From a virus, in IMG/VR virus record IMGVR_UViG_3300021090_000949, positions 1-58,641 of that record: 58,641 nt of DNA, one strand, 5' to 3'. Positions 1 to 58,641 of the stretch are shown here, one piece after another (position 1 is the stretch's first letter; each line of letters starts with the position of its first letter). Under the pieces are notes generated by a model. That model ran no database searches. It saw only the letters and a program-made list of their open reading frames with translations, and had not been told where the DNA came from. The translations under genes and the position numbers were made by a program.

Positions 1-29
1 AATCTCTCTGGTGTCATCTTCTCAGCCAT
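1..29 (-). CDS. Partial CDS, N-terminal nine codons only
   Basis: An ATG on the minus strand is followed by eight sense codons (MAEKMTPER) and runs off the window. A good ribosome-binding site (AAAGGGA, about 7 nt upstream) supports a real start. It would be the next gene of the early minus-strand operon after the HNH gene. Nothing can be said about its function. Confidence 0.5.
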
Positions 30-105
30 TGTTCGTTCCCTTTGCACGATGTATTTTATGAATACGGTGCATACGAGAGACCACTTATCGTGCGGTGAGA
101 ATCAG

Positions 106-537
106 TCATTTCGTCACTCGTTCAATCTGCTGCTTTTCTACTATTCGCCGCAGATACTCGATCTCCGCCTGGTGTATGAATCCCGGCTCTTTCTCGTGCT
201 GTTCGAGGATCATCAGCGTAAATTCGTCCCCGGTCATGCGCTTGCCGTAAGCATCGGTGCCGTTCATCGACGCACCGTTACAGGCTTTGCATTGCGGGAT
301 AATGTTCTCGATAGTATCAATTCGACCTTCACGCCCCCGCGGTAGGATATGACCAGGCGTCACCGAATCCGGACGCCGCAGGATCTTCGACAGACATTTG
401 TTGCCAGAATAACATCGCTTCCCGTGGATCCGATAAACTTCCTTCAACAGTGTTTCGTACGCCGCATCTTCGGCCTTGACCTTCGCGATCTTCTGCTCGG
501 TGTAGTTCGGCTTCGGCTGGGGATTGAATTGCTTCAT
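106..537 (-). CDS. HNH endonuclease
   Basis: A 143-residue protein with a compact HNH/beta-beta-alpha-metal nuclease core: cysteines at about 42 and 48, the motif GHILPRG (His63), Asn78 in ENIIPQ and the zinc pair CKAC (83-86). HNH proteins nick or cut double-stranded DNA; in phages they act as homing enzymes, packaging cofactors or recombination nucleases. The start overlaps the end of the upstream HerA-like ATPase gene as ATGA, so the two are translationally coupled, which argues for a shared job in DNA processing rather than a free-standing homing gene. The specific role is unknown. Confidence 0.8.
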   Translation of the reverse strand: MKQFNPQPKPNYTEQKIAKVKAEDAAYETLLKEVYRIHGKRCYSGNKCLSKILRRPDSVTPGHILPRGREGRIDTIENIIPQCKACNGASMNGTDAYGKRMTGDEFTLMILEQHEKEPGFIHQAEIEYLRRIVEKQQIERVTK

Positions 538-2366
538 GCCAGTCCCTCCGGGAATAGCAACTCCGATGCTTTGATGTGACCCGGTCCATCGTTGACCACC
601 GCGCCACTCGCTCGAAGCCTGCTCAGGTAATTGTTGAATGCACCGCCTGTTGGCGCGTATCCGGCTTTCTCCCCGAGCTGCTCTTTCGATAGAGAATGTG
701 GTGACATCTTGATGATCACCACGAGCATCTTCCGCACAGGCGTCGGGAAAAGCTGTAACCAGGCATCGTGCAGATCATCGAGCGTTACTGGCTGATCGGG
801 ATAGCTGGCAATTCGGCGGCCAGTATCGGTAAGCGCCATATATCCATCACGCAGGACGATCATCCCGGCAGCATTCAGACGTGCCTTGTAGTTATTCCAG
901 GCTCCGCCGCCATGGCTATACCCAGCCAGCGCCGAAACCACTGGGATCCGGGGCGTAGTCTGCCCAACTGCCTCCAGCCTGGCCAGTGCGTCAAGTATCT
1001 TCTTGTGGGGGCCGGTGATCCCCTCTGGAAGGTCGGTAGGCATAATTGCCGCATTCCGGCTCGGTCGCGGCTGTGTGAGCGCCTGTGGCGGCTTGTTTGC
1101 CGGAATTACGCGTTGGACCGGCTCCGGTACCGACGTCTTGAGGTTATTTAATTCGAACGATTCCCCTATGATGTCCCGAGAAAGTGACTGCAACGATTCG
1201 GTAACTGCCCCGAGCTTTGGTAAAACTGCATTTTTTAGCGTCTCGAATCGGCTGACCATCTTATCGCGCGCTCTCTCCGCGGCCGCGGAGATCGCTTTCC
1301 AGTGATTCCGTTCGGCCTCAATCTTGGCGAGTCGCTCCTGGCTGTCAGCCGAGAGCCCTTTGGCCTTGCCAGCCGACGAGAGATCCCGTTCAAGTTCGGC
1401 GATTCGCTGTTTGAGTCTCTTCGGATCGTTCGCCTCGGCGCGCTTGACCGTTTCGGCCATCGATCTCCGGAGAGCCTCCATGTCGATATCAGCGGCTCGC
1501 TTTGGCTCAATGCGTTTTTCCCCAGGCTTTGGAGTAGCTCCGCTGTCGAACGTTTCGATAGGGAGCACATGGACGCGCTTAAATATCCCATCTTCGTCTG
1601 GCCAACCTGGCGCCCAGAACCATGCGTCGCCGATAGGCAGCGACGGTAATGATCCCATCAAAGTATGCTGCTGATCAAGAGTACCGTGGACATCAATCCA
1701 CGCCTTCATGGCATCGAGATCCTGCGGCGCGATTGTCCTGAGTGCGACCAGCACACCGACCTGGGTGAGTACGTTCTTGTTGAGCACGGCGCTGCGCTGA
1801 GTTACCAGTGTACAACCAATACCCCGCTGGCCACCGCGCCGAACGATATCTTCAGCTGCGCCGAGCATTCGCTCTTCGCCTTTCTGTGGCTTTTGAGGGG
1901 CAATAGCGTCGGCCTCGTCAATGATCAGCATGACTGGTGTTCGGTTGACTTCCTTCGCTTTGAGCCGATAAAGGTTCTCCAGAAAGGCCGTCATGAAGGT
2001 CGCTACCTCATGCTTGCGGAACACCGACAGATCCAAAAGAATGCTCACGCGCTCTTCGACCGCCAGTTTGGCGACGATCTCCCCCGAACTTGCCTCAAGA
2101 GGAATATCGCCATGCTCGCCGCCCAGGATGATCACCGGGAGCCCCGGTCCTTTGCCGTCTGACGAAGATCGAATCCCATGCCAGTCACCCTTGGGGTCAG
2201 TTATGATGATCTGCTGTCCCGCCTTGAATAACTGTTCAGCAATGCGGCGCGCACAATAGCTCTTGCCGGCACGACGTTTTGCCAGCACGCCGATCGTCTG
2301 AGTGACTGTTTCCAATGGCAAGGTCAGCCCGGATGCAATCTTGAGAGAGTTCGAACTAACCGACAT
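534..2366 (-). CDS. HerA-type ATPase with C-terminal winged-helix-like repeats
   Basis: A 610-residue protein. The N-terminal half is a HerA/FtsK-superfamily ATPase: a Walker A variant AKRRAGKSY (the usual first glycine is alanine), Walker B VMLIIDEAD and the RGGQRGIG...TQR segment typical of HerA central domains. A charged coiled coil follows at about 300-410. The C-terminal 150 residues hold two similar units, each with a GG(A)xNNYxxRLxxxG motif (HGGGAWNNYKARLNAAG and TGGAFNNYLSRLRASG), probably DNA-binding winged helices. Such ATPases translocate DNA and usually work with a nuclease; here an HNH gene is coupled downstream. It starts inside the end of the Tad2-like gene. Substrate and partner are inferred. 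Confidence 0.8.
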   Translation of the reverse strand: MSVSSNSLKIASGLTLPLETVTQTIGVLAKRRAGKSYCARRIAEQLFKAGQQIIITDPKGDWHGIRSSSDGKGPGLPVIILGGEHGDIPLEASSGEIVAKLAVEERVSILLDLSVFRKHEVATFMTAFLENLYRLKAKEVNRTPVMLIIDEADAIAPQKPQKGEERMLGAAEDIVRRGGQRGIGCTLVTQRSAVLNKNVLTQVGVLVALRTIAPQDLDAMKAWIDVHGTLDQQHTLMGSLPSLPIGDAWFWAPGWPDEDGIFKRVHVLPIETFDSGATPKPGEKRIEPKRAADIDMEALRRSMAETVKRAEANDPKRLKQRIAELERDLSSAGKAKGLSADSQERLAKIEAERNHWKAISAAAERARDKMVSRFETLKNAVLPKLGAVTESLQSLSRDIIGESFELNNLKTSVPEPVQRVIPANKPPQALTQPRPSRNAAIMPTDLPEGITGPHKKILDALARLEAVGQTTPRIPVVSALAGYSHGGGAWNNYKARLNAAGMIVLRDGYMALTDTGRRIASYPDQPVTLDDLHDAWLQLFPTPVRKMLVVIIKMSPHSLSKEQLGEKAGYAPTGGAFNNYLSRLRASGAVVNDGPGHIKASELLFPEGLA

Positions 2367-2550
2367 AGATCTCCCAATCTTCGGCTAACAGCGCAGCATA
2401 TGGAGTTCCGAAGTATTTTGCCTTGCTGCCCTTCGCCTGTCTGCTCACCAGGTGACCCTCGGTGATCTTGATATGGTCTCCCTCATTCCAATGGGGCCGA
2501 CGAATCTTTGCACCTTCTCGCATAGCCTTCAAAGCATCTTCAAATCTCAT
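2356..2550 (-). CDS. Tad2-like (DUF2829) Thoeris anti-defence protein
   Basis: A 64-residue protein. The internal ATG at 2550 is chosen because GAGAGG lies 6 nt upstream and the family pattern begins there (MRFEDALKAMREGAKIRRP). The ending LLAEDWEIY matches the conserved C-terminal LLAxDWEI of DUF2829 proteins. Tad2 of phage SPO1 and relatives sequesters the cyclic-ADP-ribose-type signal made by the Thoeris ThsB TIR protein and so blocks ThsA activation. This copy is shorter than characterised Tad2 (about 90 residues), lacking part of the middle, so activity is uncertain. It overlaps the HerA-like gene by 11 nt. Confidence 0.75.
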   Translation of the reverse strand: MRFEDALKAMREGAKIRRPHWNEGDHIKITEGHLVSRQAKGSKAKYFGTPYAALLAEDWEIYVG

Positions 2551-2653
2551 TTCGATCCTCTCAATCTTTTCCGAGGGCGGTGTGGCCGCCCCCGTTTCCC
2601 GCGGTTCCTGCCAAGGACACACCCCGGCTTCGATCGAGGTGCCACCGCAGTAT

Positions 2654-5176
2654 TTATAAACCTTCTGCTGCCTGTTTCATCTCTCCATCGACAAAATCAA
2701 AGAGCGTCGGCACGTCTACCTGTGACGCCGCCGCCTTGACATACGCCAATCCATCGCGATAATAATCTGCGTTGAGTTCTATTCCGATCCCCTGACGTCC
2801 GAGCTTGATAGCACAATAAGGGACCGTCATTAGTCCGCCGAACGGATCCAATACAGTCTCACCTGGCATGGAGAACTGAACAATGCACCGGTCGACGATA
2901 TCAAATTGCAGCGGGCAGAGATGAGACTGGAGCCCCTTCCTCTCCTGCATCATATTGAGCGTTCGCATGCGGGCGACATCAGTCCAGACATCCGGGTGGT
3001 TGCTGTGTGGAGGTAACAGGTTGAACGTCACCGGCAGCCGTTGGGCGTCTTGCATTAATTGGCCAAGCTGAACATGCCCCTCGTAATCATAGACATTTGC
3101 GTTGCACCAGTCGCGCCACCGTCGATAAATTCCCGCATGCGACAGATTGCGCATTTCCTCTGAGTTCAGCGGCCGGTTGCCCGATGATCGCTGAAACGAA
3201 TTGGCATCGATCTGCCATCGGCAGAGATTATAATCCTCTTTGGATTTGACCACCGGCACATCGGCGTAACCGTTCGAGCGATCGGTCGGCGGCTTCCGAA
3301 ATAGCAGCAGATACTCAGGCATCCCACAACCCATCTTGGTGCCGTCTTTGCACTGCTCGGTCCAGCCCAGCCGATAAGTCTGGTTGTTCTCGCGCACGAC
3401 ATCGGTGACGATGGTCTTCATGCCCATATAACCGAAGCCGTGTTTGGTGTAGTGATAGATCGCCTCGGCATGCAGCGGTTGAACGGTCTGGAATCCAAGG
3501 CCGGTAATGCCAGACGGCGATATCCTGTCCTTGACGTGGATGCAGCAGACTCGCCCGGGCCGTAATGCTCGGAATAGTTCCGGAGTCAGGAAGTCCATCT
3601 GCTGCCAGAAGTGGGCGTTATCGTCCGAGTGACCGAAGTCATTGAAGGAAGGCGTATATTCGTATTGTGTCGAAAACGGAATGCTCGTAATGATCAAGTC
3701 AACGGATTCTGTTTTGAGGTCGCGACTTTCCTGCACACAGTCATTGAGAATAATCCGATAGCCCGGACCCGATACTTCCTGTCGACCGGCGAAGATTGTC
3801 CGCTGAAGAGCCTCGTGGTTCTCGATGTCTGCCAGCCCGTAAGTGCGAATGATCTCCGACATCTTGTCGGCCTGTAGCTGATAACGTTTCCACTTATCCT
3901 CAAGCACCTTGCGGATGGAGTCCTCTGCCTCGGTGTAAATGATATCGATCCGGACGGGGCGCTCCTGGAGAAATCTGTGACAACGGTGAATTGCCTGGAT
4001 GAAATCATTAAATTTGAAACCGACGCCCAAGAATATCTCCCACGCACAGTGTCGCTGAAAATTAGTCCCGGACCCGGCGATCACCGGCTTGGCCGCAAGT
4101 TCGGCAATCTCACCGTCTGAGAATCCGATGATGGCTTGCTCCCGCTCATCCAAATCCTGGCTGCCATAGACAGACACTGCGGCTGGGATGGCGTTTTCAA
4201 TTGCCTTGCGCTCGGCCTCAAGGTCATGCCAGATAATTCGATGGGCAGTGGGATCCCCTGCTCGCAGTTGCATCAGTTTGTCAATTCTTGCACCGAGGCT
4301 CTCCCGCTTTTCACGGGCCGCCTCTGAAACACCATATGCAGATGATTTGAACAATCGCCCTTGGCCAGACTTCTCGGCGCCGGATTGCCGATGATCAGAG
4401 GCCACCCGATGCCAGTTGACTTGCATCTCCGGTAGAACATAGCCTTCATCAGAGTATCCAAGGTCGGATGGACGTTGCGCGAACACTGCCCAGGATGAAA
4501 CCCACAGCCAGAACTCCGCTTCCTTATGGGGATGAAGCGTCAGCTTATCGGCCTTGGTAGAGTCGCGCTTAAAGAAGCGTGTTTTCCCTTGGCCCACGTC
4601 CATCACGTCCAAGAAGGCCGCATAGGCCAGAAGCTCTATGAATTCGTTCGGGTCCGGGGTGGCAGTGGCCACGAAGCGATAGTTGGCGGTACCTTCATAC
4701 AGCCGCATGAATTCGCGGAAGGTCTTCGTACCACCGAATCCGCGCAGACAGGATGCTTCATCAAGCGACACGACAGTAAACCCACGGGGATCCATCTTTT
4801 GGTCGCGTATGGTCTCGTAATTAGTCAGGTAGATGCCTTGAGCGCCGCATTCACTCTCGCGCCTGACGAACTGAGGTTCGACTCCGATCATCTTTGCATC
4901 TCTAATAAACTCCTGGCGAACTCCGAGCGGACAGACAATCAGTCCACGCCCGCCTGCCTCTTTGAGCACCAGGCGAATTGTCTCCAACTGAATAAGAGTC
5001 TTCCCAAGGCCGAACGCTGCGAAGATCGCCCGACGTCCACCGCGGACTGCCCACTTTACGATCGCTTTCTGGTGCGGCTTGAGGACAGGTGAGATATCAG
5101 TGTCTTCAATCTCAAAGCCCCGGTTATCAGCCAACGCACGTTTAGCTTCGAGGAATTTGGTATAGGCGTCGGTCAT
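2654..5176 (-). CDS. SNF2-type helicase / DNA methyltransferase fusion
   Basis: An 840-residue two-part enzyme. The N-terminal half is an SF2 (SNF2-like) helicase: Walker A FGLGKT (55-60), DEAS box (about 139-142), TATPDPNEF, and a C-terminal RecA lobe ending in the arginine motif QAIHRCHR. The C-terminal half is an N6-adenine/N4-cytosine methyltransferase with the active-site variant TSIPFS (in place of SPPY/DPPY) followed by YEYTPSFNDFGH, and the SAM-binding motif LDPFGG at about 776. Helicase-methyltransferase fusions are common in phages and resemble in layout the P1 antirestriction protein DarB. It is coupled by ATGA to the C5 methyltransferase upstream. Likely role: modifying phage DNA against restriction (inferred). 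Confidence 0.85.
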   Translation of the reverse strand: MTDAYTKFLEAKRALADNRGFEIEDTDISPVLKPHQKAIVKWAVRGGRRAIFAAFGLGKTLIQLETIRLVLKEAGGRGLIVCPLGVRQEFIRDAKMIGVEPQFVRRESECGAQGIYLTNYETIRDQKMDPRGFTVVSLDEASCLRGFGGTKTFREFMRLYEGTANYRFVATATPDPNEFIELLAYAAFLDVMDVGQGKTRFFKRDSTKADKLTLHPHKEAEFWLWVSSWAVFAQRPSDLGYSDEGYVLPEMQVNWHRVASDHRQSGAEKSGQGRLFKSSAYGVSEAAREKRESLGARIDKLMQLRAGDPTAHRIIWHDLEAERKAIENAIPAAVSVYGSQDLDEREQAIIGFSDGEIAELAAKPVIAGSGTNFQRHCAWEIFLGVGFKFNDFIQAIHRCHRFLQERPVRIDIIYTEAEDSIRKVLEDKWKRYQLQADKMSEIIRTYGLADIENHEALQRTIFAGRQEVSGPGYRIILNDCVQESRDLKTESVDLIITSIPFSTQYEYTPSFNDFGHSDDNAHFWQQMDFLTPELFRALRPGRVCCIHVKDRISPSGITGLGFQTVQPLHAEAIYHYTKHGFGYMGMKTIVTDVVRENNQTYRLGWTEQCKDGTKMGCGMPEYLLLFRKPPTDRSNGYADVPVVKSKEDYNLCRWQIDANSFQRSSGNRPLNSEEMRNLSHAGIYRRWRDWCNANVYDYEGHVQLGQLMQDAQRLPVTFNLLPPHSNHPDVWTDVARMRTLNMMQERKGLQSHLCPLQFDIVDRCIVQFSMPGETVLDPFGGLMTVPYCAIKLGRQGIGIELNADYYRDGLAYVKAAASQVDVPTLFDFVDGEMKQAAEGL

Positions 5177-6210
5177 GAAACCGGGTCCCTCACTATTCTG
5201 TCAGGCTCAGATTCTTCGAGCTTGCGATAGAAATCCAGGAAAGTTTTGCTCCGGCCATGTCCGTGATGCGTCGGCCGTGGGACTCTAAGAATTGGCCGAT
5301 CGGGGAAGTATCGAATGCCAGGCGGGCGGGTGAGATTTTCCTCATCCCTGGCGTGAAACAACGGCATGCTCTGGTAAATCTTGATCTTGTCCAGGTCAGA
5401 CTCGGCAAAGCATTGAGGGCGCGGTAATGAGCCGAGAAGGCCTTCGTTATCGGCCAGGTCGCGGCGGGTCCCTATACACATGAACCGAGTGCGGTCCTGC
5501 GGTACGCCATATTCGACCGCATTCACCATTCCATAGACCAGTTCGTAATAGGCTCCGTATGCAGTCTTGAGGAACAGTTCGAAATACTCGCCACCACTAA
5601 GTTCTTGAAATCCGGGGACGTTCTCGAATATGAAGAACTTCGGTTGGGCCTCACGCACGACGCGCAATAATTCGAATACCAGGTCGTTACGCTTTTCTTC
5701 GACCTTACCACGATTTGAATTGCTCGTGGAGAATCCCTGGCAGGGTGGTCCGCCGGTTAGAACGTAAGCTTCGCCCACTCGGAGACCAGCCTCACGCAAC
5801 AGCATACTGGTAGGAGTCAGTCGGATATCACCCTGAATCAAGGCACTATGCCTAAACACATTTGGTCGGTTGATCATCAGGGTTTGACAGCAACTATCGT
5901 CAATTTCGTGTTGAACCACCGAACAGAATCCTGCCCGCTCCATGCCCAGGTCAAACCCGCCGGCACCGGTGAACAGGGAAATGCAGGGCATCTCAGGAAA
6001 GTACGCGATATCGTTTCCGTCAGGCGAAAGCAGCGTGATCGTATTTCGTCGTACCAATACGCGTGGTTCCGCCGCGTTCTTCGTCTTGCGAGGCTGCTCA
6101 ACGACACTGGCTTCCACCCAGGCCTCGCGGCCACGGTCCTCCATCCATTGGTCCATGGAGTCCGTTATCTCGCGAGAGTACTTGGTTGTCTTTTGTTGGC
6201 TTCGAATCAT
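5173..6210 (-). CDS. C5-cytosine DNA methyltransferase, C-terminally short
   Basis: A 345-residue protein from the ATG at 6210 (GGAAG upstream); a longer reading to 6288 adds 26 unlikely residues and has no ribosome site. It carries motif I (SLFTGAGGFDLG, about 78-89), motif IV with the catalytic cysteine (TGGPPCQGFS, Cys157), motif VI (ENVPG) and motif VIII (QDRTRF). After VIII only about 100 residues remain: no target-recognition domain and no motif IX or motif X (QxGNSV) can be seen. The stop overlaps the next start as ATGA. Either the enzyme is inactive or truncated, or the missing parts are supplied in trans. Confidence 0.85.
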   Translation of the reverse strand: MIRSQQKTTKYSREITDSMDQWMEDRGREAWVEASVVEQPRKTKNAAEPRVLVRRNTITLLSPDGNDIAYFPEMPCISLFTGAGGFDLGMERAGFCSVVQHEIDDSCCQTLMINRPNVFRHSALIQGDIRLTPTSMLLREAGLRVGEAYVLTGGPPCQGFSTSNSNRGKVEEKRNDLVFELLRVVREAQPKFFIFENVPGFQELSGGEYFELFLKTAYGAYYELVYGMVNAVEYGVPQDRTRFMCIGTRRDLADNEGLLGSLPRPQCFAESDLDKIKIYQSMPLFHARDEENLTRPPGIRYFPDRPILRVPRPTHHGHGRSKTFLDFYRKLEESEPDRIVRDPVS

Positions 6211-6330
6211 CTCATCATCTTCCGGGATCGGGCGGCTTATGCCGCAACACCGCGATCGCACTCTGCGACCGGGCGGCTGATACCACATAACCAGACACTA
6301 TCTCTGTTCACCGATCCCTTGACTTTCTAT

Positions 6331-6359
6331 CCCGAGCCGGCTTCCACAGCCGGCCCGGG
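6331..6359. other. GC-rich hairpin in leader of methyltransferase gene
   Basis: An inner stem GCCGGCT/AGCCGGC with a 5-nt loop is extended by CCCG/CGGG across one mismatch. It lies in the 224-nt gap between the zinc-ribbon gene and the C5 methyltransferase start, with no T-tract on either strand. It is more likely an RNA structure in the operon transcript (stability or partial attenuation) than a simple terminator. Confidence 0.5.
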
Positions 6360-6434
6360 TCCGTGGCACTCCAGAGAACTCACCTCCGGAACAGACCCCT
6401 CGCGCCGTTTCGAAGAATCGATCTCCAAGGAGAG

Positions 6435-6575
6435 TCATTTCAATGTCAACTTTCCACCGCACTTTCGACATTTCAGACGCGGCAGCGGTCGCCGAGCTAT
6501 GATCTTCTTCTCTATCTCACAGTTGTTACAGATCACCGCGATGCTGCTGCCCTGGGTGTGTTTGATGTTTCCCAT
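6435..6575 (-). CDS. Small two-CxxC zinc-ribbon protein
   Basis: A 46-residue protein with CNNC near residue 18 and CRKCGGK near the C-terminus, the spacing of a minimal zinc ribbon, and a Lys/Arg-rich linker. AGGAGG lies 10 nt before the start. The start overlaps the upstream stop as TAATG. Small zinc ribbons in phages often bind nucleic acid or a host protein; the partner is unknown. Confidence 0.75.
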   Translation of the reverse strand: MGNIKHTQGSSIAVICNNCEIEKKIIARRPLPRLKCRKCGGKLTLK

Positions 6576-6784
6576 TAGTTACTATCCTCCTGGAGAGCGC
6601 CTTCCTTACGGAGCAAATCGATGGCGATCTCGCACATCCTGCAGGTCGGCTTCTTGCTGGTCGGGGTCATTGGTTTGTGCAGTAGCTTGCCGCACGCAGT
6701 CTGTTTGTATGACAGGGAGAGGTCATTCCCCTGCACAATCGGATGCTTGATCCCGTACATCGAGATATAGCCGACGATCTTCAT
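6575..6784 (-). CDS. Small cysteine-rich hypothetical protein
   Basis: A 69-residue protein with three well-spaced cysteines (ACGK, then CRMCEIAIDLLRKEG), consistent with a small metal site completed by a nearby histidine (LHKP). GGAGG is well placed upstream. It is coupled by TAATG to the zinc-ribbon gene. It is the first minus-strand gene downstream of the homing endonuclease insertion. I do not recognise a named family. Confidence 0.65.
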   Translation of the reverse strand: MKIVGYISMYGIKHPIVQGNDLSLSYKQTACGKLLHKPMTPTSKKPTCRMCEIAIDLLRKEGALQEDSN

Positions 6785-6825
6785 CGCTTCACCTCCGGCA
6801 TTTGGTTCTCTTGGTCAAAAAGTGA

Positions 6826-6854
6826 TTGAATGGAAATAAGGCGACATCTATATT
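6826..6854 (+). promoter_or_regulatory. Sigma70-like promoter of the homing endonuclease
   Basis: TTGAAT at 6826-6831, a 17-nt spacer and TATATT at 6849-6854, directly before the plus-strand endonuclease gene. It gives this inserted gene its own transcription against the direction of the early operon. Confidence 0.55.
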
Positions 6855-6876
6855 TAATCCTTAACAAGGAGTCCTG

Positions 6877-7542
6877 ATGATTCAAGGAAAGCCGATCACG
6901 CCATCGCTGCGCAGACAATCGCAGCAAATCATTGACGGATACGTCCAAGGTTCGTCCCTCGACAATTTGGGAGTGCAGTATCAATGTTCCGCGAGCTCCA
7001 TCAGACGCTTGCTGCTCAGCCATAATGTTCTGTTGCGAGCGCCGATTCGATCGCGTGTGCTTTCGAAGTTCAGACATGAAGTCTTGGCGTACTACAGGAC
7101 GGGGGCGAGCCTCTCCCAAATAGCCAATAGATTCAATGTTGACCGCAATACTGCCGGAGAATTCATACGCAAGAATGGGATAAGCCGTGGCGTTGGACTC
7201 AGCAGCTTGACCTTTCACATAACTTCCGATTCGGATAAAGGCATGCTGGCAGGATTGCTTCTCGGTGAAGGCTCGATAATTCTGGGCGGAAATCGGGTTT
7301 GCATTCGCATTGTCAACCAAGACGCTGCTATTCTTGGCTGGCTGGCAAAGTTTGGTGGTCGCCTTTATTGGAGCAAACCAAGGCATCGCTCGCCTAATCC
7401 GTGCGGAGTCTGGGACCTGTCTGGTTCTGTAGACGTCTACCATTGCCTGTCCTCTATTCATCACCTTTTGGTTGGCAAAAAGAAGAGTCTTTGTCGTGCT
7501 GGGCTGAAGCTGCTCGAATCACGCTATTCGCTGAAACTATAG
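6877..7542 (+). CDS. LAGLIDADG homing endonuclease with N-terminal HTH units
   Basis: A 221-residue protein on the strand opposite to its neighbours. Residues 15-55 and 65-100 look like two helix-turn-helix units (SASSIRRLLLSHNV; ASLSQIANRFNVDRNTA). A single LAGLIDADG-type motif is at 124-133 (MLAGLLLGEGSI); single-motif enzymes work as dimers that cleave a roughly 20-bp site and promote their own spread. AAGGAG lies 5 nt upstream of the ATG. Its last 89 nt overlap, tail to tail, the 3' end of the DUF5131 gene. It is free-standing rather than in an intron, with its own promoter. A transcription-factor-like role for the HTH units is possible but less likely. Confidence 0.8.
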   Translation: MIQGKPITPSLRRQSQQIIDGYVQGSSLDNLGVQYQCSASSIRRLLLSHNVLLRAPIRSRVLSKFRHEVLAYYRTGASLSQIANRFNVDRNTAGEFIRKNGISRGVGLSSLTFHITSDSDKGMLAGLLLGEGSIILGGNRVCIRIVNQDAAILGWLAKFGGRLYWSKPRHRSPNPCGVWDLSGSVDVYHCLSSIHHLLVGKKKSLCRAGLKLLESRYSLKL

Positions 7543-8374
7543 GCATCTGTCTGATGCGGAGATACTCTGGCCAACCCTCTATGTCCTTAGTGATTTTGCC
7601 GTCGATTTGCAGTTGCTTCACGAAAACTGGGGTATTCGTCAATTGACATTGGTCTACGATTTTACGCACCCATTCCAGCTTGCACTCTCTCCGTCCATGG
7701 CCAGATTCACCGCCGACCACAGCCCAGTCGAGTCGGACGGCTTGGGCGTAGGATATATTCAGTGAGCGCTGTCTATCTTGAATATGCTGATGTGTGGCTT
7801 TCCTAATGTCAATTGGCCCGAGCAGCGGCTCGCAGCTCACGAACCGCACAGCGGCCGGAATCTGCAACAGTATCGGGATGCGCAGATCCGCCATCTCCTG
7901 ATTCTCAGCGGACACGCCAAACCAAATGTTAGGGAATGGCATTTGCCATAACTCACCCCATTTTTCTAACGACTTTTTCATGTTATGAGGTCTCTTAGTC
8001 AGCACTTGAAACGTATGCTGTCGACAATATCGCATCATACTGAACACCCGTGAAATTAGCCCATACGGAACATCTTCGTGAAACAGATCGCACATCGAAG
8101 CGAGAAAGAATGTCGTGGGCTTGCGGGTTTGCATGGGCAATTTCAGAATCCGATCATCCAGGAAGAACTCACTGGGCTTGGAGTGATGACTATAATCATT
8201 CCCGTAGAACCGGCGATTCATCGTACCGGCATAGCAATTATTGCATCCGGGGGATACCATTGAACAGCCAGTGCCGTAATGCCCGGACTTCGATATGTTC
8301 GGCTTGCTGTCGATCGCTTTCGCGCGAAGCGGGTTCCAGGAATGCTCGGTCCATTCAATTCGCGACTTACCCAT
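7454..8374 (-). CDS. DUF5131 (phage Gp37/Gp68 family) protein
   Basis: Start at the ATG 8374 (reads MGKSRIEWTEHSWNP, the usual family opening; GGAAGG upstream). The signature TGCSMVSPGCNNCYA gives a Cx6-7CxxC cluster resembling radical-SAM iron-sulfur sites, followed by FLASMCDLFHEDVP and VLTKRP, both typical of this family. It is common in phages and islands and has no settled function. The recognisable family sequence ends near residue 280; the last roughly 28 codons are antisense to the end of the homing endonuclease gene, so the native C-terminus was probably replaced when that gene entered. It overlaps the DUF4031 gene by 8 nt. Confidence 0.85.
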   Translation of the reverse strand: MGKSRIEWTEHSWNPLRAKAIDSKPNISKSGHYGTGCSMVSPGCNNCYAGTMNRRFYGNDYSHHSKPSEFFLDDRILKLPMQTRKPTTFFLASMCDLFHEDVPYGLISRVFSMMRYCRQHTFQVLTKRPHNMKKSLEKWGELWQMPFPNIWFGVSAENQEMADLRIPILLQIPAAVRFVSCEPLLGPIDIRKATHQHIQDRQRSLNISYAQAVRLDWAVVGGESGHGRRECKLEWVRKIVDQCQLTNTPVFVKQLQIDGKITKDIEGWPEYLRIRQMPIVSANSVIRAASAQHDKDSSFCQPKGDE

Positions 8375-8672
8375 GAATAGGCACCTTCCCGGATAGCACC
8401 TGAAAATGCTTCTCATTCATGAGCAGTTCCCCGTACTCGCGCGCGTTCATATGGGTCGCGCCCAGCGAGATCGCTTTCCTGCGCATGTTCTCGGTCACAT
8501 CGAAATGCGCCTTGATCGTTCCCGGCTTCTGAATCCACTCTGGTTTGAGGCCGAGCTTCTTGGCGAACTTGATTAGTTTCTGCTCATCGGGCGGCCAGGC
8601 GAAGAGATGGCTCCACGTGCGGCAGAGATTGCCGACGCGGGCTTTGATGCGATTGTTGTCCACGTAGATCAT
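8367..8672 (-). CDS. DUF4031 domain protein
   Basis: A 101-residue protein that opens with MIYVDNNRIKARVG and continues WSHLFAW and HFDVTENMRRKAISLGA, the pattern of the DUF4031 family found in phages and actinobacteria. No biochemical role is established. It sits in the early operon just before the DUF5131 gene and overlaps it slightly. Confidence 0.85.
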   Translation of the reverse strand: MIYVDNNRIKARVGNLCRTWSHLFAWPPDEQKLIKFAKKLGLKPEWIQKPGTIKAHFDVTENMRRKAISLGATHMNAREYGELLMNEKHFQVLSGKVPIHG

Positions 8673-8684
8673 CCGGATTAGTCC

Positions 8685-8816
8685 CTATATGTTCCTTGGG
8701 TCTAAGGTCGCCGCCGTTTTCCGGTGCGGCGAGAGTGACTTGTGTCCGCGTTTAGGATTCCGTTGCTTCGGGCCGAGTCCATTCTGGCTCGCTCGCCTCT
8801 TTTGTCTCTTTGCCAT
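8685..8816 (-). CDS. Small very basic protein
   Basis: A 43-residue reading frame beginning MAKRQKRRASQNG, with about one third Lys/Arg. GAGAGG lies about 9 nt upstream, and the frame fills the gap between the ASCH and DUF4031 genes without overlap. The charge suggests nucleic-acid binding. No family recognised. Confidence 0.6.
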   Translation of the reverse strand: MAKRQKRRASQNGLGPKQRNPKRGHKSLSPHRKTAATLDPRNI

Positions 8817-8819
8817 TGA

Positions 8820-9365
8820 CTACGTCCTCTCTTCGAATGCAGTTCTGTATTTCTGACTCAGGTAATCCACATACGCTCTGCGCTCACGCGAAGGCTCCGG
8901 GCTGAATCGATCGGAGTACTCCGCGACGTACCAGGTGCAGCACCCGCAGAGATCTTCGTTGGGCAGCTGGATATTCGACTCACAGCGGGGACAAAGCACG
9001 ATCGGCGGATTGGTACGCCGGACATCGATGTCGAAGAGAGATAGTTGGCCAGGATATTGAGTGACCAGCAGCCGACGTTGATCGGCGAGATAGAATCCCC
9101 ACATGCGCGACTCATGCCATGGGCTGCGCTGCTTCTGAGTGCAGCCAAACAGAAACGCCGAGCCGACGATCGCACCTAAGCTGCCTGATCTAAGGCAACG
9201 CGAGGTCTCTTCGACATACAGATCGGAACCAGCTGGATCCACTCGTTTCCCGGCATGGATCAGGATCGGCCCGCGATAGTCGGTCGACCAAGTGCGGTTC
9301 TCCACGTCCTTGACGCCGGAGACGATCAGTTCGGCCCAGGGCTGTTTGATTGACATGGCTTTCAT
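8820..9365 (-). CDS. ASCH-domain protein with C-terminal zinc ribbon
   Basis: The start is placed at 9365 (GGGGAAG upstream; TAATG overlap with the previous stop). Residues 1-115 form an ASCH/PUA-like domain: MSIKQPWAELIVSGVKDVE, RGPILIHAGK and GSAFL. ASCH domains bind RNA or modified bases; some are amidohydrolases or read modified cytosine. The C-terminal half adds CPRC...CGCC, a probable zinc ribbon. Together with the nearby methyltransferases this could be a modified-nucleotide reader, which is inference. Confidence 0.8.
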   Translation of the reverse strand: MKAMSIKQPWAELIVSGVKDVENRTWSTDYRGPILIHAGKRVDPAGSDLYVEETSRCLRSGSLGAIVGSAFLFGCTQKQRSPWHESRMWGFYLADQRRLLVTQYPGQLSLFDIDVRRTNPPIVLCPRCESNIQLPNEDLCGCCTWYVAEYSDRFSPEPSRERRAYVDYLSQKYRTAFEERT

Positions 9366-9574
9366 TACCGCTTCCCCGCCACGCACCTGCAAGAATCCCG
9401 CTTCTTTTCAGATTCCTTCTTGATTCGTGGCCATATCACCAAAAACGCGTACCAGATCACGTTGAATATTACAATCCCGAATACCCATTCGTCGCCGATC
9501 GCAACCAAGCCCACACACAGGGCCGCTAACCACACTTGCCAACATATAAAGTCTTCTGATACTCCTACTCGCAT
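9365..9574 (-). CDS. Small two-TM membrane protein
   Basis: A 69-residue protein with two hydrophobic spans (about 10-27 and 31-49) and a basic tail (RIKKESEKKRDSCRC). A strong GGGAGG ribosome site is upstream. Start and stop are tightly packed between its neighbours. It may be an inner-membrane early protein (exclusion or host takeover), but no family is recognised. Confidence 0.65.
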   Translation of the reverse strand: MRVGVSEDFICWQVWLAALCVGLVAIGDEWVFGIVIFNVIWYAFLVIWPRIKKESEKKRDSCRCVAGKR

Positions 9575-9577
9575 GTT

Positions 9578-9775
9578 TTACCTCCCGTGCGGCATAATGC
9601 CGGTGAGAAGTGCTATCAGGTAAATAGCCAGGAACAGCGCGAACGCTTTGCCGGCACGGTCGATCGCCGGATGAGGATCGGAGAGCATCACGCCGAGGCC
9701 ACGGTTGGCCAGCGAGAGCGTCAACTTCATGGACTCGCCAATTTTCGAGCCGACAATTGCGATTCTCTTGAACAT
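9578..9775 (-). CDS. Small one-TM membrane protein
   Basis: A 65-residue protein with a soluble N-terminal half and one C-terminal transmembrane span (about residues 44-61, AFALFLAIYLIALLTGI). GGAG sits 6 nt upstream. Its first 49 nt overlap the end of the next upstream gene in another frame. Function unknown. Confidence 0.6.
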   Translation of the reverse strand: MFKRIAIVGSKIGESMKLTLSLANRGLGVMLSDPHPAIDRAGKAFALFLAIYLIALLTGIMPHGR

Positions 9776-10149
9776 GGGATCTCCAATTTCAATGTTTCCT
9801 GTATGGGGTCCGGATGTCCGGCCGCCGCTCGTTCCTGTGCTTCATCCGCTCGAATCTGTTCGATCACAGCCTTGATGTGCCATTTCAGGCCATTCAGACG
9901 CGAGAGAAGATGCTTGAGCTTCTTGCGTTTCGCGGCAGAGCCAGGAGCCCAGAAAAAGCCCTGGTTGTTGCTGCCGATAAACGCCAGTTTCCGTTCCGTC
10001 AGATAGGCGGCCAGCTTCCGGAATTCGGGATCCGTGAGATCAAGCAGGGGATGCAGTAGACGCGATGGGACTGGCTTGTCAGACGGAATTGTCCGCACCA
10101 GCGTGATCAGTGCATCTTTGGAAGCGAGCAGTTCCGGCGAAACGCGCAT
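9727..10149 (-). CDS. Hypothetical protein, winged-helix-like
   Basis: A 140-residue protein, helix-rich. The segment from about 20 to 75 (PVPSRLLHPLLDLTDPEFRK ... FIGSNNQGFFWAP) resembles a winged-helix fold, followed by a basic helical stretch (KRKKLKHLLSRLN). It could be a DNA-binding or helicase-loading factor; this is a fold impression only. Confidence 0.55.
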   Translation of the reverse strand: MRVSPELLASKDALITLVRTIPSDKPVPSRLLHPLLDLTDPEFRKLAAYLTERKLAFIGSNNQGFFWAPGSAAKRKKLKHLLSRLNGLKWHIKAVIEQIRADEAQERAAAGHPDPIQETLKLEIPCSRESQLSARKLASP

Positions 10150-10219
10150 AGCTTTACCCGCGTCCGCCTTCTCGTGTTGTCTTTGTCATCCCTGATGGTC
10201 CCGGTGTCCTGTCAATTCG

Positions 10220-11134
10220 TTATGCGGCCTTGGTGTCCTTGGTGGCTTTCCCTTTATGGGATGCTTTTGGTATTGATGCTGCCAAACCGAGCACCTCCCG
10301 GGCCTTCGCAATGAGCTTGGATCCCTGGAGTGTGGGCTTGTTGTTGATTTGAGCTCGCACGCCACGCGCAGGGGCGAGTCGGAAACGAGGCGAGTTCCCC
10401 CCTTGAACGATGAAGTGCTTACCATCATCGGGAGCTTCGTAGATCTCACCAGCCCATTCGGAGGCGATCGCTTTGATCATATCTCGATCGGTCAGCCCGG
10501 CTTTGATTCGGCCGGCCCAGCGATCGATCGCTTCTTTATCGCGAATCAGCAACGCGACCTGCAGCCGCTCTTCAAGCGAGTCGGCGATGAAGGTTGGGAG
10601 TTCGAGTTTCCCCGCCGAGTGATCCACCAGGGGGGGACGCGGTGCGGCCGATTCATCGACCGGACCCTTAGTCTCACCGGAGGGCTGGCTCGCTTCATCA
10701 GGAGCCGGATTCGTCTCACTCGTAGGCGCCTTTTCGTCAGCGGGCTTCGCCGGCTCATCCAATTTGTAACTGCGCTTATCCTGCGCGGTGATAGAGATGT
10801 GGATCTCCTTGGAGTCGTCCTGGCTCATGGCGAAGAGCTTCGACCGATCTTCCATCGAGACGTTCTTCATGTCGATGCCGATCGAATACTCGCGATCGCG
10901 CAACTTCGGTTTGTCGGCCCGAAGCGCCACGCCAGGGATCGTAACCCCGCTCCTGAAGTCGATCTCCACCTGGTCCTTGGTGGCCATAGACCGCATATTG
11001 ACGATGAACTTCTTGAATGATTCCACCCACCTGTCGAGGGTGAAGCGATTGGCGCAGGAGACTTGCCCGTGCAGGATGACTCCTTCGCCGACATCAACTT
11101 TGTCGATTTTCTCTGTTGGGATAAAGCCGGACAT
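10220..11134 (-). CDS. Hypothetical two-part protein with acidic Pro/Glu linker
   Basis: A 304-residue protein. Residues 1-125 form a beta-rich N-terminal part, then a low-complexity linker rich in Pro, Glu and Ala (about 125-170), then a helical C-terminal part with SLEERLQVALLIRDKEAIDR and a basic end. It lies between small membrane/coiled-coil genes and a probable winged-helix gene in the early operon. I recognise no family; an early DNA-metabolism accessory is possible. Confidence 0.6.
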   Translation of the reverse strand: MSGFIPTEKIDKVDVGEGVILHGQVSCANRFTLDRWVESFKKFIVNMRSMATKDQVEIDFRSGVTIPGVALRADKPKLRDREYSIGIDMKNVSMEDRSKLFAMSQDDSKEIHISITAQDKRSYKLDEPAKPADEKAPTSETNPAPDEASQPSGETKGPVDESAAPRPPLVDHSAGKLELPTFIADSLEERLQVALLIRDKEAIDRWAGRIKAGLTDRDMIKAIASEWAGEIYEAPDDGKHFIVQGGNSPRFRLAPARGVRAQINNKPTLQGSKLIAKAREVLGLAASIPKASHKGKATKDTKAA

Positions 11135-11162
11135 AAAACCTCCGTGTAGTGTGACTATGTTG

Positions 11163-11393
11163 TTAACTCAGACGCTTCTCGTGCCGCAGCTGGTCAGCCT
11201 CGGCGTTCACCTTCTCAAGCTGTCGTGCTTTGGCTGCCCGCTCGTCGATCAGAACCTTCATCCGCTCGGCGTGCTGTCGTCCCAGTTCGCGCAGTTGTTC
11301 GTTCAGGTCTTTGATCTGATCCTCGAGCTGGTAATGCTGGACATCCAGTTCGTTCAAACGAGCATTGCGATCCTGATAAATCTGCTGCGTCAT
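11163..11393 (-). CDS. Small coiled-coil protein
   Basis: A 76-residue protein that is almost wholly heptad-type coiled coil (LNELDVQHYQLEDQIKDL onward), with no hydrophobic span. It is the middle member of a run of small early genes downstream of SbcC. It may be an oligomerisation or adaptor protein. Confidence 0.6.
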   Translation of the reverse strand: MTQQIYQDRNARLNELDVQHYQLEDQIKDLNEQLRELGRQHAERMKVLIDERAAKARQLEKVNAEADQLRHEKRLS

Positions 11394-11400
11394 AGCGTCC

Positions 11401-11616
11401 TTACTGCGTTAGAGCTTTTATTAACTTTCCGGCCAACGGCATCAGGAAATCGAGATAGACCATGATCACTACCACCCCGGCAATCAGCGCCACTAATAGC
11501 TGTGCGCCGATATACCGGAAGTGGGAGGTAACGCCGGCATGGGAACCGTGCCGCCGATAGTTCGCGGCCCGATAACGGGCAAGCTGTCGCTTTTGATAAT
11601 CGTTCAGATCGGCCAT
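11401..11616 (-). CDS. Small membrane protein
   Basis: A 71-residue protein. The basic N-terminal part (YQKRQLARYRAANYRRHG) probably stays in the cytoplasm, followed by one long hydrophobic span (about 37-62, LLVALIAGVVVIMVYLDFL). No family recognised. Confidence 0.6.
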   Translation of the reverse strand: MADLNDYQKRQLARYRAANYRRHGSHAGVTSHFRYIGAQLLVALIAGVVVIMVYLDFLMPLAGKLIKALTQ

Positions 11617-11618
11617 GG

Positions 11619-11939
11619 TTATATATCCTCCGCAAAGCCCGTCGGGCGTTGCTGGTCAGGTTTATTCGCCAGGTAAGCTGCGACCTTCGCCTCACTGCCC
11701 CACGCGTCGGTCGGCAACGTACTGAGACAGAGTCCGACGATGTCGGAGAGATTGGCCATGCTGCAGGGATGGGCATGTGTAACGGCCACGATCAGATCGT
11801 TCTCCAGCACGCCGCGCAGGAAACTTCCGGGCGGGATTCTCTGAAAGGCGTATCGGAAGAGACCGTCGACGATCTCAAGCGGTACGGTCGGATAGAGCTT
11901 TCGGGCCATTCCTTCCGCTTCCTGTTGGGTCGTGATCAT
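11619..11939 (-). CDS. Hypothetical protein
   Basis: A 106-residue soluble protein coupled to SbcC by an ATGA overlap. It contains a helical N-terminus and the segment LENDLIVAVTHAHPCSMANL. No family recognised. The coupling suggests it is made in proportion to the nuclease subunit. Confidence 0.6.
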   Translation of the reverse strand: MITTQQEAEGMARKLYPTVPLEIVDGLFRYAFQRIPPGSFLRGVLENDLIVAVTHAHPCSMANLSDIVGLCLSTLPTDAWGSEAKVAAYLANKPDQQRPTGFAEDI

Positions 11940-14389
11940 GCTGTCTCCATTACGATTCCCTTGCCCTTGACAAAGCGCAGGCGGTTGGGGATCAAGTCTT
12001 GGATTGATTCGCGGTGGCTGATCAGCAGGGTCTGATGCATGACGGATATGCGATGAGCGGCCTCAACTGCCTTGATATAATCGATAGCGCGGTCGCCATC
12101 GAGGGCCCCATCACATTCATCCCGAATAGCCGTTCTCAGGTCCAAGCCCGAGCGGCGCCGCAGCATATTGGCGATAGAGTCATATATGACCTGGTCGACG
12201 ATCACCTCTTCCCCGCCTGATAGGTCGGAGAGTTCGCGCGGACCATTCGGCGTATTAACCGTGACGTAGAATCCGTCGACCATCTTCTTCCCGTCAGCCG
12301 ACGGTCGGCAGGTTGAAATCTCAATTGTCCACGGCCGCCCATAGAGCACGAGCAACTCATTCGCGAACGGCGTCATCTCCGCACCGGCGGACTCGACCAG
12401 CATGGATTGGAAGCCGCCTGTGCGCGACAGCGACTGCGCCAGGTGATCCCAGTCGGCCAGGTCGGCTTGAGCCTCGGCGAGCTGGACCTTGGCCACCTGC
12501 AGTTCCTCGATCGATTGCCCGGCCCTGGTCTTGTCCTCGGTTAGGCGCGCGATGTTCGCTTCTCCCTTGGCCACGTCTGAGGCGGTGGAGAGCTTGATCG
12601 TCTCGACCTTCTTGAGTGCCTCGCGCAGATCGCGCAATCGCAGTTCGAGGGTAAATTCGATCTGAGGCTCGAGCGCGGAGATCTCGCCCTTGACGGAATC
12701 GATCTGTAGCTTGAGATCAGTCAGCTTGTTGATAGATTCGTTCTGCAGTTCCTCAAGGCGTGCCCGATTCTCGCTGACCTTTTGCATCAAGTTCTCGACC
12801 TTGGCGCGAATCTCTCGGATCTTCCTCTTTTGGCCCGGATAGTCAGCCTTCTCGCATTCGTCGTGCTTGCGCTGGATAGTTTGCGAAGCGGTAAGATCAA
12901 AGCCGAGAGCCCGCAGGTCATTCCAAGCAGTATCGATCGCAATCTCCAGAGGCACGCAGGCAATCTCCCAATTAGGTTGTGCATCAATCGCCTGTTGGGC
13001 GAGGCCGATCTTTCCCTTCAATTCCTTCGAAGCCGCAGTCCAGGCGGCTTCTGCCTCGGTGAGCTTCGTGGAAAGTCCGGCGATCTGCAGAATCGCATCA
13101 TTGGCATCCTTGAGGAACTGACACGACTTGCATTGTTCACGGCATTCTATCGGGATCGTTTCGTCCTGGCATGGCACAGTCTGCAAGATCTGAGTGGACC
13201 GGGTCTTGCGCGTGATCTCCTCTGCCAACTGCTTGCGAGTAAACTCCGCTCGCGACTCGACTTGATGGTAATCAGTCTGTGCGGCGGTCAGGATCGCCTG
13301 CAGCCGATGGCGCTCGATGTCGTAGTTCGCCTCCGCTATTTCAAGCGCTCGTTTAGCCTCTACATGCTTTGCCACCAGGTTCGAATACTGTTGTCGAGCT
13401 TCGAGAGTCGCCTGATAGTCGGCCTTGGCTTGTTCCGCCATACTGATGCAGCCGTCGATAGCAACTTCATCTTCCAGCGAACATTGAGGGAATAGTCTAT
13501 CGATCTCCTGCTGGTCGGTGTCGATGAAAATCTTGAGCTGGCGCCCCTTCTGTACGGTGCTGTCCTGAATCGACAAATGCTCTGTGTTGAGTGAGGTGAG
13601 CCGGGACTTGGCCTGTGACAGCTTTGACTGAGCAACCGCCTGCGCGGTCTGCTTGGCCTGGTAGATATCCAGGTCAGCCTTATGCTGGGTGATCTCCGTA
13701 TCGAGGCCGACGATCTTTAGCCGATCGGCATCCAGTGCCTTCTGGCAGAGATCGATATCTGAGTCGATCGCGTCGAGTGATCGCGTTGACCTGGCCAGAG
13801 CCTCAATCTCGCCATTCTTGTTGGCAATATCTTCTCTGACGGACTTGGCTGACTGATTGGCATAGTCATACTTTGCCTGGAGATGTCCGGCTCCGAACAG
13901 TTCGAGCAATAGGTCCTTGCGCTTGGCGCCATCGATCTTCGAGAACGGGAGCCGGCGCTGCGGCATGAAAAGCGACGAGAAAAACAGGTCCGCGTCTCCG
14001 AACAGCTTAGTGACAATAACGTCGTACCCTTCGGCGTTGCCGTCCGGATTCAGGCACCCACCGTTCTTATAGACATACGACTTGATGGCCGGCGTCTTGA
14101 GGGTCGGGTTCATTTCGATCAGGAAGCGATACTCATCGTCGCCGATGGACAACAACAGATCTCGACAGCTATCCTTGAGACAGAACTGGCGCGCCAGTCC
14201 ACCCGGGCGCGATCGCAAAGATCGGAATGGCGTTAGGTTTTCGATCACAGTGGTCTTGCCGGCGCCGTTCTCGCCGATCAGCGCGATCAGGCCGGAAGAG
14301 AATTCTCGGAAGTCGATGTTGATCTCTTCAAGACCGAGACCTTCGCGGATACCAATGGCGCCGCGGAGACGGAGTGTTAGCAATTTCAT
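11936..14389 (-). CDS. sbcC: SbcC/Rad50-like ATPase
   Basis: An 817-residue SMC-type ATPase: Walker A IGENGAGKTT (38-47), long coiled coils, a zinc hook CKSC (420-423) at the apex, the signature LSDLSGGEE and Walker B-like RDECDGALDG with a final LLISHRE. With SbcD it forms a complex that opens and cuts hairpins and DNA ends, and in phages (T4 gp46/47, T5) it feeds recombination-dependent replication. The two genes overlap by ATGA in the usual D-then-C order. It is shorter than E. coli SbcC (about 1050), as expected for phage versions. Confidence 0.93.
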   Translation of the reverse strand: MKLLTLRLRGAIGIREGLGLEEINIDFREFSSGLIALIGENGAGKTTVIENLTPFRSLRSRPGGLARQFCLKDSCRDLLLSIGDDEYRFLIEMNPTLKTPAIKSYVYKNGGCLNPDGNAEGYDVIVTKLFGDADLFFSSLFMPQRRLPFSKIDGAKRKDLLLELFGAGHLQAKYDYANQSAKSVREDIANKNGEIEALARSTRSLDAIDSDIDLCQKALDADRLKIVGLDTEITQHKADLDIYQAKQTAQAVAQSKLSQAKSRLTSLNTEHLSIQDSTVQKGRQLKIFIDTDQQEIDRLFPQCSLEDEVAIDGCISMAEQAKADYQATLEARQQYSNLVAKHVEAKRALEIAEANYDIERHRLQAILTAAQTDYHQVESRAEFTRKQLAEEITRKTRSTQILQTVPCQDETIPIECREQCKSCQFLKDANDAILQIAGLSTKLTEAEAAWTAASKELKGKIGLAQQAIDAQPNWEIACVPLEIAIDTAWNDLRALGFDLTASQTIQRKHDECEKADYPGQKRKIREIRAKVENLMQKVSENRARLEELQNESINKLTDLKLQIDSVKGEISALEPQIEFTLELRLRDLREALKKVETIKLSTASDVAKGEANIARLTEDKTRAGQSIEELQVAKVQLAEAQADLADWDHLAQSLSRTGGFQSMLVESAGAEMTPFANELLVLYGRPWTIEISTCRPSADGKKMVDGFYVTVNTPNGPRELSDLSGGEEVIVDQVIYDSIANMLRRRSGLDLRTAIRDECDGALDGDRAIDYIKAVEAAHRISVMHQTLLISHRESIQDLIPNRLRFVKGKGIVMETA

Positions 14390-15576
14390 ATGGCCACCAC
14401 TTTCTCGTCGACGAGATCCGCCTTGGCCAGAGCGCCTGGTCGCGGCTCTTCACTCTTAGCCGTACAGACCGCCTCATATTGTGATCGCGTGGTTTCTTTG
14501 CTGGAGATGTCCGCGATACGTTCGCGATTGGTGGCCCGGATCGTCCGCTCGATCGCGGCGACATCGATGCCGAGTTGCTTAAGTTTCAAGCGGATATACA
14601 TGTCGTCGACCTGGTGAGCGATCTCCTTCGGGACCGAATAGACCACCTTTACTTCAACATCGCTAAAGTCAGGCGGCCAGTCAGAGCCACCAAATATACA
14701 TTCCCACTCGCCATCGATCTGCCGCCCGGTGAATACGACATCGACCTTCACCATCGGCCGATGCGGATATGGTACCTTGTCCCATTGGATCAGCAGACCG
14801 GAATGTTCATCGAATTCCAGCACGTTGAAACTCTTGGGATCGAGCTCACCCCAATTACAGGGGTAACTGGAGCCGCAGTAGGCGACAAAGTCAGGAGACT
14901 CAGGTTCGCCCCAGTGTTGCGCTTTATGGATATGCCCCAGCAGTATGGCGTCGGCATTCGTAAGTGCGAGATCGTCCAGACCTATGGCCAAATCGGAAGC
15001 GTATAGCGTTTGTCCTGATGCAGTAGCGCAACCGGTCACGCTCCAATGCCCTAACAGTATCTTCGGGCCCGCGAAATGCTTCCAGCGATCTGCGATATTC
15101 AATAGAATGCTACGGATGATATCATCCGGCTCGCCTTCGGGCAGACCCAGTTCGACCGCCCACTTTGACAGCATCGGTTTGTTGATCGCAGGCAATGCGG
15201 CCAGTCGGAAATGCTTCTCTTCGTTGAAGCCGATATCCACTGGCGTAATGCCAGGAGTGTCGAGCACGGTGAAACTCTCGCCCGATGCCTGGCGCAAATT
15301 ATGCAGGAAGCCATATGGTTCGTGGGATGGCGTGCCCTGCAGGAACACCAACGGACATGTCACGGACCGGATCAGCTTCAACAGCGGCCGTAGGTGCTCC
15401 GAGTGCACGTGCAATGGCTTCTCTGTAGTGTCACCGGTACAGACAACAATATCCGGATGGCTGGCGACGGAGTTATCGTTGTGAAGCTGCTCGATCAGAA
15501 AGTCGATAGACGCAGCCGCCTTCTCCGGATATTCGCCGCCGAGATGCAGGTCACCGATATGAACGATCTTGATCAC
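14386..15576 (-). CDS. sbcD: SbcD/Mre11-like nuclease
   Basis: A 396-residue metallophosphoesterase. The start is set at the GTG 15576, which forms a GTGA overlap with the upstream stop and has GAGGGG before it; the family pattern IKIVHIGDLHLGG begins at once. Other metal motifs: VVCTGDTTE, GTPSHE (in the place of GNHD), LGHWS and LGHIHKAQ. It cuts DNA in partnership with the SbcC-like ATPase next to it. The altered third motif (GTPSHE) is unusual and may affect activity. Confidence 0.9.
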   Translation of the reverse strand: MIKIVHIGDLHLGGEYPEKAAASIDFLIEQLHNDNSVASHPDIVVCTGDTTEKPLHVHSEHLRPLLKLIRSVTCPLVFLQGTPSHEPYGFLHNLRQASGESFTVLDTPGITPVDIGFNEEKHFRLAALPAINKPMLSKWAVELGLPEGEPDDIIRSILLNIADRWKHFAGPKILLGHWSVTGCATASGQTLYASDLAIGLDDLALTNADAILLGHIHKAQHWGEPESPDFVAYCGSSYPCNWGELDPKSFNVLEFDEHSGLLIQWDKVPYPHRPMVKVDVVFTGRQIDGEWECIFGGSDWPPDFSDVEVKVVYSVPKEIAHQVDDMYIRLKLKQLGIDVAAIERTIRATNRERIADISSKETTRSQYEAVCTAKSEEPRPGALAKADLVDEKVVAI

Positions 15577-16778
15577 ACGGCCCCCTCTTTCACTGCCGCA
15601 TCCCATGCAGTCATCAATCGATAGAAGTCCTCCGCGAGCACATCGTTTATCCCCTTACTGGCATACATGCCGTCGAAGTTCTCGAGGAAAGCGAGGAATT
15701 GCTTGTCGGTTCTTTTGTTGTCGTGGATGGCGGAGTTGAGCGCCTTGATCTGCGAGACCGACAGGGTCGCGCCTGGAGTCGCCTTCGTTGGCTCTTTCCC
15801 TTCTGGTTGAGCAGCTGCTGGCTCGGCAGGCTGAGTCTCGACTCTCGGCATCTCCAAAGTTCCCTTTTCACAGGCTGTACAGATCTCCTCGTACACTCCC
15901 CGACCGATCTTCCGATCGTCGTCAAGTCCGTACTTGGCCAGTAGCCATGCCTTGAATTCCTGATTGTCGATCTTGTGCGTTTGGCGGATGCCGTAGAGAC
16001 GTCCGGATTGCTTCTGCGAAATCGTATCGCCGTATTTCTTCTGGGCTTCAGCATCCGTCAGGGGTTTGGTGTGGACCGTGGCAGAAGCCTGAGAAGTCGC
16101 GCTGCCAGTAGTATCTCCGCCTTCGGAGCCAGGTTCACCTTCATCCGGATCCTTAGTCGTAAATAGATCCGATGTTGCCGTAGCGAGAACAGTCGCGCCG
16201 ATGAAAGCTCGTTTTTGAGCCATCTTTCGAACGGTATTGCGCTTGTCTGCAAGATTGTCTACCAGGATTCGATATTGAACCCCTTTATTCTCCCCTCTGC
16301 CGCCCACTCGCTGTGGCAGCGAACGGAGGTCCGTTCCCGTAGGCAGTTGACTCTCATACTTCCATTCGAAGCGGTATTTTGATTCGTGCGTTGAGCAGTC
16401 ACCTTCGCATTGGGCGAGCAGGATATTGCTCCCCTTTTGCTTGATATCACATCGATACGTATACGCGAAGAGGTCGATCTCCCAATCCTCTTTCTCTGCG
16501 GTGACCACGAAGCTCGGATAGTAGCCATGCCAATCGAGCAACTTCTCGGCACCCGGCTTTAGAAGCGACCGCTCTTTTGTGCCCGGAATAATCGCGAAAT
16601 CGTTATTGAGCCCCTCCGTGAGATTGTTTTTGAGAAACTCTTTTTTGAGTTTGATCATGTCGGACATACGCTGCATCTTAGCGCGCAATACCTGAGGATC
16701 ACTCGTCGTGGAAAGCGCCAATTCGTTTCCAGCGTGGATCTCCCCGGTGTAGGTGTTGATCTGTTCGTTGTCAGACAT
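15573..16778 (-). CDS. Putative recombination-associated phage protein
   Basis: A 401-residue protein with two conserved patches familiar from many phage proteins: LLKPGAEKLLDWHGYYP near residue 75 and KRNTVRKMAQKRAFIGATVL near 185, followed by an acidic/Thr-rich linker and a C-terminal helical domain. This family often lies next to nuclease and annealing genes and is sometimes labelled a single-strand annealing or DNA-repair accessory. Position directly upstream of SbcD/SbcC supports a recombination role, but this is by context only. Confidence 0.65.
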   Translation of the reverse strand: MSDNEQINTYTGEIHAGNELALSTTSDPQVLRAKMQRMSDMIKLKKEFLKNNLTEGLNNDFAIIPGTKERSLLKPGAEKLLDWHGYYPSFVVTAEKEDWEIDLFAYTYRCDIKQKGSNILLAQCEGDCSTHESKYRFEWKYESQLPTGTDLRSLPQRVGGRGENKGVQYRILVDNLADKRNTVRKMAQKRAFIGATVLATATSDLFTTKDPDEGEPGSEGGDTTGSATSQASATVHTKPLTDAEAQKKYGDTISQKQSGRLYGIRQTHKIDNQEFKAWLLAKYGLDDDRKIGRGVYEEICTACEKGTLEMPRVETQPAEPAAAQPEGKEPTKATPGATLSVSQIKALNSAIHDNKRTDKQFLAFLENFDGMYASKGINDVLAEDFYRLMTAWDAAVKEGAV

Positions 16779-17284
16779 CAGTTATCTCCCCTCTCTTCGG
16801 CCGCCTCGATCGTGGCCGCCCACTGCTTAATGTCTGCGATCGGGATCGCAAAGCTGATCTGCGGCAGGCTGGCGATGAATTGGAACTTGAACTTCATGTA
16901 GTATCGCTCGGCGAACTCTCTGTCCGTGAGTTCCAGCAGGACGGCCAGGGCGAGCTGGGCAGGGCCTGATCCGGCATAGCCCCAGTTGAATCCATCCGGC
17001 GAATGGTTAACAATCGACTGCGACTTTGCGGGATCCAATAGATGACCGTTGAGCCAGCATTCGCGGGTCGCCATGTTGCCGGTGAGATAGTCTTTCATCG
17101 GCCCGAATCCCGGGAGAACTTCGAACTGAGCGGCGTGAGCGGTAAATCCGCATTGGCAACACTCGGCCTGTTCTATCCCGTCGTTAGTGCTTCGATTCAG
17201 AGCGGTCGAATTGCATTGAGGACAGGAATCCTCTGTCGACGCGGCAGCCGTATGCGGACGCGCGCCGTTGGAATCATTGTGCAT
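16778..17284 (-). CDS. DUF6166-like protein with N-terminal zinc ribbon
   Basis: A 168-residue protein. N-terminal CPQC...CCQC (about 21-46) is a zinc ribbon. The second half has the pattern SPDGFNWGYAGSGPAQLALA typical of DUF6166 phage proteins. GGAAGG before the ATG supports this start even though it overlaps the preceding gene by 88 nt. Molecular role unknown. Confidence 0.7.
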   Translation of the reverse strand: MHNDSNGARPHTAAASTEDSCPQCNSTALNRSTNDGIEQAECCQCGFTAHAAQFEVLPGFGPMKDYLTGNMATRECWLNGHLLDPAKSQSIVNHSPDGFNWGYAGSGPAQLALAVLLELTDREFAERYYMKFKFQFIASLPQISFAIPIADIKQWAATIEAAEERGDN

Positions 17285-17772
17285 GTTTCCTTCCTTCTAT
17301 TCTGCGTGTGAATCTGATTTCGTGATCCGACCATGAACCGATAGACAAAATCGGTCCGGGTCAAAGATGGTCTGCCCAGGGTTAGCAATTTCCCCTGTTT
17401 GGCGGCAAGCCAAAGCGTGCGGCGACTGATGTTCAGATGCTTTTCGCACCAAGCGAAATTCACCGGCATCTTAACCGCATCGAGGTCCACCCTATTCCCC
17501 TGGTCATCGACGAAGCTGTACTTCCAGTCGGATCGTGACTTGCGCTTGCGATCGGGAATGGAGGGGCACGCCGGAGCAGGTGAGACACTATCACTTGGAG
17601 GTGAGTCATTCCCTGCGTCCGACGAACCGCAATTGAAGGACGCGCGTTCCGCTGAGCCAGCACCTTCGGGGCGGGGAAACGATGCAGGCGGCGTCGGCGC
17701 GCCCAATGAATCGTTGACAAACTGAGCTTTTATGTTATCTTGCGCATTCACGGATTGATCATTCCCCGACAT
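17197..17772 (-). CDS. HTH-type DNA-binding protein with disordered N-terminus
   Basis: A 191-residue protein. The first 75 residues are Ser/Pro/Ala-rich and probably disordered. Residues about 100-145 hold a helix-turn-helix (WCEKHLNISRRTLWLAAKQG) resembling excisionase/MerR-like DNA-binding units. AGGGG lies upstream. The last 29 codons overlap the next gene in another frame and are Arg-rich. It may be a replication or regulatory DNA-binding protein. Confidence 0.6.
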   Translation of the reverse strand: MSGNDQSVNAQDNIKAQFVNDSLGAPTPPASFPRPEGAGSAERASFNCGSSDAGNDSPPSDSVSPAPACPSIPDRKRKSRSDWKYSFVDDQGNRVDLDAVKMPVNFAWCEKHLNISRRTLWLAAKQGKLLTLGRPSLTRTDFVYRFMVGSRNQIHTQNRRKETCTMIPTARVRIRLPRRQRIPVLNAIRPL

Positions 17773-17780
17773 GATGTCCC

Positions 17781-17984
17781 CTACTTAGTCCCGTTTCCTG
17801 AGGGCTCTATGACTATGACCATCGTTGGCTTGGGGTCGTCTTCCATTTCCTTGCTGCGAAGGAACTCAACCCGATCTCCGGCGCGTATGCCGTATCTCTG
17901 GCGAAGAAACGCGGGCAGCTTGATGTATAGCGTTCCGCCAACTTCCTTCACCTCATGCGCGTCTATTGGTACGAGATTTTCCAT
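17781..17984 (-). CDS. AbrB/SpoVT-type transcription regulator
   Basis: A 67-residue protein with the swapped-hairpin AbrB pattern: VKEVGGTLYIKLPAFLRQRY followed by GIRAGDRVEF. Such proteins bind AT-rich DNA as dimers or tetramers. It is the first gene of the leftward early operon, directly behind a TTGACA promoter, and divergent from the XRE repressor, so it sits where lambda cro would. Its ribosome site (AGGA) lies inside a palindrome-like element, hinting at control of its own expression. Confidence 0.85.
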   Translation of the reverse strand: MENLVPIDAHEVKEVGGTLYIKLPAFLRQRYGIRAGDRVEFLRSKEMEDDPKPTMVIVIEPSGNGTK

Positions 17985-17985
17985 A

Positions 17986-17999
17986 TTTAGAATCCTAAA
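17986..17999. promoter_or_regulatory. Operator-like imperfect palindrome at AbrB start
   Basis: TTTAGAATCCTAAA differs from the perfect palindrome at 18048 by one base. It is 1 nt upstream of the AbrB start codon and contains the AGGA ribosome site on the minus strand. A second binding site of the same regulator is likely. Confidence 0.6.
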
Positions 18000-18041
18000 C
18001 TCCTTAGTTAAAAAAACGCCATACTCGGCCTTTCCGTGCTT

Positions 18042-18070
18042 AATGTATTTAGAATTCTAAAACTTGTCAA
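18042..18070 (-). promoter_or_regulatory. Leftward early promoter
   Basis: On the minus strand: a perfect TTGACA (18070-18065), a 17-nt spacer and TACATT (18047-18042). It drives the AbrB gene and presumably the whole early operon. The 14-bp palindrome fills most of the spacer, so a bound repressor would block polymerase. Confidence 0.7.
18048..18061. promoter_or_regulatory. Operator: perfect 14-bp palindrome
   Basis: TTTAGAATTCTAAA is a perfect inverted repeat placed between the -35 and -10 boxes of the leftward promoter. The half-site TTAGAAT recurs at 18101-18107, over the -10 of the opposing promoter. This layout is typical of a phage immunity operator read by the adjacent XRE repressor or the AbrB protein. 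Confidence 0.7.
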
Positions 18071-18078
18071 GAGAAATC

Positions 18079-18107
18079 TTGCGAATAGTCGCACTTTCCC
18101 TTAGAAT
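18079..18107 (+). promoter_or_regulatory. Rightward promoter of the XRE repressor
   Basis: TTGCGA at 18079-18084, a 17-nt spacer and TAGAAT at 18102-18107, 24 nt before the repressor ATG. The -10 overlaps an operator half-site, which would allow autoregulation. Confidence 0.6.
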
Positions 18108-18130
18108 CTTCTTGTCGAGCCTAAATCGCC

Positions 18131-18412
18131 ATGTATTATAGGTTTGTGGCTGAATCCTTCGGAGAAAGACTTGATCGATTGATGAAAGAGCGTGATTTGA
18201 ACCAGGCAGAATTAGCTCGTCTGGCAGATGTAGAGCCTGCTTCAATTCACGGCTACCTAAAGAGCAACCGGCGCGTCGGAGTTTATCCGCGCATTGATAT
18301 TATCCTGAAGCTCTGCAAGGCCCTTCGAGTGACCCCGAACGACCTTCTCGGCGGCGATTATTTACTTGACATACCCAAGTCCTTTTTGTATATTGAGTAC
18401 AGAAAGGATTAA
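18131..18412 (+). CDS. XRE-family HTH repressor
   Basis: A 93-residue protein with a Cro/C1-type helix-turn-helix: LDRLMKERDLNQAELARLAD, then EPASIHGYLKSNR, and LCKALRVTPNDLLGG. It is divergent from the early operon and flanked by operator-like palindromes, as expected for a lysogeny repressor. It lacks a C-terminal peptidase or dimerisation domain. The last roughly 14 residues overlap the promoter of the IS1595 transposase, so the natural C-terminus may have been replaced by insertion. A GTG at 18146 is an alternative start; the ribosome site is weak for both. Confidence 0.85.
   Translation: MYYRFVAESFGERLDRLMKERDLNQAELARLADVEPASIHGYLKSNRRVGVYPRIDIILKLCKALRVTPNDLLGGDYLLDIPKSFLYIEYRKD
18366..18394 (+). 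promoter_or_regulatory. Strong promoter of the IS1595 transposase
   Basis: TTGACA at 18366-18371, a 17-nt spacer and TATATT at 18389-18394, inside the end of the repressor frame, then AAGGA just before the transposase ATG. Confidence 0.7.
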
Positions 18413-18414
18413 CA

Positions 18415-19308
18415 ATGTTCAACTCATTAGTTTACCAAGACGAAGATAAGGCCAGAGTAGCCCTTGAAGCAATACGCTGGCCCGATGGTCCTATCTGCCC
18501 TCATTGCGGCAACTGTGAAGGCATCTACACCATTCAGGGAAAGTCTACCCGGAAGGGTCTCTATAAGTGCGCTGAATGCCGTAAGCCGTTCACTGTCACC
18601 GTTGGCACTCTCTTTGAGCGCAGCCACATTCCATTGAACAAGTGGCTCCATGCCGTTCATCTTCTCTGTGCAAGCAAGAAGGGAATGAGTAGCCATCAGA
18701 TACATCGGATGTTGGAAGTTACCTACAAAACCGCATGGTTTATGACTCATAGAATCCGCGAGGCGATGAAAGACCCTAAGTTCACTTCCATGCTTGGCGG
18801 TGGTGGAAAGATAGTTGAGATCGACGAAACTTATTGGGGCAACAAGTCGGACAAACCGCGCAATCATCGGGGCATGAATCACAAAGAGAAAATCTTCTCG
18901 CTGGTAGAGCGTGGCGGTCAGATTCGTTCGTTCCACGTGGAATCTGTCAAGGGTTCGACCTTGAAGCCGATCCTCTTTGAGCAAATCGCTCAAGATACCC
19001 ATATCGTATCGGATGACTTTGGCTGTTACCGCGACCTCAACCTGTACTTTGCCGAGCACAGCATTGTGAATCATCAGGCTCACGAATATGCGCGCGGTCG
19101 CATTTATACCAACACTGTTGAGAATTACTATTCCATTCTCAAGCGCGGGCTTCGCGGAGTCTATCAGCACGTTGGCAAGCAGCACCTACGCCGTTACGTT
19201 GGTGAGTTTGATTTCCGCTATAATACTCGCGACCTTACCGATAAGCAGAGAACCGCACTGGCCTTACAGGGCATCAGTGGAAAGCGGTTGTTGTATACGA
19301 AAGCCTAA
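18415..19308 (+). CDS. IS1595-family transposase (ISXO2-like)
   Basis: A 297-residue protein. N-terminal zinc ribbon CPHC...CAEC (about 24-57), a helical linker, and the ISXO2-like DDE domain with IVEIDETYWG (first Asp), HIVSDDFGCY (second Asp) and a C-terminal TNTVENYYSILKRGLRGVY catalytic region, which carries Asn where some families have Glu. The length matches intact members. AAGGA lies 7 nt upstream. It follows the repressor stop by two bases and is probably transcribed from its own promoter. Confidence 0.93.
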   Translation: MFNSLVYQDEDKARVALEAIRWPDGPICPHCGNCEGIYTIQGKSTRKGLYKCAECRKPFTVTVGTLFERSHIPLNKWLHAVHLLCASKKGMSSHQIHRMLEVTYKTAWFMTHRIREAMKDPKFTSMLGGGGKIVEIDETYWGNKSDKPRNHRGMNHKEKIFSLVERGGQIRSFHVESVKGSTLKPILFEQIAQDTHIVSDDFGCYRDLNLYFAEHSIVNHQAHEYARGRIYTNTVENYYSILKRGLRGVYQHVGKQHLRRYVGEFDFRYNTRDLTDKQRTALALQGISGKRLLYTKA

Positions 19309-19332
19309 AGGCAAGAGGAAAGAGAGTGGCTT

Positions 19333-19485
19333 ATGACCACGCCCAAGAAGACTGGCAAAGTATCAAAGACAAAATCAGGGAAAGGGACAAAGCCAAAAAG
19401 CTCAAAGGACGGCTTGTTCCCCGGAAAAAACGATGAAGAGATAATGGCGGCACTGTTGAAAGTGCCGCCGAAACATAAACAGTAG
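19333..19485 (+). CDS. Small basic IS1595-associated protein
   Basis: A 50-residue frame beginning MTTPKKTGKVSKTKSGKG and ending DEEIMAALLKVPPKHKQ. Short Lys-rich ORFs with an ALLKVPP-type end commonly follow ISXO2-like transposases. AGAGAG is upstream. The segment 19446-19469 forms a perfect GGCGGCACT/AGTGCCGCC hairpin within its 3' coding part. Its role in transposition is unknown. Confidence 0.65.
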   Translation: MTTPKKTGKVSKTKSGKGTKPKSSKDGLFPGKNDEEIMAALLKVPPKHKQ

Positions 19486-20388
19486 CTATAACTGCACTTC
19501 GTTTGCAGATCCCTTCTTTTGAGCAAGATACTCAACGAGGTTACTCGTTCCCTGTAGTATCTTCTCAACCTCACCAGGCGCGTATGTATTCCTACCGTGT
19601 GCATTGTCGTGACGCCACGAATGAAGTATAGCCCGGACAAGACGTACGAGGTCACCGAGCAGTTTTAATTCTTCCCTCACAGCGTCTGATTTCGAGGCAT
19701 TATCGAGGGTCGCTACCTGCTTATCAAGTATGTTACATATCTTCCCTAATTGATCTCGCGTGACTGATTTAGGGTCATAGGTCCCACCCAAAACATGAAC
19801 ACTGGCCGCAAGGTATTCAAGAGTTGGTTGCAATAGACATCCGCAATGATAAACGCAGGCCGCATCGAGACCAAAGGCGAGGCACTTGTTTGCTTGCTCC
19901 AAGTCACGTATGCATTCCGGAAAATAATCTCTGATTATTTGAGGAATGGCATCTGCCTCCAAATACTTGATGCAATCGCGGGAGACCATGAAGCACTTCT
20001 GACCATTCAATTCATTCCTGATAGTTGTACGAATATCCTTGAGAATATCCGCAATCCTCATTACATCAGACTTCGCCCTCAAAGCCGTTTTGAGGACAGC
20101 AACATAATCCTGCACATTGGCTATTTTCGCTGTGACGGAGTAGGCTGAAAAGATGTTGACACATTGCACTAATAGCTTGCCGAGGGTTGGCGGGGGTTGG
20201 CCAAAGTTTCTTGAATACAACTCCTTTTCGACGCTCAATATCGGCAATTCAATAGCCTGATATAATTCAGCAGCTTCCATTACATCAAATTCTGTCAGCA
20301 TATCGTAAAGGCTTATAACCTCTCCCGCCATTTCCCCGCGCCAAAAGCCGGTTGCGCTGTATTGAGTTAGTCTATCTTCAGTAAGCAT
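19486..20388 (-). CDS. HEPN-like protein, possible RNase or abortive-infection factor
   Basis: A 300-residue, mostly helical protein. The C-terminal half carries DLEQANKCLAFGLDAACVYH, a pattern of HEPN-type helical bundles, and R259-x4-H264 in SWRHDNAHGRN fits the HEPN Rx4-6H RNase active site. HEPN RNases act in toxin-antitoxin, CRISPR and abortive infection systems. It has less GC-rich codon use than the late genes and lies between an IS element and a tRNA-derived att-like site, as cargo genes often do. No adjacent antitoxin is obvious. The N-terminal part has no recognised domain. Confidence 0.6.
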   Translation of the reverse strand: MLTEDRLTQYSATGFWRGEMAGEVISLYDMLTEFDVMEAAELYQAIELPILSVEKELYSRNFGQPPPTLGKLLVQCVNIFSAYSVTAKIANVQDYVAVLKTALRAKSDVMRIADILKDIRTTIRNELNGQKCFMVSRDCIKYLEADAIPQIIRDYFPECIRDLEQANKCLAFGLDAACVYHCGCLLQPTLEYLAASVHVLGGTYDPKSVTRDQLGKICNILDKQVATLDNASKSDAVREELKLLGDLVRLVRAILHSWRHDNAHGRNTYAPGEVEKILQGTSNLVEYLAQKKGSANEVQL

Positions 20389-20460
20389 ACTGGTTCAACC
20401 CTCACTTGTCAATGGGTATGTTAAAGGGATAATCGCCGGATTTAGGGGGATGGAAAGATA

Positions 20461-20497
20461 AGGCGCCACCCAGATTCGAACTGGGGCCATCGATTTG
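20461..20497 (-). other. 3' half of a tRNA-Cys gene, candidate phage attachment site
   Basis: On the minus strand the sequence reads as the 3' side of the anticodon stem (TCGAT), the T-arm CCCAG-TTCGAAT-CTGGG, acceptor strand TGGCGCC and discriminator T. Acceptor sequence and U73 fit tRNA-Cys. The matching 5' half (GGCGCCA...GCA anticodon) is absent in the 100 nt upstream, so this is not a working tRNA. Temperate phages carry such fragments as attP. No integrase is seen in the window. Confidence 0.65.
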
Positions 20498-20540
20498 ATA
20501 CCCTGTGAGTTATGAGAATTGCAAAGTTCGCTGATGGTGG

Positions 20541-20972
20541 TCATGCCTTTTCTTTCAATTCTGCGAGAAGGCTCTCAGCCCGGTCTTGATGCTTTAGCTC
20601 AACCTCGCGGATCAGCCGATCGCGGACGGCATCCAACGTTCGATAAAGTTCCCATGATGAAGGTTGAACGGCCCCTTCGACTACATACAAATCGACCACT
20701 CCCATGAATGAGCCAATATATAAGACAATGCCGAACTTGGCTGCAATAGCTCGAAGCCGCTGGAACTCGGCGGCAGCCTCGATTGGATTGAGTTTCTTAA
20801 TCTCCAGATCGACCGCATATCTTTCTCGCCAGCCGACCTGGCAGAACCGGCGTATTTGCTCGTATAGATCCACTGCTTCTGCGCAATCAATCTTCGATAA
20901 TAACCGCGCAGCTTGAAGAAGCAGCTTGTCCGCAGTCACATACGTGTTCTCGCGTACTCGGTCGATGTTCAT
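20541..20972 (-). CDS. Hypothetical protein
   Basis: A 143-residue helical protein (LLLQAARLLSKIDCAEAVDL; RLREVELKH-type C-terminal helix). It is the last of three coupled genes (TAATG overlaps) driven by the RHH promoter at 21630. No family recognised. It may belong to the accessory set next to the att-like site. Confidence 0.6.
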   Translation of the reverse strand: MNIDRVRENTYVTADKLLLQAARLLSKIDCAEAVDLYEQIRRFCQVGWRERYAVDLEIKKLNPIEAAAEFQRLRAIAAKFGIVLYIGSFMGVVDLYVVEGAVQPSSWELYRTLDAVRDRLIREVELKHQDRAESLLAELKEKA

Positions 20973-21385
20973 TATGCTTTACCAACTTTCTCTCTCACTA
21001 ATTGCAGCCAGGCGGCAGCCATGTTTTCGTCGGGATCGTCACTATCGCAGCGGACCGTGACGTCGTCCTCGGGTTCCGTTGTTACGCGGAATTCAACGTC
21101 GAACTCCATCCCTTCATAGGGAACTGTCTTCCAGTCAACACTGATCTCGAGATACATGTCCTGGCTCCGGACCTCTCGAATAACGGCCGTCACCAACTGC
21201 GCGAATCCCGGGCAGGCGGCGACCAGCTCAAGCCGTCCGCAGTCGACGGTCAATTCCATCTCAGCTTTCGTCATCAAGTAGATTGCCCGACCGTTTGTGT
21301 AGTAAGCGAAGGCGTGATCGTCTTTAATCTCCTGCGGCCAGGCGTACTGCCGTAGCTCAACGCATCTTTCGAGTGACAATGGCAT
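20972..21385 (-). CDS. Hypothetical protein, acidic
   Basis: A 137-residue protein. The start is at 21385, where GGAGGAGG precedes the ATG and overlaps the RHH stop as TAATG; the longer reading to 21424 is less likely. The C-terminal part is acidic (TTEPEDDVTVRCDSDDPDEN). No family recognised. Confidence 0.65.
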   Translation of the reverse strand: MPLSLERCVELRQYAWPQEIKDDHAFAYYTNGRAIYLMTKAEMELTVDCGRLELVAACPGFAQLVTAVIREVRSQDMYLEISVDWKTVPYEGMEFDVEFRVTTEPEDDVTVRCDSDDPDENMAAAWLQLVREKVGKA

Positions 21386-21606
21386 TAATCCTCCTCCGGA
21401 TACGCGCGTCGATACTCTTCGCACGCGAAGATGATCAGGCCCGACAGCGTGCGTCCCTTGGTGATCGCTTCTCCAACCAGGTAGCCGTGGAGATCCTCGG
21501 TCATGCGAAGGTGCACCAGCTTATTGGCCGTTCCCTTTTCCTTGCGCGGAGCCGGTGCCTTCTGGACAGCGCGCCCGCCGCGCCTGGTCGTGAAAGTCTG
21601 TTTCAT
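21385..21606 (-). CDS. Ribbon-helix-helix DNA-binding protein
   Basis: A 73-residue protein from the ATG at 21606 (TGGAGA upstream). After a basic N-terminus, NKLVHLRMTEDLHGYLVGEA gives the beta-strand and first helix of an RHH (CopG/Arc) fold. It is the first gene of a three-gene operon whose promoter is overlaid by a palindrome, which suggests autoregulation, as in antitoxins or Arc-type repressors. Confidence 0.75.
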   Translation of the reverse strand: MKQTFTTRRGGRAVQKAPAPRKEKGTANKLVHLRMTEDLHGYLVGEAITKGRTLSGLIIFACEEYRRAYPEED

Positions 21607-21629
21607 GCTATCTCCATTCGGTTGTCGGC

Positions 21630-21657
21630 AATATATACAATGTATATCTTCTGTCAA
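21630..21657 (-). promoter_or_regulatory. Promoter with embedded palindromic operator (RHH operon)
   Basis: On the minus strand: TTGACA (21657-21652), a 16-nt spacer and TATATT (21635-21630). The inverted repeat ATATACA-a-TGTATAT (21633-21647) covers spacer and -10. The RHH protein encoded by the first gene is the natural candidate to bind it. Confidence 0.65.
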
Positions 21658-21666
21658 GCGAGAATT

Positions 21667-21693
21667 CCGCCGTCAGGCACGGCGGGCATTTTT
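21667..21693 (+). terminator. Rho-independent terminator, plus strand
   Basis: Stem CCGCCGT/ACGGCGG with loop CAGGC, then GCATTTTT. It lies between the two divergent promoters and would stop plus-strand transcription arriving from the left. Confidence 0.65.
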
Positions 21694-21697
21694 GTGC

Positions 21698-21732
21698 TTG
21701 ACAACTATTCTCATAGGGGTTACTGTGTAACC
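21698..21732 (+). promoter_or_regulatory. Promoter and palindromic operator of plus-strand cassette
   Basis: TTGACA at 21698-21703, a 17-nt spacer and TACTGT at 21721-21726. The inverted repeat GGTTAC-TGT-GTAACC (21718-21732) covers the -10 and start site, so the cassette is probably repressed by a small DNA-binding protein, perhaps its own RHH product. Confidence 0.6.
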
Positions 21733-21747
21733 ATGAAAGGAGCCTGC

Positions 21748-22092
21748 ATGGATATCTTTGACACTACTGAAACTTTGCATTACATTAAAGATGATAGGGA
21801 TGTCTGGCACAAAGTATTCAGGTTTTATAGGGACAGGCTGTTTGGTGATTATGCTGTGCTCTGTTGTCATACCGATTATCTAACTGACCCCAAAGACAAT
21901 ACCACCATAGATATTGATGAGTTGAATGTGGCTAAAGAGACTCCGCTCGGCGCAATGTGTGAGTTCTGCGAATCAGTTACGGATCATAGGAAGACGCCGG
22001 ATGATCGACATTGGGCGAGAGGCAGAGAACAAGACGAGAGGCTTGAAGCCGAATTAAGATTCATGCGAAACCTTAAAGCTCTTGAATCGTGA
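21748..22092 (+). CDS. Hypothetical cassette protein
   Basis: A 114-residue protein from the ATG at 21748 (AAAGGAG 5 nt upstream; an earlier ATG at 21733 lacks a site). It has several cysteines, including CEFC near residue 73, and a charged helical C-terminus. No signal peptide or TM span. It is the first gene of a four-gene plus-strand cassette with AT-richer codon use than the flanking operons. No family recognised. Confidence 0.6.
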   Translation: MDIFDTTETLHYIKDDRDVWHKVFRFYRDRLFGDYAVLCCHTDYLTDPKDNTTIDIDELNVAKETPLGAMCEFCESVTDHRKTPDDRHWARGREQDERLEAELRFMRNLKALES

Positions 22093-22101
22093 GGAAGGCC
22101 C

Positions 22102-22242
22102 ATGCCACGTCGTTCAATCCTATTCACACCTGAGCAGACCAAGCGACTTAACGCATTAGCGGCTAAAACAGATAGGGCTGTGAACTGGCACGTCCGGCAA
22201 GCAGTAGAGGCATACTTAAAGAGGAACGGGAAGAAGAAGTGA
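22102..22242 (+). CDS. Small ribbon-helix-helix protein
   Basis: A 46-residue protein: RRSILFTPEQTKRLNALAAK, then a second helix (VNWHVRQAVEAYLKR), the CopG/MetJ-Arc fold. GAGGAAGG is upstream. It is a plausible autorepressor or antitoxin for the cassette and could bind the GGTTAC/GTAACC repeat. Confidence 0.7.
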   Translation: MPRRSILFTPEQTKRLNALAAKTDRAVNWHVRQAVEAYLKRNGKKK

Positions 22243-22243
22243 T

Positions 22244-22951
22244 ATGAGAGATTTCATCGAATTCGATATAGCCGAAGCACTAAAAGACGCTGGCTGGCCA
22301 CAATATACGTTTCGGGATGACGGCTATCCGATGATTGACGGCAGGGTCAATGGGATGTGGTGTTCGTTCAAAGGCGACAATGGTCCTGATCATTTGAGCC
22401 CAATTGGGTTCCACGAATTCATCAACATGAACAAACATAATATAGTCGGGCCGTCGGACTATATATGCAATCAGCCATCATTTAATGACATACTGGGAGC
22501 GATAGGCTTGATAGTTGGTTTTGACCATAGGCTCGTTTTAGAATATGCGCCGCCATCAGTAGATTATGGATGGAACATTCATGAATCGGGATTGGCATTG
22601 TTCCGAATTACAGGTGAGGAACGCCTCGAATTCGTGGACAGGGTCTTGGGTTCTTGGTTTCAAGCTGCGGCCTTGCTGTGGATTAAACTAAAAGGTTTCG
22701 AACTGGATGACAGTACGTATGGTAAACCAACCGGTTCAGAAACGCTCGTCCTGGTCACGAAGGAGGAACAAGCGGGCCTTCGAATGAATCCGATCAATGA
22801 GCGAGGCGTTATTCAATGGGTATTAATTGACCCGGTCACAGGTGAAACGAGGTACAAGAAGCTGACGCGCCCCCAGAGTCGAGTAAGACCAATAGGTGGT
22901 GTTTCGTCGCCAGCGATAGTTGATCAGGACGAGCACGGCAAGAAGCGATGA
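22244..22951 (+). CDS. Hypothetical cassette protein
   Basis: A 235-residue soluble protein starting one base after the RHH stop. Mixed alpha/beta composition with many Trp, Gly and Asp; C-terminal tail basic and polar. No motif or family recognised. Pairing with an RHH gene makes a toxin-like or immunity role possible but unproven. Confidence 0.65.
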   Translation: MRDFIEFDIAEALKDAGWPQYTFRDDGYPMIDGRVNGMWCSFKGDNGPDHLSPIGFHEFINMNKHNIVGPSDYICNQPSFNDILGAIGLIVGFDHRLVLEYAPPSVDYGWNIHESGLALFRITGEERLEFVDRVLGSWFQAAALLWIKLKGFELDDSTYGKPTGSETLVLVTKEEQAGLRMNPINERGVIQWVLIDPVTGETRYKKLTRPQSRVRPIGGVSSPAIVDQDEHGKKR

Positions 22952-23067
22952 GCATGTGTCGTGACAAATGGTACCGCAAGAAAGGTCTCAAGCGGGTAGT
23001 GGGTCAGTTTGAAAGCGCAGCCTTGCGGAGCCGCCGCCTTCGAACATGGTATCACCCTCCCCTTTGA
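22948..23067 (+). CDS. Small basic ORF at cassette end
   Basis: A 39-residue frame overlapping the preceding stop as ATGA and beginning MSMCRDKWYRKKGLKRVV; strongly basic. Coupling supports expression, but composition alone cannot prove it is real. Confidence 0.4.
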   Translation: MSMCRDKWYRKKGLKRVVGQFESAALRSRRLRTWYHPPL

Positions 23068-23097
23068 TGAGCAGTCGCATCTTGACTCCAAAATGGC

Positions 23098-23129
23098 GCG
23101 AGCGGACGAGGAAGTCTCCATCCGCTCGC
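23098..23129. terminator. Hairpin between convergent operons
   Basis: A perfect 9-bp stem GCGAGCGGA/TCCGCTCGC with a 14-nt loop, just after the plus-strand cassette. No T-run; probably a bidirectional stop together with the next hairpin. Confidence 0.45.
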
Positions 23130-23144
23130 TGTCTCCGCAGAATA

Positions 23145-23176
23145 ATCACGCCAGAGCTTGCCATCACTGGCGTGAT
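23145..23176. terminator. Second hairpin between convergent operons
   Basis: A perfect 10-bp stem ATCACGCCAG/CTGGCGTGAT with a 12-nt loop, 22 nt from the end of the minus-strand beta-helix gene. It likely ends transcription from both sides. Confidence 0.5.
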
Positions 23177-23198
23177 ACTTGGTGCCGATCGTCTGGCG

Positions 23199-23996
23199 TT
23201 ATTGTTTCGAACCGTGTGATTTGTGCGTCTTGACCAAGCGGCCGTTAAGGATCACACTCCCTTGAACTACATTTCCGGCAGTGGCAGTGCGTGGCCCATC
23301 ATATAGAATATTGCCGTTGACCACGATCGTCGATGCAACTCCGGCTTTCGCGGCGTAATCCCACTTGGCGTATATATCGCCATTGACGACGACGGTATCG
23401 TTGTGATTGACCGCGTAAATGGCCACGCCGCCGACGCCCGCGTTGCATCCATAATAGCCCGAATCTCCCTTGGCAGTGCAATTGGCGGTGATCACGCCAT
23501 GCGCATAGGCGGATATTTCGACAGCCGATGATTGGCGACCGACCACGCTGGTAGCGGTTAGGTCTAAAGTGCCATTCCAAAAGACCCCGATCTGGTCACC
23601 CTCGATCGAGTCTGCGACGATCGTTACGCGAGATTGCGGGTTGAGAATCTCTACCGCTCCGCCTTCGAAGCAATTCGTTACGTTGCCGTAAGGGTCATAT
23701 GAATAGATAGTCGGGTTCTTGAGATGCCGCACCAAAAGCGTACAGACCACCGCTTGATTATTGTCTGTCACAGCCGGGCCGCCATCGGAATTGATCACGT
23801 CAACGCCGCTCAGATCGAGATAGCCGCTGGTGAGAATATACGGGCCATTGATCGTCGTCTCCGCCGCTGTGCTCTCTATCTTAGGAGCGGACAGATACAT
23901 TGAATGGTTGCCCGATGCAAGGGCCGCAGAGCTGCTCCCCAACAGCACACAGATCAGAATCAGTGCAACCGCTGTCTTGGATATCAATTGAGTCAT
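23199..23996 (-). CDS. Secreted beta-helix-like protein
   Basis: A 265-residue protein. The signal peptide (ALILICVLLGSSSAALASG) has a probable cleavage near residue 28. The rest is short repeating beta-strands rich in Asn, Gly, Val (HNDTVVVNGDIYAKWDY; STIVVNGNILYDG), as in right-handed beta-helices. Export signals are unexpected for a virion protein. It lies downstream of the late operon terminator, probably as its own unit with the OMP-like gene, and might alter the lysogen's surface. Function unknown. Confidence 0.65.
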   Translation of the reverse strand: MTQLISKTAVALILICVLLGSSSAALASGNHSMYLSAPKIESTAAETTINGPYILTSGYLDLSGVDVINSDGGPAVTDNNQAVVCTLLVRHLKNPTIYSYDPYGNVTNCFEGGAVEILNPQSRVTIVADSIEGDQIGVFWNGTLDLTATSVVGRQSSAVEISAYAHGVITANCTAKGDSGYYGCNAGVGGVAIYAVNHNDTVVVNGDIYAKWDYAAKAGVASTIVVNGNILYDGPRTATAGNVVQGSVILNGRLVKTHKSHGSKQ

Positions 23997-24018
23997 TGGA
24001 ACCTTCTTTGTTAATAAG

Positions 24019-24038
24019 CCGGCGCGAGATCGCGCCGG
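24019..24038. other. GC-rich hairpin between secreted-protein genes
   Basis: Stem CCGGCGCG/CGCGCCGG with a 4-nt loop in the 86-nt gap between two minus-strand genes. No good T-tract; possible transcript-stabilising or partial stop structure. Confidence 0.5.
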
Positions 24039-24082
24039 TTGGATGATATGAGAACCCCACCGGGGAACCTCGGTGAGATATT

Positions 24083-24613
24083 TTAGATCCTCAGAAAAAA
24101 GCCGCCCCCCGCGTGCCAGCCTTCAATGTAATTGTCCGACCCGATCTTGTATTTGCCGTATCCCCACAAGCCCCAGGCGCGAGCACCTGTCTTGGCCATG
24201 TTGTAAGCTGCGAGGCCTCCGGCAGCTGCCGCAAGGTAATCCGTAATGCTGCCATCGGTTTGCTGTTGGTCGAAATTAGGCCCAAAGAGTAATCCCAGCG
24301 TCAGACGCGGCGTGAGTATCTCGTCCTTCAACACAAGTTCGAAAGATACGTTGCCGATCTGGCGAGCTTCAGTTGTGCCCGCACTTGAGAATATATCAGT
24401 ATACCACAGCGACGAGAGCGGCCCGATATCGACATCGAGCACAAACGGCACTATCTCGACTTTGTCGAAGAGCACACCGGCTGATACCGCGACCGCCTGA
24501 TCATAGCGAACGCCGACAAATCCGAAGCCCTGCGAGAGGTCGGATTGTGCGAGGGTCGGTAGCGCCGTTACCAAGACGAGCAGCATCACCAATAGGGTTA
24601 GCGATTGTTTCAT
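24083..24613 (-). CDS. Outer-membrane-barrel-like protein with signal peptide
   Basis: A 176-residue protein. Signal peptide LVMLLVLVTALPTLAQ, then alternating hydrophobic strands (GFVGVRYDQAVAVSAGVLF; RLTLGLLFGPNF) and an aromatic end (WHAGGGFFLRI), like small outer-membrane beta-barrels. Such phage genes can change host surface receptors or exclude other phages. Coded after the late terminator, with its own ribosome site (GGAAAGGA). An exported periplasmic protein is the alternative. Confidence 0.6.
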   Translation of the reverse strand: MKQSLTLLVMLLVLVTALPTLAQSDLSQGFGFVGVRYDQAVAVSAGVLFDKVEIVPFVLDVDIGPLSSLWYTDIFSSAGTTEARQIGNVSFELVLKDEILTPRLTLGLLFGPNFDQQQTDGSITDYLAAAAGGLAAYNMAKTGARAWGLWGYGKYKIGSDNYIEGWHAGGGFFLRI

Positions 24614-24668
24614 GGTTGTCCTTTCCTTAGTCCCGCAATCGTCCGTGTTCTGGATCGTGTCACTCGGT

Positions 24669-24701
24669 AAAAAACAAGCCCGGCTCCGCGAGGGCCGGGC
24701 C
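24669..24701 (-). terminator. Rho-independent terminator of the late operon
   Basis: On the minus strand: stem GCCCGGC/GCCGGGC with a 9-nt loop, then TTGTTTTTT. It lies 26 nt after the stop of the two-TM protein gene and is the clearest terminator in the window. It marks the end of the roughly 34-kb leftward structural operon. Confidence 0.85.
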
Positions 24702-24726
24702 TGGGTCGTTGCACAATACCGGCCGA

Positions 24727-25335
24727 TTACTCGGTCGGGATATCTTCGATCGCGCCGAACTTCGGCGCCACGGTGACGGCCTTTCCGACCAGAGCGTTGA
24801 TCTCGAAATAGCCGAATATCTCGCCAGCTTCGCCACCCTCCTCCGGGATCGGATCAGCACCGACCTTGAACTGGCACAGTCCGCTTTTCAGCGGGCGCAG
24901 TGCCTGTCCGCCTTCAGGGCGATCGACGATCGCGAAGGCTCCCTCGGTGACTACCGAAAGAACAGGATTGGTGAGCGGGGTGGTGATGAGTTCTCCGTTG
25001 CGATCGAAAGCGTCAAAGCCTTCGTAGACCACCTGTTGGTCAGCGGTAAGTTCTAATACGACGGACATAGGTCCTTCCTCCGTGATGAGAATTGGTTCTT
25101 TGTTTCCGAACTTCAGATATATTTTTGTCCCGCCCGAGTCAGTCGTCTGCTCTTTGTTTTTCAGGAAGTAGACGATGGTCACGGCGGCTGCGAATCCTGC
25201 AACAATGACGAGCTTAACCGTCGGGATATCGATATAGGCGAGATAGCCTATCAACACGAACGCGGCCAAAGCGACGCCATAGGGGCCTTTTTTGCTGGAG
25301 AAGAAGCCCAGTACCGGTGTTAGCCATGGCCACAT
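24727..25335 (-). CDS. Two-TM protein with C-terminal Ig-like domain
   Basis: A 202-residue protein. Two hydrophobic spans at about 19-36 and 40-58, then a beta-rich domain of about 130 residues (MSVVLELTADQQVVYEGFDA ... FGYFEINALVGKAV) resembling Ig-like folds. It sits two genes after the endolysin at the end of the late operon, so a holin or lysis-related membrane role is a reasonable guess, though the large soluble domain is unusual for a holin. Confidence 0.6.
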   Translation of the reverse strand: MWPWLTPVLGFFSSKKGPYGVALAAFVLIGYLAYIDIPTVKLVIVAGFAAAVTIVYFLKNKEQTTDSGGTKIYLKFGNKEPILITEEGPMSVVLELTADQQVVYEGFDAFDRNGELITTPLTNPVLSVVTEGAFAIVDRPEGGQALRPLKSGLCQFKVGADPIPEEGGEAGEIFGYFEINALVGKAVTVAPKFGAIEDIPTE

Positions 25336-25368
25336 AATCTGCTCCTTTGAAAAGATATCGCGATCCGG

Positions 25369-25731
25369 TTAGAGTGCGCCTTTGAGTTTCTCGACCCAGT
25401 GCTTGCCGTCCTTCAAATTATGCCAGGCCACGAACGAGTTGACCAAAGCATCGATGCCGATATTATCGAGCCACTCAAGTAGCGCCGGCAGCTCGATGAT
25501 ATCGTCCAGCCACTTTTTGACAACCGCCAGCTTTTCCTCACCGGTCACGCCCGCGACTTCGCCCAGATCATCTGCGAGGATCTCAACGCGCTCTACAGCT
25601 TCGTTGCAAAGCGCGAAGATCGCCTTGAGAGAAAAGTCCGCCTTGATGTTGGCGATCGCAGTGGCCAGTTCGGGAGTATCGAAATACTGCTTGAATCCCT
25701 CGAGTAGTTTTTCAGTGTTGATGGATGCCAT
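25369..25731 (-). CDS. Hypothetical helical protein
   Basis: A 120-residue protein from the ATG at 25731 (AGGAAGG upstream; the longer frame to 25917 runs over the endolysin gene). All-helical, amphipathic (KWLDDIIELPALLEWLDNIG), no clear TM span. Located between endolysin and the two-TM protein; the lysis cassette position suggests an accessory role. Confidence 0.65.
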   Translation of the reverse strand: MASINTEKLLEGFKQYFDTPELATAIANIKADFSLKAIFALCNEAVERVEILADDLGEVAGVTGEEKLAVVKKWLDDIIELPALLEWLDNIGIDALVNSFVAWHNLKDGKHWVEKLKGAL

Positions 25732-25741
25732 ATTCACCTTC

Positions 25742-26131
25742 CTACGGTTTGAAATTCTTGGCTGAGAATCCCCAGTTGATATTGATGTGGATATGTGGAG
25801 CGTTGCCGCCGGGATTGTGGAAGATGCAATGCACAACCGGTCCCCAGTGGTGCTTGACGTAAGCGATGACCTGGTCGATCTCAGGCTGAGAATAGTCTCG
25901 CGATCGGATATCGGCACCGTCTCCGCGGAGGTGTGCCGATTGCGGATTCGATCCAGTCAGATCAGCATTCTCCGAAGGCGTGCGCAGCAGGCAAGTGATA
26001 GTGACTGGCTTCTTGAAGCTCTCGTAAACGAAGGAAGCGAGGTTAAGAACTAAGAACTGCAGGCGGAGATCGATTTCGGTTTTAAACTCATCCTGGAGTC
26101 TCGTCGAGTCGTCTTTGAATTTCACCATCAT
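25742..26131 (-). CDS. Endolysin, M15-type D-Ala peptidase
   Basis: A 129-residue peptidase with start at 26131 (GGCGGAA upstream; 26128 also possible). Metal site SAHLRGDGADIR (His67, Asp74) and HIHIN (His113/115) follow the SxHxxGxAxD...HxH scheme of M15 carboxypeptidases and phage endolysins such as those of the T5 type. It cleaves peptidoglycan cross-bridges to release progeny. No signal peptide, so it depends on a holin. Confidence 0.85.
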   Translation of the reverse strand: MMVKFKDDSTRLQDEFKTEIDLRLQFLVLNLASFVYESFKKPVTITCLLRTPSENADLTGSNPQSAHLRGDGADIRSRDYSQPEIDQVIAYVKHHWGPVVHCIFHNPGGNAPHIHININWGFSAKNFKP

Positions 26132-26229
26132 CGTCGTTCCGCCTGCTTGGGTTCGCCACGGAGCCAATATCAGACAGAGCCGAAAATTGAGGCGATAACT
26201 TTAGACGACACAACAACAGAAGTAACCGC

Positions 26230-26421
26230 TTAGCCTCCCAGGATTGAAACCCGTGGCCGAACGCCTGAGGTATTCTCGCGCAGGATTTCTACGGCCACCT
26301 GGCTGCAACGGGCCAATGGCGTTCCACCACGCAGGACCTCCACGCCAACCTGCGTGACTCTGGCGACAGGCGTCCCGCCGCGCAGGACCTCGGTGGTGAT
26401 CTGGGTTGTTAGGACTGCCAT
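26230..26421 (-). CDS. Small repeat virion protein
   Basis: A 63-residue protein consisting of three near repeats: TTQITTEVLRGGTPVAR, VTQVGVEVLRGGTPLAR and CSQVAVEILRENTSG. Short VTQ-x-VEVL repeat proteins are common at the ends of phage tail modules and probably form beta structure in fibres. Its stop overlaps the next gene's start region (TAATG). Confidence 0.75.
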   Translation of the reverse strand: MAVLTTQITTEVLRGGTPVARVTQVGVEVLRGGTPLARCSQVAVEILRENTSGVRPRVSILGG

Positions 26422-27416
26422 TATGCCTCCATCTCAATCCCAAATTCCGCGGCGTTGAGATCTGTCTCGTCCCAGGCACCTGAGCTATCGGGCTGGGTCG
26501 CCCAGATCGCCTGGCTGACTCTATAGCTGTCGAACACGGTCAGCGCGGTTCCAGAGGAGTAATTGGTCGTAGCCTGGCGAATCACCCCCTTGACCGTGCG
26601 GGCTCCGACGTCATCTTTTCTGACTGCCATATTGACAGCGACCGCATGGATCGCACCGCCCGTAGCCTCAATATCGGGGACCGTGTAGGTGTCGATCTGA
26701 CCGGCAGTATCCTCCGAATTGTAAGTGGTATCATCGTCGGAATCGCCATCGTCATCGACGTTTTGGTAGTTCGACCCGGCTGAGGGAGCCCATTCGGTGG
26801 TAGCGCCTGCACCATTAGGCATCAGGACATCAACTCGACAATCCCCTTTGAAATCAGCATCGTCGATAAAGAGATCATCCCAGTAATGCGCGAATGATCC
26901 CCCTCCGATCCGGAAGACATCTGCGCCGCTTGATACCTGCTGAGTGTCGACGCCCGAGGCCGTGGCCACCGCCGCGCCATTGACCCGGATCTCGACCGAA
27001 CCGGTGGAATCGTGGAAGACCACCTTTGCTTCGATGTAAACGCGGGTATTTATCGGGATCACGCCTGCCGCTGAGATGCAGAGCTGAGTGCCCGCCGTCG
27101 TGCCGCGATAGGCTGCGATCGCGCCAGTAGCTGTTACCGCAATAGAGACCTGGGCGGTCGTACCGTTGCGAAACACGATACCATCATGTGACGCAGGAAC
27201 AGCCGTGTAAAGAAATGCTGCGCCGAATACTATTGTAGTCATGGCGCTGGGGAGCGCCAGGGAAGCGAAATCCGCGGAATTGTTTATTTCGAGCGACTTA
27301 CTCCCAGCGCGCAGCACCGGCGATGAGACTATTGCGGCTCCCGATTGGCTCGTCCATTTGCGATCGATCTCTGCTGTCACGTAATGATCAAAGCCGTCAA
27401 TAAAGATGATGGCCAT
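26421..27416 (-). CDS. Lectin-like (LamG/concanavalin) virion protein
   Basis: A 331-residue protein opening IFIDGFDHY and continuing with a jelly-roll pattern (TRVYIEAKVVFHDSTGSVEI, VNGAAVATASG, WDDLFIDDADFKGDCRV) used by LamG-like domains of phage adsorption proteins. The C-terminal third is acidic and then beta-rich. Probably part of a tail fibre or tip that contacts host sugars. Confidence 0.7.
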   Translation of the reverse strand: MAIIFIDGFDHYVTAEIDRKWTSQSGAAIVSSPVLRAGSKSLEINNSADFASLALPSAMTTIVFGAAFLYTAVPASHDGIVFRNGTTAQVSIAVTATGAIAAYRGTTAGTQLCISAAGVIPINTRVYIEAKVVFHDSTGSVEIRVNGAAVATASGVDTQQVSSGADVFRIGGGSFAHYWDDLFIDDADFKGDCRVDVLMPNGAGATTEWAPSAGSNYQNVDDDGDSDDDTTYNSEDTAGQIDTYTVPDIEATGGAIHAVAVNMAVRKDDVGARTVKGVIRQATTNYSSGTALTVFDSYRVSQAIWATQPDSSGAWDETDLNAAEFGIEMEA

Positions 27417-27419
27417 GGC

Positions 27420-28208
27420 TTATCCTCGCTTTCCTAACAATGTCAGATTGACCGAAGCTAAGGTCGCATCCTGTGAGCCAGGCGCCTCGATAGTCAGGAT
27501 GTCGCCCGCGGCAAAGCTCGCACCTGACGCAGAGGCAAAGGTTGGGACCGTGCCAGATATCGCAAACGTTGCAGTCCCGAACTCTGTCCCGTTTTTCTTG
27601 ATCGAGAAGATAGCCTCAGCAGTTGCAGAAGTACCTGCGATTCCCTGGGATCCAGTAAGACTCGATGCGAAAGTCACCGCCCGAACCATCTTGATGCGAG
27701 CAATCACCTCCCCTGCCTGTGGCTTGGTGGAGACATAGACTGGTACATCGTAGGCGATCTCCACAAATTCGAGCGCCGTCTCCCCTGTGTTGACACGCGC
27801 GAGTTTGAGCGCCTGTCCGGAATAGCTGTCGGGGGTGTCGATAAGGAATAAAAATGATATACCACCGCCAGTCGCCATGTCCACCCAGGCAGAGCCGTTG
27901 AAGACATAGAAGAGGTTCTCATCCTGCATGTACACCAGCCAGCCTTCGGCAGGCGTATGAAAAGCCCACGCCGATGACTGATAATAGGCGATATGAGTGG
28001 CATGGCCAACCCAAGCGCCGGTGGGAGATCCTGCCACGATATATGTGTCGCCATCGGCCGGTGATCCGGGCGGCGTCGCGAGATCCTTGTCTTTAACCGT
28101 AGCCTGGACGAGAGCGTCGACCGCCCGGATGACTCCCGTATTGACCGTGACCTCTTTCTGCGACTGACTGGCCGAGAGTTCGGCAATTGAGAGTTTAGGA
28201 CTTGCCAT
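27420..28208 (-). CDS. DUF2793 tail protein
   Basis: A 262-residue protein. The N-terminal part has the DUF2793 pattern: QSQKEVTVN, PPGSPADGDTYIVAGSPTGA, then W-H-TPAEGWLVY and YVFNGSAWV. DUF2793 proteins occur with gene-transfer-agent-like tails. The C-terminal part is beta-rich (GTATFAISGTVPTFAS). A related DUF2793-like segment is inside the adjacent tail tip protein. Confidence 0.85.
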   Translation of the reverse strand: MASPKLSIAELSASQSQKEVTVNTGVIRAVDALVQATVKDKDLATPPGSPADGDTYIVAGSPTGAWVGHATHIAYYQSSAWAFHTPAEGWLVYMQDENLFYVFNGSAWVDMATGGGISFLFLIDTPDSYSGQALKLARVNTGETALEFVEIAYDVPVYVSTKPQAGEVIARIKMVRAVTFASSLTGSQGIAGTSATAEAIFSIKKNGTEFGTATFAISGTVPTFASASGASFAAGDILTIEAPGSQDATLASVNLTLLGKRG

Positions 28209-28212
28209 CGTT

Positions 28213-28473
28213 CTATCCCTTCGCTACGCCCGACCAACCGTCGAGCTTTATCCATTCGTGAAATTTGCAACCTTCGGTCGGGCAAACGACACTCGGAGTC
28301 ACGATGCCATCCTGGTCGATCTTATGATGAGATAGCGACGCGACCTGGCCGCAGTCCGGACAGGAGAGGCCCGCGGTCCTCACACCATCCGCCTTCAGGC
28401 CACGCCATTGACCAGGATTCTTCACCGACCAAAACTCTTCAGCGTTCTTCGATTGAGCTATCATCTTGATCAT
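28213..28473 (-). CDS. Small zinc-finger protein in tail module
   Basis: An 86-residue protein with CPDCG at about 38-42 and CPTEGCKFHEWI near 64-75, giving a four-cysteine zinc site. It is coupled by ATGA to the tail tip gene. Similar small proteins appear beside DUF2793 genes; function unknown, perhaps a structural or assembly factor. Confidence 0.75.
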   Translation of the reverse strand: MIKMIAQSKNAEEFWSVKNPGQWRGLKADGVRTAGLSCPDCGQVASLSHHKIDQDGIVTPSVVCPTEGCKFHEWIKLDGWSGVAKG

Positions 28474-31400
28474 ACAGTAGCTTCCTGGCCGAAGCCACGC
28501 CCGACGATGGATGAGATTTGATAGATGACGACCGTCACCGGGTTTCCAGGGGTGAGGCTATCCTCGGTCTGCTGAGCCGCGGTATATGAGGCAGACGCCG
28601 ATGACAGACCGGTAATGGTCCGGAGCACCGCACCTCCGGGCGCGGTGAGTACGTCCGCCTCATAGGCCTCGACTGATTCTCCTAATGGAACGTCGATTGC
28701 ATCCGCCCATTCACCGGCGACCCGTGTGCGGCGAATCCAAGTGATTGTCAGGTTATTACTGCCGTCCCGACTCCCCTCGATATGCACCGGCGAGAGTGGT
28801 TTCATATTGCGGAGTTCGCAGGTGAACGCCTGTTGTAGTCCGCTGTCAAAAGCGGTGCCAAGCGTTACCGCCCGGTAGAAAAGCTCTATATTCTGATCAG
28901 AAACTCCGAGCTGGGCGAAGTGGATCTTCGACGCATCGAGAACGGCGAATCGATCTCCGATCGAATGCCCATCGGTGGCATATTCTGTCCCTTTTCGTCC
29001 GCGCAGAAGTCGCGATAGTGTGAACGAACCATCCGCTTCGGCCACAACGTTTTGCCACTGTATGATTTCGTTCGCTATGATCCCAACGTTTGCGCCGTTG
29101 AGGACCTCTGCTTCGGTAGCTGAGGTCAGGGTGTCAGTTGTATCTGACAAAAAGACCCTGAGCGAGTTCCCCTCGTCCCAGACGTTCGGATCAGCAACGT
29201 CGGCCAGTGCGTTGGTAGATGCTCCGATCGTCCCATCATTCACCACGCGTACGAGAATAGTCCAACTGGAACCGTCGATCGATCTGAAAACGGTGGCACC
29301 GCGCCAGTTGGTGGTGACGCCGGTGGCCGCCAGATAGACACCCGGGGTATCGGTCGAATCAGATAACAACGGGCAATCGATGAGTTCATACGCAGTCGGC
29401 CCCTGCCAGTCAATGCCACCCGGCTGATCAGGAAGAATAACTCCGAGGGCATTGGACGAATAGGCCGCCACGTCGTCATCCACGCAGGAGAGTTGCAATA
29501 CGCCGCCGGCATTCTTGATCTGGACGATGCGCAGCCGGTGCTCTGTGCCTGCCGCAGTGACGGTGATGATATCAGTGGGATCGAGCTTGATCTGCTTGCG
29601 ACCAACTGCGATCTCTGAGGCACTGCGTGCAGTCCAGGCGAGTTTCAGATGCTTCTCCGCGAGCTGGGCCGCCTCTGCAGCATCCATCACCAGAGGTAAT
29701 CGGATCGTCACTACCAGATCGGTATCCACGGCTTGGCGGCTGGCGCGTTGGATGCCAACTCTATATGTTGAAGCCGAAGAATTGGTTGACCAGTCAGTGC
29801 CATCAAACACGAAGTAACTCAGTCGATCTTCCGCGAAGATCCTCCAGCCCTCGAGCGGCGTCACGAATTCCCAGCCCCCGGCCGTCCAATAGGCCAGTTC
29901 ATCATCATGGCCGATCCAGGCGCCTGAACCAATGGTGGTTTGGCCTATCACATAGACGTCACCGATGGTTGGCGATATGGGCGGCTCCGCCAGGCCGAAT
30001 TCGACTACCCGCTCATTGATCAACAGCGCGTCCATGTATTCGATCTCGACGATACGCGGGACCTCCCAGAGTTCAGTTCGCGTCTTAGTCAGCGTTTGCG
30101 GTCGTGCACTGTTTTGCTGGTGCGCTCCCAGGTCGACCTCCGCGATCGCGGCAACGGACGAGCCGAGCCTCTTCGGGAACTTGATCTTGCCATCGGATTC
30201 GCACGCATCGAAGAGATAAGCGGCCATCAGCGCTTCGATCGCTGCCCGGCCGGACATCCGGTTATCGATACAAAACCCTTTAACGGTATCAGTCAGCTCG
30301 GTCACCTCGATATCACCTTCCGCCAACCCGAGTTGTCCACAGATATCCGTTACCACGTCGGAGAGCGGCACGCCATTGCCCACCAGGCGATCAAGATAGA
30401 CACGGACGAAGCCGCCTGACGGTGAAACCGCATTGGAACCATACCAATAGCTATGCATCACACTGTCATAGAAGCCGCCCGCGGTCTTGGTGAGCGGGAG
30501 CGTATAGGTTGCCGCAATCGATTGGGAGGCGAGATCGATCTTATAGAGCGAGGTCTGTTTGCCGATCCAGAGACTCCCATCCACGGGGCCTCGCTTGAAA
30601 TCCGACACAGCCCGGTTGCCCACAACACCGGCGATAGTCGCGATATGTGCCATGGTATCTGCATCGAAGAAGGCGAGGTCCTCGGTCGACGTGCTGCCGA
30701 CCATCACCTGATTGGTGATCGGGTCGAAGCAAATGCGATCGCCGTCCTGGATGTAGGCCGTGATATCAAATTCTTCCGGAGTCGTGCCGTCGAACAGCAC
30801 CACGTAGGTTGTTCCGGCACTATCCCCGCTTGAGCAGATCACATAGGCGGTCGGCCGAGTGTAATCGAACCTTCCCTGGGGTCGGGCAGAGATCATATGG
30901 CCATCCGCCGGCAAGGCATAACTGAGGATCGGGTCGTGGCGATAATCGGTGAACCAATAGAAGGTTGAGGCGCCGCCTATGGATAAAGCAAAGAGGACTC
31001 TGGGAGCGTCCGGTGCAGTAGTGATCTGGCGACCGCCATAGGTAACCTGCTGTAGTCCCTGCACTATCTCTTCCCCGGCATCGGCGATCAGGAAGCTCTG
31101 CGCGATCAAGCGTCGAATCGAATAGGTGTTGAATTCTACACCCGGTGCCGCGATATAGAGGTTGAAGTTCCTGTCGAAATCCCAACCACCATTCACCGAA
31201 CCGACATCATCATTGTCGACCTGCAACTGAATGGTCCCGGTTCGGAGATCAATCCGTGTCCACAAGCCCGAGGTATGCAGGACGGCGTAGAGCTGGCTGA
31301 TTGGATCCACCCTAAAGTCGTCCTGGTTTAGTGCCGCAAATGAGAGATCAGGGAGCTCGTCGTATGGTTGACTCGGCGTTGCATTGGTCGTGATTTCGAA

Positions 31401-32024
31401 TGTCAGATTGGGGATCCGATTGCCGAATTCGCCCAGAGGCAAATCATTGAAAACAATGTACGCCAATCCGCGATAGCCGGGTACGTTGCCTATTCCCTCG
31501 AAATGCTCCATCGTCGGATCGGCCGTCTGAGTTTCGTCACCGAGGTAGAGCCTATACGAGAGTCCAGGAATCCGTACGACATCGTGATTCGTCGTGGAAT
31601 TGTCAAAGATCAGCTTGGTATCTGCCCAGATGCGCAGGATCCCATCGATGGGCCCCTGGCATAATCCGACTGCGAGGGTGCCATAATAGGCGAACTCGGT
31701 TATCTCGGTATCGGGACCAAAGCAACCGCCTGAGATCTCATCGGTGAGGCGCTGTTCGCGCAGCGGCCGCGACCAGATGACGTTGCCGGCGAGTCGCATT
31801 GTCCCGTAAAGCCGTTGAATCGGAGTCCCATACGACGAGACCTGAACGAGCAGACTGTCCAGTCGCGGTCCCTGTTGCCGAATAGTATCCGGTCCGAGCC
31901 CGAGCACGTTGTAATCGATCCAGCGTCCGGCCGTCAACGCGGCCATCGATGCAAGCCCCTGAATGATAGGACCGAATGGTGCGGTCAGGACAAAAGCAGC
32001 TGCACCGAGAACTGGACCGGCCAT
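28470..32024 (-). CDS. Tail tip/host specificity protein (gpJ/GTA-like)
   Basis: A 1184-residue protein; start at 32024 (GGAGGCG upstream, ATGA overlap with the peptidase gene). N-terminal hydrophobic segment GPIIQGLASMAALTAG then the tip pattern GTPIQRLYGTMRLAGNVIWS. A central part with kelch/propeller-like repeats precedes a phage-tail_3-type domain. Around residues 690-760 lies a DUF2793-like insert (GDVYVIGQ, WEFVTPLEGWRIF). The C-terminal FN3-like region is typical of baseplate hubs. It forms the tail tip that receives DNA-injection signals. Confidence 0.85.
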   Translation of the reverse strand: MAGPVLGAAAFVLTAPFGPIIQGLASMAALTAGRWIDYNVLGLGPDTIRQQGPRLDSLLVQVSSYGTPIQRLYGTMRLAGNVIWSRPLREQRLTDEISGGCFGPDTEITEFAYYGTLAVGLCQGPIDGILRIWADTKLIFDNSTTNHDVVRIPGLSYRLYLGDETQTADPTMEHFEGIGNVPGYRGLAYIVFNDLPLGEFGNRIPNLTFEITTNATPSQPYDELPDLSFAALNQDDFRVDPISQLYAVLHTSGLWTRIDLRTGTIQLQVDNDDVGSVNGGWDFDRNFNLYIAAPGVEFNTYSIRRLIAQSFLIADAGEEIVQGLQQVTYGGRQITTAPDAPRVLFALSIGGASTFYWFTDYRHDPILSYALPADGHMISARPQGRFDYTRPTAYVICSSGDSAGTTYVVLFDGTTPEEFDITAYIQDGDRICFDPITNQVMVGSTSTEDLAFFDADTMAHIATIAGVVGNRAVSDFKRGPVDGSLWIGKQTSLYKIDLASQSIAATYTLPLTKTAGGFYDSVMHSYWYGSNAVSPSGGFVRVYLDRLVGNGVPLSDVVTDICGQLGLAEGDIEVTELTDTVKGFCIDNRMSGRAAIEALMAAYLFDACESDGKIKFPKRLGSSVAAIAEVDLGAHQQNSARPQTLTKTRTELWEVPRIVEIEYMDALLINERVVEFGLAEPPISPTIGDVYVIGQTTIGSGAWIGHDDELAYWTAGGWEFVTPLEGWRIFAEDRLSYFVFDGTDWSTNSSASTYRVGIQRASRQAVDTDLVVTIRLPLVMDAAEAAQLAEKHLKLAWTARSASEIAVGRKQIKLDPTDIITVTAAGTEHRLRIVQIKNAGGVLQLSCVDDDVAAYSSNALGVILPDQPGGIDWQGPTAYELIDCPLLSDSTDTPGVYLAATGVTTNWRGATVFRSIDGSSWTILVRVVNDGTIGASTNALADVADPNVWDEGNSLRVFLSDTTDTLTSATEAEVLNGANVGIIANEIIQWQNVVAEADGSFTLSRLLRGRKGTEYATDGHSIGDRFAVLDASKIHFAQLGVSDQNIELFYRAVTLGTAFDSGLQQAFTCELRNMKPLSPVHIEGSRDGSNNLTITWIRRTRVAGEWADAIDVPLGESVEAYEADVLTAPGGAVLRTITGLSSASASYTAAQQTEDSLTPGNPVTVVIYQISSIVGRGFGQEATV

Positions 32025-32434
32025 CAGGACGCCTCCAGGCAATGCAGGCGATAGAGTCCGACCCAGTATGGTTTGACATCTGGATGATTCAGAGGCTGCT
32101 CCACGACCCGCTTTGCATGCGCCAGACTATGAATCACGGTCCCCTCACCGGTCAACACGCCAATATGATTCGACTCGCCGCGATAGTTGAGCACAGCGAT
32201 GTCGCCGGACTGAGCTTCGGAGAATTCTATCCGGCGTCCATTCGCTCGGAGCTGACTGAGCACAGAATCGCTTGATACCTGTTTGCCATATGGCTCCACT
32301 CGGAGCGATACCCCAAGGGTGGCCAGCGACAAAACAACGACGCCGACACAATCGATTCCTTTCCGGTTGCGTCCCTGATACCGGAACCGTACGCCCAACC
32401 AACTACGAACCTCTGCGACAAACCGAGTTCTCAT
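32024..32434 (-). CDS. NlpC/P60 tail assembly peptidase
   Basis: A 136-residue protein with the catalytic cysteine in RKGIDCVG (Cys29) and His90 in GESNHIGVL, the NlpC/P60 scheme. In gene-transfer-agent-like and lambda-like tails this protein sits at the tip and may cut peptidoglycan during entry. Position between DUF2163 and the tip protein is canonical. Confidence 0.9.
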   Translation of the reverse strand: MRTRFVAEVRSWLGVRFRYQGRNRKGIDCVGVVVLSLATLGVSLRVEPYGKQVSSDSVLSQLRANGRRIEFSEAQSGDIAVLNYRGESNHIGVLTGEGTVIHSLAHAKRVVEQPLNHPDVKPYWVGLYRLHCLEAS

Positions 32435-33306
32435 CCGCCTACCTCATAATCAAGTAGCACGTCCGGACCAGGTACGAATGGCTCCCCCCGAAAATTGACG
32501 AAGTTATTGAAACGATTCTTGCATGTGATCTGAGATTTGTCACAGCCCCAACGCATCTCGTAGGTGTCGCCGATCGTGATGTCGAACGGCATTTTGAGCC
32601 ACAAGGTGATCTGGTCCGTGGCAGGATCGAAAGACTGAACTTCCATCGACAATCCAGTATTGAGTCCGCCCGCCGATGCTCCCCCGGTCCAGGTCAGCAG
32701 ACCGTAGGCGAAGACATCGGATGCTTCCGCGCGAGAGCTATCCACAAAGATCTGCCGGTCCGTGATGGCAGTAACCGAGCCGGAAACGATATACGGTGAG
32801 GCGGAGCCAAAGTCGACGCCACATCTGACGTCCCCCAACGTCGCACGACAGGCGGGACTATAGAGTTCGATCAGACCGGCATTCAACTGTTGAGCGCGAC
32901 TGCGGACTTCGGCAATGGCTATGTAGTCGCGCAACTCTATATTCCCAACGAGCCAATTCTGTGCCAGCAGGACCTTGCCCATGGTCAGATCAGCCCAGTT
33001 GACCAGAAAGACGTCGATAACAGCGCCATCGAACAAATTCCCCTCAATGTCAGCTTTAGTTATCCCAGCGTCATCAAAGGAGAATGCTACTTCGAGATTA
33101 TCAACCCCCAGCCCGGCTTGTTGTTCGAATTGCGATAGGATAGTGCCGTTGACGGGATCGTAGGTATCGCCATCGATAACAAGTGGCGCATCATGGCCGG
33201 TGTGGAAATACTCTATCCCGTCGGTGCGGGTCAATTTCCAACAGGCAGCCACCGTGGTGAAACTTAAGCCAAAATGTGCGAGCAGGCTGGCGCCGATCGT
33301 TTTCAC
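32431..33306 (-). CDS. DUF2163 / BR0599-type tail protein
   Basis: A 291-residue protein: WKLTRTDGIEYFHTGHDAPL and the C-terminal cysteine-containing YSPACRATLGDVRCGVDF, both hallmarks of DUF2163 with its phage_BR0599 tail. It is the distal tail protein hub partner in gene-transfer-agent-type tails. Coupled both sides. Confidence 0.9.
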   Translation of the reverse strand: MKTIGASLLAHFGLSFTTVAACWKLTRTDGIEYFHTGHDAPLVIDGDTYDPVNGTILSQFEQQAGLGVDNLEVAFSFDDAGITKADIEGNLFDGAVIDVFLVNWADLTMGKVLLAQNWLVGNIELRDYIAIAEVRSRAQQLNAGLIELYSPACRATLGDVRCGVDFGSASPYIVSGSVTAITDRQIFVDSSRAEASDVFAYGLLTWTGGASAGGLNTGLSMEVQSFDPATDQITLWLKMPFDITIGDTYEMRWGCDKSQITCKNRFNNFVNFRGEPFVPGPDVLLDYEVGG

Positions 33307-33899
33307 AACTTGAGCTCCACCAGCGGTACCGCCGTCGACAGTGCTTGGTAAGTTGAGAGCGTGACCGGTAGATCGTCCGTATCGAAACGCATCGGCACAT
33401 CAAAGGAGAACGAGGCGGTCACTGCCACGCCGACGCCCGGGGGCGAGCTGAACGTAACAATCCCCGTGGTAATATCGATCGTCCACCCAGAGGACTGGAG
33501 CACGCCGGCGAGATAGACCGTGGTGCTGCTGGCGACCGGCTTGGATATCTTCCGGTCGTAATTCTGTCCGCCAAAAGAATACCGCTTCGAAAGTTGGAAG
33601 GCCTTAAGAGCCCCCGTGCCCGTACCGATGGGACTCAAGCTCGCCTGGAAATCGACCCAGTTCTTGAAGCGGAATCCGTGCGCCTTTCCCTGGCAGACCA
33701 TGAAGAACTGCAGCAGCGAGAGCACGTCAGCTTCCGCCTTGACGCCATAGGCGACATTCCATTTCTCGATCGGTCGCGACCAATTCTGGTTGCGCGATTC
33801 CGTGCCGCCGGACCCAATGAATACATCAGTCGAGAAGCCCGGGCCACCCACTGAGTTGAATGAGATATCAGTTGGGAATTGGATCTCTAAGAATGCCAT
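33303..33899 (-). CDS. DUF2460 distal tail protein
   Basis: A 198-residue protein: FPTDISFNSVGGPGFSTDV, RNQNWSRPIEKWNVAYG and KAHGFRFKNWVDFQ are typical of DUF2460. It forms the ring at the end of the tail tube. Directly follows the tape measure. Confidence 0.92.
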   Translation of the reverse strand: MAFLEIQFPTDISFNSVGGPGFSTDVFIGSGGTESRNQNWSRPIEKWNVAYGVKAEADVLSLLQFFMVCQGKAHGFRFKNWVDFQASLSPIGTGTGALKAFQLSKRYSFGGQNYDRKISKPVASSTTVYLAGVLQSSGWTIDITTGIVTFSSPPGVGVAVTASFSFDVPMRFDTDDLPVTLSTYQALSTAVPLVELKL

Positions 33900-36800
33900 T
33901 AACGGTTCCTCCGAAACGCCTGTCCCGCGCGTACCTGAGCTTCTGCCATTAATTGACTCGAACTCGCTTTGAACGATGCCACGTCGGGAGTGACGACGGT
34001 CATCTGGATAGTTATAGAATCGCCGCCGCGCGTATCCCCCGCCGGGTTGACGCGGTCCCAGAATCCGGGCTGGTCGGTGGGCAACACCATCTCGGTGCCG
34101 CGTTCGCCCAGCAGCGCGATGGTCGGTCCGGTCACGATGCCGCCATCGGCAAATTTCGGCAGGCCGAGCCTATCAGCCAGCGCCTCGAGGTTGGGAGCTT
34201 GGGCTATTGTGCGGCGCATATCGGCCTCGACCGAACCAACGTCAATGCCGGTCATCGTACCGATGTCGGTCATGCCTCCGGGCAATGCCTGCAACCGAGT
34301 CTGGGCGGCATCCACCACGCGCTGATCAGCCTCAACCTGCACGGCCATCTCGGGCAATCCAAGGCTGCGCCAGAAATCCCCATCGTTGAGTTTGGGCATG
34401 GGAACAACGACCTCGGGACCGGCTTCGCCGATAAGTGCAAAGGTCGGTGATGTAATTAAGCCGCCAGAAGCAAAGGCGGGACTGAAATTACTACCGGATG
34501 GTAAATCCGGATTGCCGCCAGCAGCCGTCGTGGCGCTGCTCGTAAACAAATTGAATAGACCGCGGGTCAAAGATTGCGCCGCCAGGCGCGCAAACTCCTG
34601 AGCCATGTAGCGAGTGATGTCATTGATGATCGCCTTCACGAAGTCTCGGAATTTGACGAATTCCCCTTCCATGGTGCGGAAGAACGTATCTTCGAATGCC
34701 GAACTCATCGCCTCGGCCAGTTTGCGAGCATCTGCATCCAGTTCATTGAACCACTTCTCCCATGATTCTCCCCAAGCTTCGATCTCTTTTTCCTGATTCT
34801 CTAAATTTGCCTTGAAGTCTGCCGTTAACTGCCCGACGCGATCAGGATTAGATTTTTCCCATGCAAGTTGAAGATCAGCGAGGTTTTCCAACTGCAAAGC
34901 ATAATACTCGGACCAAACGGATTCGAGTTCCGAGGCAGTAAGCGCATTACTTCGGAGCAGGATCTCGAGTCCGGCGATCTGCTGATCTCTGAAACCACTT
35001 GCCACAGTATCAAGACCAGCCAGCTTGGCGTTCGTTTCGGCAACCAGCTTGTTGATTTCGACCAGTGAGTTTTTTTGTTTGAGCAACTTCTCGATGGATT
35101 TTTCGAGTTCATTGCCGACGCGTGATTCCACTTCCGGTCGGGCAGCTTCGAAGGCCTGACTGGAAAGTCCAGGCGTGGAGAGCAGAGTCTGCAATTCCTC
35201 AAATTCTTTCCGTAGCTCGCGAGTGTCGAGCGAAATCTTCAGGGCATGCTCGGTCTCATTAAAGTCCTTGATCTTGAGGCTGATATCCTCGAGCGTGAGC
35301 CCAACCGCATTCCGCAGGTCGGTCATCTTCTCGATCTCAAGCTTCAGCTCTTCAGTCCGTTGTTTGGTATACTCTGCCCACGACTTTTCGAGAGTGCTCG
35401 CCGAGAGCAGCCCTGAGTCCAGTAGCTTCTTCTGTTCATCGATCAGCCGCTGGATGATGCTCGCCTTCTTTTCGATCTTCTCTGCGTCGAGCGCAGCCTG
35501 GGCAGCCTGGCGGTAAGCCGCCTTGGCCGTCGCACCCAGGTTATCATATCTCTGGGCTTCCAATTCGATGCGCGCGAGTTGAGATTTGCTGTATGGTCCC
35601 CACAGGGCGTCGAGCTCAGCCACGGTCAGTTTCTGCGAAGCGAGGATCGGCTGATAGAGTGCTATAGCACGATCAAGCGGCGCCTTTTTCGCGTCGATCT
35701 TTGCGTCCGCAAGTTTTAACTTCTCTGCCTCGATGATCGCCGCTTTGGTCGCTGTCGAAATGTTCTCAAGGGCGTTCAGTTCTTTTTCAAGTCGGCCGAG
35801 CTGCAGACCAGTATAATCCGACCAGATCGCATTAAGCTGGCTCGCGCTGGCTTTGCCGGAACTGATCAGAGATTCATAGGCTTGTAAAGTGCGAGAGATA
35901 GTTTCATCGTCGAGCGGCCCTACTTCTTTTTTGGCCGCGGGTTCCTGCTCTTGCTTTCTGCGTTCGCGCTGGAAGTCACTAAGAAGTTTAAGGAACTCCG
36001 CACCCTGCTCTCTCAGGAGTTTTCTGGCATTATTAAAACCATTTGACGGGTCAAGTACATTGAATTCATCGCTGAGTTGCCTGAGTAGATCCAATTGTTC
36101 TTCGCGAGTCAATTTCAGAGCTGCCGTCCGACGATTGAGTTCCCGAACGAATGCCGGTTGTTGCCTCGCCAATTCATCGGTCTGACCGGCAAAAAGCTGT
36201 CCCAACTGTCCACTACTGCGTTGTGACTGGAGAAAAGCAGCCGGCTGTGCGTTTAGTCCTCTCAATGCACCTTCAGCGAGTTTGACCTCGGCAGCTTTGG
36301 ATTTTAACTCGTCAATGGCAGCATTGATAGCGGCACGATTCTGACGTCGATTGTATGCCTCTTGAGCATTTATATTCGCCCTGAGTACATCGGTATTGAT
36401 CTCGACTGCCTCATTGAGCGAGTTCCATCCGCTTACTGCACCTGGCATGAATGCAGCGATCTCGGCTATGATGTTGCGCTGCTTTCCCTGTTGCTCGGCA
36501 TTAAGTTTTCCGGAAAGAGTCAGGAAATCATATTGTGTCGCCAGAGACCGGATTCGATCGCCTTGCTTGGTATAATCAGTCGCTTGCTGTGACGTTAAAG
36601 CGAGCAGGTCGCTCGCACTCTTGGTTGCCCGATCCAATCCTCCGACAAGCGCCAGCAGATCATCCAGAGTTTGGTTTAGCCCGGGAGATAGCTTGTCAAA
36701 GAGATTTTCAGCTACATTCGAAGTTTCTGAACTGAGCAGAGCCATCTTCCCGGCCGTTTTCTCCATTGCGGCCGCTGCTCTGCCACCAAATCGGCTCTCC

Positions 36801-37546
36801 AACTCTGCCAACAATTGATTGATCTGTTGCTGCTTGGGCAGAGTCTTATCGATCTGAATGCCATAGCGCCCAAGCGCATTAACGTCCGAATCAATAGATT
36901 TTCCGATGAGGTCTGCGGCGGATACGAGTTCCATGTCCTTGGCGACGGAGAGATCCTGAGCAGCCGCAACGAGACGGTAAGAATCAGCGAGATCGATATT
37001 GGCATCCAGTAATCTGATCTGTCCCAGAGCAATCGACTCATCGTCGACACCGGTCGCTTGCTGCCGGGCGGCCGCGAACGTTTTCATCTTGGCAATATTC
37101 TGATCGACCTCAAAGCCGTGCAGCTTCAATGAAGAGGCTACATCGTTCCAGACCTTCTCGGCGTTGGTGCCTTCCGAGATAATGAACCGGACCAGTCGCT
37201 GCGCTCCCTGAACAGAGATATAAGCACCGGCCACCAGCAGTAGCGATCGGCCCAGACCGACCATCATGTTCTGGAGTCCCTTACCGCCTTCTTCTTGCTT
37301 GTTGAATTGTGCGGTGGTTTTATCGATATCCTGCTGACGTTCGACATCGGCCGCCAGTGACTTGATCGAATCGGCAAATGCTTTCGTGTTCCGTTTGGCG
37401 CGTTCCTCGGCCGTACCGATTCCATCAAGCACGCTCTTGGCCGACGCGCCGAGTTTCCCCAGACCCGTTTCGGCTTGGCGCAGATCCCGTTCAAGCGCGT
37501 CAACGTCCAGCCCGATCGATGCAAATAATGTCCCGAGATTAGCCAT
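33899..37546 (-). CDS. Tape measure protein
   Basis: A 1215-residue protein. N-terminal coiled coil (LERDLRQAETGLGKLGASAK) and a hydrophobic patch near 95-120, long helical centre, and C-terminal repeats with GPEVVVPMP and GERGTEMVLP. Its length sets tail length (roughly 180 nm by the usual 0.15 nm per residue). Residues about 555-895 contain five related units of about 75 residues, each with a core like S(A/T)S-x-L-x-x-(I/L)W-x-x-Y and a QL-x-x-(L/I)-x-x-E end. The gene start overlaps the GT chaperone end by 8 nt. Confidence 0.92.
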   Translation of the reverse strand: MANLGTLFASIGLDVDALERDLRQAETGLGKLGASAKSVLDGIGTAEERAKRNTKAFADSIKSLAADVERQQDIDKTTAQFNKQEEGGKGLQNMMVGLGRSLLLVAGAYISVQGAQRLVRFIISEGTNAEKVWNDVASSLKLHGFEVDQNIAKMKTFAAARQQATGVDDESIALGQIRLLDANIDLADSYRLVAAAQDLSVAKDMELVSAADLIGKSIDSDVNALGRYGIQIDKTLPKQQQINQLLAELESRFGGRAAAAMEKTAGKMALLSSETSNVAENLFDKLSPGLNQTLDDLLALVGGLDRATKSASDLLALTSQQATDYTKQGDRIRSLATQYDFLTLSGKLNAEQQGKQRNIIAEIAAFMPGAVSGWNSLNEAVEINTDVLRANINAQEAYNRRQNRAAINAAIDELKSKAAEVKLAEGALRGLNAQPAAFLQSQRSSGQLGQLFAGQTDELARQQPAFVRELNRRTAALKLTREEQLDLLRQLSDEFNVLDPSNGFNNARKLLREQGAEFLKLLSDFQRERRKQEQEPAAKKEVGPLDDETISRTLQAYESLISSGKASASQLNAIWSDYTGLQLGRLEKELNALENISTATKAAIIEAEKLKLADAKIDAKKAPLDRAIALYQPILASQKLTVAELDALWGPYSKSQLARIELEAQRYDNLGATAKAAYRQAAQAALDAEKIEKKASIIQRLIDEQKKLLDSGLLSASTLEKSWAEYTKQRTEELKLEIEKMTDLRNAVGLTLEDISLKIKDFNETEHALKISLDTRELRKEFEELQTLLSTPGLSSQAFEAARPEVESRVGNELEKSIEKLLKQKNSLVEINKLVAETNAKLAGLDTVASGFRDQQIAGLEILLRSNALTASELESVWSEYYALQLENLADLQLAWEKSNPDRVGQLTADFKANLENQEKEIEAWGESWEKWFNELDADARKLAEAMSSAFEDTFFRTMEGEFVKFRDFVKAIINDITRYMAQEFARLAAQSLTRGLFNLFTSSATTAAGGNPDLPSGSNFSPAFASGGLITSPTFALIGEAGPEVVVPMPKLNDGDFWRSLGLPEMAVQVEADQRVVDAAQTRLQALPGGMTDIGTMTGIDVGSVEADMRRTIAQAPNLEALADRLGLPKFADGGIVTGPTIALLGERGTEMVLPTDQPGFWDRVNPAGDTRGGDSITIQMTVVTPDVASFKASSSQLMAEAQVRAGQAFRRNR

Positions 37547-38242
37547 GTTGCTTCTTCTTTCGAACTTTCGATTTTAAGAATGCCATTGCTTCGTTCATCT
37601 TAGATTTGGTTTCTTGCATCGTTTGACCTACGCTTGCTCGCAGGTTCTTCGCAAATTCCGGAATGAAATCCGATGGTTTGAACGGCGGCTTCCGATGATC
37701 GCGATGACAATTCGCAATCGTCGAGGCCACAATCCCGGAACGCAGGAATTCCATGTCGCTGCCCCACGGTTCCAGTTCGTAGAATTCGATCCAGTCGCGA
37801 AATTGCCGGCTCGTCAGTCTGTTGAGCAGATAGTCAGGGTGTGCCGCCCCGAGAGCAAGCGCCAGGCGAAAAGCAAAGCGCTGCTCCGGGTCGGCTATCA
37901 GTTTTTTACCGCTGCCTCAGAATTGCTCTTCAGTCCGGACAATCTCGACACTACGTCATAGAGCCGATTGATGACCACGCCCGAGGATTCGAGGAGTTTA
38001 TTCATCTCCTCGTTATCGAACAGACGATCTCCGGTTTCATCAACTAACGCCATGCCGACGGCGAGGGACGTATAGGTTGCGAGTTGGCCGGCTTCATCGG
38101 ACTGACGGAAACTCCGCCCGAGTTCCAGCCGTTCCTTTGCAGTCAACTCGCGAACACGTACGATGCCACCCCACTCCGGGACATCCACGTCCTCGGTAGC
38201 GAGCGGCTGGTTGAGGATATCTTCCTTGCTTAGGAGAGACAT
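37539..38242 (-). CDS. Tail assembly chaperone GT fusion by -1 frameshift
   Basis: The upstream frame (G) runs from 38242 to the slippery A AAA AAC at 37907-37901. A -1 slip continues as LIADPEQRFAFRLAL through ELEPWG...FLRSGIVASTIAN to the stop at 37539, adding 120 residues (about 234 total). The EPWG and IASTIAN patches are typical of the T part of siphovirus tail chaperones. G and GT bind the tape measure and tube protein during assembly and are not in the virion. An in-frame ATG at 37754 in the T part is not the real start. Confidence 0.85.
37898..38242 (-). CDS. Tail assembly chaperone G
   Basis: A 114-residue protein from the ATG at 38242 (CAGGAAAC upstream), reading MSLLSKEDILNQPLATEDVD, with WGGIVRVRELTAKERLELGR typical of the TAC family. 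It ends one codon after the slippery site. It is the shorter, major product of the overlapping chaperone pair between tube protein and tape measure. Confidence 0.88.
   Translation of the reverse strand: MSLLSKEDILNQPLATEDVDVPEWGGIVRVRELTAKERLELGRSFRQSDEAGQLATYTSLAVGMALVDETGDRLFDNEEMNKLLESSGVVINRLYDVVSRLSGLKSNSEAAVKN
37901..37907 (-). other. Slippery heptamer A AAA AAC
   Basis: In the zero frame the codons are GTA AAA AAC TGA, so the heptamer sits one codon before the stop. It fits the X XXY YYZ rule exactly, and the -1 frame is open for 120 codons afterwards with family-specific sequence. Confidence 0.88.
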
Positions 38243-38292
38243 ATTGTTTCCTGCTTTCGATTCGGTTAGTGGTTTCATCGATGCCTATAATC

Positions 38293-38706
38293 TTACGCCG
38301 GCTCGGCGAATGATCCGGTGATCTTGATGGTGATATTGAACCGCACCGCGTCACCGGTTTGCGCCGTGATCGGAAGTCCCTTGATGCGTCCCACAAACAC
38401 ATAATCGGTGGCATCTGAGAATATGAGTTTCATGTTCTTCAGAGCACCCGAATTGAACAGGGTCAGCAGGGTCGCGTAGCCGGCCTGCGTCCAGTTGACC
38501 TCGCCGGTGATCTCGCCGGCTTCTTTGAATCCCGCGATGTAATCACGATAGCCGGAGCTACCCAGATGGCTGACGTCGATATCCTCCGACGTCATTGTTG
38601 GGCCATTGATGCTCCGGAGTTCGGGGATGGCCGTGAAGACCTCGGTCGAAGCGCCGTTGCCGATACTCAGTACGGCTCCCAGTGATGAAATTGCGTTTGA
38701 AGCCAT
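38293..38706 (-). CDS. Major tail tube protein
   Basis: A 137-residue protein: the pattern SEDIDVSHLGSSGYRDYIAG followed by GEITGEVNWTQAGYATLL and IKITGSFAEPA is shared by phage tail tube proteins of the lambda gpV type. It stacks around the tape measure to make the tail. Position directly upstream of the chaperone genes fits. Confidence 0.9.
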   Translation of the reverse strand: MASNAISSLGAVLSIGNGASTEVFTAIPELRSINGPTMTSEDIDVSHLGSSGYRDYIAGFKEAGEITGEVNWTQAGYATLLTLFNSGALKNMKLIFSDATDYVFVGRIKGLPITAQTGDAVRFNITIKITGSFAEPA

Positions 38707-38716
38707 TGCTTACTCC

Positions 38717-39112
38717 TTAGGTTGACGTTCTGTGAATCTGAAAGTTGATTGACAATTCCGGTCTGTTATTATTATCGCGGCCCAGCGACATGATATCTCC
38801 TTTAGCCCAAATGCCGATATAGCGCGTATCGCCGATGGTGGTATTGTGTAAGGCCACCAGGTAGGCTCGAATGGCGATCGCCAACTGGTAAACCGTCTCA
38901 TAGTCCTCGCGCGCGCCCCGCACGCGAACCTGCACCGATGGCCGCCAGTACTCGAAGTTCTGCTCCGGATCACTGCCCGAATAATCAAAAACGGCGACGA
39001 TCGCGTCCGGTGTCTCAGGGAGCACACTGACGAACAGGTTGGTCCCCTGGGCCAGCCCGGTCCCTGAGACGCCGTCGAGCAGGGTCGCGATGTCGGTGGC
39101 CGGCGTCGTCAT
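38717..39112 (-). CDS. Tail terminator-like protein
   Basis: A 131-residue protein: an alpha/beta pattern with YWRPSVQVRVRGAREDYETV and IRAYLVALHNT like minor-capsid/tail-terminator proteins (gpU/gp12 types). It caps the tail tube and joins it to the head. Genes on both sides are connectors and the tube protein. Confidence 0.75.
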   Translation of the reverse strand: MTTPATDIATLLDGVSGTGLAQGTNLFVSVLPETPDAIVAVFDYSGSDPEQNFEYWRPSVQVRVRGAREDYETVYQLAIAIRAYLVALHNTTIGDTRYIGIWAKGDIMSLGRDNNNRPELSINFQIHRTST

Positions 39113-39471
39113 TCCGACTCCTTCGCGGCTCGTTCAAGGATCGCGATGATGGGAACCTCCTGCAGAGCAGTTTCAAGGAACTTTGCCTGGCCGACGTTAT
39201 GCCGGAGTTCCACTCTTTCGTGCACAAAGGGTGCATACGATGCTGTGAGTCCTATCTCCACCACCGGCCCAGAACTTCCCTCATATGGAATGACGTAATG
39301 CGATGCTTTCAGATTGCCTGTGGGACCAACCGGTGTCAGTTCCATCGAGCGGCGCTTGACCTCGAGCCCGGCTTCCCACATACCCGCGATCGTGCGTTTC
39401 TTGAGCGCCTCCACTTCCTTGTTCAGGTTGCGCAGCACTTCGTTGAGCCCTGTAAAGTATCGCTTGCTCAT
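39109..39471 (-). CDS. HK97 gp10-like head-tail protein
   Basis: A 120-residue protein, start 39471 (ATGA overlap with the preceding stop; a second ATG six bases upstream is less likely). It has RRSMELTPVGPTGNLKASHY, the typical HK97-gp10 signature of connectors and tail completion proteins. Confidence 0.85.
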   Translation of the reverse strand: MSKRYFTGLNEVLRNLNKEVEALKKRTIAGMWEAGLEVKRRSMELTPVGPTGNLKASHYVIPYEGSSGPVVEIGLTASYAPFVHERVELRHNVGQAKFLETALQEVPIIAILERAAKESE

Positions 39472-39806
39472 AGCCAAGCCTTTCGCAGCGTCGTATTCGC
39501 ATCCACCGATGGCACGGCACCCGTGGCCCGGACTTCATGAGCTCCGGCAATGAGCAAAGGATCAGTCTCAGAGAGATCTTCTTCGAGCCCCAGCCAGAGA
39601 TAATCCCCCGGCAACACGTAGCGATCGACATAGACGACCGCGCGTGACAGCGATTCCCGTTTGGCCAGATCCACAAACTTCTCCTGCTTATCTTCCCAGC
39701 GACAAGTGATCTCCATCTGCTCGGCGAAGCTGGGCTTGCCATACTTGTCACTGGTCCGACCGGTCCAGAGGACGGCCGTCTGTCTGAAGAACCGGTTCAG
39801 ATTCAC
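39468..39806 (-). CDS. Head completion/closure protein
   Basis: A 112-residue protein: YGKPSFAEQMEITCRWEDKQ and a beta-rich middle (SRAVVYVDRYVLPGDYLWLG) match the small stopper/head-closure proteins of siphoviruses by position and pattern. No motif is unique, so the assignment leans on gene order. Confidence 0.7.
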   Translation of the reverse strand: MNLNRFFRQTAVLWTGRTSDKYGKPSFAEQMEITCRWEDKQEKFVDLAKRESLSRAVVYVDRYVLPGDYLWLGLEEDLSETDPLLIAGAHEVRATGAVPSVDANTTLRKAWL

Positions 39807-40159
39807 CCGAATGCCTCTATGTCTGCCTCGCCCTGGACTTTGGAGAGCAGCCCTTTGAAATCAAAGAGCTGTACGGTTTGCCCCTGAGGACTCGAGGCCA
39901 ATCCTTCGCCCACAGTCGATGTGGCGAAATAGGTGATCGCAGCATCTCCGATCTCTTCGCTTTTGACCCGAGGATCCCGCATCGTGATAAAATGAGCGGT
40001 CAGGTGCTTCTCGATCTGGATCAGGATCTCTTCGTCGTAGGCTCCGTCGCACCGGGCCGTAACTAAGACATTCGCGGCCGTCAGAAACGGAGTTATCTCT
40101 TCGTTGCTGAGCAAGGTGTCGATGAGCTCTTTCACTTCAGCTTCTGTGGTACGTGCCAT
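39803..40159 (-). CDS. Head-tail connector (adaptor) protein
   Basis: A 118-residue mostly helical protein (EAEVKELIDTLLSNEEITPF; EEILIQIEKHLTAHFITMRD) similar to gp6/DUF-type adaptor proteins that bind below the portal. It is the first connector after the modification island. Confidence 0.75.
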   Translation of the reverse strand: MARTTEAEVKELIDTLLSNEEITPFLTAANVLVTARCDGAYDEEILIQIEKHLTAHFITMRDPRVKSEEIGDAAITYFATSTVGEGLASSPQGQTVQLFDFKGLLSKVQGEADIEAFG

Positions 40160-40172
40160 TGCTTACTCCATC

Positions 40173-40805
40173 TCAGGCATCGAGCCGCTCGCTTTGGGAC
40201 TCTCGTTTGAACACAAAGGTCTCGATATCCTCACGGCCGAGGACGGTTTCCATAGCATTGCATTCTTTCAACTGGAACCCCAGCCCCTTGAACCATCTGA
40301 TCAGACCGCTCCGCGTGAAATACCAGAGATGTTCGCCAGGTTTGAAATGCCGGCTCTCCCGAACATGGGCTTCGTCGCGAAAGATCGGCAGGGTCACAAA
40401 CGCAAAGCCCTTACAGGCTGCCAAAACTCTACTGGCATCGGGAATGTGTTCGAGTGCGTCCCAGAAGGTCATGTTTGAAAAGCCATCGCGCGGATCACGG
40501 AAGATCCCGCGCTCGTGTAACCATATCACACCTACAGGATTGACGTCATGCCCGAATGTGGTCCCCTTGCGCGTTTCGATGAAATGGCCGCAACCGATGC
40601 CGATGTCAAGCACCGGCGCGGTCGAGGGGAGGTATGTATCCACCAATTCGACCCGCTGCTGGGTGATCTTCTTCCCCATTGGCGTCGATGAGCGGCGGAC
40701 GTATTCATCCCAATAGGATTGTCCATAAAACTCTGCCGCAGGCTGCTGGGGGCAATACCCGACGCCAAGATCGGGGATCCAGGTCATTCCATTGTCTTTA
40801 GACAT
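40173..40805 (-). CDS. SAM-dependent methyltransferase
   Basis: A 210-residue class I methyltransferase: motif I VLDIGIGCGHFIE, then FGHDVNPVGV, FWDALEHIPDA and HLWYFTRSGLIRW like Methyltransf_23 enzymes that methylate sugars or small molecules. It ends the modification island between capsid and connector genes, next to two glycosyltransferases, so sugar methylation is the likely use. Confidence 0.85.
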   Translation of the reverse strand: MSKDNGMTWIPDLGVGYCPQQPAAEFYGQSYWDEYVRRSSTPMGKKITQQRVELVDTYLPSTAPVLDIGIGCGHFIETRKGTTFGHDVNPVGVIWLHERGIFRDPRDGFSNMTFWDALEHIPDASRVLAACKGFAFVTLPIFRDEAHVRESRHFKPGEHLWYFTRSGLIRWFKGLGFQLKECNAMETVLGREDIETFVFKRESQSERLDA

Positions 40806-41718
40806 TCGCGAGTTCTTTCCTGTTGATAAGTGACATGATATGACCCGTTATGATGGCGGGGTCAAAGTCGTCTACCTCCATCGGCACATACAGGCTTTCC
40901 GGGCCAACCCAGTTTGTGTGGAAGCCAACATGCTGATAACGATCGCGATTCCAGATCATCACCGTGGGTACGCCGAAGTAGGTGGTCAGAATCGTGTTGC
41001 CGTTGGCAAATCCGATCATGGCATCTGCTCCGCGAAGCAGCGCGAAATACTGATCAGGATCGGTCCTCCCTATGAGGTTTTCGATGGTGACTCCGCTGAT
41101 CCGCTCCGCAAATCCCTTGTCCCAGGGCAGTCCCACCATCAATATCCGTCTGCCCGGAAGAGCGGATTGCAGGTTCCTCACCAGGTCAGCAACTCGCTGG
41201 GGTGTGATGATCGCGGTCCAGCGATCGAACATCTGAGCGAGGCCCGAGAAATACAGCAGCACCCATGGCCCCTTTGCGATCTGTTCCTCCCAATAGTCCA
41301 CCTCAGCATGGGTCTGTAAGATCGGGTAGTCCCAGTTGATCGGTGCGGCATCGAGGGCAGGCTCGAGCGGAAGACCCGCTTCCAGATAACCATTAAGCGC
41401 GATGACGAAGTCAAAGCCCCACTTATCGCACATCACTGGATCTGTTTCTTTACAGAATCGAATTATCTCACTACGATCGGATACCTGGAAATAATCAATA
41501 AAGCGGACGAACGGGATTCGAGTCACGAATTCCGCCGATCGCCGCGGGCCACCGGCGTCCCATATCCAGACATCGGCGCCGTTGTAGCCATTCGCCGCGA
41601 GAAAGCCCTGCAACTTGAGCATTACCCAGTGGATATCACCAAGCCCGGGCGGCAACAAAACGGTTGCGCGACCGGGTGTCTTTTGATATCCGCGAATGGA
41701 GTTTCTATTGGGATGCAT
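40798..41718 (-). CDS. Glycosyltransferase, GT-B fold (GT9-like)
   Basis: A 306-residue protein; start at 41718 (AGGTGGAG upstream); the longer frame to 41916 runs over the previous gene. Pattern LLPPGLGDIHWVMLKLQGF, middle ALNGYLEAGLPLE, and C-terminal GFANGNTILTTYFGVPTVMIW resemble heptosyltransferase-type GT-B enzymes. It is a paralogue of the next gene (shared PGLGDxHWVxLKL, WDYPI/L and GGNTIxxTxxGxPT motifs). Confidence 0.75.
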   Translation of the reverse strand: MHPNRNSIRGYQKTPGRATVLLPPGLGDIHWVMLKLQGFLAANGYNGADVWIWDAGGPRRSAEFVTRIPFVRFIDYFQVSDRSEIIRFCKETDPVMCDKWGFDFVIALNGYLEAGLPLEPALDAAPINWDYPILQTHAEVDYWEEQIAKGPWVLLYFSGLAQMFDRWTAIITPQRVADLVRNLQSALPGRRILMVGLPWDKGFAERISGVTIENLIGRTDPDQYFALLRGADAMIGFANGNTILTTYFGVPTVMIWNRDRYQHVGFHTNWVGPESLYVPMEVDDFDPAIITGHIMSLINRKELANV

Positions 41719-42595
41719 GCTCCACCTGTGCTGCGAATTTGGCGGCGGCCTCGACCGCGCTTGTGTTGGCAACGGAATCATATCGATAGGTCGAGCCAAG
41801 CTTGTTCGGGTCGACCCAATTGGTCTGCATCCCCTTACAGAAATAGCCAGACCAGAACATGTAAGTTGGAGTGCCCAGGTGCGTTGAAATGATAGTATTA
41901 CCACCACACCAGCCAACGAATCCGGATGCGGAGCGGATGAGTCCCATCAACTCGTCAAGGCTGGTCTGACCTACCAGATTCTCGACCGGCGCAGAGACCT
42001 GAGACAATAGTTCTTTGGCGAAGCGCTCATCCCAACGAGATCCGGTCAATAGCAATCGATACTCCGGCATGGTTTCGTGCAGCGTATCGAGAAATAGGGC
42101 GATTCTGGCGGTTGTCCAGGAGGCCAACCAGGTGCGAAACATGCCTTGATCGGAGAAATAGAGCAGCAGGTACTTGCCGCGCGAGAGCTGCTCGCCACTA
42201 TACCTGAGTTCCTCCGGAGTGGTCCGGAGCGGATAATCCCATTCGATGGCGCAGTCCGACAGAATCTCTGACAGCGTGCGCCCCTGTCTGAGCGAGCCAT
42301 TGACGCACAGGAAATGATCGAACCCTTCGAAGGGAGTCACGACGTCGCGCGACCCGAGCATGTAGCATTCATTGAATATTGACCGAGTCCGATTGGTCAA
42401 CGGCTGATGCCAGTAACCTCCGGATCGGCAACTCAACAAGCGCTGCACATATTCAAGGCTCCGCGGCCGATCATCGAAATCCCAGACCCAGACTTCAGGA
42501 TCGTCAATATGATGCACCTCGCAGAAAGATCGCAGCTTGAGCGCCACCCAATGCAAATCGCCCAGTCCCGGGATGACAAGAATCCTTGTGCTCAC
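41705..42595 (-). CDS. Glycosyltransferase, GT-B fold (GT9-like), paralogue
   Basis: A 296-residue protein: VIPGLGDLHWVALKLRSF at the start and FVGWCGGNTIISTHLGTPTY near the end. Clearly related to the neighbouring gene, so a tandem duplication with divergence. It likely transfers a different sugar in the same glycan. Confidence 0.75.
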   Translation of the reverse strand: MSTRILVIPGLGDLHWVALKLRSFCEVHHIDDPEVWVWDFDDRPRSLEYVQRLLSCRSGGYWHQPLTNRTRSIFNECYMLGSRDVVTPFEGFDHFLCVNGSLRQGRTLSEILSDCAIEWDYPLRTTPEELRYSGEQLSRGKYLLLYFSDQGMFRTWLASWTTARIALFLDTLHETMPEYRLLLTGSRWDERFAKELLSQVSAPVENLVGQTSLDELMGLIRSASGFVGWCGGNTIISTHLGTPTYMFWSGYFCKGMQTNWVDPNKLGSTYRYDSVANTSAVEAAAKFAAQVEHASQ

Positions 42596-43266
42596 TGCCG
42601 GGCTCCAGTCGAATAGAGACGGGGTATTTCAACTTCGCTCGGCCGCGGCCTGCCGTGGAAACAGACAACTGCCGCGTCCTCTGGGATCTTCCCGGATGGC
42701 TTTACATCAACTTTATAGCTGTAGATGCCCGACTGCACCTCTTGAGCGAAGACTACAGGAACTTGCGAGCGCTCGAGCTGCTCACGGATATACTCTTGAT
42801 CGCCGCGGTGGTAATTGCACCCGACGCCATGAACAAGTTCTGACCATCGTGCGCTCTGTGCGAACTTTGCGAACTTCAGGGTGAGCCAGGACAGGTCGCA
42901 GTTCCATGCCATGATCCCTGAAGCGGCGTTCCCATGATAGAAATCGCGGAGCATGAGGACGGCGTCGGTAGGAGTCAAGGCCCACTCACAAAGCTGCTCG
43001 ATCGGTCTGAGGATCCAGGTGTCGAGATCGAAGTAGAGCACGGGTCCAGATATCCGGAACAGTTCCATCTTGGCCCACCAACCCGGCCAGGTGTATGTCA
43101 GAGGCAACGCGATATCGACGATCGGAAGCACTTCATCCGGCCGATCGGTGAGACAGCAACTGCGATGATCTATGCCGACTCCTCGTTGGATCGCCGCGAA
43201 CAACTTGGCCACGTCGGTGCGCGTGAAATCTCCGCCGGATCGATACACGCAGGCAATGGTGATCAT
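42592..43266 (-). CDS. Glycosyltransferase, GT-A fold with DxD
   Basis: A 224-residue protein: VLYFDLDTWI (DxD metal/sugar-nucleotide site near residue 78-80), GIMAWNCDLSWL, YHRGDQEYI and CFHGRPRPSEV, the pattern of GT8-like glycosyltransferases found in phages and capsule loci. Coupled by overlap to its neighbours. Confidence 0.8.
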   Translation of the reverse strand: MITIACVYRSGGDFTRTDVAKLFAAIQRGVGIDHRSCCLTDRPDEVLPIVDIALPLTYTWPGWWAKMELFRISGPVLYFDLDTWILRPIEQLCEWALTPTDAVLMLRDFYHGNAASGIMAWNCDLSWLTLKFAKFAQSARWSELVHGVGCNYHRGDQEYIREQLERSQVPVVFAQEVQSGIYSYKVDVKPSGKIPEDAAVVCFHGRPRPSEVEIPRLYSTGARQ

Positions 43267-43517
43267 GATGTGATGCTCCCGTCGCTATGGCGATATTTGA
43301 CCTTACCGCTATCCTCGCCAACAAGCACGATCGGCGGCTTCTGCGGTTTTGGTGGCACAACATTCGTTCGATAAGGCTCTCGAAACACTGGCTTCACTGA
43401 TCCGAAGGGGACAATTGCTCCGCCTTCATTTCTGAGCCCTAAAATGATGAGTGTGACCACTGACGAAATGGCCACGATCGCCACTATCAAGATTCCCCAT
43501 TCGTTTGCGGTCAGCAT
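43263..43517 (-). CDS. Small single-TM protein
   Basis: An 84-residue protein from the ATG at 43517 (GAGGAGG upstream). One hydrophobic span at about 6-28 (GILIVAIVAISSVVTLIILG), then a Pro-rich basic tail (PPKPQKPPIVLVGED). In the middle of the glycosyltransferase island; may anchor the modification enzymes to the membrane. Confidence 0.65.
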   Translation of the reverse strand: MLTANEWGILIVAIVAISSVVTLIILGLRNEGGAIVPFGSVKPVFREPYRTNVVPPKPQKPPIVLVGEDSGKVKYRHSDGSITS

Positions 43518-44134
43518 AAGACTGCCTCCTCGATGGTGCACTTCGGAAAGCAGTCGATCGCGCTGTCCGGGCATGCGTTGATGCATGGAATATTGAGTTT
43601 CTCAAGATCTCGCGCGATGGGTGGAAAGCGGTTTCGCATCACTTCGTAATTGCCGACCGAGGCATGCGTCCCATCTTTATGGAGGTAATCTCGGTGATAA
43701 TTGTTGTGGCCATTTTTCTGCTGCATGTCAAATCCCAGGAGCACGATCTTGCCGGCCCCCAGAAGCGTCGCCAGGTTGATCGCGCAGGCTCCCGAGGACA
43801 GGTTCCAGTGGAGCACGGCCGGTTTGGTCGACAGACCCATGGCGTGTGCCTCGCGGAACACGACGCGAATACCAGGACGGTTGAGATGTTCTTCGCGCAC
43901 GGTGATTTTCAGGCCGCCGAAGTCTTCTAAACCTTTGCCATATAGGTCCGGCCAAAGCGGATCGCCGTAGAACATGACGTCAAACTGCCCCAGTCGAAAC
44001 GCGCAGTTGACGGCAATGACCCGGCGACCATCAAGAACTCGCGAATCGAATCCTGCCAGCGACGGTCCGCCACCAATGACGAAGACGGTATCGCCAGACC
44101 AGACCTGAGGAATGCTCCAGTATTTACTGTGCAC
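43511..44134 (-). CDS. DUF115-like nucleotide-sugar/glycan protein
   Basis: About 207 residues from the GTG at 44134 (reads VHSKYWSIPQVWSG, GAGGGCGAGG upstream). ATG at 44164 or 44182 would overlap the previous gene more. Core VFVIGGGPSLAGFD, RRVIAVNCAF, and VLLGFDMQQKNGHNNYHRDY match DUF115/glycosyltransferase-like proteins (motility-accessory and MptE-like). It is the first gene of the island and may act on sugar precursors or transfer. Confidence 0.7.
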   Translation of the reverse strand: MHSKYWSIPQVWSGDTVFVIGGGPSLAGFDSRVLDGRRVIAVNCAFRLGQFDVMFYGDPLWPDLYGKGLEDFGGLKITVREEHLNRPGIRVVFREAHAMGLSTKPAVLHWNLSSGACAINLATLLGAGKIVLLGFDMQQKNGHNNYHRDYLHKDGTHASVGNYEVMRNRFPPIARDLEKLNIPCINACPDSAIDCFPKCTIEEAVLC

Positions 44135-44576
44135 CCTCGCCCTCACCGGATTTGTTGTCCGCATCGCCTTGATCACCAGCACCCTCGTCTGTTTTCGATT
44201 CGACTTCCGCCTTCTCGGCTTCCTCAGCAGCTTTCACTGCCGCTTCGGCCTCTTCCGCAAGCACCTTTGCGTCGTATTCTTCGACGGTAATTCCGGCAAT
44301 AGATTCGGCTTCCGCCTTGTGCAGCCGCCGGGAATTGATGGCCACTCCGGTGACGGGGTGGATGACATCGAAATAAGCACCGCCGCGATGTTCGAGTTTG
44401 AATCTCAGCTTCGGCTTGGGCTCAGAGATCGGATCTAAAGCGACGAAGTCCGATTTCATTCCCTCCGGGATCTTCCATTGGCTATCGTCGACGATATGTC
44501 CCGGATAGACATCGAGCCTCTGAGCGCCATTGCGGAGAACGTGGCGGCCTTTGTTTTCCTTCAGCCTATATCGCAT
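44124..44576 (-). CDS. Hypothetical protein with acidic tail
   Basis: A 150-residue protein. Beta-rich first half (LRFKLEHRGGAYFDVIHPVT), then a highly acidic Glu/Ala helix (about 105-150, EEAEAAVKAAEEAEKAEVES). It follows the capsid gene after a hairpin, so possibly a head accessory protein. No family recognised. Confidence 0.6.
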   Translation of the reverse strand: MRYRLKENKGRHVLRNGAQRLDVYPGHIVDDSQWKIPEGMKSDFVALDPISEPKPKLRFKLEHRGGAYFDVIHPVTGVAINSRRLHKAEAESIAGITVEEYDAKVLAEEAEAAVKAAEEAEKAEVESKTDEGAGDQGDADNKSGEGEGAQ

Positions 44577-44592
44577 GATTCCTCCAATGAGA

Positions 44593-44620
44593 GTGCCGGC
44601 CGACTGTTTACAGCCGGCAC
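44593..44620. other. Hairpin downstream of the capsid gene
   Basis: Perfect 8-bp stem GTGCCGGC/GCCGGCAC with a 12-nt loop in the 81-nt gap behind the major capsid gene. No T-run. A structure here could stabilise the 3' end of the abundant capsid message or reduce read-through. Confidence 0.55.
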
Positions 44621-44657
44621 ATGGTTATAGGTACACGATCAATGATCGAGCAGACTA

Positions 44658-45689
44658 TTAGCTCACCGTTCCCTTTACGATGCCGCAATTGCCATCGTAA
44701 TCCTGCCCCAGACGGGGCAAGCGCATACAGATGACCTTGTTGTGCAGGTCTTCGTACGGCGACGGCCCTTCCCACGGGATATTGGCAGTCGGCATACCTT
44801 CGGCCACCTGCACGGTCTGCTCAGAAAGCTCGATCAACAGCGGAGTGTTGGTCGGCAGCTTCGGCGCCACCTGGCAAGCGACAATGCCGTCGATGTCGAG
44901 GATCACCTGCTGCACGTTACGCGCATCGTAATCATAGCAGCGGCGAGCCAGCACCGTACGCCAAGCATCCGGGACGAAGAGTGCCCACGGGCCATAATGC
45001 TTCTTGGTCGTGGACGTGAGGATCAGCTCGAGAACGTCCTCGACGATCTGCACACCGGTCTTTCCGGAAGCATCCCAAGCCGCACCGATCGTCGGGTTCT
45101 GCGTCCCGGTGAAATCAAGCAAGCCGTACAGCGGCGCACTCTTGTAGATCAGCGTAGTGGAGCGTCCGTTGAGGAAGACATCCTCAAGCAGATCGCCCAC
45201 CTGGAAGGCGGCATCCGCGGCCAGCGAGGTATCGAGCGGCGATCCCTGGTTCTGCGACATGTTCAACTCGCGGATATCGATGTCGTAATCCTTGAAGATG
45301 AACGGCAGAGGGATGTACGACCGGCTGTAGACCTGCCGATCGTTCGGGGTGCGCTGAGACGGCCGCATGCCGAGCTGCGCGGGAGCGGTTTGCGATACCG
45401 CATCCCGACCCAGTAGCGTGGCAGAGAAGCCGTCAAACGGAAAGCGCAATGCCCCGCCGTTATAATTGTACAGGAAGTTCAGGATCACCTGGGGCGCTGT
45501 GGCCACCGTGATCACGGTCCGGTCGATGCGCTTCCAGTCCTCTTCGCGCAACGTGGTCACGTTGGCAATGAGGCGTCTCTTCTGGTAGGCACGCCGGATC
45601 TCATTGATGTCTTTGCCCAAAGAGAGCACACGGCGAGTTACTTCACCCTGTCCCGCTCCTTCGGCCATTATCTCGAGGTTTGCAGCCAT
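44658..45689 (-). CDS. Major capsid protein (HK97 fold, encapsulin-like type)
   Basis: A 343-residue protein. The pattern GDLLEDVFLNGRSTTLIYKS, YGLLDFTGTQNPTIGAAW, ILTSTTKKHYGPWALFVPD and PNTPLLIELSEQTVQVAEGM-like C-terminal part is that of encapsulin-related HK97-fold capsid proteins. No obvious N-terminal delta domain; scaffold function is in the fused protease gene upstream. Confidence 0.85.
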   Translation of the reverse strand: MAANLEIMAEGAGQGEVTRRVLSLGKDINEIRRAYQKRRLIANVTTLREEDWKRIDRTVITVATAPQVILNFLYNYNGGALRFPFDGFSATLLGRDAVSQTAPAQLGMRPSQRTPNDRQVYSRSYIPLPFIFKDYDIDIRELNMSQNQGSPLDTSLAADAAFQVGDLLEDVFLNGRSTTLIYKSAPLYGLLDFTGTQNPTIGAAWDASGKTGVQIVEDVLELILTSTTKKHYGPWALFVPDAWRTVLARRCYDYDARNVQQVILDIDGIVACQVAPKLPTNTPLLIELSEQTVQVAEGMPTANIPWEGPSPYEDLHNKVICMRLPRLGQDYDGNCGIVKGTVS

Positions 45690-45759
45690 TGCTTGTCTCC
45701 TTTTGGCAATTGCTTTCGCATTAGTGTCATTCAGTGTTGTCAGCGATCGCTCACAGCCT

Positions 45760-46233
45760 TTAGCCGCGCGTGATCTTTACCCGAATCCGACCGGACGGAT
45801 CGGCTCCAGCCGAACCCGACATATTGACTGCCTCAAGAGCAGTCGCGATGATCGAGCCGACCTTGACCGTGCCGGCCGAAGTGTCAGCCACGACCTTGCG
45901 CAGCGTTCCGCCAGCACCGGATTCCAGTTTGTCGCCGATCGCGACGTTTTCACCGTCGAGCAGCAGCGCGTAGACTTCGTCTCCTTCGCGCAGCCAGGCC
46001 ACTTGAACGAGATCGTCAGTGGAGTAATCGAGAGTGATAGCCCCCCCACCGATGTTTTCCTTGGCTATCAGTGGGGTAATGGCTCCACCGGCGGTGGCGT
46101 GCTTACGCACCTTGCCGGTGGATAGAAGTTCGACGAAATGTCCGGGGGTGATTCCGGCATTTGCCTGATAACTCTCACTCAGATTCGGATTGTATAATTC
46201 ATCCGCTTTGAGGAGGATGGTGTTGTATGCCAT
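45760..46233 (-). CDS. Capsid decoration/head stabilisation-like protein
   Basis: A 157-residue beta-rich protein (AGITPGHFVELLSTGKVRKH; VGSIIATALEAVNMS) of the type often found between scaffold and major capsid genes and thought to bind the capsid surface. The exact family is uncertain. Confidence 0.65.
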   Translation of the reverse strand: MAYNTILLKADELYNPNLSESYQANAGITPGHFVELLSTGKVRKHATAGGAITPLIAKENIGGGAITLDYSTDDLVQVAWLREGDEVYALLLDGENVAIGDKLESGAGGTLRKVVADTSAGTVKVGSIIATALEAVNMSGSAGADPSGRIRVKITRG

Positions 46234-46306
46234 GGGAATGCTCCTTCTTATGACATGTTGAATTCGTTAATTGTTATCCTCGACATTCTCTCGATCCCGT
46301 CGTGGA

Positions 46307-47929
46307 TTATTTCTTCTCCGCTGCCGCCACGGCGGGCACTTCGGTTGGAATGTCAGGCACGCTGTACGCGCCAAAATTGTCCTGCGAGGTCGGCGCACTG
46401 CCCACCTGACCGGTGTAGTCAGCCACGGTTTCGGCCTTGATGCCGATCGAGCCCGCCAGCTTACCCAGCTCGGTCAGATCCTTCAGCTTCAATTCCTCCT
46501 TGGTGAACAGGCAGCCCTGATTGGCGACGATCTTCTCGATCAACCCATCTTTGGCCTGCTGTTCACGGGTCATCATCCCGCGCACGACATCGCTCACCTC
46601 CTTCGGGGCGGTAGCGAGAAACTGCTCCATTGTCTGTGGCTTAGGTGCCTCCGCTATAGGAGCGGGAGCTGCCGGTGCAGCGGCAACAGGCGCTGCCGCA
46701 ACGGTGGTCGGAGCCACAGCCGCAGGCGGTTTGAGGCGTTCGGCCCATTCATTGAGCTTGCACTCGGTCAGGCCCATCAACATCGGTCGATCTTCTTCCT
46801 TGAAAGGGGTCCGGTCGCACGCGATGAGATCCTTGATCAGATCCTCTTTGGTCTTCATCACACTCTCCTGGTGAATGGTTACATTTGCGGTCGTGGAAGC
46901 GACCGGGACATATTCTGTTTTTTCGACGACCTCAATGGGGCCATCAGCCACGACAACCTTATTGGTAGTTGCGTCGACGCTGAAGCCGCGCTTATACATG
47001 CTCGTGCTGGTCGTACTGCCCGTCATGTTATTGCGCCGCGAGGTGCGGTAAATGAAATAGTCGTCGTAGACTTCCTTGAGATAGTTATAGAACTCAGTCG
47101 AATCGAGGCTGTTGACGAAATCCCAGAGTTGCTGGGATACCTCGTCATGCGACAATTCGTTCGCGACGATCCACAGCGCCTTATCGTCGAGGCTCATGAG
47201 GAAAGCGCGATCCTCTTCGGTGAAATCATTTCCCTTATCCGAGAACAAGGCGTTGATTCGGGTTTCTTTAGTGTCGGGGCTTTTCGCTCCGAGCATCGCG
47301 CGCAGGAAACTCCATTTTCTTGGCATAGGCATAGCTGGCTCCTTGGAAATTGGTAGAATGATCTTCTGATTAGCTCGCACACCGCACCCATCCTCCCATG
47401 AGCAGGCGCCTGAGGCTCCGGGCAGCAACGCAAGATGATCGAAACGGATATTGGTGACCACCTCGTCATAGGTTTCGCCATTCCAGACGCCGGTGGTTGC
47501 GGTCGCATCGCCCATGATCCCGAGTGAAACGTCGATCTGTTCGCCATTCTGCAACATCTCGATGAGACGCTGGGGTGCGCGGGCAGCATCTATCCACGCC
47601 TCGCCACGCAAGCGCTGGTTTTCGGCGCTGACATTGGAAACGCGGCCGATGATAAATGATTCCCCCTCAGGACTGTTGGCCGGCACGAGTTCCGTTGCGT
47701 TCATCGGGTGGTAAAGCGTTGTCGCCTGCCCCGAGAGCGTGTCTGCACCCGCGCTAATTTCTGCAAACGAATAGAAACTCCGCGGTCCCGGCTGACCGGG
47801 TGCAATGATCCCCTGGTGTACTCCCTCGACCATGCCCACAAAAGGCACGACAAAATGGCGGCGGCCGTCGAGCGTTTCTTCACGCACAATGGCACCGCCA
47901 AGACGACAAGCGATATATTTGAGGCTCAT
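46307..47929 (-). CDS. Capsid maturation protease fused to scaffold
   Basis: A 540-residue protein. N-terminal protease domain of DUF2213 type: ITRxx-like start, LYHPMNATELVPANSPEGE (His ~74), IDVSLGIMGD (Ser ~133) and HLALLPGASGAC. The C-terminal half is a helical scaffold with a Pro/Ala-rich linker (about 420-450). The protease cuts scaffold and capsid during maturation. Fusion of both roles is seen in several siphoviruses. Confidence 0.82.
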   Translation of the reverse strand: MSLKYIACRLGGAIVREETLDGRRHFVVPFVGMVEGVHQGIIAPGQPGPRSFYSFAEISAGADTLSGQATTLYHPMNATELVPANSPEGESFIIGRVSNVSAENQRLRGEAWIDAARAPQRLIEMLQNGEQIDVSLGIMGDATATTGVWNGETYDEVVTNIRFDHLALLPGASGACSWEDGCGVRANQKIILPISKEPAMPMPRKWSFLRAMLGAKSPDTKETRINALFSDKGNDFTEEDRAFLMSLDDKALWIVANELSHDEVSQQLWDFVNSLDSTEFYNYLKEVYDDYFIYRTSRRNNMTGSTTSTSMYKRGFSVDATTNKVVVADGPIEVVEKTEYVPVASTTANVTIHQESVMKTKEDLIKDLIACDRTPFKEEDRPMLMGLTECKLNEWAERLKPPAAVAPTTVAAAPVAAAPAAPAPIAEAPKPQTMEQFLATAPKEVSDVVRGMMTREQQAKDGLIEKIVANQGCLFTKEELKLKDLTELGKLAGSIGIKAETVADYTGQVGSAPTSQDNFGAYSVPDIPTEVPAVAAAEKK

Positions 47930-48897
47930 GCGACCCTCCGGTGACTGTGCAGGGGGCGAACGTTATCCGTAATGCGATTGCGCGCGATATACGGCTTAGC
48001 GGCGCAGCGGCACTGCGGATGAACGGGGATCATTGACTCTATTTCATCGAGGCTGAAGACCTTCCCCTGAAGCGCTTCACATTCAGGACATACCCTGTCA
48101 TCACCGGCCGTGCTAAATTCCGCCTGCACCTCGACGGTCATTGCGGCATCAGCGCGACGTAATTCGTTGATATTTGCCAGATGATGCGCCCGAATTACTT
48201 CAGTCCGGGCGATCATGCGCGCTCGGTTCAGCCCGATCTTGTCGAGCCCTGACGCGATATCTTTGACCATCTCACGCGCCATCGTGAGCGGCGATTTCCC
48301 TTCCGCGATCCCGCGCGTCAGATTGGTGGTCAGTCCGTCGATCAGTTTGCGCCGGGCATCCGCGTTGACGACTTCCATTACCGTCTTGAGATCTTCGAAC
48401 GTGCGGGTATAGAGCACACCGACGCGGTCAGCGTGCACCGGGAGATTAAAGGCGGTGACGACCATACTTCGGCCAGGCAACGATCCCTGAAGCGGCAGTT
48501 CAAACTGTGCCCGTTCCAACTCTGTCTGCGCGCGTCCGATACCGAGCCGATAGGCAGATTGAATGTAGACATCAGTCCAACCGACGTTGATGGCGGTGTT
48601 GGTCCCGGGACGCAAGACGACTTGAAGGATGCCTGCCTCTTCCTGTTCTTTAAGCCAGAGCAGGAAGGCCTGTACTTTCGCGGCGGTGTCGCGTTCGAAC
48701 GCAAACTCGCGCGGCCGAGCTGCTGCCAGCGAACGCATCAAGGGCACCTCAATTGGCTGGATCCCAAAGCAATCGTTGTCGACGATCGAGAGCCGGATCA
48801 ACCGTAGCAACTCACGGAGGCGCTTCGCCATATCGCCTTCGAAGCGACGACGGAGACCGGAGGTCCGACTGGGATCAAGCTGACTGGGTGTCGGCAT
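47926..48897 (-). CDS. Mu F-like minor head protein
   Basis: A 323-residue protein. The C-terminal third has MARTEVIRAHHLA-like ARMIARTEVIRAHHLANINE and a four-cysteine/His zinc-like pattern CPECEALQGKVFSLDE...HPQCRC, both typical of Mu F/SPP1 gp7 head morphogenesis proteins that sit with the portal. It is separated from the portal gene by the exported-protein block. Confidence 0.87.
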   Translation of the reverse strand: MPTPSQLDPSRTSGLRRRFEGDMAKRLRELLRLIRLSIVDNDCFGIQPIEVPLMRSLAAARPREFAFERDTAAKVQAFLLWLKEQEEAGILQVVLRPGTNTAINVGWTDVYIQSAYRLGIGRAQTELERAQFELPLQGSLPGRSMVVTAFNLPVHADRVGVLYTRTFEDLKTVMEVVNADARRKLIDGLTTNLTRGIAEGKSPLTMAREMVKDIASGLDKIGLNRARMIARTEVIRAHHLANINELRRADAAMTVEVQAEFSTAGDDRVCPECEALQGKVFSLDEIESMIPVHPQCRCAAKPYIARNRITDNVRPLHSHRRVA

Positions 48898-51653
48898 TAT
48901 CTATTCTTCCACCTTGGAAGGTTCTGGTAATAGACCACCGAGTCACTGACCGGGACCCGGAATTTCTGAACTTCCACGATCTTATCATTAAATCGATTCT
49001 TGATTGTCGCGCGATAGCAGCTGCTATCGTTGGTGAAGAGTTGGTTGGGATACAGATTGACCAATGCCAGCCCGTTTGCGTCTCCCCGGAACCGCATCTG
49101 CTCGAAACTGGCTGCGATCAGCGAATTGTTGATCCTTAGCAGTGAGTCAGGATGCGCGGCGAGCAGTTCGACGGTAACCGCCAGAGAGTCATTGGCTGTG
49201 CCATCCGGTTTCTTTAGCAAGAAGGCGACGGTCGAGGTAAGGGTGTCCGAGTCAACCACAATTGCGGCGCAGAATCGCATGGTGTCGACCCCCACACCGG
49301 AGACGGTGAAGGAATCTGTCTCCGGCAGATAGCGAGGATCGGCATGCAGCCTGACCCAGTTCCCCGCGTTGAGTCCAAGTGCAGCTCGTCCAAGATTGTC
49401 GGTGGTCACCATATATGGATCAGCCGACTGCGCTTGGTTGTTGAAATAGATCGCCATTTGTGGGACAACCTCGTCAGGCGCGGCGGACGTGTCGATCACG
49501 ACAATCGTTCTTGTGTAGCCCAAAGAATCGCCGCAACTGGAGCCCCCTCCCCCACCAGCTCCAATGCGGGAGTAGTAGTAGGCCATCTTACTGGGATCTC
49601 CCAGGTTGTCCTGGTGGCCAACGGTATCTGCGTCATGCATTCGGTTCGTGATATTCGCGGCGAGTGCACCGGTATCACTCGGCGTGAGCGGAACAACTCC
49701 ATCGACATTGACGACTTCCGCGTGGATCAGATTGATGCTGTCGCGAATTGCCAGGAGGCGCGCAATTAACGTATCCACTTCCGGTCTCAGCCAGACCTCT
49801 CCCCCGGATCCGCCTTCAACCGCGAGACGCAGGAAAGCAACCAACGTGGTATCATTATCCAGCGTCTGATCGAGCGTGTCTTTGATCTCCGTATATTCTC
49901 CCGGTGCGAGCTGGGCGGTCGTGCGCCCCGTGCTCGCGGTGATGGCGAGATCCGAGAAGTTCGTAGGGAAAGACTGTGACAACGAGTAGCCCGACTTATC
50001 AGCGTTCGAAGCGACCGTCACTCGTCCTGAACCGTCGATCGAGAAGAGGCTAAAGTTTGTAGGGAAGGTGGGCGGACTCCAGCCGTTGAGATTACCAACC
50101 TCCGCATGAACCAGATTCATACTATCGCGCAGAGCGAGGAGCCTTGCGATCAGGGTGTCGACCTCCGGGCGCAACCAGACTTCGTCGGCAACGCCACCGG
50201 CAGCCGCCAATCTCAGAAGCTGCAGAACGGTGCTATCGTTATCGAGGGCCTCATTGATTGTATCTTTGATCTCTGTATACTCACCAGCTTCCAAGGATGC
50301 AGTGTACCCGGTCTTATCGTTATTCGTGCCGACCGTCACATCAGCAACTTTCCGCTGTGCTATGGTAGTTGAGTCGCCACCTGAACCGGTGGCGATGCCC
50401 CAAACAGTTCGTTTGACCACACGAGCGACCACACCGGAATCAGCTCCAGTCGATGCTCCAGTCTGGCTATAATAATAGGGCATCTTGGTTGGATCGCTGA
50501 TCTCAGCCTGGTGCCCTACCGTATCTTCTTCCGCGACCTGGAAAGCAGCTGTATCACCAATCGTAGTAGCCACACCGGGACCGAGACTCCCGACTGCGAC
50601 ATAACCAGTACTGGCAGTAATTGACAGATCAGAGAAATTAGTCGGGAAGGTTTGAGTTAAGGAGTAGCCTGTCTTGTCCGCATTGGTACCCACAGTCACA
50701 CGGCCGGTTGATGCCGTGATCGCTAAGTCTCCAAAATTGGCAGGGAAGTTTTGGACGAGCGAATATCCAGTTTTATCGGCATTCGTCCCGACTGTTACCC
50801 TGCCGGTTCCGGCCGTAATTGAGAGGTCAGCAAAATTGGTCGGGAAGGTTGGAGGAGTCCAACCATTCGTGTTGACCACCTCGGCATGGACCAAGTTGAC
50901 GGAATCCCTCATCGCGAGGACCCGGTTAATGATCGAATCTCGCTGTGCGGCAGTCCATACCTCGCTGCCGGCTGATATTGTAGAGAGAATGGCGCGAAGA
51001 TAAGCAACGAGCGTCGTGTCATTATCCAGCGCTGAGTTGAACGCGCCCATACGAACCAACACGGAGTCAGTTGCGGCCGCGAAGGTTGATCGAGTCGAGA
51101 TCGCGGCATCGAGGTTCGGAGCTTCAGATGCGTTGATTGCACTGGCTGCGATCTTGTTCGCGGTGATCGCGTCGTCCTGAAGCGTGACTCCGGTGGTCAC
51201 CGAATTGACTGAGCCACTGACATTTCCGGCAACGGAGCCAACCGATCCCACCACATTGCCGCCGACATTGCCGGTCACCGAACCGACTGAGCCCGAGAGA
51301 TTCCCGGTAATATTGCCGGTCATGCTGAACGTTTGTGCCGACGCGAGGACCTGGTTATTTCGAGTGACCGCAGAAGCATGATTAGTGAACGTGTCATTCG
51401 TTGCGTTCGTCCACATGAACTCAAGGTCCCAGTTGTACAGGTCGTCGAGGGTGAGGATCGTATCCTTGTAGCCGAGAGCTGAGATATCGACATCCACTGA
51501 GTCTATCAGGGTCGTATATTCCCGCACCCACCTTATCCGAACATCGGTATAGTCCGTAGACTGGAGATGAATTCGTTTGTCGAAGGTTGCAGCATCGAGG
51601 AACGATTGGCCTAAAGCCAAAACCATCAATGCACATACGATCAACTTCTTCAT
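48897..51653 (-). CDS. Exported repeat-rich fibre-like protein
   Basis: A 918-residue protein; start at 51653 (GAGGAGA upstream). Signal peptide MKKLIVCALMVLALGQSFLD with probable cleavage near 21-24. Then GNxxGNxSGSVGSVTGN-type short repeats, several copies of a unit around NFxDLxITAxTGRVTVGTNA with KTGYSL, and three copies of a helical unit (EVWLRPEVDTLIARLLALRD ... NLVHAEV). The C-terminal part is Ig-like. Composition is fibre-like, but the signal peptide is unusual for a virion component. Confidence 0.75.
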   Translation of the reverse strand: MKKLIVCALMVLALGQSFLDAATFDKRIHLQSTDYTDVRIRWVREYTTLIDSVDVDISALGYKDTILTLDDLYNWDLEFMWTNATNDTFTNHASAVTRNNQVLASAQTFSMTGNITGNLSGSVGSVTGNVGGNVVGSVGSVAGNVSGSVNSVTTGVTLQDDAITANKIAASAINASEAPNLDAAISTRSTFAAATDSVLVRMGAFNSALDNDTTLVAYLRAILSTISAGSEVWTAAQRDSIINRVLAMRDSVNLVHAEVVNTNGWTPPTFPTNFADLSITAGTGRVTVGTNADKTGYSLVQNFPANFGDLAITASTGRVTVGTNADKTGYSLTQTFPTNFSDLSITASTGYVAVGSLGPGVATTIGDTAAFQVAEEDTVGHQAEISDPTKMPYYYSQTGASTGADSGVVARVVKRTVWGIATGSGGDSTTIAQRKVADVTVGTNNDKTGYTASLEAGEYTEIKDTINEALDNDSTVLQLLRLAAAGGVADEVWLRPEVDTLIARLLALRDSMNLVHAEVGNLNGWSPPTFPTNFSLFSIDGSGRVTVASNADKSGYSLSQSFPTNFSDLAITASTGRTTAQLAPGEYTEIKDTLDQTLDNDTTLVAFLRLAVEGGSGGEVWLRPEVDTLIARLLAIRDSINLIHAEVVNVDGVVPLTPSDTGALAANITNRMHDADTVGHQDNLGDPSKMAYYYSRIGAGGGGGSSCGDSLGYTRTIVVIDTSAAPDEVVPQMAIYFNNQAQSADPYMVTTDNLGRAALGLNAGNWVRLHADPRYLPETDSFTVSGVGVDTMRFCAAIVVDSDTLTSTVAFLLKKPDGTANDSLAVTVELLAAHPDSLLRINNSLIAASFEQMRFRGDANGLALVNLYPNQLFTNDSSCYRATIKNRFNDKIVEVQKFRVPVSDSVVYYQNLPRWKNR

Positions 51654-51654
51654 C

Positions 51655-52434
51655 TTAATATCTCCTCGAGGCTTTATCCGCCTTTTGCCGGAATCCAGCT
51701 TGATCGGCCTGATATAGAGAATTGGGCAGCGACGACACGACAGGAGTCGAATCGGCAATGGCGACGCCTATAGCAAGTGCATCATCACTGGACTGTGTCC
51801 ACCCCATCGTTACATCTACAGTAGAAATTATATCATAGTAATAGACACCCATAGTCTGAGATGTAAAATCGAACGCATAAGCCGATGTCCAATTAGCTAA
51901 CGGGGTATTGCTTGATGGAGCATTTTCTCCGGAATGAAAGGCTTCGGCACAAAACGATGATACTCCACCAAGTGCCAAAGTTGCACTCAGGCTTGTGCCA
52001 CCAGTCGTAGTAATCGTAATATCGATGTCTTGTACTTTTGTTAGACTCGTAGTACCTGTTACTGTTATAGCAGTAGCCGTTTTAACCGAAGTATTTGTTA
52101 CGGTCACTACGACTGATTGAGTATTGGCAGGAACTCCAGCACCAAGAAAATATGCGTAAACAGTTCCAGGTTCACCGGTAGCACGGGCAAACGGCGAACC
52201 GGTTACCTCTGTCATGTTTACTCCGCCGTAGGTAACACCAGAAACCTCGTCTGTGGCTCCGACATTTTGTACGATAAAGACAATGACTCCTTTTGGTGAA
52301 GCTCCTGCGGTATGATTCCAAGTCAAATTACCAGTCCCCGGAGTTCCATGCGATGTTAAGGCATCGAAAGCCACAGCATAGGTCATGCTACAGGAGCCTA
52401 ACAACAATATGAGTATCAGTTTAATCAAATTCAT
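51655..52434 (-). CDS. Putative exported lipoprotein, beta-rich
   Basis: A 259-residue protein; start at 52434 by ATGA overlap. Signal LIKLILILLLGSCSMTYAVA with a relaxed lipobox (LGSC). The body is beta-strand-rich Thr/Val (VVVTVTNTSVKTATAITVTG; DIDITITTTGGTSLSA). The gene is clearly more AT-rich than its neighbours, suggesting recent transfer. It resembles surface-adhesin-type domains; exact family unknown. Confidence 0.65.
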   Translation of the reverse strand: MNLIKLILILLLGSCSMTYAVAFDALTSHGTPGTGNLTWNHTAGASPKGVIVFIVQNVGATDEVSGVTYGGVNMTEVTGSPFARATGEPGTVYAYFLGAGVPANTQSVVVTVTNTSVKTATAITVTGTTSLTKVQDIDITITTTGGTSLSATLALGGVSSFCAEAFHSGENAPSSNTPLANWTSAYAFDFTSQTMGVYYYDIISTVDVTMGWTQSSDDALAIGVAIADSTPVVSSLPNSLYQADQAGFRQKADKASRRY

Positions 52435-55400
52435 CAGTATGCTTTCGGCTTTCCAATGAGCCACGCCTTTGCGATGTAGACCTTGCCAGCCGCGTTCGCG
52501 TTGAAATTAGTTCGGAACCGGGCCACCCAACTGGAACCAGCCAGCTTGAAATCCCGATCCATTGGATAGGCGACATAGGCCCAGCTCGTCGAAGTGAGAG
52601 CGACATCCACCGATCTGATCGAGTCAGCTGCAAAGGCAGCGTCGCCGGAAGGATGAATGAAGAATAGGCTGTCGATAGTTGTTCCTGTGCCTGAGACTTT
52701 GTAGAGGATGCCGACAGAGTCCGCGTCGAACGTGCAGTCGACCGATCCTCCGACCTCGAAGGAATCATTGAGCGCGGTCGAAACATCGCTCGATGCATTC
52801 ATCACCATCCACCGCTCAGCTGTTCCATTGAACCGACCGAAGTGAAGCTCCAGGGAGTCCGTCGCAGCCGGGAGGGTAGACCTCGCATAGACGTCCGTCG
52901 CCGGAAGCCTCGTCAATCGGTGCTGGATATCCGACCATGAGATCGCTGAAGCTGCGATGTTGGTCGAGTCGATCACATCTGCGGCGACGGTGAGTGAGGT
53001 CGCTCCAGTCACTTCGCCTGTGTGAGTGACGTTGTACTTATTGGTAGCACCTTCGGTCAGGTCATCGGTGGAAACCTGATTGGCTCCTGTGCCGAAATCT
53101 ATGTGCGTGTCGTCGATGCCATCGGCTTTGACTTCAAGCTGACCTGAAGCCGTCGTGTCTATTGAATTGTTATCGAAATCGGCGAGGCCGAAGAACCTGG
53201 CGGCGATGTACGCTCTCACCGCAGCGGAATCTACCACAAACCGCATCACATCATAATCGGTCGAGTCTTCTCGCTGGATATCGAGCCAGGCGCCCTCCTT
53301 TATCTTAAGGAGATTATTAAGGATCGAGTAATATGTCGAGCCGTCGAAGATCGAGAGCGAATCTTGCGTCCCTGAACCAGCACCATCGTCCGTATTTGGC
53401 GCCCATGCAGTACCACTCCATTCTAATACTTGACCAGTACTGGCACCAGATTGCGCGATTATGCCAGGCTCCATTTTATCGTTGTCCGTCGCGTCACCCG
53501 CCAGTTGATCCGGGTCAAGATCGGTAGCGCAGGAGTCGTTTGCCCAGCCGAGAGAATCCGGCGTCGGAGTGGTTTGGAGTTTCTGTATTTGGCCGTTTGT
53601 TCCTGTAGTGGTAGGGAGACTGTAGTTTGTGAACGTGATCTTTCCTGTCGTGGAGACGGTGAATCTGTCGGCGACACCTGATCGACGAAGCACGAAATCA
53701 TCAGTCGTGGCGTTGTGCTTGATCTGCCATTGCCCTGCTCCAACTTCCTGAAAGAAGATAGATGGATCGCCGGATGTCGCATCGAGGACGATATTGGCCG
53801 AAGCGCGTTCGATTTCAAGTGGGCCTGCCGGAGTCGTGATTGCCGCTCCGATGCCGACGTTATTGTGGAATATCACTTGACCGATGAGTCGGCTCGTCCC
53901 GGCTACGTAGAGCGAATCATTAATCGCCAGAGTATCTGTCTTATTGAACTTGACAATGTCAGCCGTTGACCCGCTTATACCCGCCGTGACATTCGGCGCC
54001 AGATAATTCTCGATGATCAAGTTCTTCGACGATGAAGTCAAAAGGAGACCATAAGCCTGCGTACTGTTCGGGCTGGAGCATACGTTGCCGCGTACGTCAT
54101 TATGCAAGCAACTGTTCAAAGCAATTCCAGCGAATGTACCAGAAGTAAGAGAGTCGTTATTGACGCAAACATTGCCGCTGATCGTCGAGAAGTCAGTTGA
54201 GAGAAGATAGATGCCGTTCTGCTCCGCCTTCTGAATGGTGTTGTTGGCGATCGTGATGTACTCGCCTCCTGATGCGCCTTCCGAGTAGATGCCGTGACCA
54301 TTGGTCTGGGATACGACGTTGCCGGTCACTGAACTGTAATGAGAACTCTCGAGGTGAATGCCATAGCCATTGGCACCGTAGACCTTGTTGCCGGTCACGG
54401 TGCAAAAGTCGCCCGCGACTCTGATAGCAGTCGTATCGCAGGCATAAACCAGGTTATCGGATATCACGTAATGATCCCCAGATGCAGCATTGATCGCATT
54501 GTCGGTCTGGTCGTAAAAACTGTTCCCGGTTATCGTGATGTTCTGCGACTGGACGCTGACGGATGAAGTATAAACTCCGCGCCCGGCGCACTCGACAAAG
54601 CTATTGCCTGAGACGGTCGTATTGTAGCCCTCTTGCAAGTGCACCGTCGTCTGGTTGCATCTCAAAAACAGATTGTCAGAAATGATGATATTCCTGAGCG
54701 TGTCGCCGCCCTCAATGTTGACGTCGATCGCGGCTCCACCGGCAGTGATCACATTACCATAGATCGTGACCTCTGAGGCTTTGCATAAAACTCCGGATGG
54801 AATTAACCCGCCGAATAGGTAGCCGATTGGCTGTCCGGCGATCTTGTTATTGCTGATGATGATTCGGCGAGTCGTGAGCCCACTGGCCGTTATCCCTTCT
54901 TCCCCGTTCGCCCACAAGGTATTCCCGGATATCTCAACATCCGTAGAACCATTACGGACGGCGATCGCATCCTTGTCTGCTCCCGCGATGAAACATCCCC
55001 TTATCGTCGACTTGGATATATTCTTGAACGAGACGACATCAGCGGAATCCGGTTCTGAGTAACTGGCATAAGCCTTGCCGCCATCCAGGGAGAGGTTTTC
55101 GATAACGATCCCCGTATTGCCGGCTGTCGTGTCTGCGTTCTCGATCATCGTCCGAGTAACGGCTCCGGACATCTTGAGCGTCGCCCCTTCGCCGCTTCCG
55201 ATGATGCTGGTATGTGAAGGAAGATAGAGAGTGGCATCGATCAGATAGACTGAGTTACTCAACGGGACGAATACCACTCCACCTGAATCAGGGAGCGCGT
55301 CGATAGCAGCTTGAATCGCTGCTCGGTCATTCGTCGTGCCGTCGCCTTTGGCGCCGAAATCGCGGACGTTCTTCCATTGCTTGTTTTTCACGTAGGCCGG

Positions 55401-55478
55401 GACCGACACCGGCGAATCCTGTGCCAGTGCGGGCAGCGCCCAGATGATCAGCAACAAACCGAAGAGGATGCGTTTCAT
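52434..55478 (-). CDS. Exported beta-helix tailspike-like protein
   Basis: A 1014-residue protein. Signal peptide LFGLLLIIWALPALAQ, then the pectate-lyase/tailspike head VRDFGAKGDGTTNDRAAIQA, a long parallel beta-helix (repeats such as NxISGNxxxxN and YVISDN) to about residue 520, then fibre-type segments (DDTHIDFGTGANQVSTDDL, HTGEVTGATSLTV) and a C-terminal beta domain. Tailspikes of this shape cut or bind host glycans. A Sec signal on such a protein is odd, because tailspikes are assembled in the cytoplasm. Confidence 0.8.
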   Translation of the reverse strand: MKRILFGLLLIIWALPALAQDSPVSVPAYVKNKQWKNVRDFGAKGDGTTNDRAAIQAAIDALPDSGGVVFVPLSNSVYLIDATLYLPSHTSIIGSGEGATLKMSGAVTRTMIENADTTAGNTGIVIENLSLDGGKAYASYSEPDSADVVSFKNISKSTIRGCFIAGADKDAIAVRNGSTDVEISGNTLWANGEEGITASGLTTRRIIISNNKIAGQPIGYLFGGLIPSGVLCKASEVTIYGNVITAGGAAIDVNIEGGDTLRNIIISDNLFLRCNQTTVHLQEGYNTTVSGNSFVECAGRGVYTSSVSVQSQNITITGNSFYDQTDNAINAASGDHYVISDNLVYACDTTAIRVAGDFCTVTGNKVYGANGYGIHLESSHYSSVTGNVVSQTNGHGIYSEGASGGEYITIANNTIQKAEQNGIYLLSTDFSTISGNVCVNNDSLTSGTFAGIALNSCLHNDVRGNVCSSPNSTQAYGLLLTSSSKNLIIENYLAPNVTAGISGSTADIVKFNKTDTLAINDSLYVAGTSRLIGQVIFHNNVGIGAAITTPAGPLEIERASANIVLDATSGDPSIFFQEVGAGQWQIKHNATTDDFVLRRSGVADRFTVSTTGKITFTNYSLPTTTGTNGQIQKLQTTPTPDSLGWANDSCATDLDPDQLAGDATDNDKMEPGIIAQSGASTGQVLEWSGTAWAPNTDDGAGSGTQDSLSIFDGSTYYSILNNLLKIKEGAWLDIQREDSTDYDVMRFVVDSAAVRAYIAARFFGLADFDNNSIDTTASGQLEVKADGIDDTHIDFGTGANQVSTDDLTEGATNKYNVTHTGEVTGATSLTVAADVIDSTNIAASAISWSDIQHRLTRLPATDVYARSTLPAATDSLELHFGRFNGTAERWMVMNASSDVSTALNDSFEVGGSVDCTFDADSVGILYKVSGTGTTIDSLFFIHPSGDAAFAADSIRSVDVALTSTSWAYVAYPMDRDFKLAGSSWVARFRTNFNANAAGKVYIAKAWLIGKPKAY

Positions 55479-55494
55479 GGTTCTATCACGTCTC

Positions 55495-55932
55495 TTAGAA
55501 AGTCACGTTGAAATCGTTCACCTTGTTCGGCTTCAACGTGTCCGGGATGATGAACGACTTGATGTTCGAGATATCCGACCAGTTTGGCGTTTCGTCGGCA
55601 GTCTTGATTGCCGAGTAGTAGGTCACACCCGTCAGCAGCGACAGTCCCTTGGTGACTGATTCAGGGGAACCGGCGACCTTAGGCGCAGGCAACCCGGTGA
55701 CAGGTTTGCAGGCCGACCAGAAGCTGGTCAGACTGTCCGAGGTACGGGCATAACGAATGTCGTAAGCAGATGCCTGACCGATCATCCCGTCATCGCCAGG
55801 CGCGGTCCAACTGAAGGTCACATTGACCGTGACCGTTTGTGAATGGGTTTTGTCGCATCCGATCAGCATCAACTGCAATAGGGCGAGTAACATCGCCAGC
55901 ATGGTCAGTCTAAACATCTTTGTTCGGGTCAT
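55495..55932 (-). CDS. FN3-domain lipoprotein
   Basis: A 145-residue protein from the ATG at 55932 (GGAGG 6 nt upstream; longer frames overlap the portal). Signal LTMLAMLLALLQLMLIGC with a clear lipobox (LIGC), then one fibronectin type III domain (VTFSWTAPGDDGMIGQASAY ... SDISNIKS). It would be lipid-anchored on the periplasmic or outer side. Start overlaps the portal end by 23 nt. Confidence 0.78.
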   Translation of the reverse strand: MTRTKMFRLTMLAMLLALLQLMLIGCDKTHSQTVTVNVTFSWTAPGDDGMIGQASAYDIRYARTSDSLTSFWSACKPVTGLPAPKVAGSPESVTKGLSLLTGVTYYSAIKTADETPNWSDISNIKSFIIPDTLKPNKVNDFNVTF

Positions 55933-57301
55933 CGCCATCCTCCGGGTTTGGGAGATCCTCGGGTGGGAGCTCCTGCAGTTGTGTGGATAGTTTTTCCATG
56001 ATCCCCTTGATTTCTTCTGGGGTACACCCCAGCCAGCCAAGGAACTTCTCGATCGGGATGACCGTATCGCCGCCACTATTGAGGAAGGTCGCGGTTGCTT
56101 CGGCTCGCGTCTTCGCAACGTCAGCCTTCTCTTTGTCAGATGGCGAGAGTAGATCATCCCACTTCACATTGTATTGGGCAGCCTGTTTTCGCTTGAGGAT
56201 GCCCACCTCGACCAGGCGATCAAAGAATGGGCGAATGATACTTGGCTCGCAAAACTGCTCGCGCCGGCTCTTGATCTGGCGGAACCACCGGACGAGGTCC
56301 ATAGTCGAGGCAAGCTCGCCGAGTTCTGAGCCCAACAGCACGCGCTTGGGGATCCGCTTGCCCGCTGCGACCATGTCCAGCTGCATCGAGAAGTGATTAA
56401 TCGGGTCAGAGATCTGTTGGACCAGCTCTTTCGCTTCGACCCCCTGCAACAGCAGGAATTTCTTCATGCGGTGGACCAGGTCGAGGATCTTCTCTTCGTA
56501 TTTTGCCTTGACGTCGTCCCCGATCGTGAAGGTCTTGTCCAAATTGAAGACCATACCGGGATCGGCCAGGCGCCAGAATGCTTCCGCGTCCGCACCGACC
56601 AGTTTTTCGATATCATAAAGGCGATTGAAGATCACCTCCAGCTGCGGCGTCCCCTCCACCGGATTGGTCAGACATTCCTGAGCCACATGGATAACTCTGG
56701 TGTAATGAACATCTGTCGGTGTCACTTTATCGCCGACGCCTATCGATAAGGAATAAAGAACGGGCAAGCCATACCGAGGACTCTGAGGACTCGTGTCGGT
56801 CGACTTGATAGTGATCGACCCCTCACCGTATGGTGTGGCGTACAGTAGGTCAGACGACGTCGTTGCCGGCTGAGTCAGGCTGGTCGAGCTATCCTTGAAT
56901 CCAAGGAGTAAGACCGCATACTTCCCGAGCGATGACAGGATATCCAGCCGTGAGAAGACCTGCTGCAATCGAAACTTGGTGACGATCTCAGTGGCCGCGC
57001 GCTCGAACACAGTGTCCTGTTCTGCGGACTCTTCGATGGTCGGGAACGTCTCCCAAGACGCGGCTACGGGAGCATTGATAACGCCCTTGGCTATCTCATT
57101 ACGCAGGTAGTATGACTGATAGTCGATGTAGGTCGGCTCCTTCTTGTAGCCGAGCGTTTTGGTCAGATCGCGCTGACCATCGTATTGCTTGCCCATCGCT
57201 TCGCCGATGCGTTGCCTCTCGAACAGGGTGCTCGACAGTCCGCGAAGTTCTGAGATGATCGCGGACGCTTGGGCCGCCGACATGGATGACTTGCCGCTCA
57301 T
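55910..57301 (-). CDS. Portal protein (DUF1073 type)
   Basis: A 463-residue protein: KTLGYKKEPTYIDYQSYYLR, ARxWxxFP-like VAASWETFPTIEES, and VLLGSELGELASTMDLVRWF match DUF1073-type portals. It forms the dodecameric ring through which DNA enters and leaves the head. The order terminase, small gene, portal is as usual. Confidence 0.87.
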   Translation of the reverse strand: MSGKSSMSAAQASAIISELRGLSSTLFERQRIGEAMGKQYDGQRDLTKTLGYKKEPTYIDYQSYYLRNEIAKGVINAPVAASWETFPTIEESAEQDTVFERAATEIVTKFRLQQVFSRLDILSSLGKYAVLLLGFKDSSTSLTQPATTSSDLLYATPYGEGSITIKSTDTSPQSPRYGLPVLYSLSIGVGDKVTPTDVHYTRVIHVAQECLTNPVEGTPQLEVIFNRLYDIEKLVGADAEAFWRLADPGMVFNLDKTFTIGDDVKAKYEEKILDLVHRMKKFLLLQGVEAKELVQQISDPINHFSMQLDMVAAGKRIPKRVLLGSELGELASTMDLVRWFRQIKSRREQFCEPSIIRPFFDRLVEVGILKRKQAAQYNVKWDDLLSPSDKEKADVAKTRAEATATFLNSGGDTVIPIEKFLGWLGCTPEEIKGIMEKLSTQLQELPPEDLPNPEDGDDPNKDV

Positions 57302-57537
57302 TCGCCGTTTTCTCCGAGGATCTCATTAACCCGATCTAAGGGCATGTGCTCTTTCTCGATGAGGTACCAGCGGGCGAAGTTGACGACTGCCCAAGTACGC
57401 CGTTCGAGGTTTCCGAGGTCTTTCACGAGTGACGATAACTTGTACTGCATCACGCCATAGGTGACGGCAAAGGTCAGAACCGGTAACCCGATCTGCATAA
57501 CGATACTCAAGTCTACCACCACTGGAATGCCCTCCAT
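57298..57537 (-). CDS. Small membrane protein between terminase and portal
   Basis: A 79-residue protein from the ATG at 57537. One hydrophobic span (about 9-31, SIVMQIGLPVLTFAVTYGVM), then a charged helical tail (LEKEHMPLDRVNEI-type). Coupled to the portal by overlap. A membrane protein here is unusual; it might be a lysis or assembly factor. Confidence 0.65.
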   Translation of the reverse strand: MEGIPVVVDLSIVMQIGLPVLTFAVTYGVMQYKLSSLVKDLGNLERRTWAVVNFARWYLIEKEHMPLDRVNEILGENGE

Positions 57538-57539
57538 AA

Positions 57540-58641
57540 TTATCCGAGGTAAAACTCTTTCGGGTTTGTGAGGCGCAAAAAGGCGCCCGACAATGCATCG
57601 ATCTGATCCGATTGACACTTGTCTGTACCGTCGTAATTTTCCGCCTCGCCGAGAAACTCTTCCACCCAGGGGCCGTCGACGAGCTTGATCAGTTGCGCCT
57701 CTGCAGCAGCGGATACCGGCTCAGCTCGTTTGCCTTTGGATTCATGCACGGGATTGGCGTAGGCGATGAATCCTTTCCCGATCAGCTTTCGAACGTGCAT
57801 CTGCGCTTCCATTACTCCCGCCTGGCCGGGATCCTGTTCGATGCCGATATGTACGGCGTTGCCATCTCCGCTCGCGGTGTTGTGGATCCGTGTTTCAACG
57901 GTGAGCGGGCTGCCCTGAAAACGCTCGACATGCATGAGGAAATATTCACCTTCAGCGGTCTTCCCCAGTTTGACGCCGGCGGTATGCGAAGAACCTTTCC
58001 TGGCCTGATCGGCCGCGGTGGCCGCTCTATCCCAGTAACGAACCACATTCGGACATCGGGGTGCGGTCTTGACGATCTGAAAGTATGACCGCTGGAAGAA
58101 GGTGCCGGCGTGATCGTGAACGTTCCAGTTGCCGCCCTTATCCTCGTGACCAAGCAAGCGCTCTCGTTCAACTTTACGCAGACTCTTGAGCTTGGCCATA
58201 TAGGACGGGTCAGCGGTCAGCAGGGCCGGATTGTCGATCGTGCGTGAGCGGATGAAGGTAAAGGATAGCGGGGAACAGTCGGTGCCGAACCGATCGATCA
58301 TCTCCTGGCGGGTGTTGCCCCATTCCAGCTTATTATTGAGATTGACAAACCATTGCAGCACGCCCGAGCGTTCGGGAATGGCATACCCATCAGGCGCGAT
58401 GTACCAATCGACCATCTCGCGCAACCAGCCCCCGACTTTGTTCTGGCGGGGCACGGGGTTACATGTCGCACACATTCGGGGCCGGACGCCCGAGGTTGAC
58501 CGGTTACGCGAGAGCATGTAGAAGAACTGGTCGCGCTCGAATGACTCGAGCTGATCAAAGCCGATCAACGCGATCTGGGATCCATCCCACTTGTAGCGAT
58601 CGGAGACCTGCTCCATGTGAGCGTATCTGACCGTGGCTCCC
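57540..58641 (-). CDS. terL: Large terminase subunit, 5' end outside window
   Basis: Open to the right edge (upstream in-frame residues GATVRYAHMEQ). Visible are the end of the ATPase (IALIGFDQLESFERDQ, CNPVPRQNK) and the whole nuclease domain with acidic residues in RYWDRAATAADQ, IEQDPGQAG and CQSDQIDALSGA. It cuts and pumps DNA into the prohead. The C-terminal TNPKEFYLG ends three bases before the next gene. Confidence 0.93.
   Translation of the reverse strand, partial: GATVRYAHMEQVSDRYKWDGSQIALIGFDQLESFERDQFFYMLSRNRSTSGVRPRMCATCNPVPRQNKVGGWLREMVDWYIAPDGYAIPERSGVLQWFVNLNNKLEWGNTRQEMIDRFGTDCSPLSFTFIRSRTIDNPALLTADPSYMAKLKSLRKVERERLLGHEDKGGNWNVHDHAGTFFQRSYFQIVKTAPRCPNVVRYWDRAATAADQARKGSSHTAGVKLGKTAEGEYFLMHVERFQGSPLTVETRIHNTASGDGNAVHIGIEQDPGQAGVMEAQMHVRKLIGKGFIAYANPVHESKGKRAEPVSAAAEAQLIKLVDGPWVEEFLGEAENYDGTDKCQSDQIDALSGAFLRLTNPKEFYLG

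Follow-up and report, generated by a model that had tools for sequence, protein, structure and literature searches.

Signal-bearing fibre-like, adaptor and nozzle-like proteins of Zixibacteriota phages point to possible particle assembly outside the cytoplasm

The DNA analysed here (the window) is the whole 58,641-nucleotide IMG/VR virus record IMGVR_UViG_3300021090_000949. On its minus strand a block of four genes (55932-48897) lies between the genes for the portal and MuF proteins, in the order portal, FN3 lipoprotein, beta-helix protein, G3, fibre and MuF. These genes, and two further genes for exported-type proteins, are the following:

55910..57301, minus strand: portal protein, one border of the block (Pfam PF06381, E 1.8e-28; phrog_146, E 5e-60).
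55495..55932, minus strand: FN3-like lipoprotein, recognised from its translation and the lipobox LIGC; its start lies inside the portal end.
52434..55478, minus strand: beta-helix spike (PF13229, E 1e-39; PF12708, E 1e-16; phrog_2234 tail spike, E 5e-29).
51655..52434, minus strand: G3, a beta-rich exported-type protein of 259 aa, from its translation.
48897..51653, minus strand: repeat fibre of 918 aa with a signal peptide and C-terminal beta modules, from its translation.
47926..48897, minus strand: MuF head-morphogenesis protein, the other border of the block (PF04233, E 1.6e-17).
24083..24613, minus strand: exported-type protein of 176 aa after the lysin, with a strong signal peptide and outer-membrane-barrel-like by eye.
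23199..23996, minus strand: exported-type protein of 265 aa with a strong signal peptide.

The portal and FN3 genes overlap by 23 nt, a gap of 16 nt separates the FN3 and beta-helix genes, the latter overlaps G3 by 1 nt, G3 and the fibre gene are 1 nt apart, and the fibre gene overlaps MuF by 1 nt. Judged from these values, which lie between -23 and +16 nt, there is no space for separate promoters, and since the ends of the block overlap or almost touch the portal and MuF genes, its expression is coupled to that of the head genes.

The architecture of the block is of the tailspike/fibre type (tailspike families, a T4-fibre-like shaft repeat and GNV repeats). The beta-helix protein is made up of a signal peptide, a tailspike/pectate-lyase domain, a T4-fibre-like shaft and a C-terminal region; its tail spike matches include phrog_2234/7458, and its shaft motif (aa 777-816) is also present in a fibre gene of the divergent phage L141. 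The repeats of the window fibre are weakly similar to an exported fibre of phage L013 and to a non-exported fibre of phage L180, and no match was found among isolated phages. AlphaFold gave a pLDDT of about 31 both for the C-terminus of the window fibre and for the exported fibre of L137/L141. G3 belongs to no family and has no homologue in phages, Zixibacteriota genomes or the loci compared.

All four block proteins carry a signal or lipobox, so that the four consecutive exported-type proteins reported in a preliminary description of this DNA are confirmed in coordinates, spacing and signals. The signal calls come from a home-made rule rather than from SignalP; the false-positive rate of this rule is 0.9%, estimated from 4 positives among 450 TerL, portal, MuF, protease, decoration and MCP proteins, and four signals in a row are therefore not due to chance. 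The FN3 signal is MTRTKMFRLTMLAMLLALLQLMLIG, followed by CDK, and its lipobox LIGC bears out the assignment of this protein as a lipoprotein. The beta-helix signal, MKRILFGLLLIIWALPALA before QDS, has its predicted cut immediately before the pectate-lyase domain, and that of the fibre is MKKLIVCALMVLALGQSFLDA before ATF. G3 has also been described as a putative lipoprotein; its export signal (MNLIKLILILLLGSCSMTYAVA before FD) stands, but its lipoprotein status is uncertain because an ordinary signal-peptidase site competes with the LGSC lipobox. Predicted mature N-termini in the block include QDSPVSVPAYVK and ATFDKR. Ribosome-binding sites precede signal-bearing starts (GGAGG for FN3, GGAG for the fibre) and, together with the low false-positive rate and the recurrence of such proteins, were the grounds for rejecting chance signals or miscalled starts. 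Cysteine density is about twofold higher in exported-type proteins, with mostly odd counts, and an examination of cysteine parity gave no support for paired periplasmic disulfides. From these sequences we infer that the block proteins may really be exported and cleaved, as well as what is proposed below on their virion membership and assembly site.

Relatives were found by portal and TerL alignments. Exported genes occupy the portal-MuF slot in 11 of 16 loci of the window's own lineage versus 4 of 105 more distant relatives (Fisher 4e-9). Thus, the block type recurs between these genes in related phages, and its placement is as unusual as first suspected, since portal and MuF touch in most relatives. 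The slot is empty in the close relatives L087 and L131; L087, which resides as a prophage in the chromosome of a member of Zixibacteriota, has the same core genes as the window phage, and the window MuF is 48-53% identical to those of L087 and L007. The divergent phages L137 and L141 have a partly matching exported set in common, the last protein being 48% identical. Viral contigs were also scanned for single proteins (portal, fibre, G3 and beta-helix) with patterns that require near-identical peptides, and no relatives emerged.

Other genes found within the slot are holin/lysozyme-like by sequence (L124, L125 and L141) or code for exported polysaccharide-deacetylase-type proteins (L013 by Pfam, L173 by eye), lipid-anchored FN3, Tat-like CxxC and barrel-like proteins. 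These lipid-anchored, CxxC, deacetylase-domain and barrel-like proteins look like envelope proteins, unlike virion parts. Insertion by an unrelated mobile element was rejected, as slot contents vary one gene at a time, with phage-type genes among them. We propose that the portal-MuF gap is a slot that this lineage has loaded with such genes.

Of 133 genomes from the phylum Zixibacteriota, an uncultured and little-known group of bacteria, 100 contain FN3 homologues, which also turned up in a related prophage and unrelated phages. They are common host secreted proteins encoded by clearly host-type genes, and they recur adjoining lysis genes. The FN3 protein thus ties the window phage to Zixibacteriota, and its homologues lead to unrelated podophage-like genomes in this phylum. 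One of them, contig G003:C48, is circularly complete (139-bp terminal repeat, about 42.3 kb). Its fibre position contains exported genes only, beginning with an FN3-then-beta-helix pair as in the window, and no unsignalled fibre candidate was found in the complete genome. By the signal rule, and by inspection for the nozzle, signals are carried by the DNRLRE, FN3, beta-helix, 282-aa and 749-aa fibre proteins, and also by a second adaptor, a nozzle-like protein and proteins of 132 and 272 aa; the portal, scaffold, MCP, first adaptor and three internal proteins have none. That the set is peculiar to the head module, as had been supposed, is thus not supported: the same block type occupies the normal fibre position of unrelated Zixibacteriota phages.

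The adaptors belong to the SU10_adaptor family (PF24175). In the phages G003, G080 and G071 the family domain follows directly on a signal at the N-terminus (E 8e-14, 2e-13 and 9e-11; 52.9, 51.6 and 43.1 bits versus a curated cut-off of 27). In all three the next gene codes for a nozzle-like protein (phrog_511/3287), which is also signalled. Among controls, signals were found on 0 of 31 adaptors and 0 of 26 following genes. Three of the nine over-cut-off members in the phylum are signalled, one of them by eye; those of G014, G068 and G054, from the same search, have no signals. The G080 adaptor signal and the G003 and G080 nozzle signals were judged by eye, not by rule. In both G071 proteins the signal is of textbook form, and its cleavage motif immediately precedes the first domain. 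A search of viral contigs with the G071 nozzle found no homologues. In G003 and G080 a second, unsignalled SU10-type adaptor stands ahead of the signalled one, and this first adaptor could close heads in the cytoplasm.

The most likely reading, which we hold at somewhat less than an even chance, is late export of the distal virion parts, which would be joined to the particles outside the cytoplasm. Heads, and the tail tube in the window siphophage, would be built in the cytoplasm. The late cassette would provide virion-type fibre and spike proteins that pass through Sec before lysis and fold in the periplasm, with the FN3 lipoprotein anchored in the membrane; fibres and spikes would then be added to the particles outside the cytoplasm, while the cell lyses or afterwards. 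The distal, host-contacting parts would thus be made in a compartment other than the cytoplasm. We extend this proposal more tentatively to Zixibacteriota tailed phages: heads, internal proteins and the first adaptor would be cytoplasmic, and the second adaptor, nozzle, spikes and fibres would be Sec-exported and joined outside. Late attachment outside the cell is feasible, given that in vitro the particles of P22 and T4 acquire their tailspikes and tail fibres, respectively, although to our knowledge no known tailed phage exports and joins virion parts this way. As tail-tip and fibre-like genes without signals are present in the window phage too (a J-like gene at 28470-32042, plus 27420-28208 and 26421-27416), this phage might do without the block. 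The empty slot of L087 and L131, the envelope-like look of several slot proteins, the unsignalled adaptors of G014, G068 and G054, the signals judged by eye and the cysteine counts also weigh against this reading. The suggestion that the system is undescribed agrees with the papers searched, which contained neither a description of it nor a precedent for exported fibres or tail parts; phage hypervariable (DGR) proteins are stated to be without signal peptides (PMC6199706).

Surface action of the fibre block is a serious rival, little less likely than this reading. Here the exported fibre-like proteins would not be virion parts; made late, they would either coat the cell surface or, set free by lysis, act on neighbours and debris. 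They would block or trim receptors, break down capsule or matrix, or prevent re-adsorption or superinfection. The envelope-like and deacetylase-type proteins in the same slots, the holin/lysozyme-like genes beside them and the recurrence of FN3 proteins next to lysis genes all favour such a role, as does lambda Lom, a known exported protein encoded near fibre genes (PMC12309495). However, a purely surface or kin-exclusion role, as first envisaged, does not account for the signals of the SU10-type adaptors and nozzle-like proteins, and off the virion neither protein has an obvious job. The lack of an unsignalled fibre candidate in G003:C48 and of own promoter space in the window block also argues against it.

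Lysogenic conversion, in which a prophage would express the block and alter the host surface (adhesion, biofilm, exclusion), is improbable. The close relative L087 is indeed a prophage, and FN3 homologues are frequent as host secreted proteins; however, L087 lacks the block, no integrase was recognised in the 58.6-kb record, and the translational packing of these genes into a late virion operon, overlapping at both ends, speaks against a mainly lysogenic surface system. Likewise improbable is that the hydrophobic N-termini are uncleaved membrane anchors or host-gene relics serving particle assembly at the inner membrane: the long hydrophobic segments of the G003 and G080 nozzle-like proteins, with no obvious cleavage site, and the host-type FN3 genes fit this, but the window beta-helix and fibre proteins and the G071 adaptor and nozzle have textbook cleavable signals before the first domain, and signals recur independently on many unrelated proteins.

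Tailed-phage assembly is held to be wholly cytoplasmic. The recurrence of fibre, adaptor and nozzle-like signals in several unrelated phages of one uncultured bacterial group suggests that in these viruses assembly may take place partly outside the cytoplasm. If the proteins are virion parts, the all-cytoplasmic rule would be overturned for a set of phages; if they are not, phages would possess a large family of exported fibre-like proteins whose target is the cell surface. Signalled fibres and adaptors could serve as a sequence marker for phages of unculturable hosts, and a phage gene with a signal peptide need not be an accessory gene for that reason alone.

The block proteins resemble P22/Sf6-type tailspikes and T4-like fibres in the beta-helix domain, shaft repeats, C-terminal beta modules and location in a virion operon. 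However, known tailspikes and fibres are synthesised and assembled in the cytoplasm and have no signal peptides, whereas each block protein has a Sec or lipoprotein signal at its start, and the window spike lacks a separate virion-binding head domain ahead of the lyase fold. Lambda Lom and Bor, T5 Llp and Cor share with the block a signal peptide or lipobox (LIGC in FN3, as in Llp/Cor-type superinfection-exclusion lipoproteins) and genes near fibre and lysis genes. Those are single small envelope proteins, whereas here 4-6 consecutive fibre-like genes code for proteins of up to about 1350 aa, and the block, with exported proteins like those of a moron but, to judge from gene spacing, no transcription unit of its own, is translationally packed between core head genes. 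M13 pIII and pVIII are likewise virion proteins with signal peptides, but filamentous phages of this type are non-lytic, are extruded through the membrane and have no heads or tails, and no homology was seen. A further link to a known tail part is the SU10_adaptor family of podophage tails: the same domain, above the Pfam cut-off, is present in three Zixibacteriota phages, where it carries an N-terminal signal missing from 31 of 31 control members and is followed by a signalled nozzle-like gene.

The window is a linear IMG/VR virus record of 58.6 kb whose right end carries a late operon on the minus strand, in the order TerL, small membrane protein, portal, four exported genes, MuF, protease, decoration protein and MCP. 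The preliminary description had placed four consecutive exported proteins between portal and MuF, and this arrangement is borne out: each has a signal or lipobox of classical type, and the spacings from portal stop to MuF start are -23, +16, -1, +1 and -1 nt. Two more genes with export signals lie after the lysin.

55932-55495, minus strand, first exported gene, FN3 lipoprotein (lipobox LIGC)
55478-52434, minus strand, second exported gene, beta-helix (signal ALPALA|Q)
52434-51655, minus strand, third exported gene, G3 (lipobox and ordinary cleavage site)
51653-48897, minus strand, fourth exported gene, fibre (signal LDA|A)
24613-24083, minus strand, exported gene after lysin (signal)
23996-23199, minus strand, exported gene after lysin (signal)

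Signals were called by a simple rule (charged n-region, hydrophobic core, and cleavage or lipobox motif); when it was applied to 450 core phage proteins, only 4 scored positive. For the FN3 and fibre genes, the start that includes the signal has a ribosome-binding site ahead of it. The lipoprotein status proposed for G3 stands in part, since its lipobox is present but competes with an ordinary cleavage site; a homologue search found no relative of this protein. In the product of the second gene, a beta-helix of tailspike type (PF13229, E 1e-39; phrog_2234 tail spike, E 5e-29) leads into a T4-fibre-like shaft, whose motif at residues 777-816 is also present in a fibre gene of locus L141. The fourth product has GNV repeats together with beta modules at its C-terminus, both known from environmental phage fibres, and has no match among isolated phages.

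Elsewhere in the window, the small membrane protein encoded between the TerL and portal genes (57298-57618, minus strand) is conserved in L007, L087, L123, L127 and L136. Glycosyltransferase-like and related genes cluster between MCP and the tail genes (40173-44182, minus strand), two of them with homologues (40% and 48%) at the same place in the L087 prophage. A transposase-like gene, which we take to resemble the IS1595 type, lies at 18415-19308 (plus strand).

Portal adjoins MuF in isolated relatives, among them Hardycor1 and HJTV-4. About 170 loci from viral and bacterial contigs were gathered by portal and TerL alignments. With the window's lineage taken as loci whose TerL is at least 44% identical, 16 independent loci belong to it, and 11 of them have exported genes in the portal-MuF slot, against 4 of 105 more distant loci (Fisher 4e-9). 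L007 has five such proteins, L137 six and L141 four; in the last two, related proteins pair up in matching order, namely a Tat-like CxxC protein, a 417/413-aa fibre and a 344/356-aa protein (48% identity). The Tat-like pair (L137:3967-4422 and L141:10894-11292), first in the exported set, has many cysteines and twin-arginine-like starts (MNRRSFL and MNRRNFL). Other members of the lineage carry unsignalled virion-like genes or lysis genes in the slot; it is empty in L087 and in L131, which resembles L087, with portal overlapping MuF.

Exported polysaccharide-deacetylase-type proteins are found in the slot of L013 (10265-14305, by Pfam), where the protein is fused to phage fibre repeats, and of L173 (4686-6476, by eye). 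The C-terminal repeat type VPxEDR is common to unsignalled slot genes of L123, L130, L136 and L173. An exported protein shortly downstream of portal, as in the window, also occurs in unrelated phages (L235:6974-7510; G003:C48, 19775-20593).

L087 is a prophage with host heme genes on its flanks, in a Candidatus Zixiibacteriota genome, and glycosyltransferase and tail genes of the window have homologues there. The L087 terminase large subunit ORF (L087:8131-9555) opens with a signal-like segment, MKKCLILTAIFMILGAAMA, and the ATPase domain that follows is normal; translation may in fact start at an internal ATG (MADQREV). Secreted proteins matching the window FN3 lipoprotein are present in 100 of 133 genomes of the phylum, and an exported FN3 copy adjoins the lysin in L087 and L131. 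An FN3-alignment scan of viral contigs matched 21; in several clear cases, from differing phage types, a signalled FN3 gene lies within the late fibre/lysis region. For instance, L270 carries an FN3 lipoprotein, a CBM96/DNRLRE-type protein (E 2e-4, under the cut-off), an 834-aa fibre-like protein and then a lysin-like gene, the second and third with hydrophobic N-terminal signals judged by eye.

G003:C48, a phage contig from the phylum search, differs from the window in portal, MCP and internal proteins. A 139-bp terminal repeat marks it as complete, at a genome size of about 42.3 kb. At the podophage fibre-gene position, five exported genes with short overlaps encode a DNRLRE lipoprotein, an FN3 lipoprotein directly matching that of the window, a beta-helix, a 282-aa protein and a 749-aa fibre, a block like that of the window although the phages are unrelated; a small lysin-like gene comes next (DNRLRE and beta-helix named from resemblance by eye). 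The signalled/unsignalled division is clean: adaptor-2, nozzle, small and large fibres, spike, DNRLRE, FN3 and a 272-aa post-portal protein have signals, and portal, scaffold, MCP, adaptor-1 and internal proteins have none.

The signalled adaptor belongs to the SU10_adaptor family (PF24175, E 8e-14), with the domain beginning right behind a lipoprotein signal, and the nozzle-like gene that follows it starts with a hydrophobic signal-like segment. Such pairs recur in G080:C42 (E 2e-13) and G071:C81 (E 9e-11), the latter with textbook signals, MKRIICVIIFILFPFVVNG|T and MIRIIIFLLFILASSVMG|Q; the calls for the G080 adaptor and for the G003 and G080 nozzles were made by eye. G003 and G080 have an unsignalled second SU10-type adaptor upstream. 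Among control adaptors from Pseudomonadota and Bacteroidota, 0/31 carried a signal, as did 0/26 of the following genes. Six over-cut-off adaptors from the Zixibacteriota search (G014, G068, G054) also lack one, and the adaptor signal therefore belongs to certain phages, not to the phylum.

Gene content, signals, operon position and recurrence are direct observations. The simplest reading of the window block together with the adaptor and nozzle signals, which we hold tentatively and at close to an even chance, is that distal virion parts are exported and joined outside the cytoplasm. Judged from sequence, distal, host-contacting parts would be exported in the late phase, with presumed cleavage, and would attach to particles outside the cytoplasm; in the window siphophage these putative virion components would be added onto a tail already holding unsignalled tip genes. 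The main rival, only somewhat less likely, takes the exported proteins for surface effectors, which suits the lipoproteins and the deacetylase-type and barrel-like companions well but does not fit signals on an adaptor and a nozzle. A literature search of open-licence papers found no account of fibres, adaptors or nozzles of tailed phages that carry signal peptides; to our knowledge, the sole kin are single exported accessory proteins of the Lom type and the coat proteins of filamentous phages.
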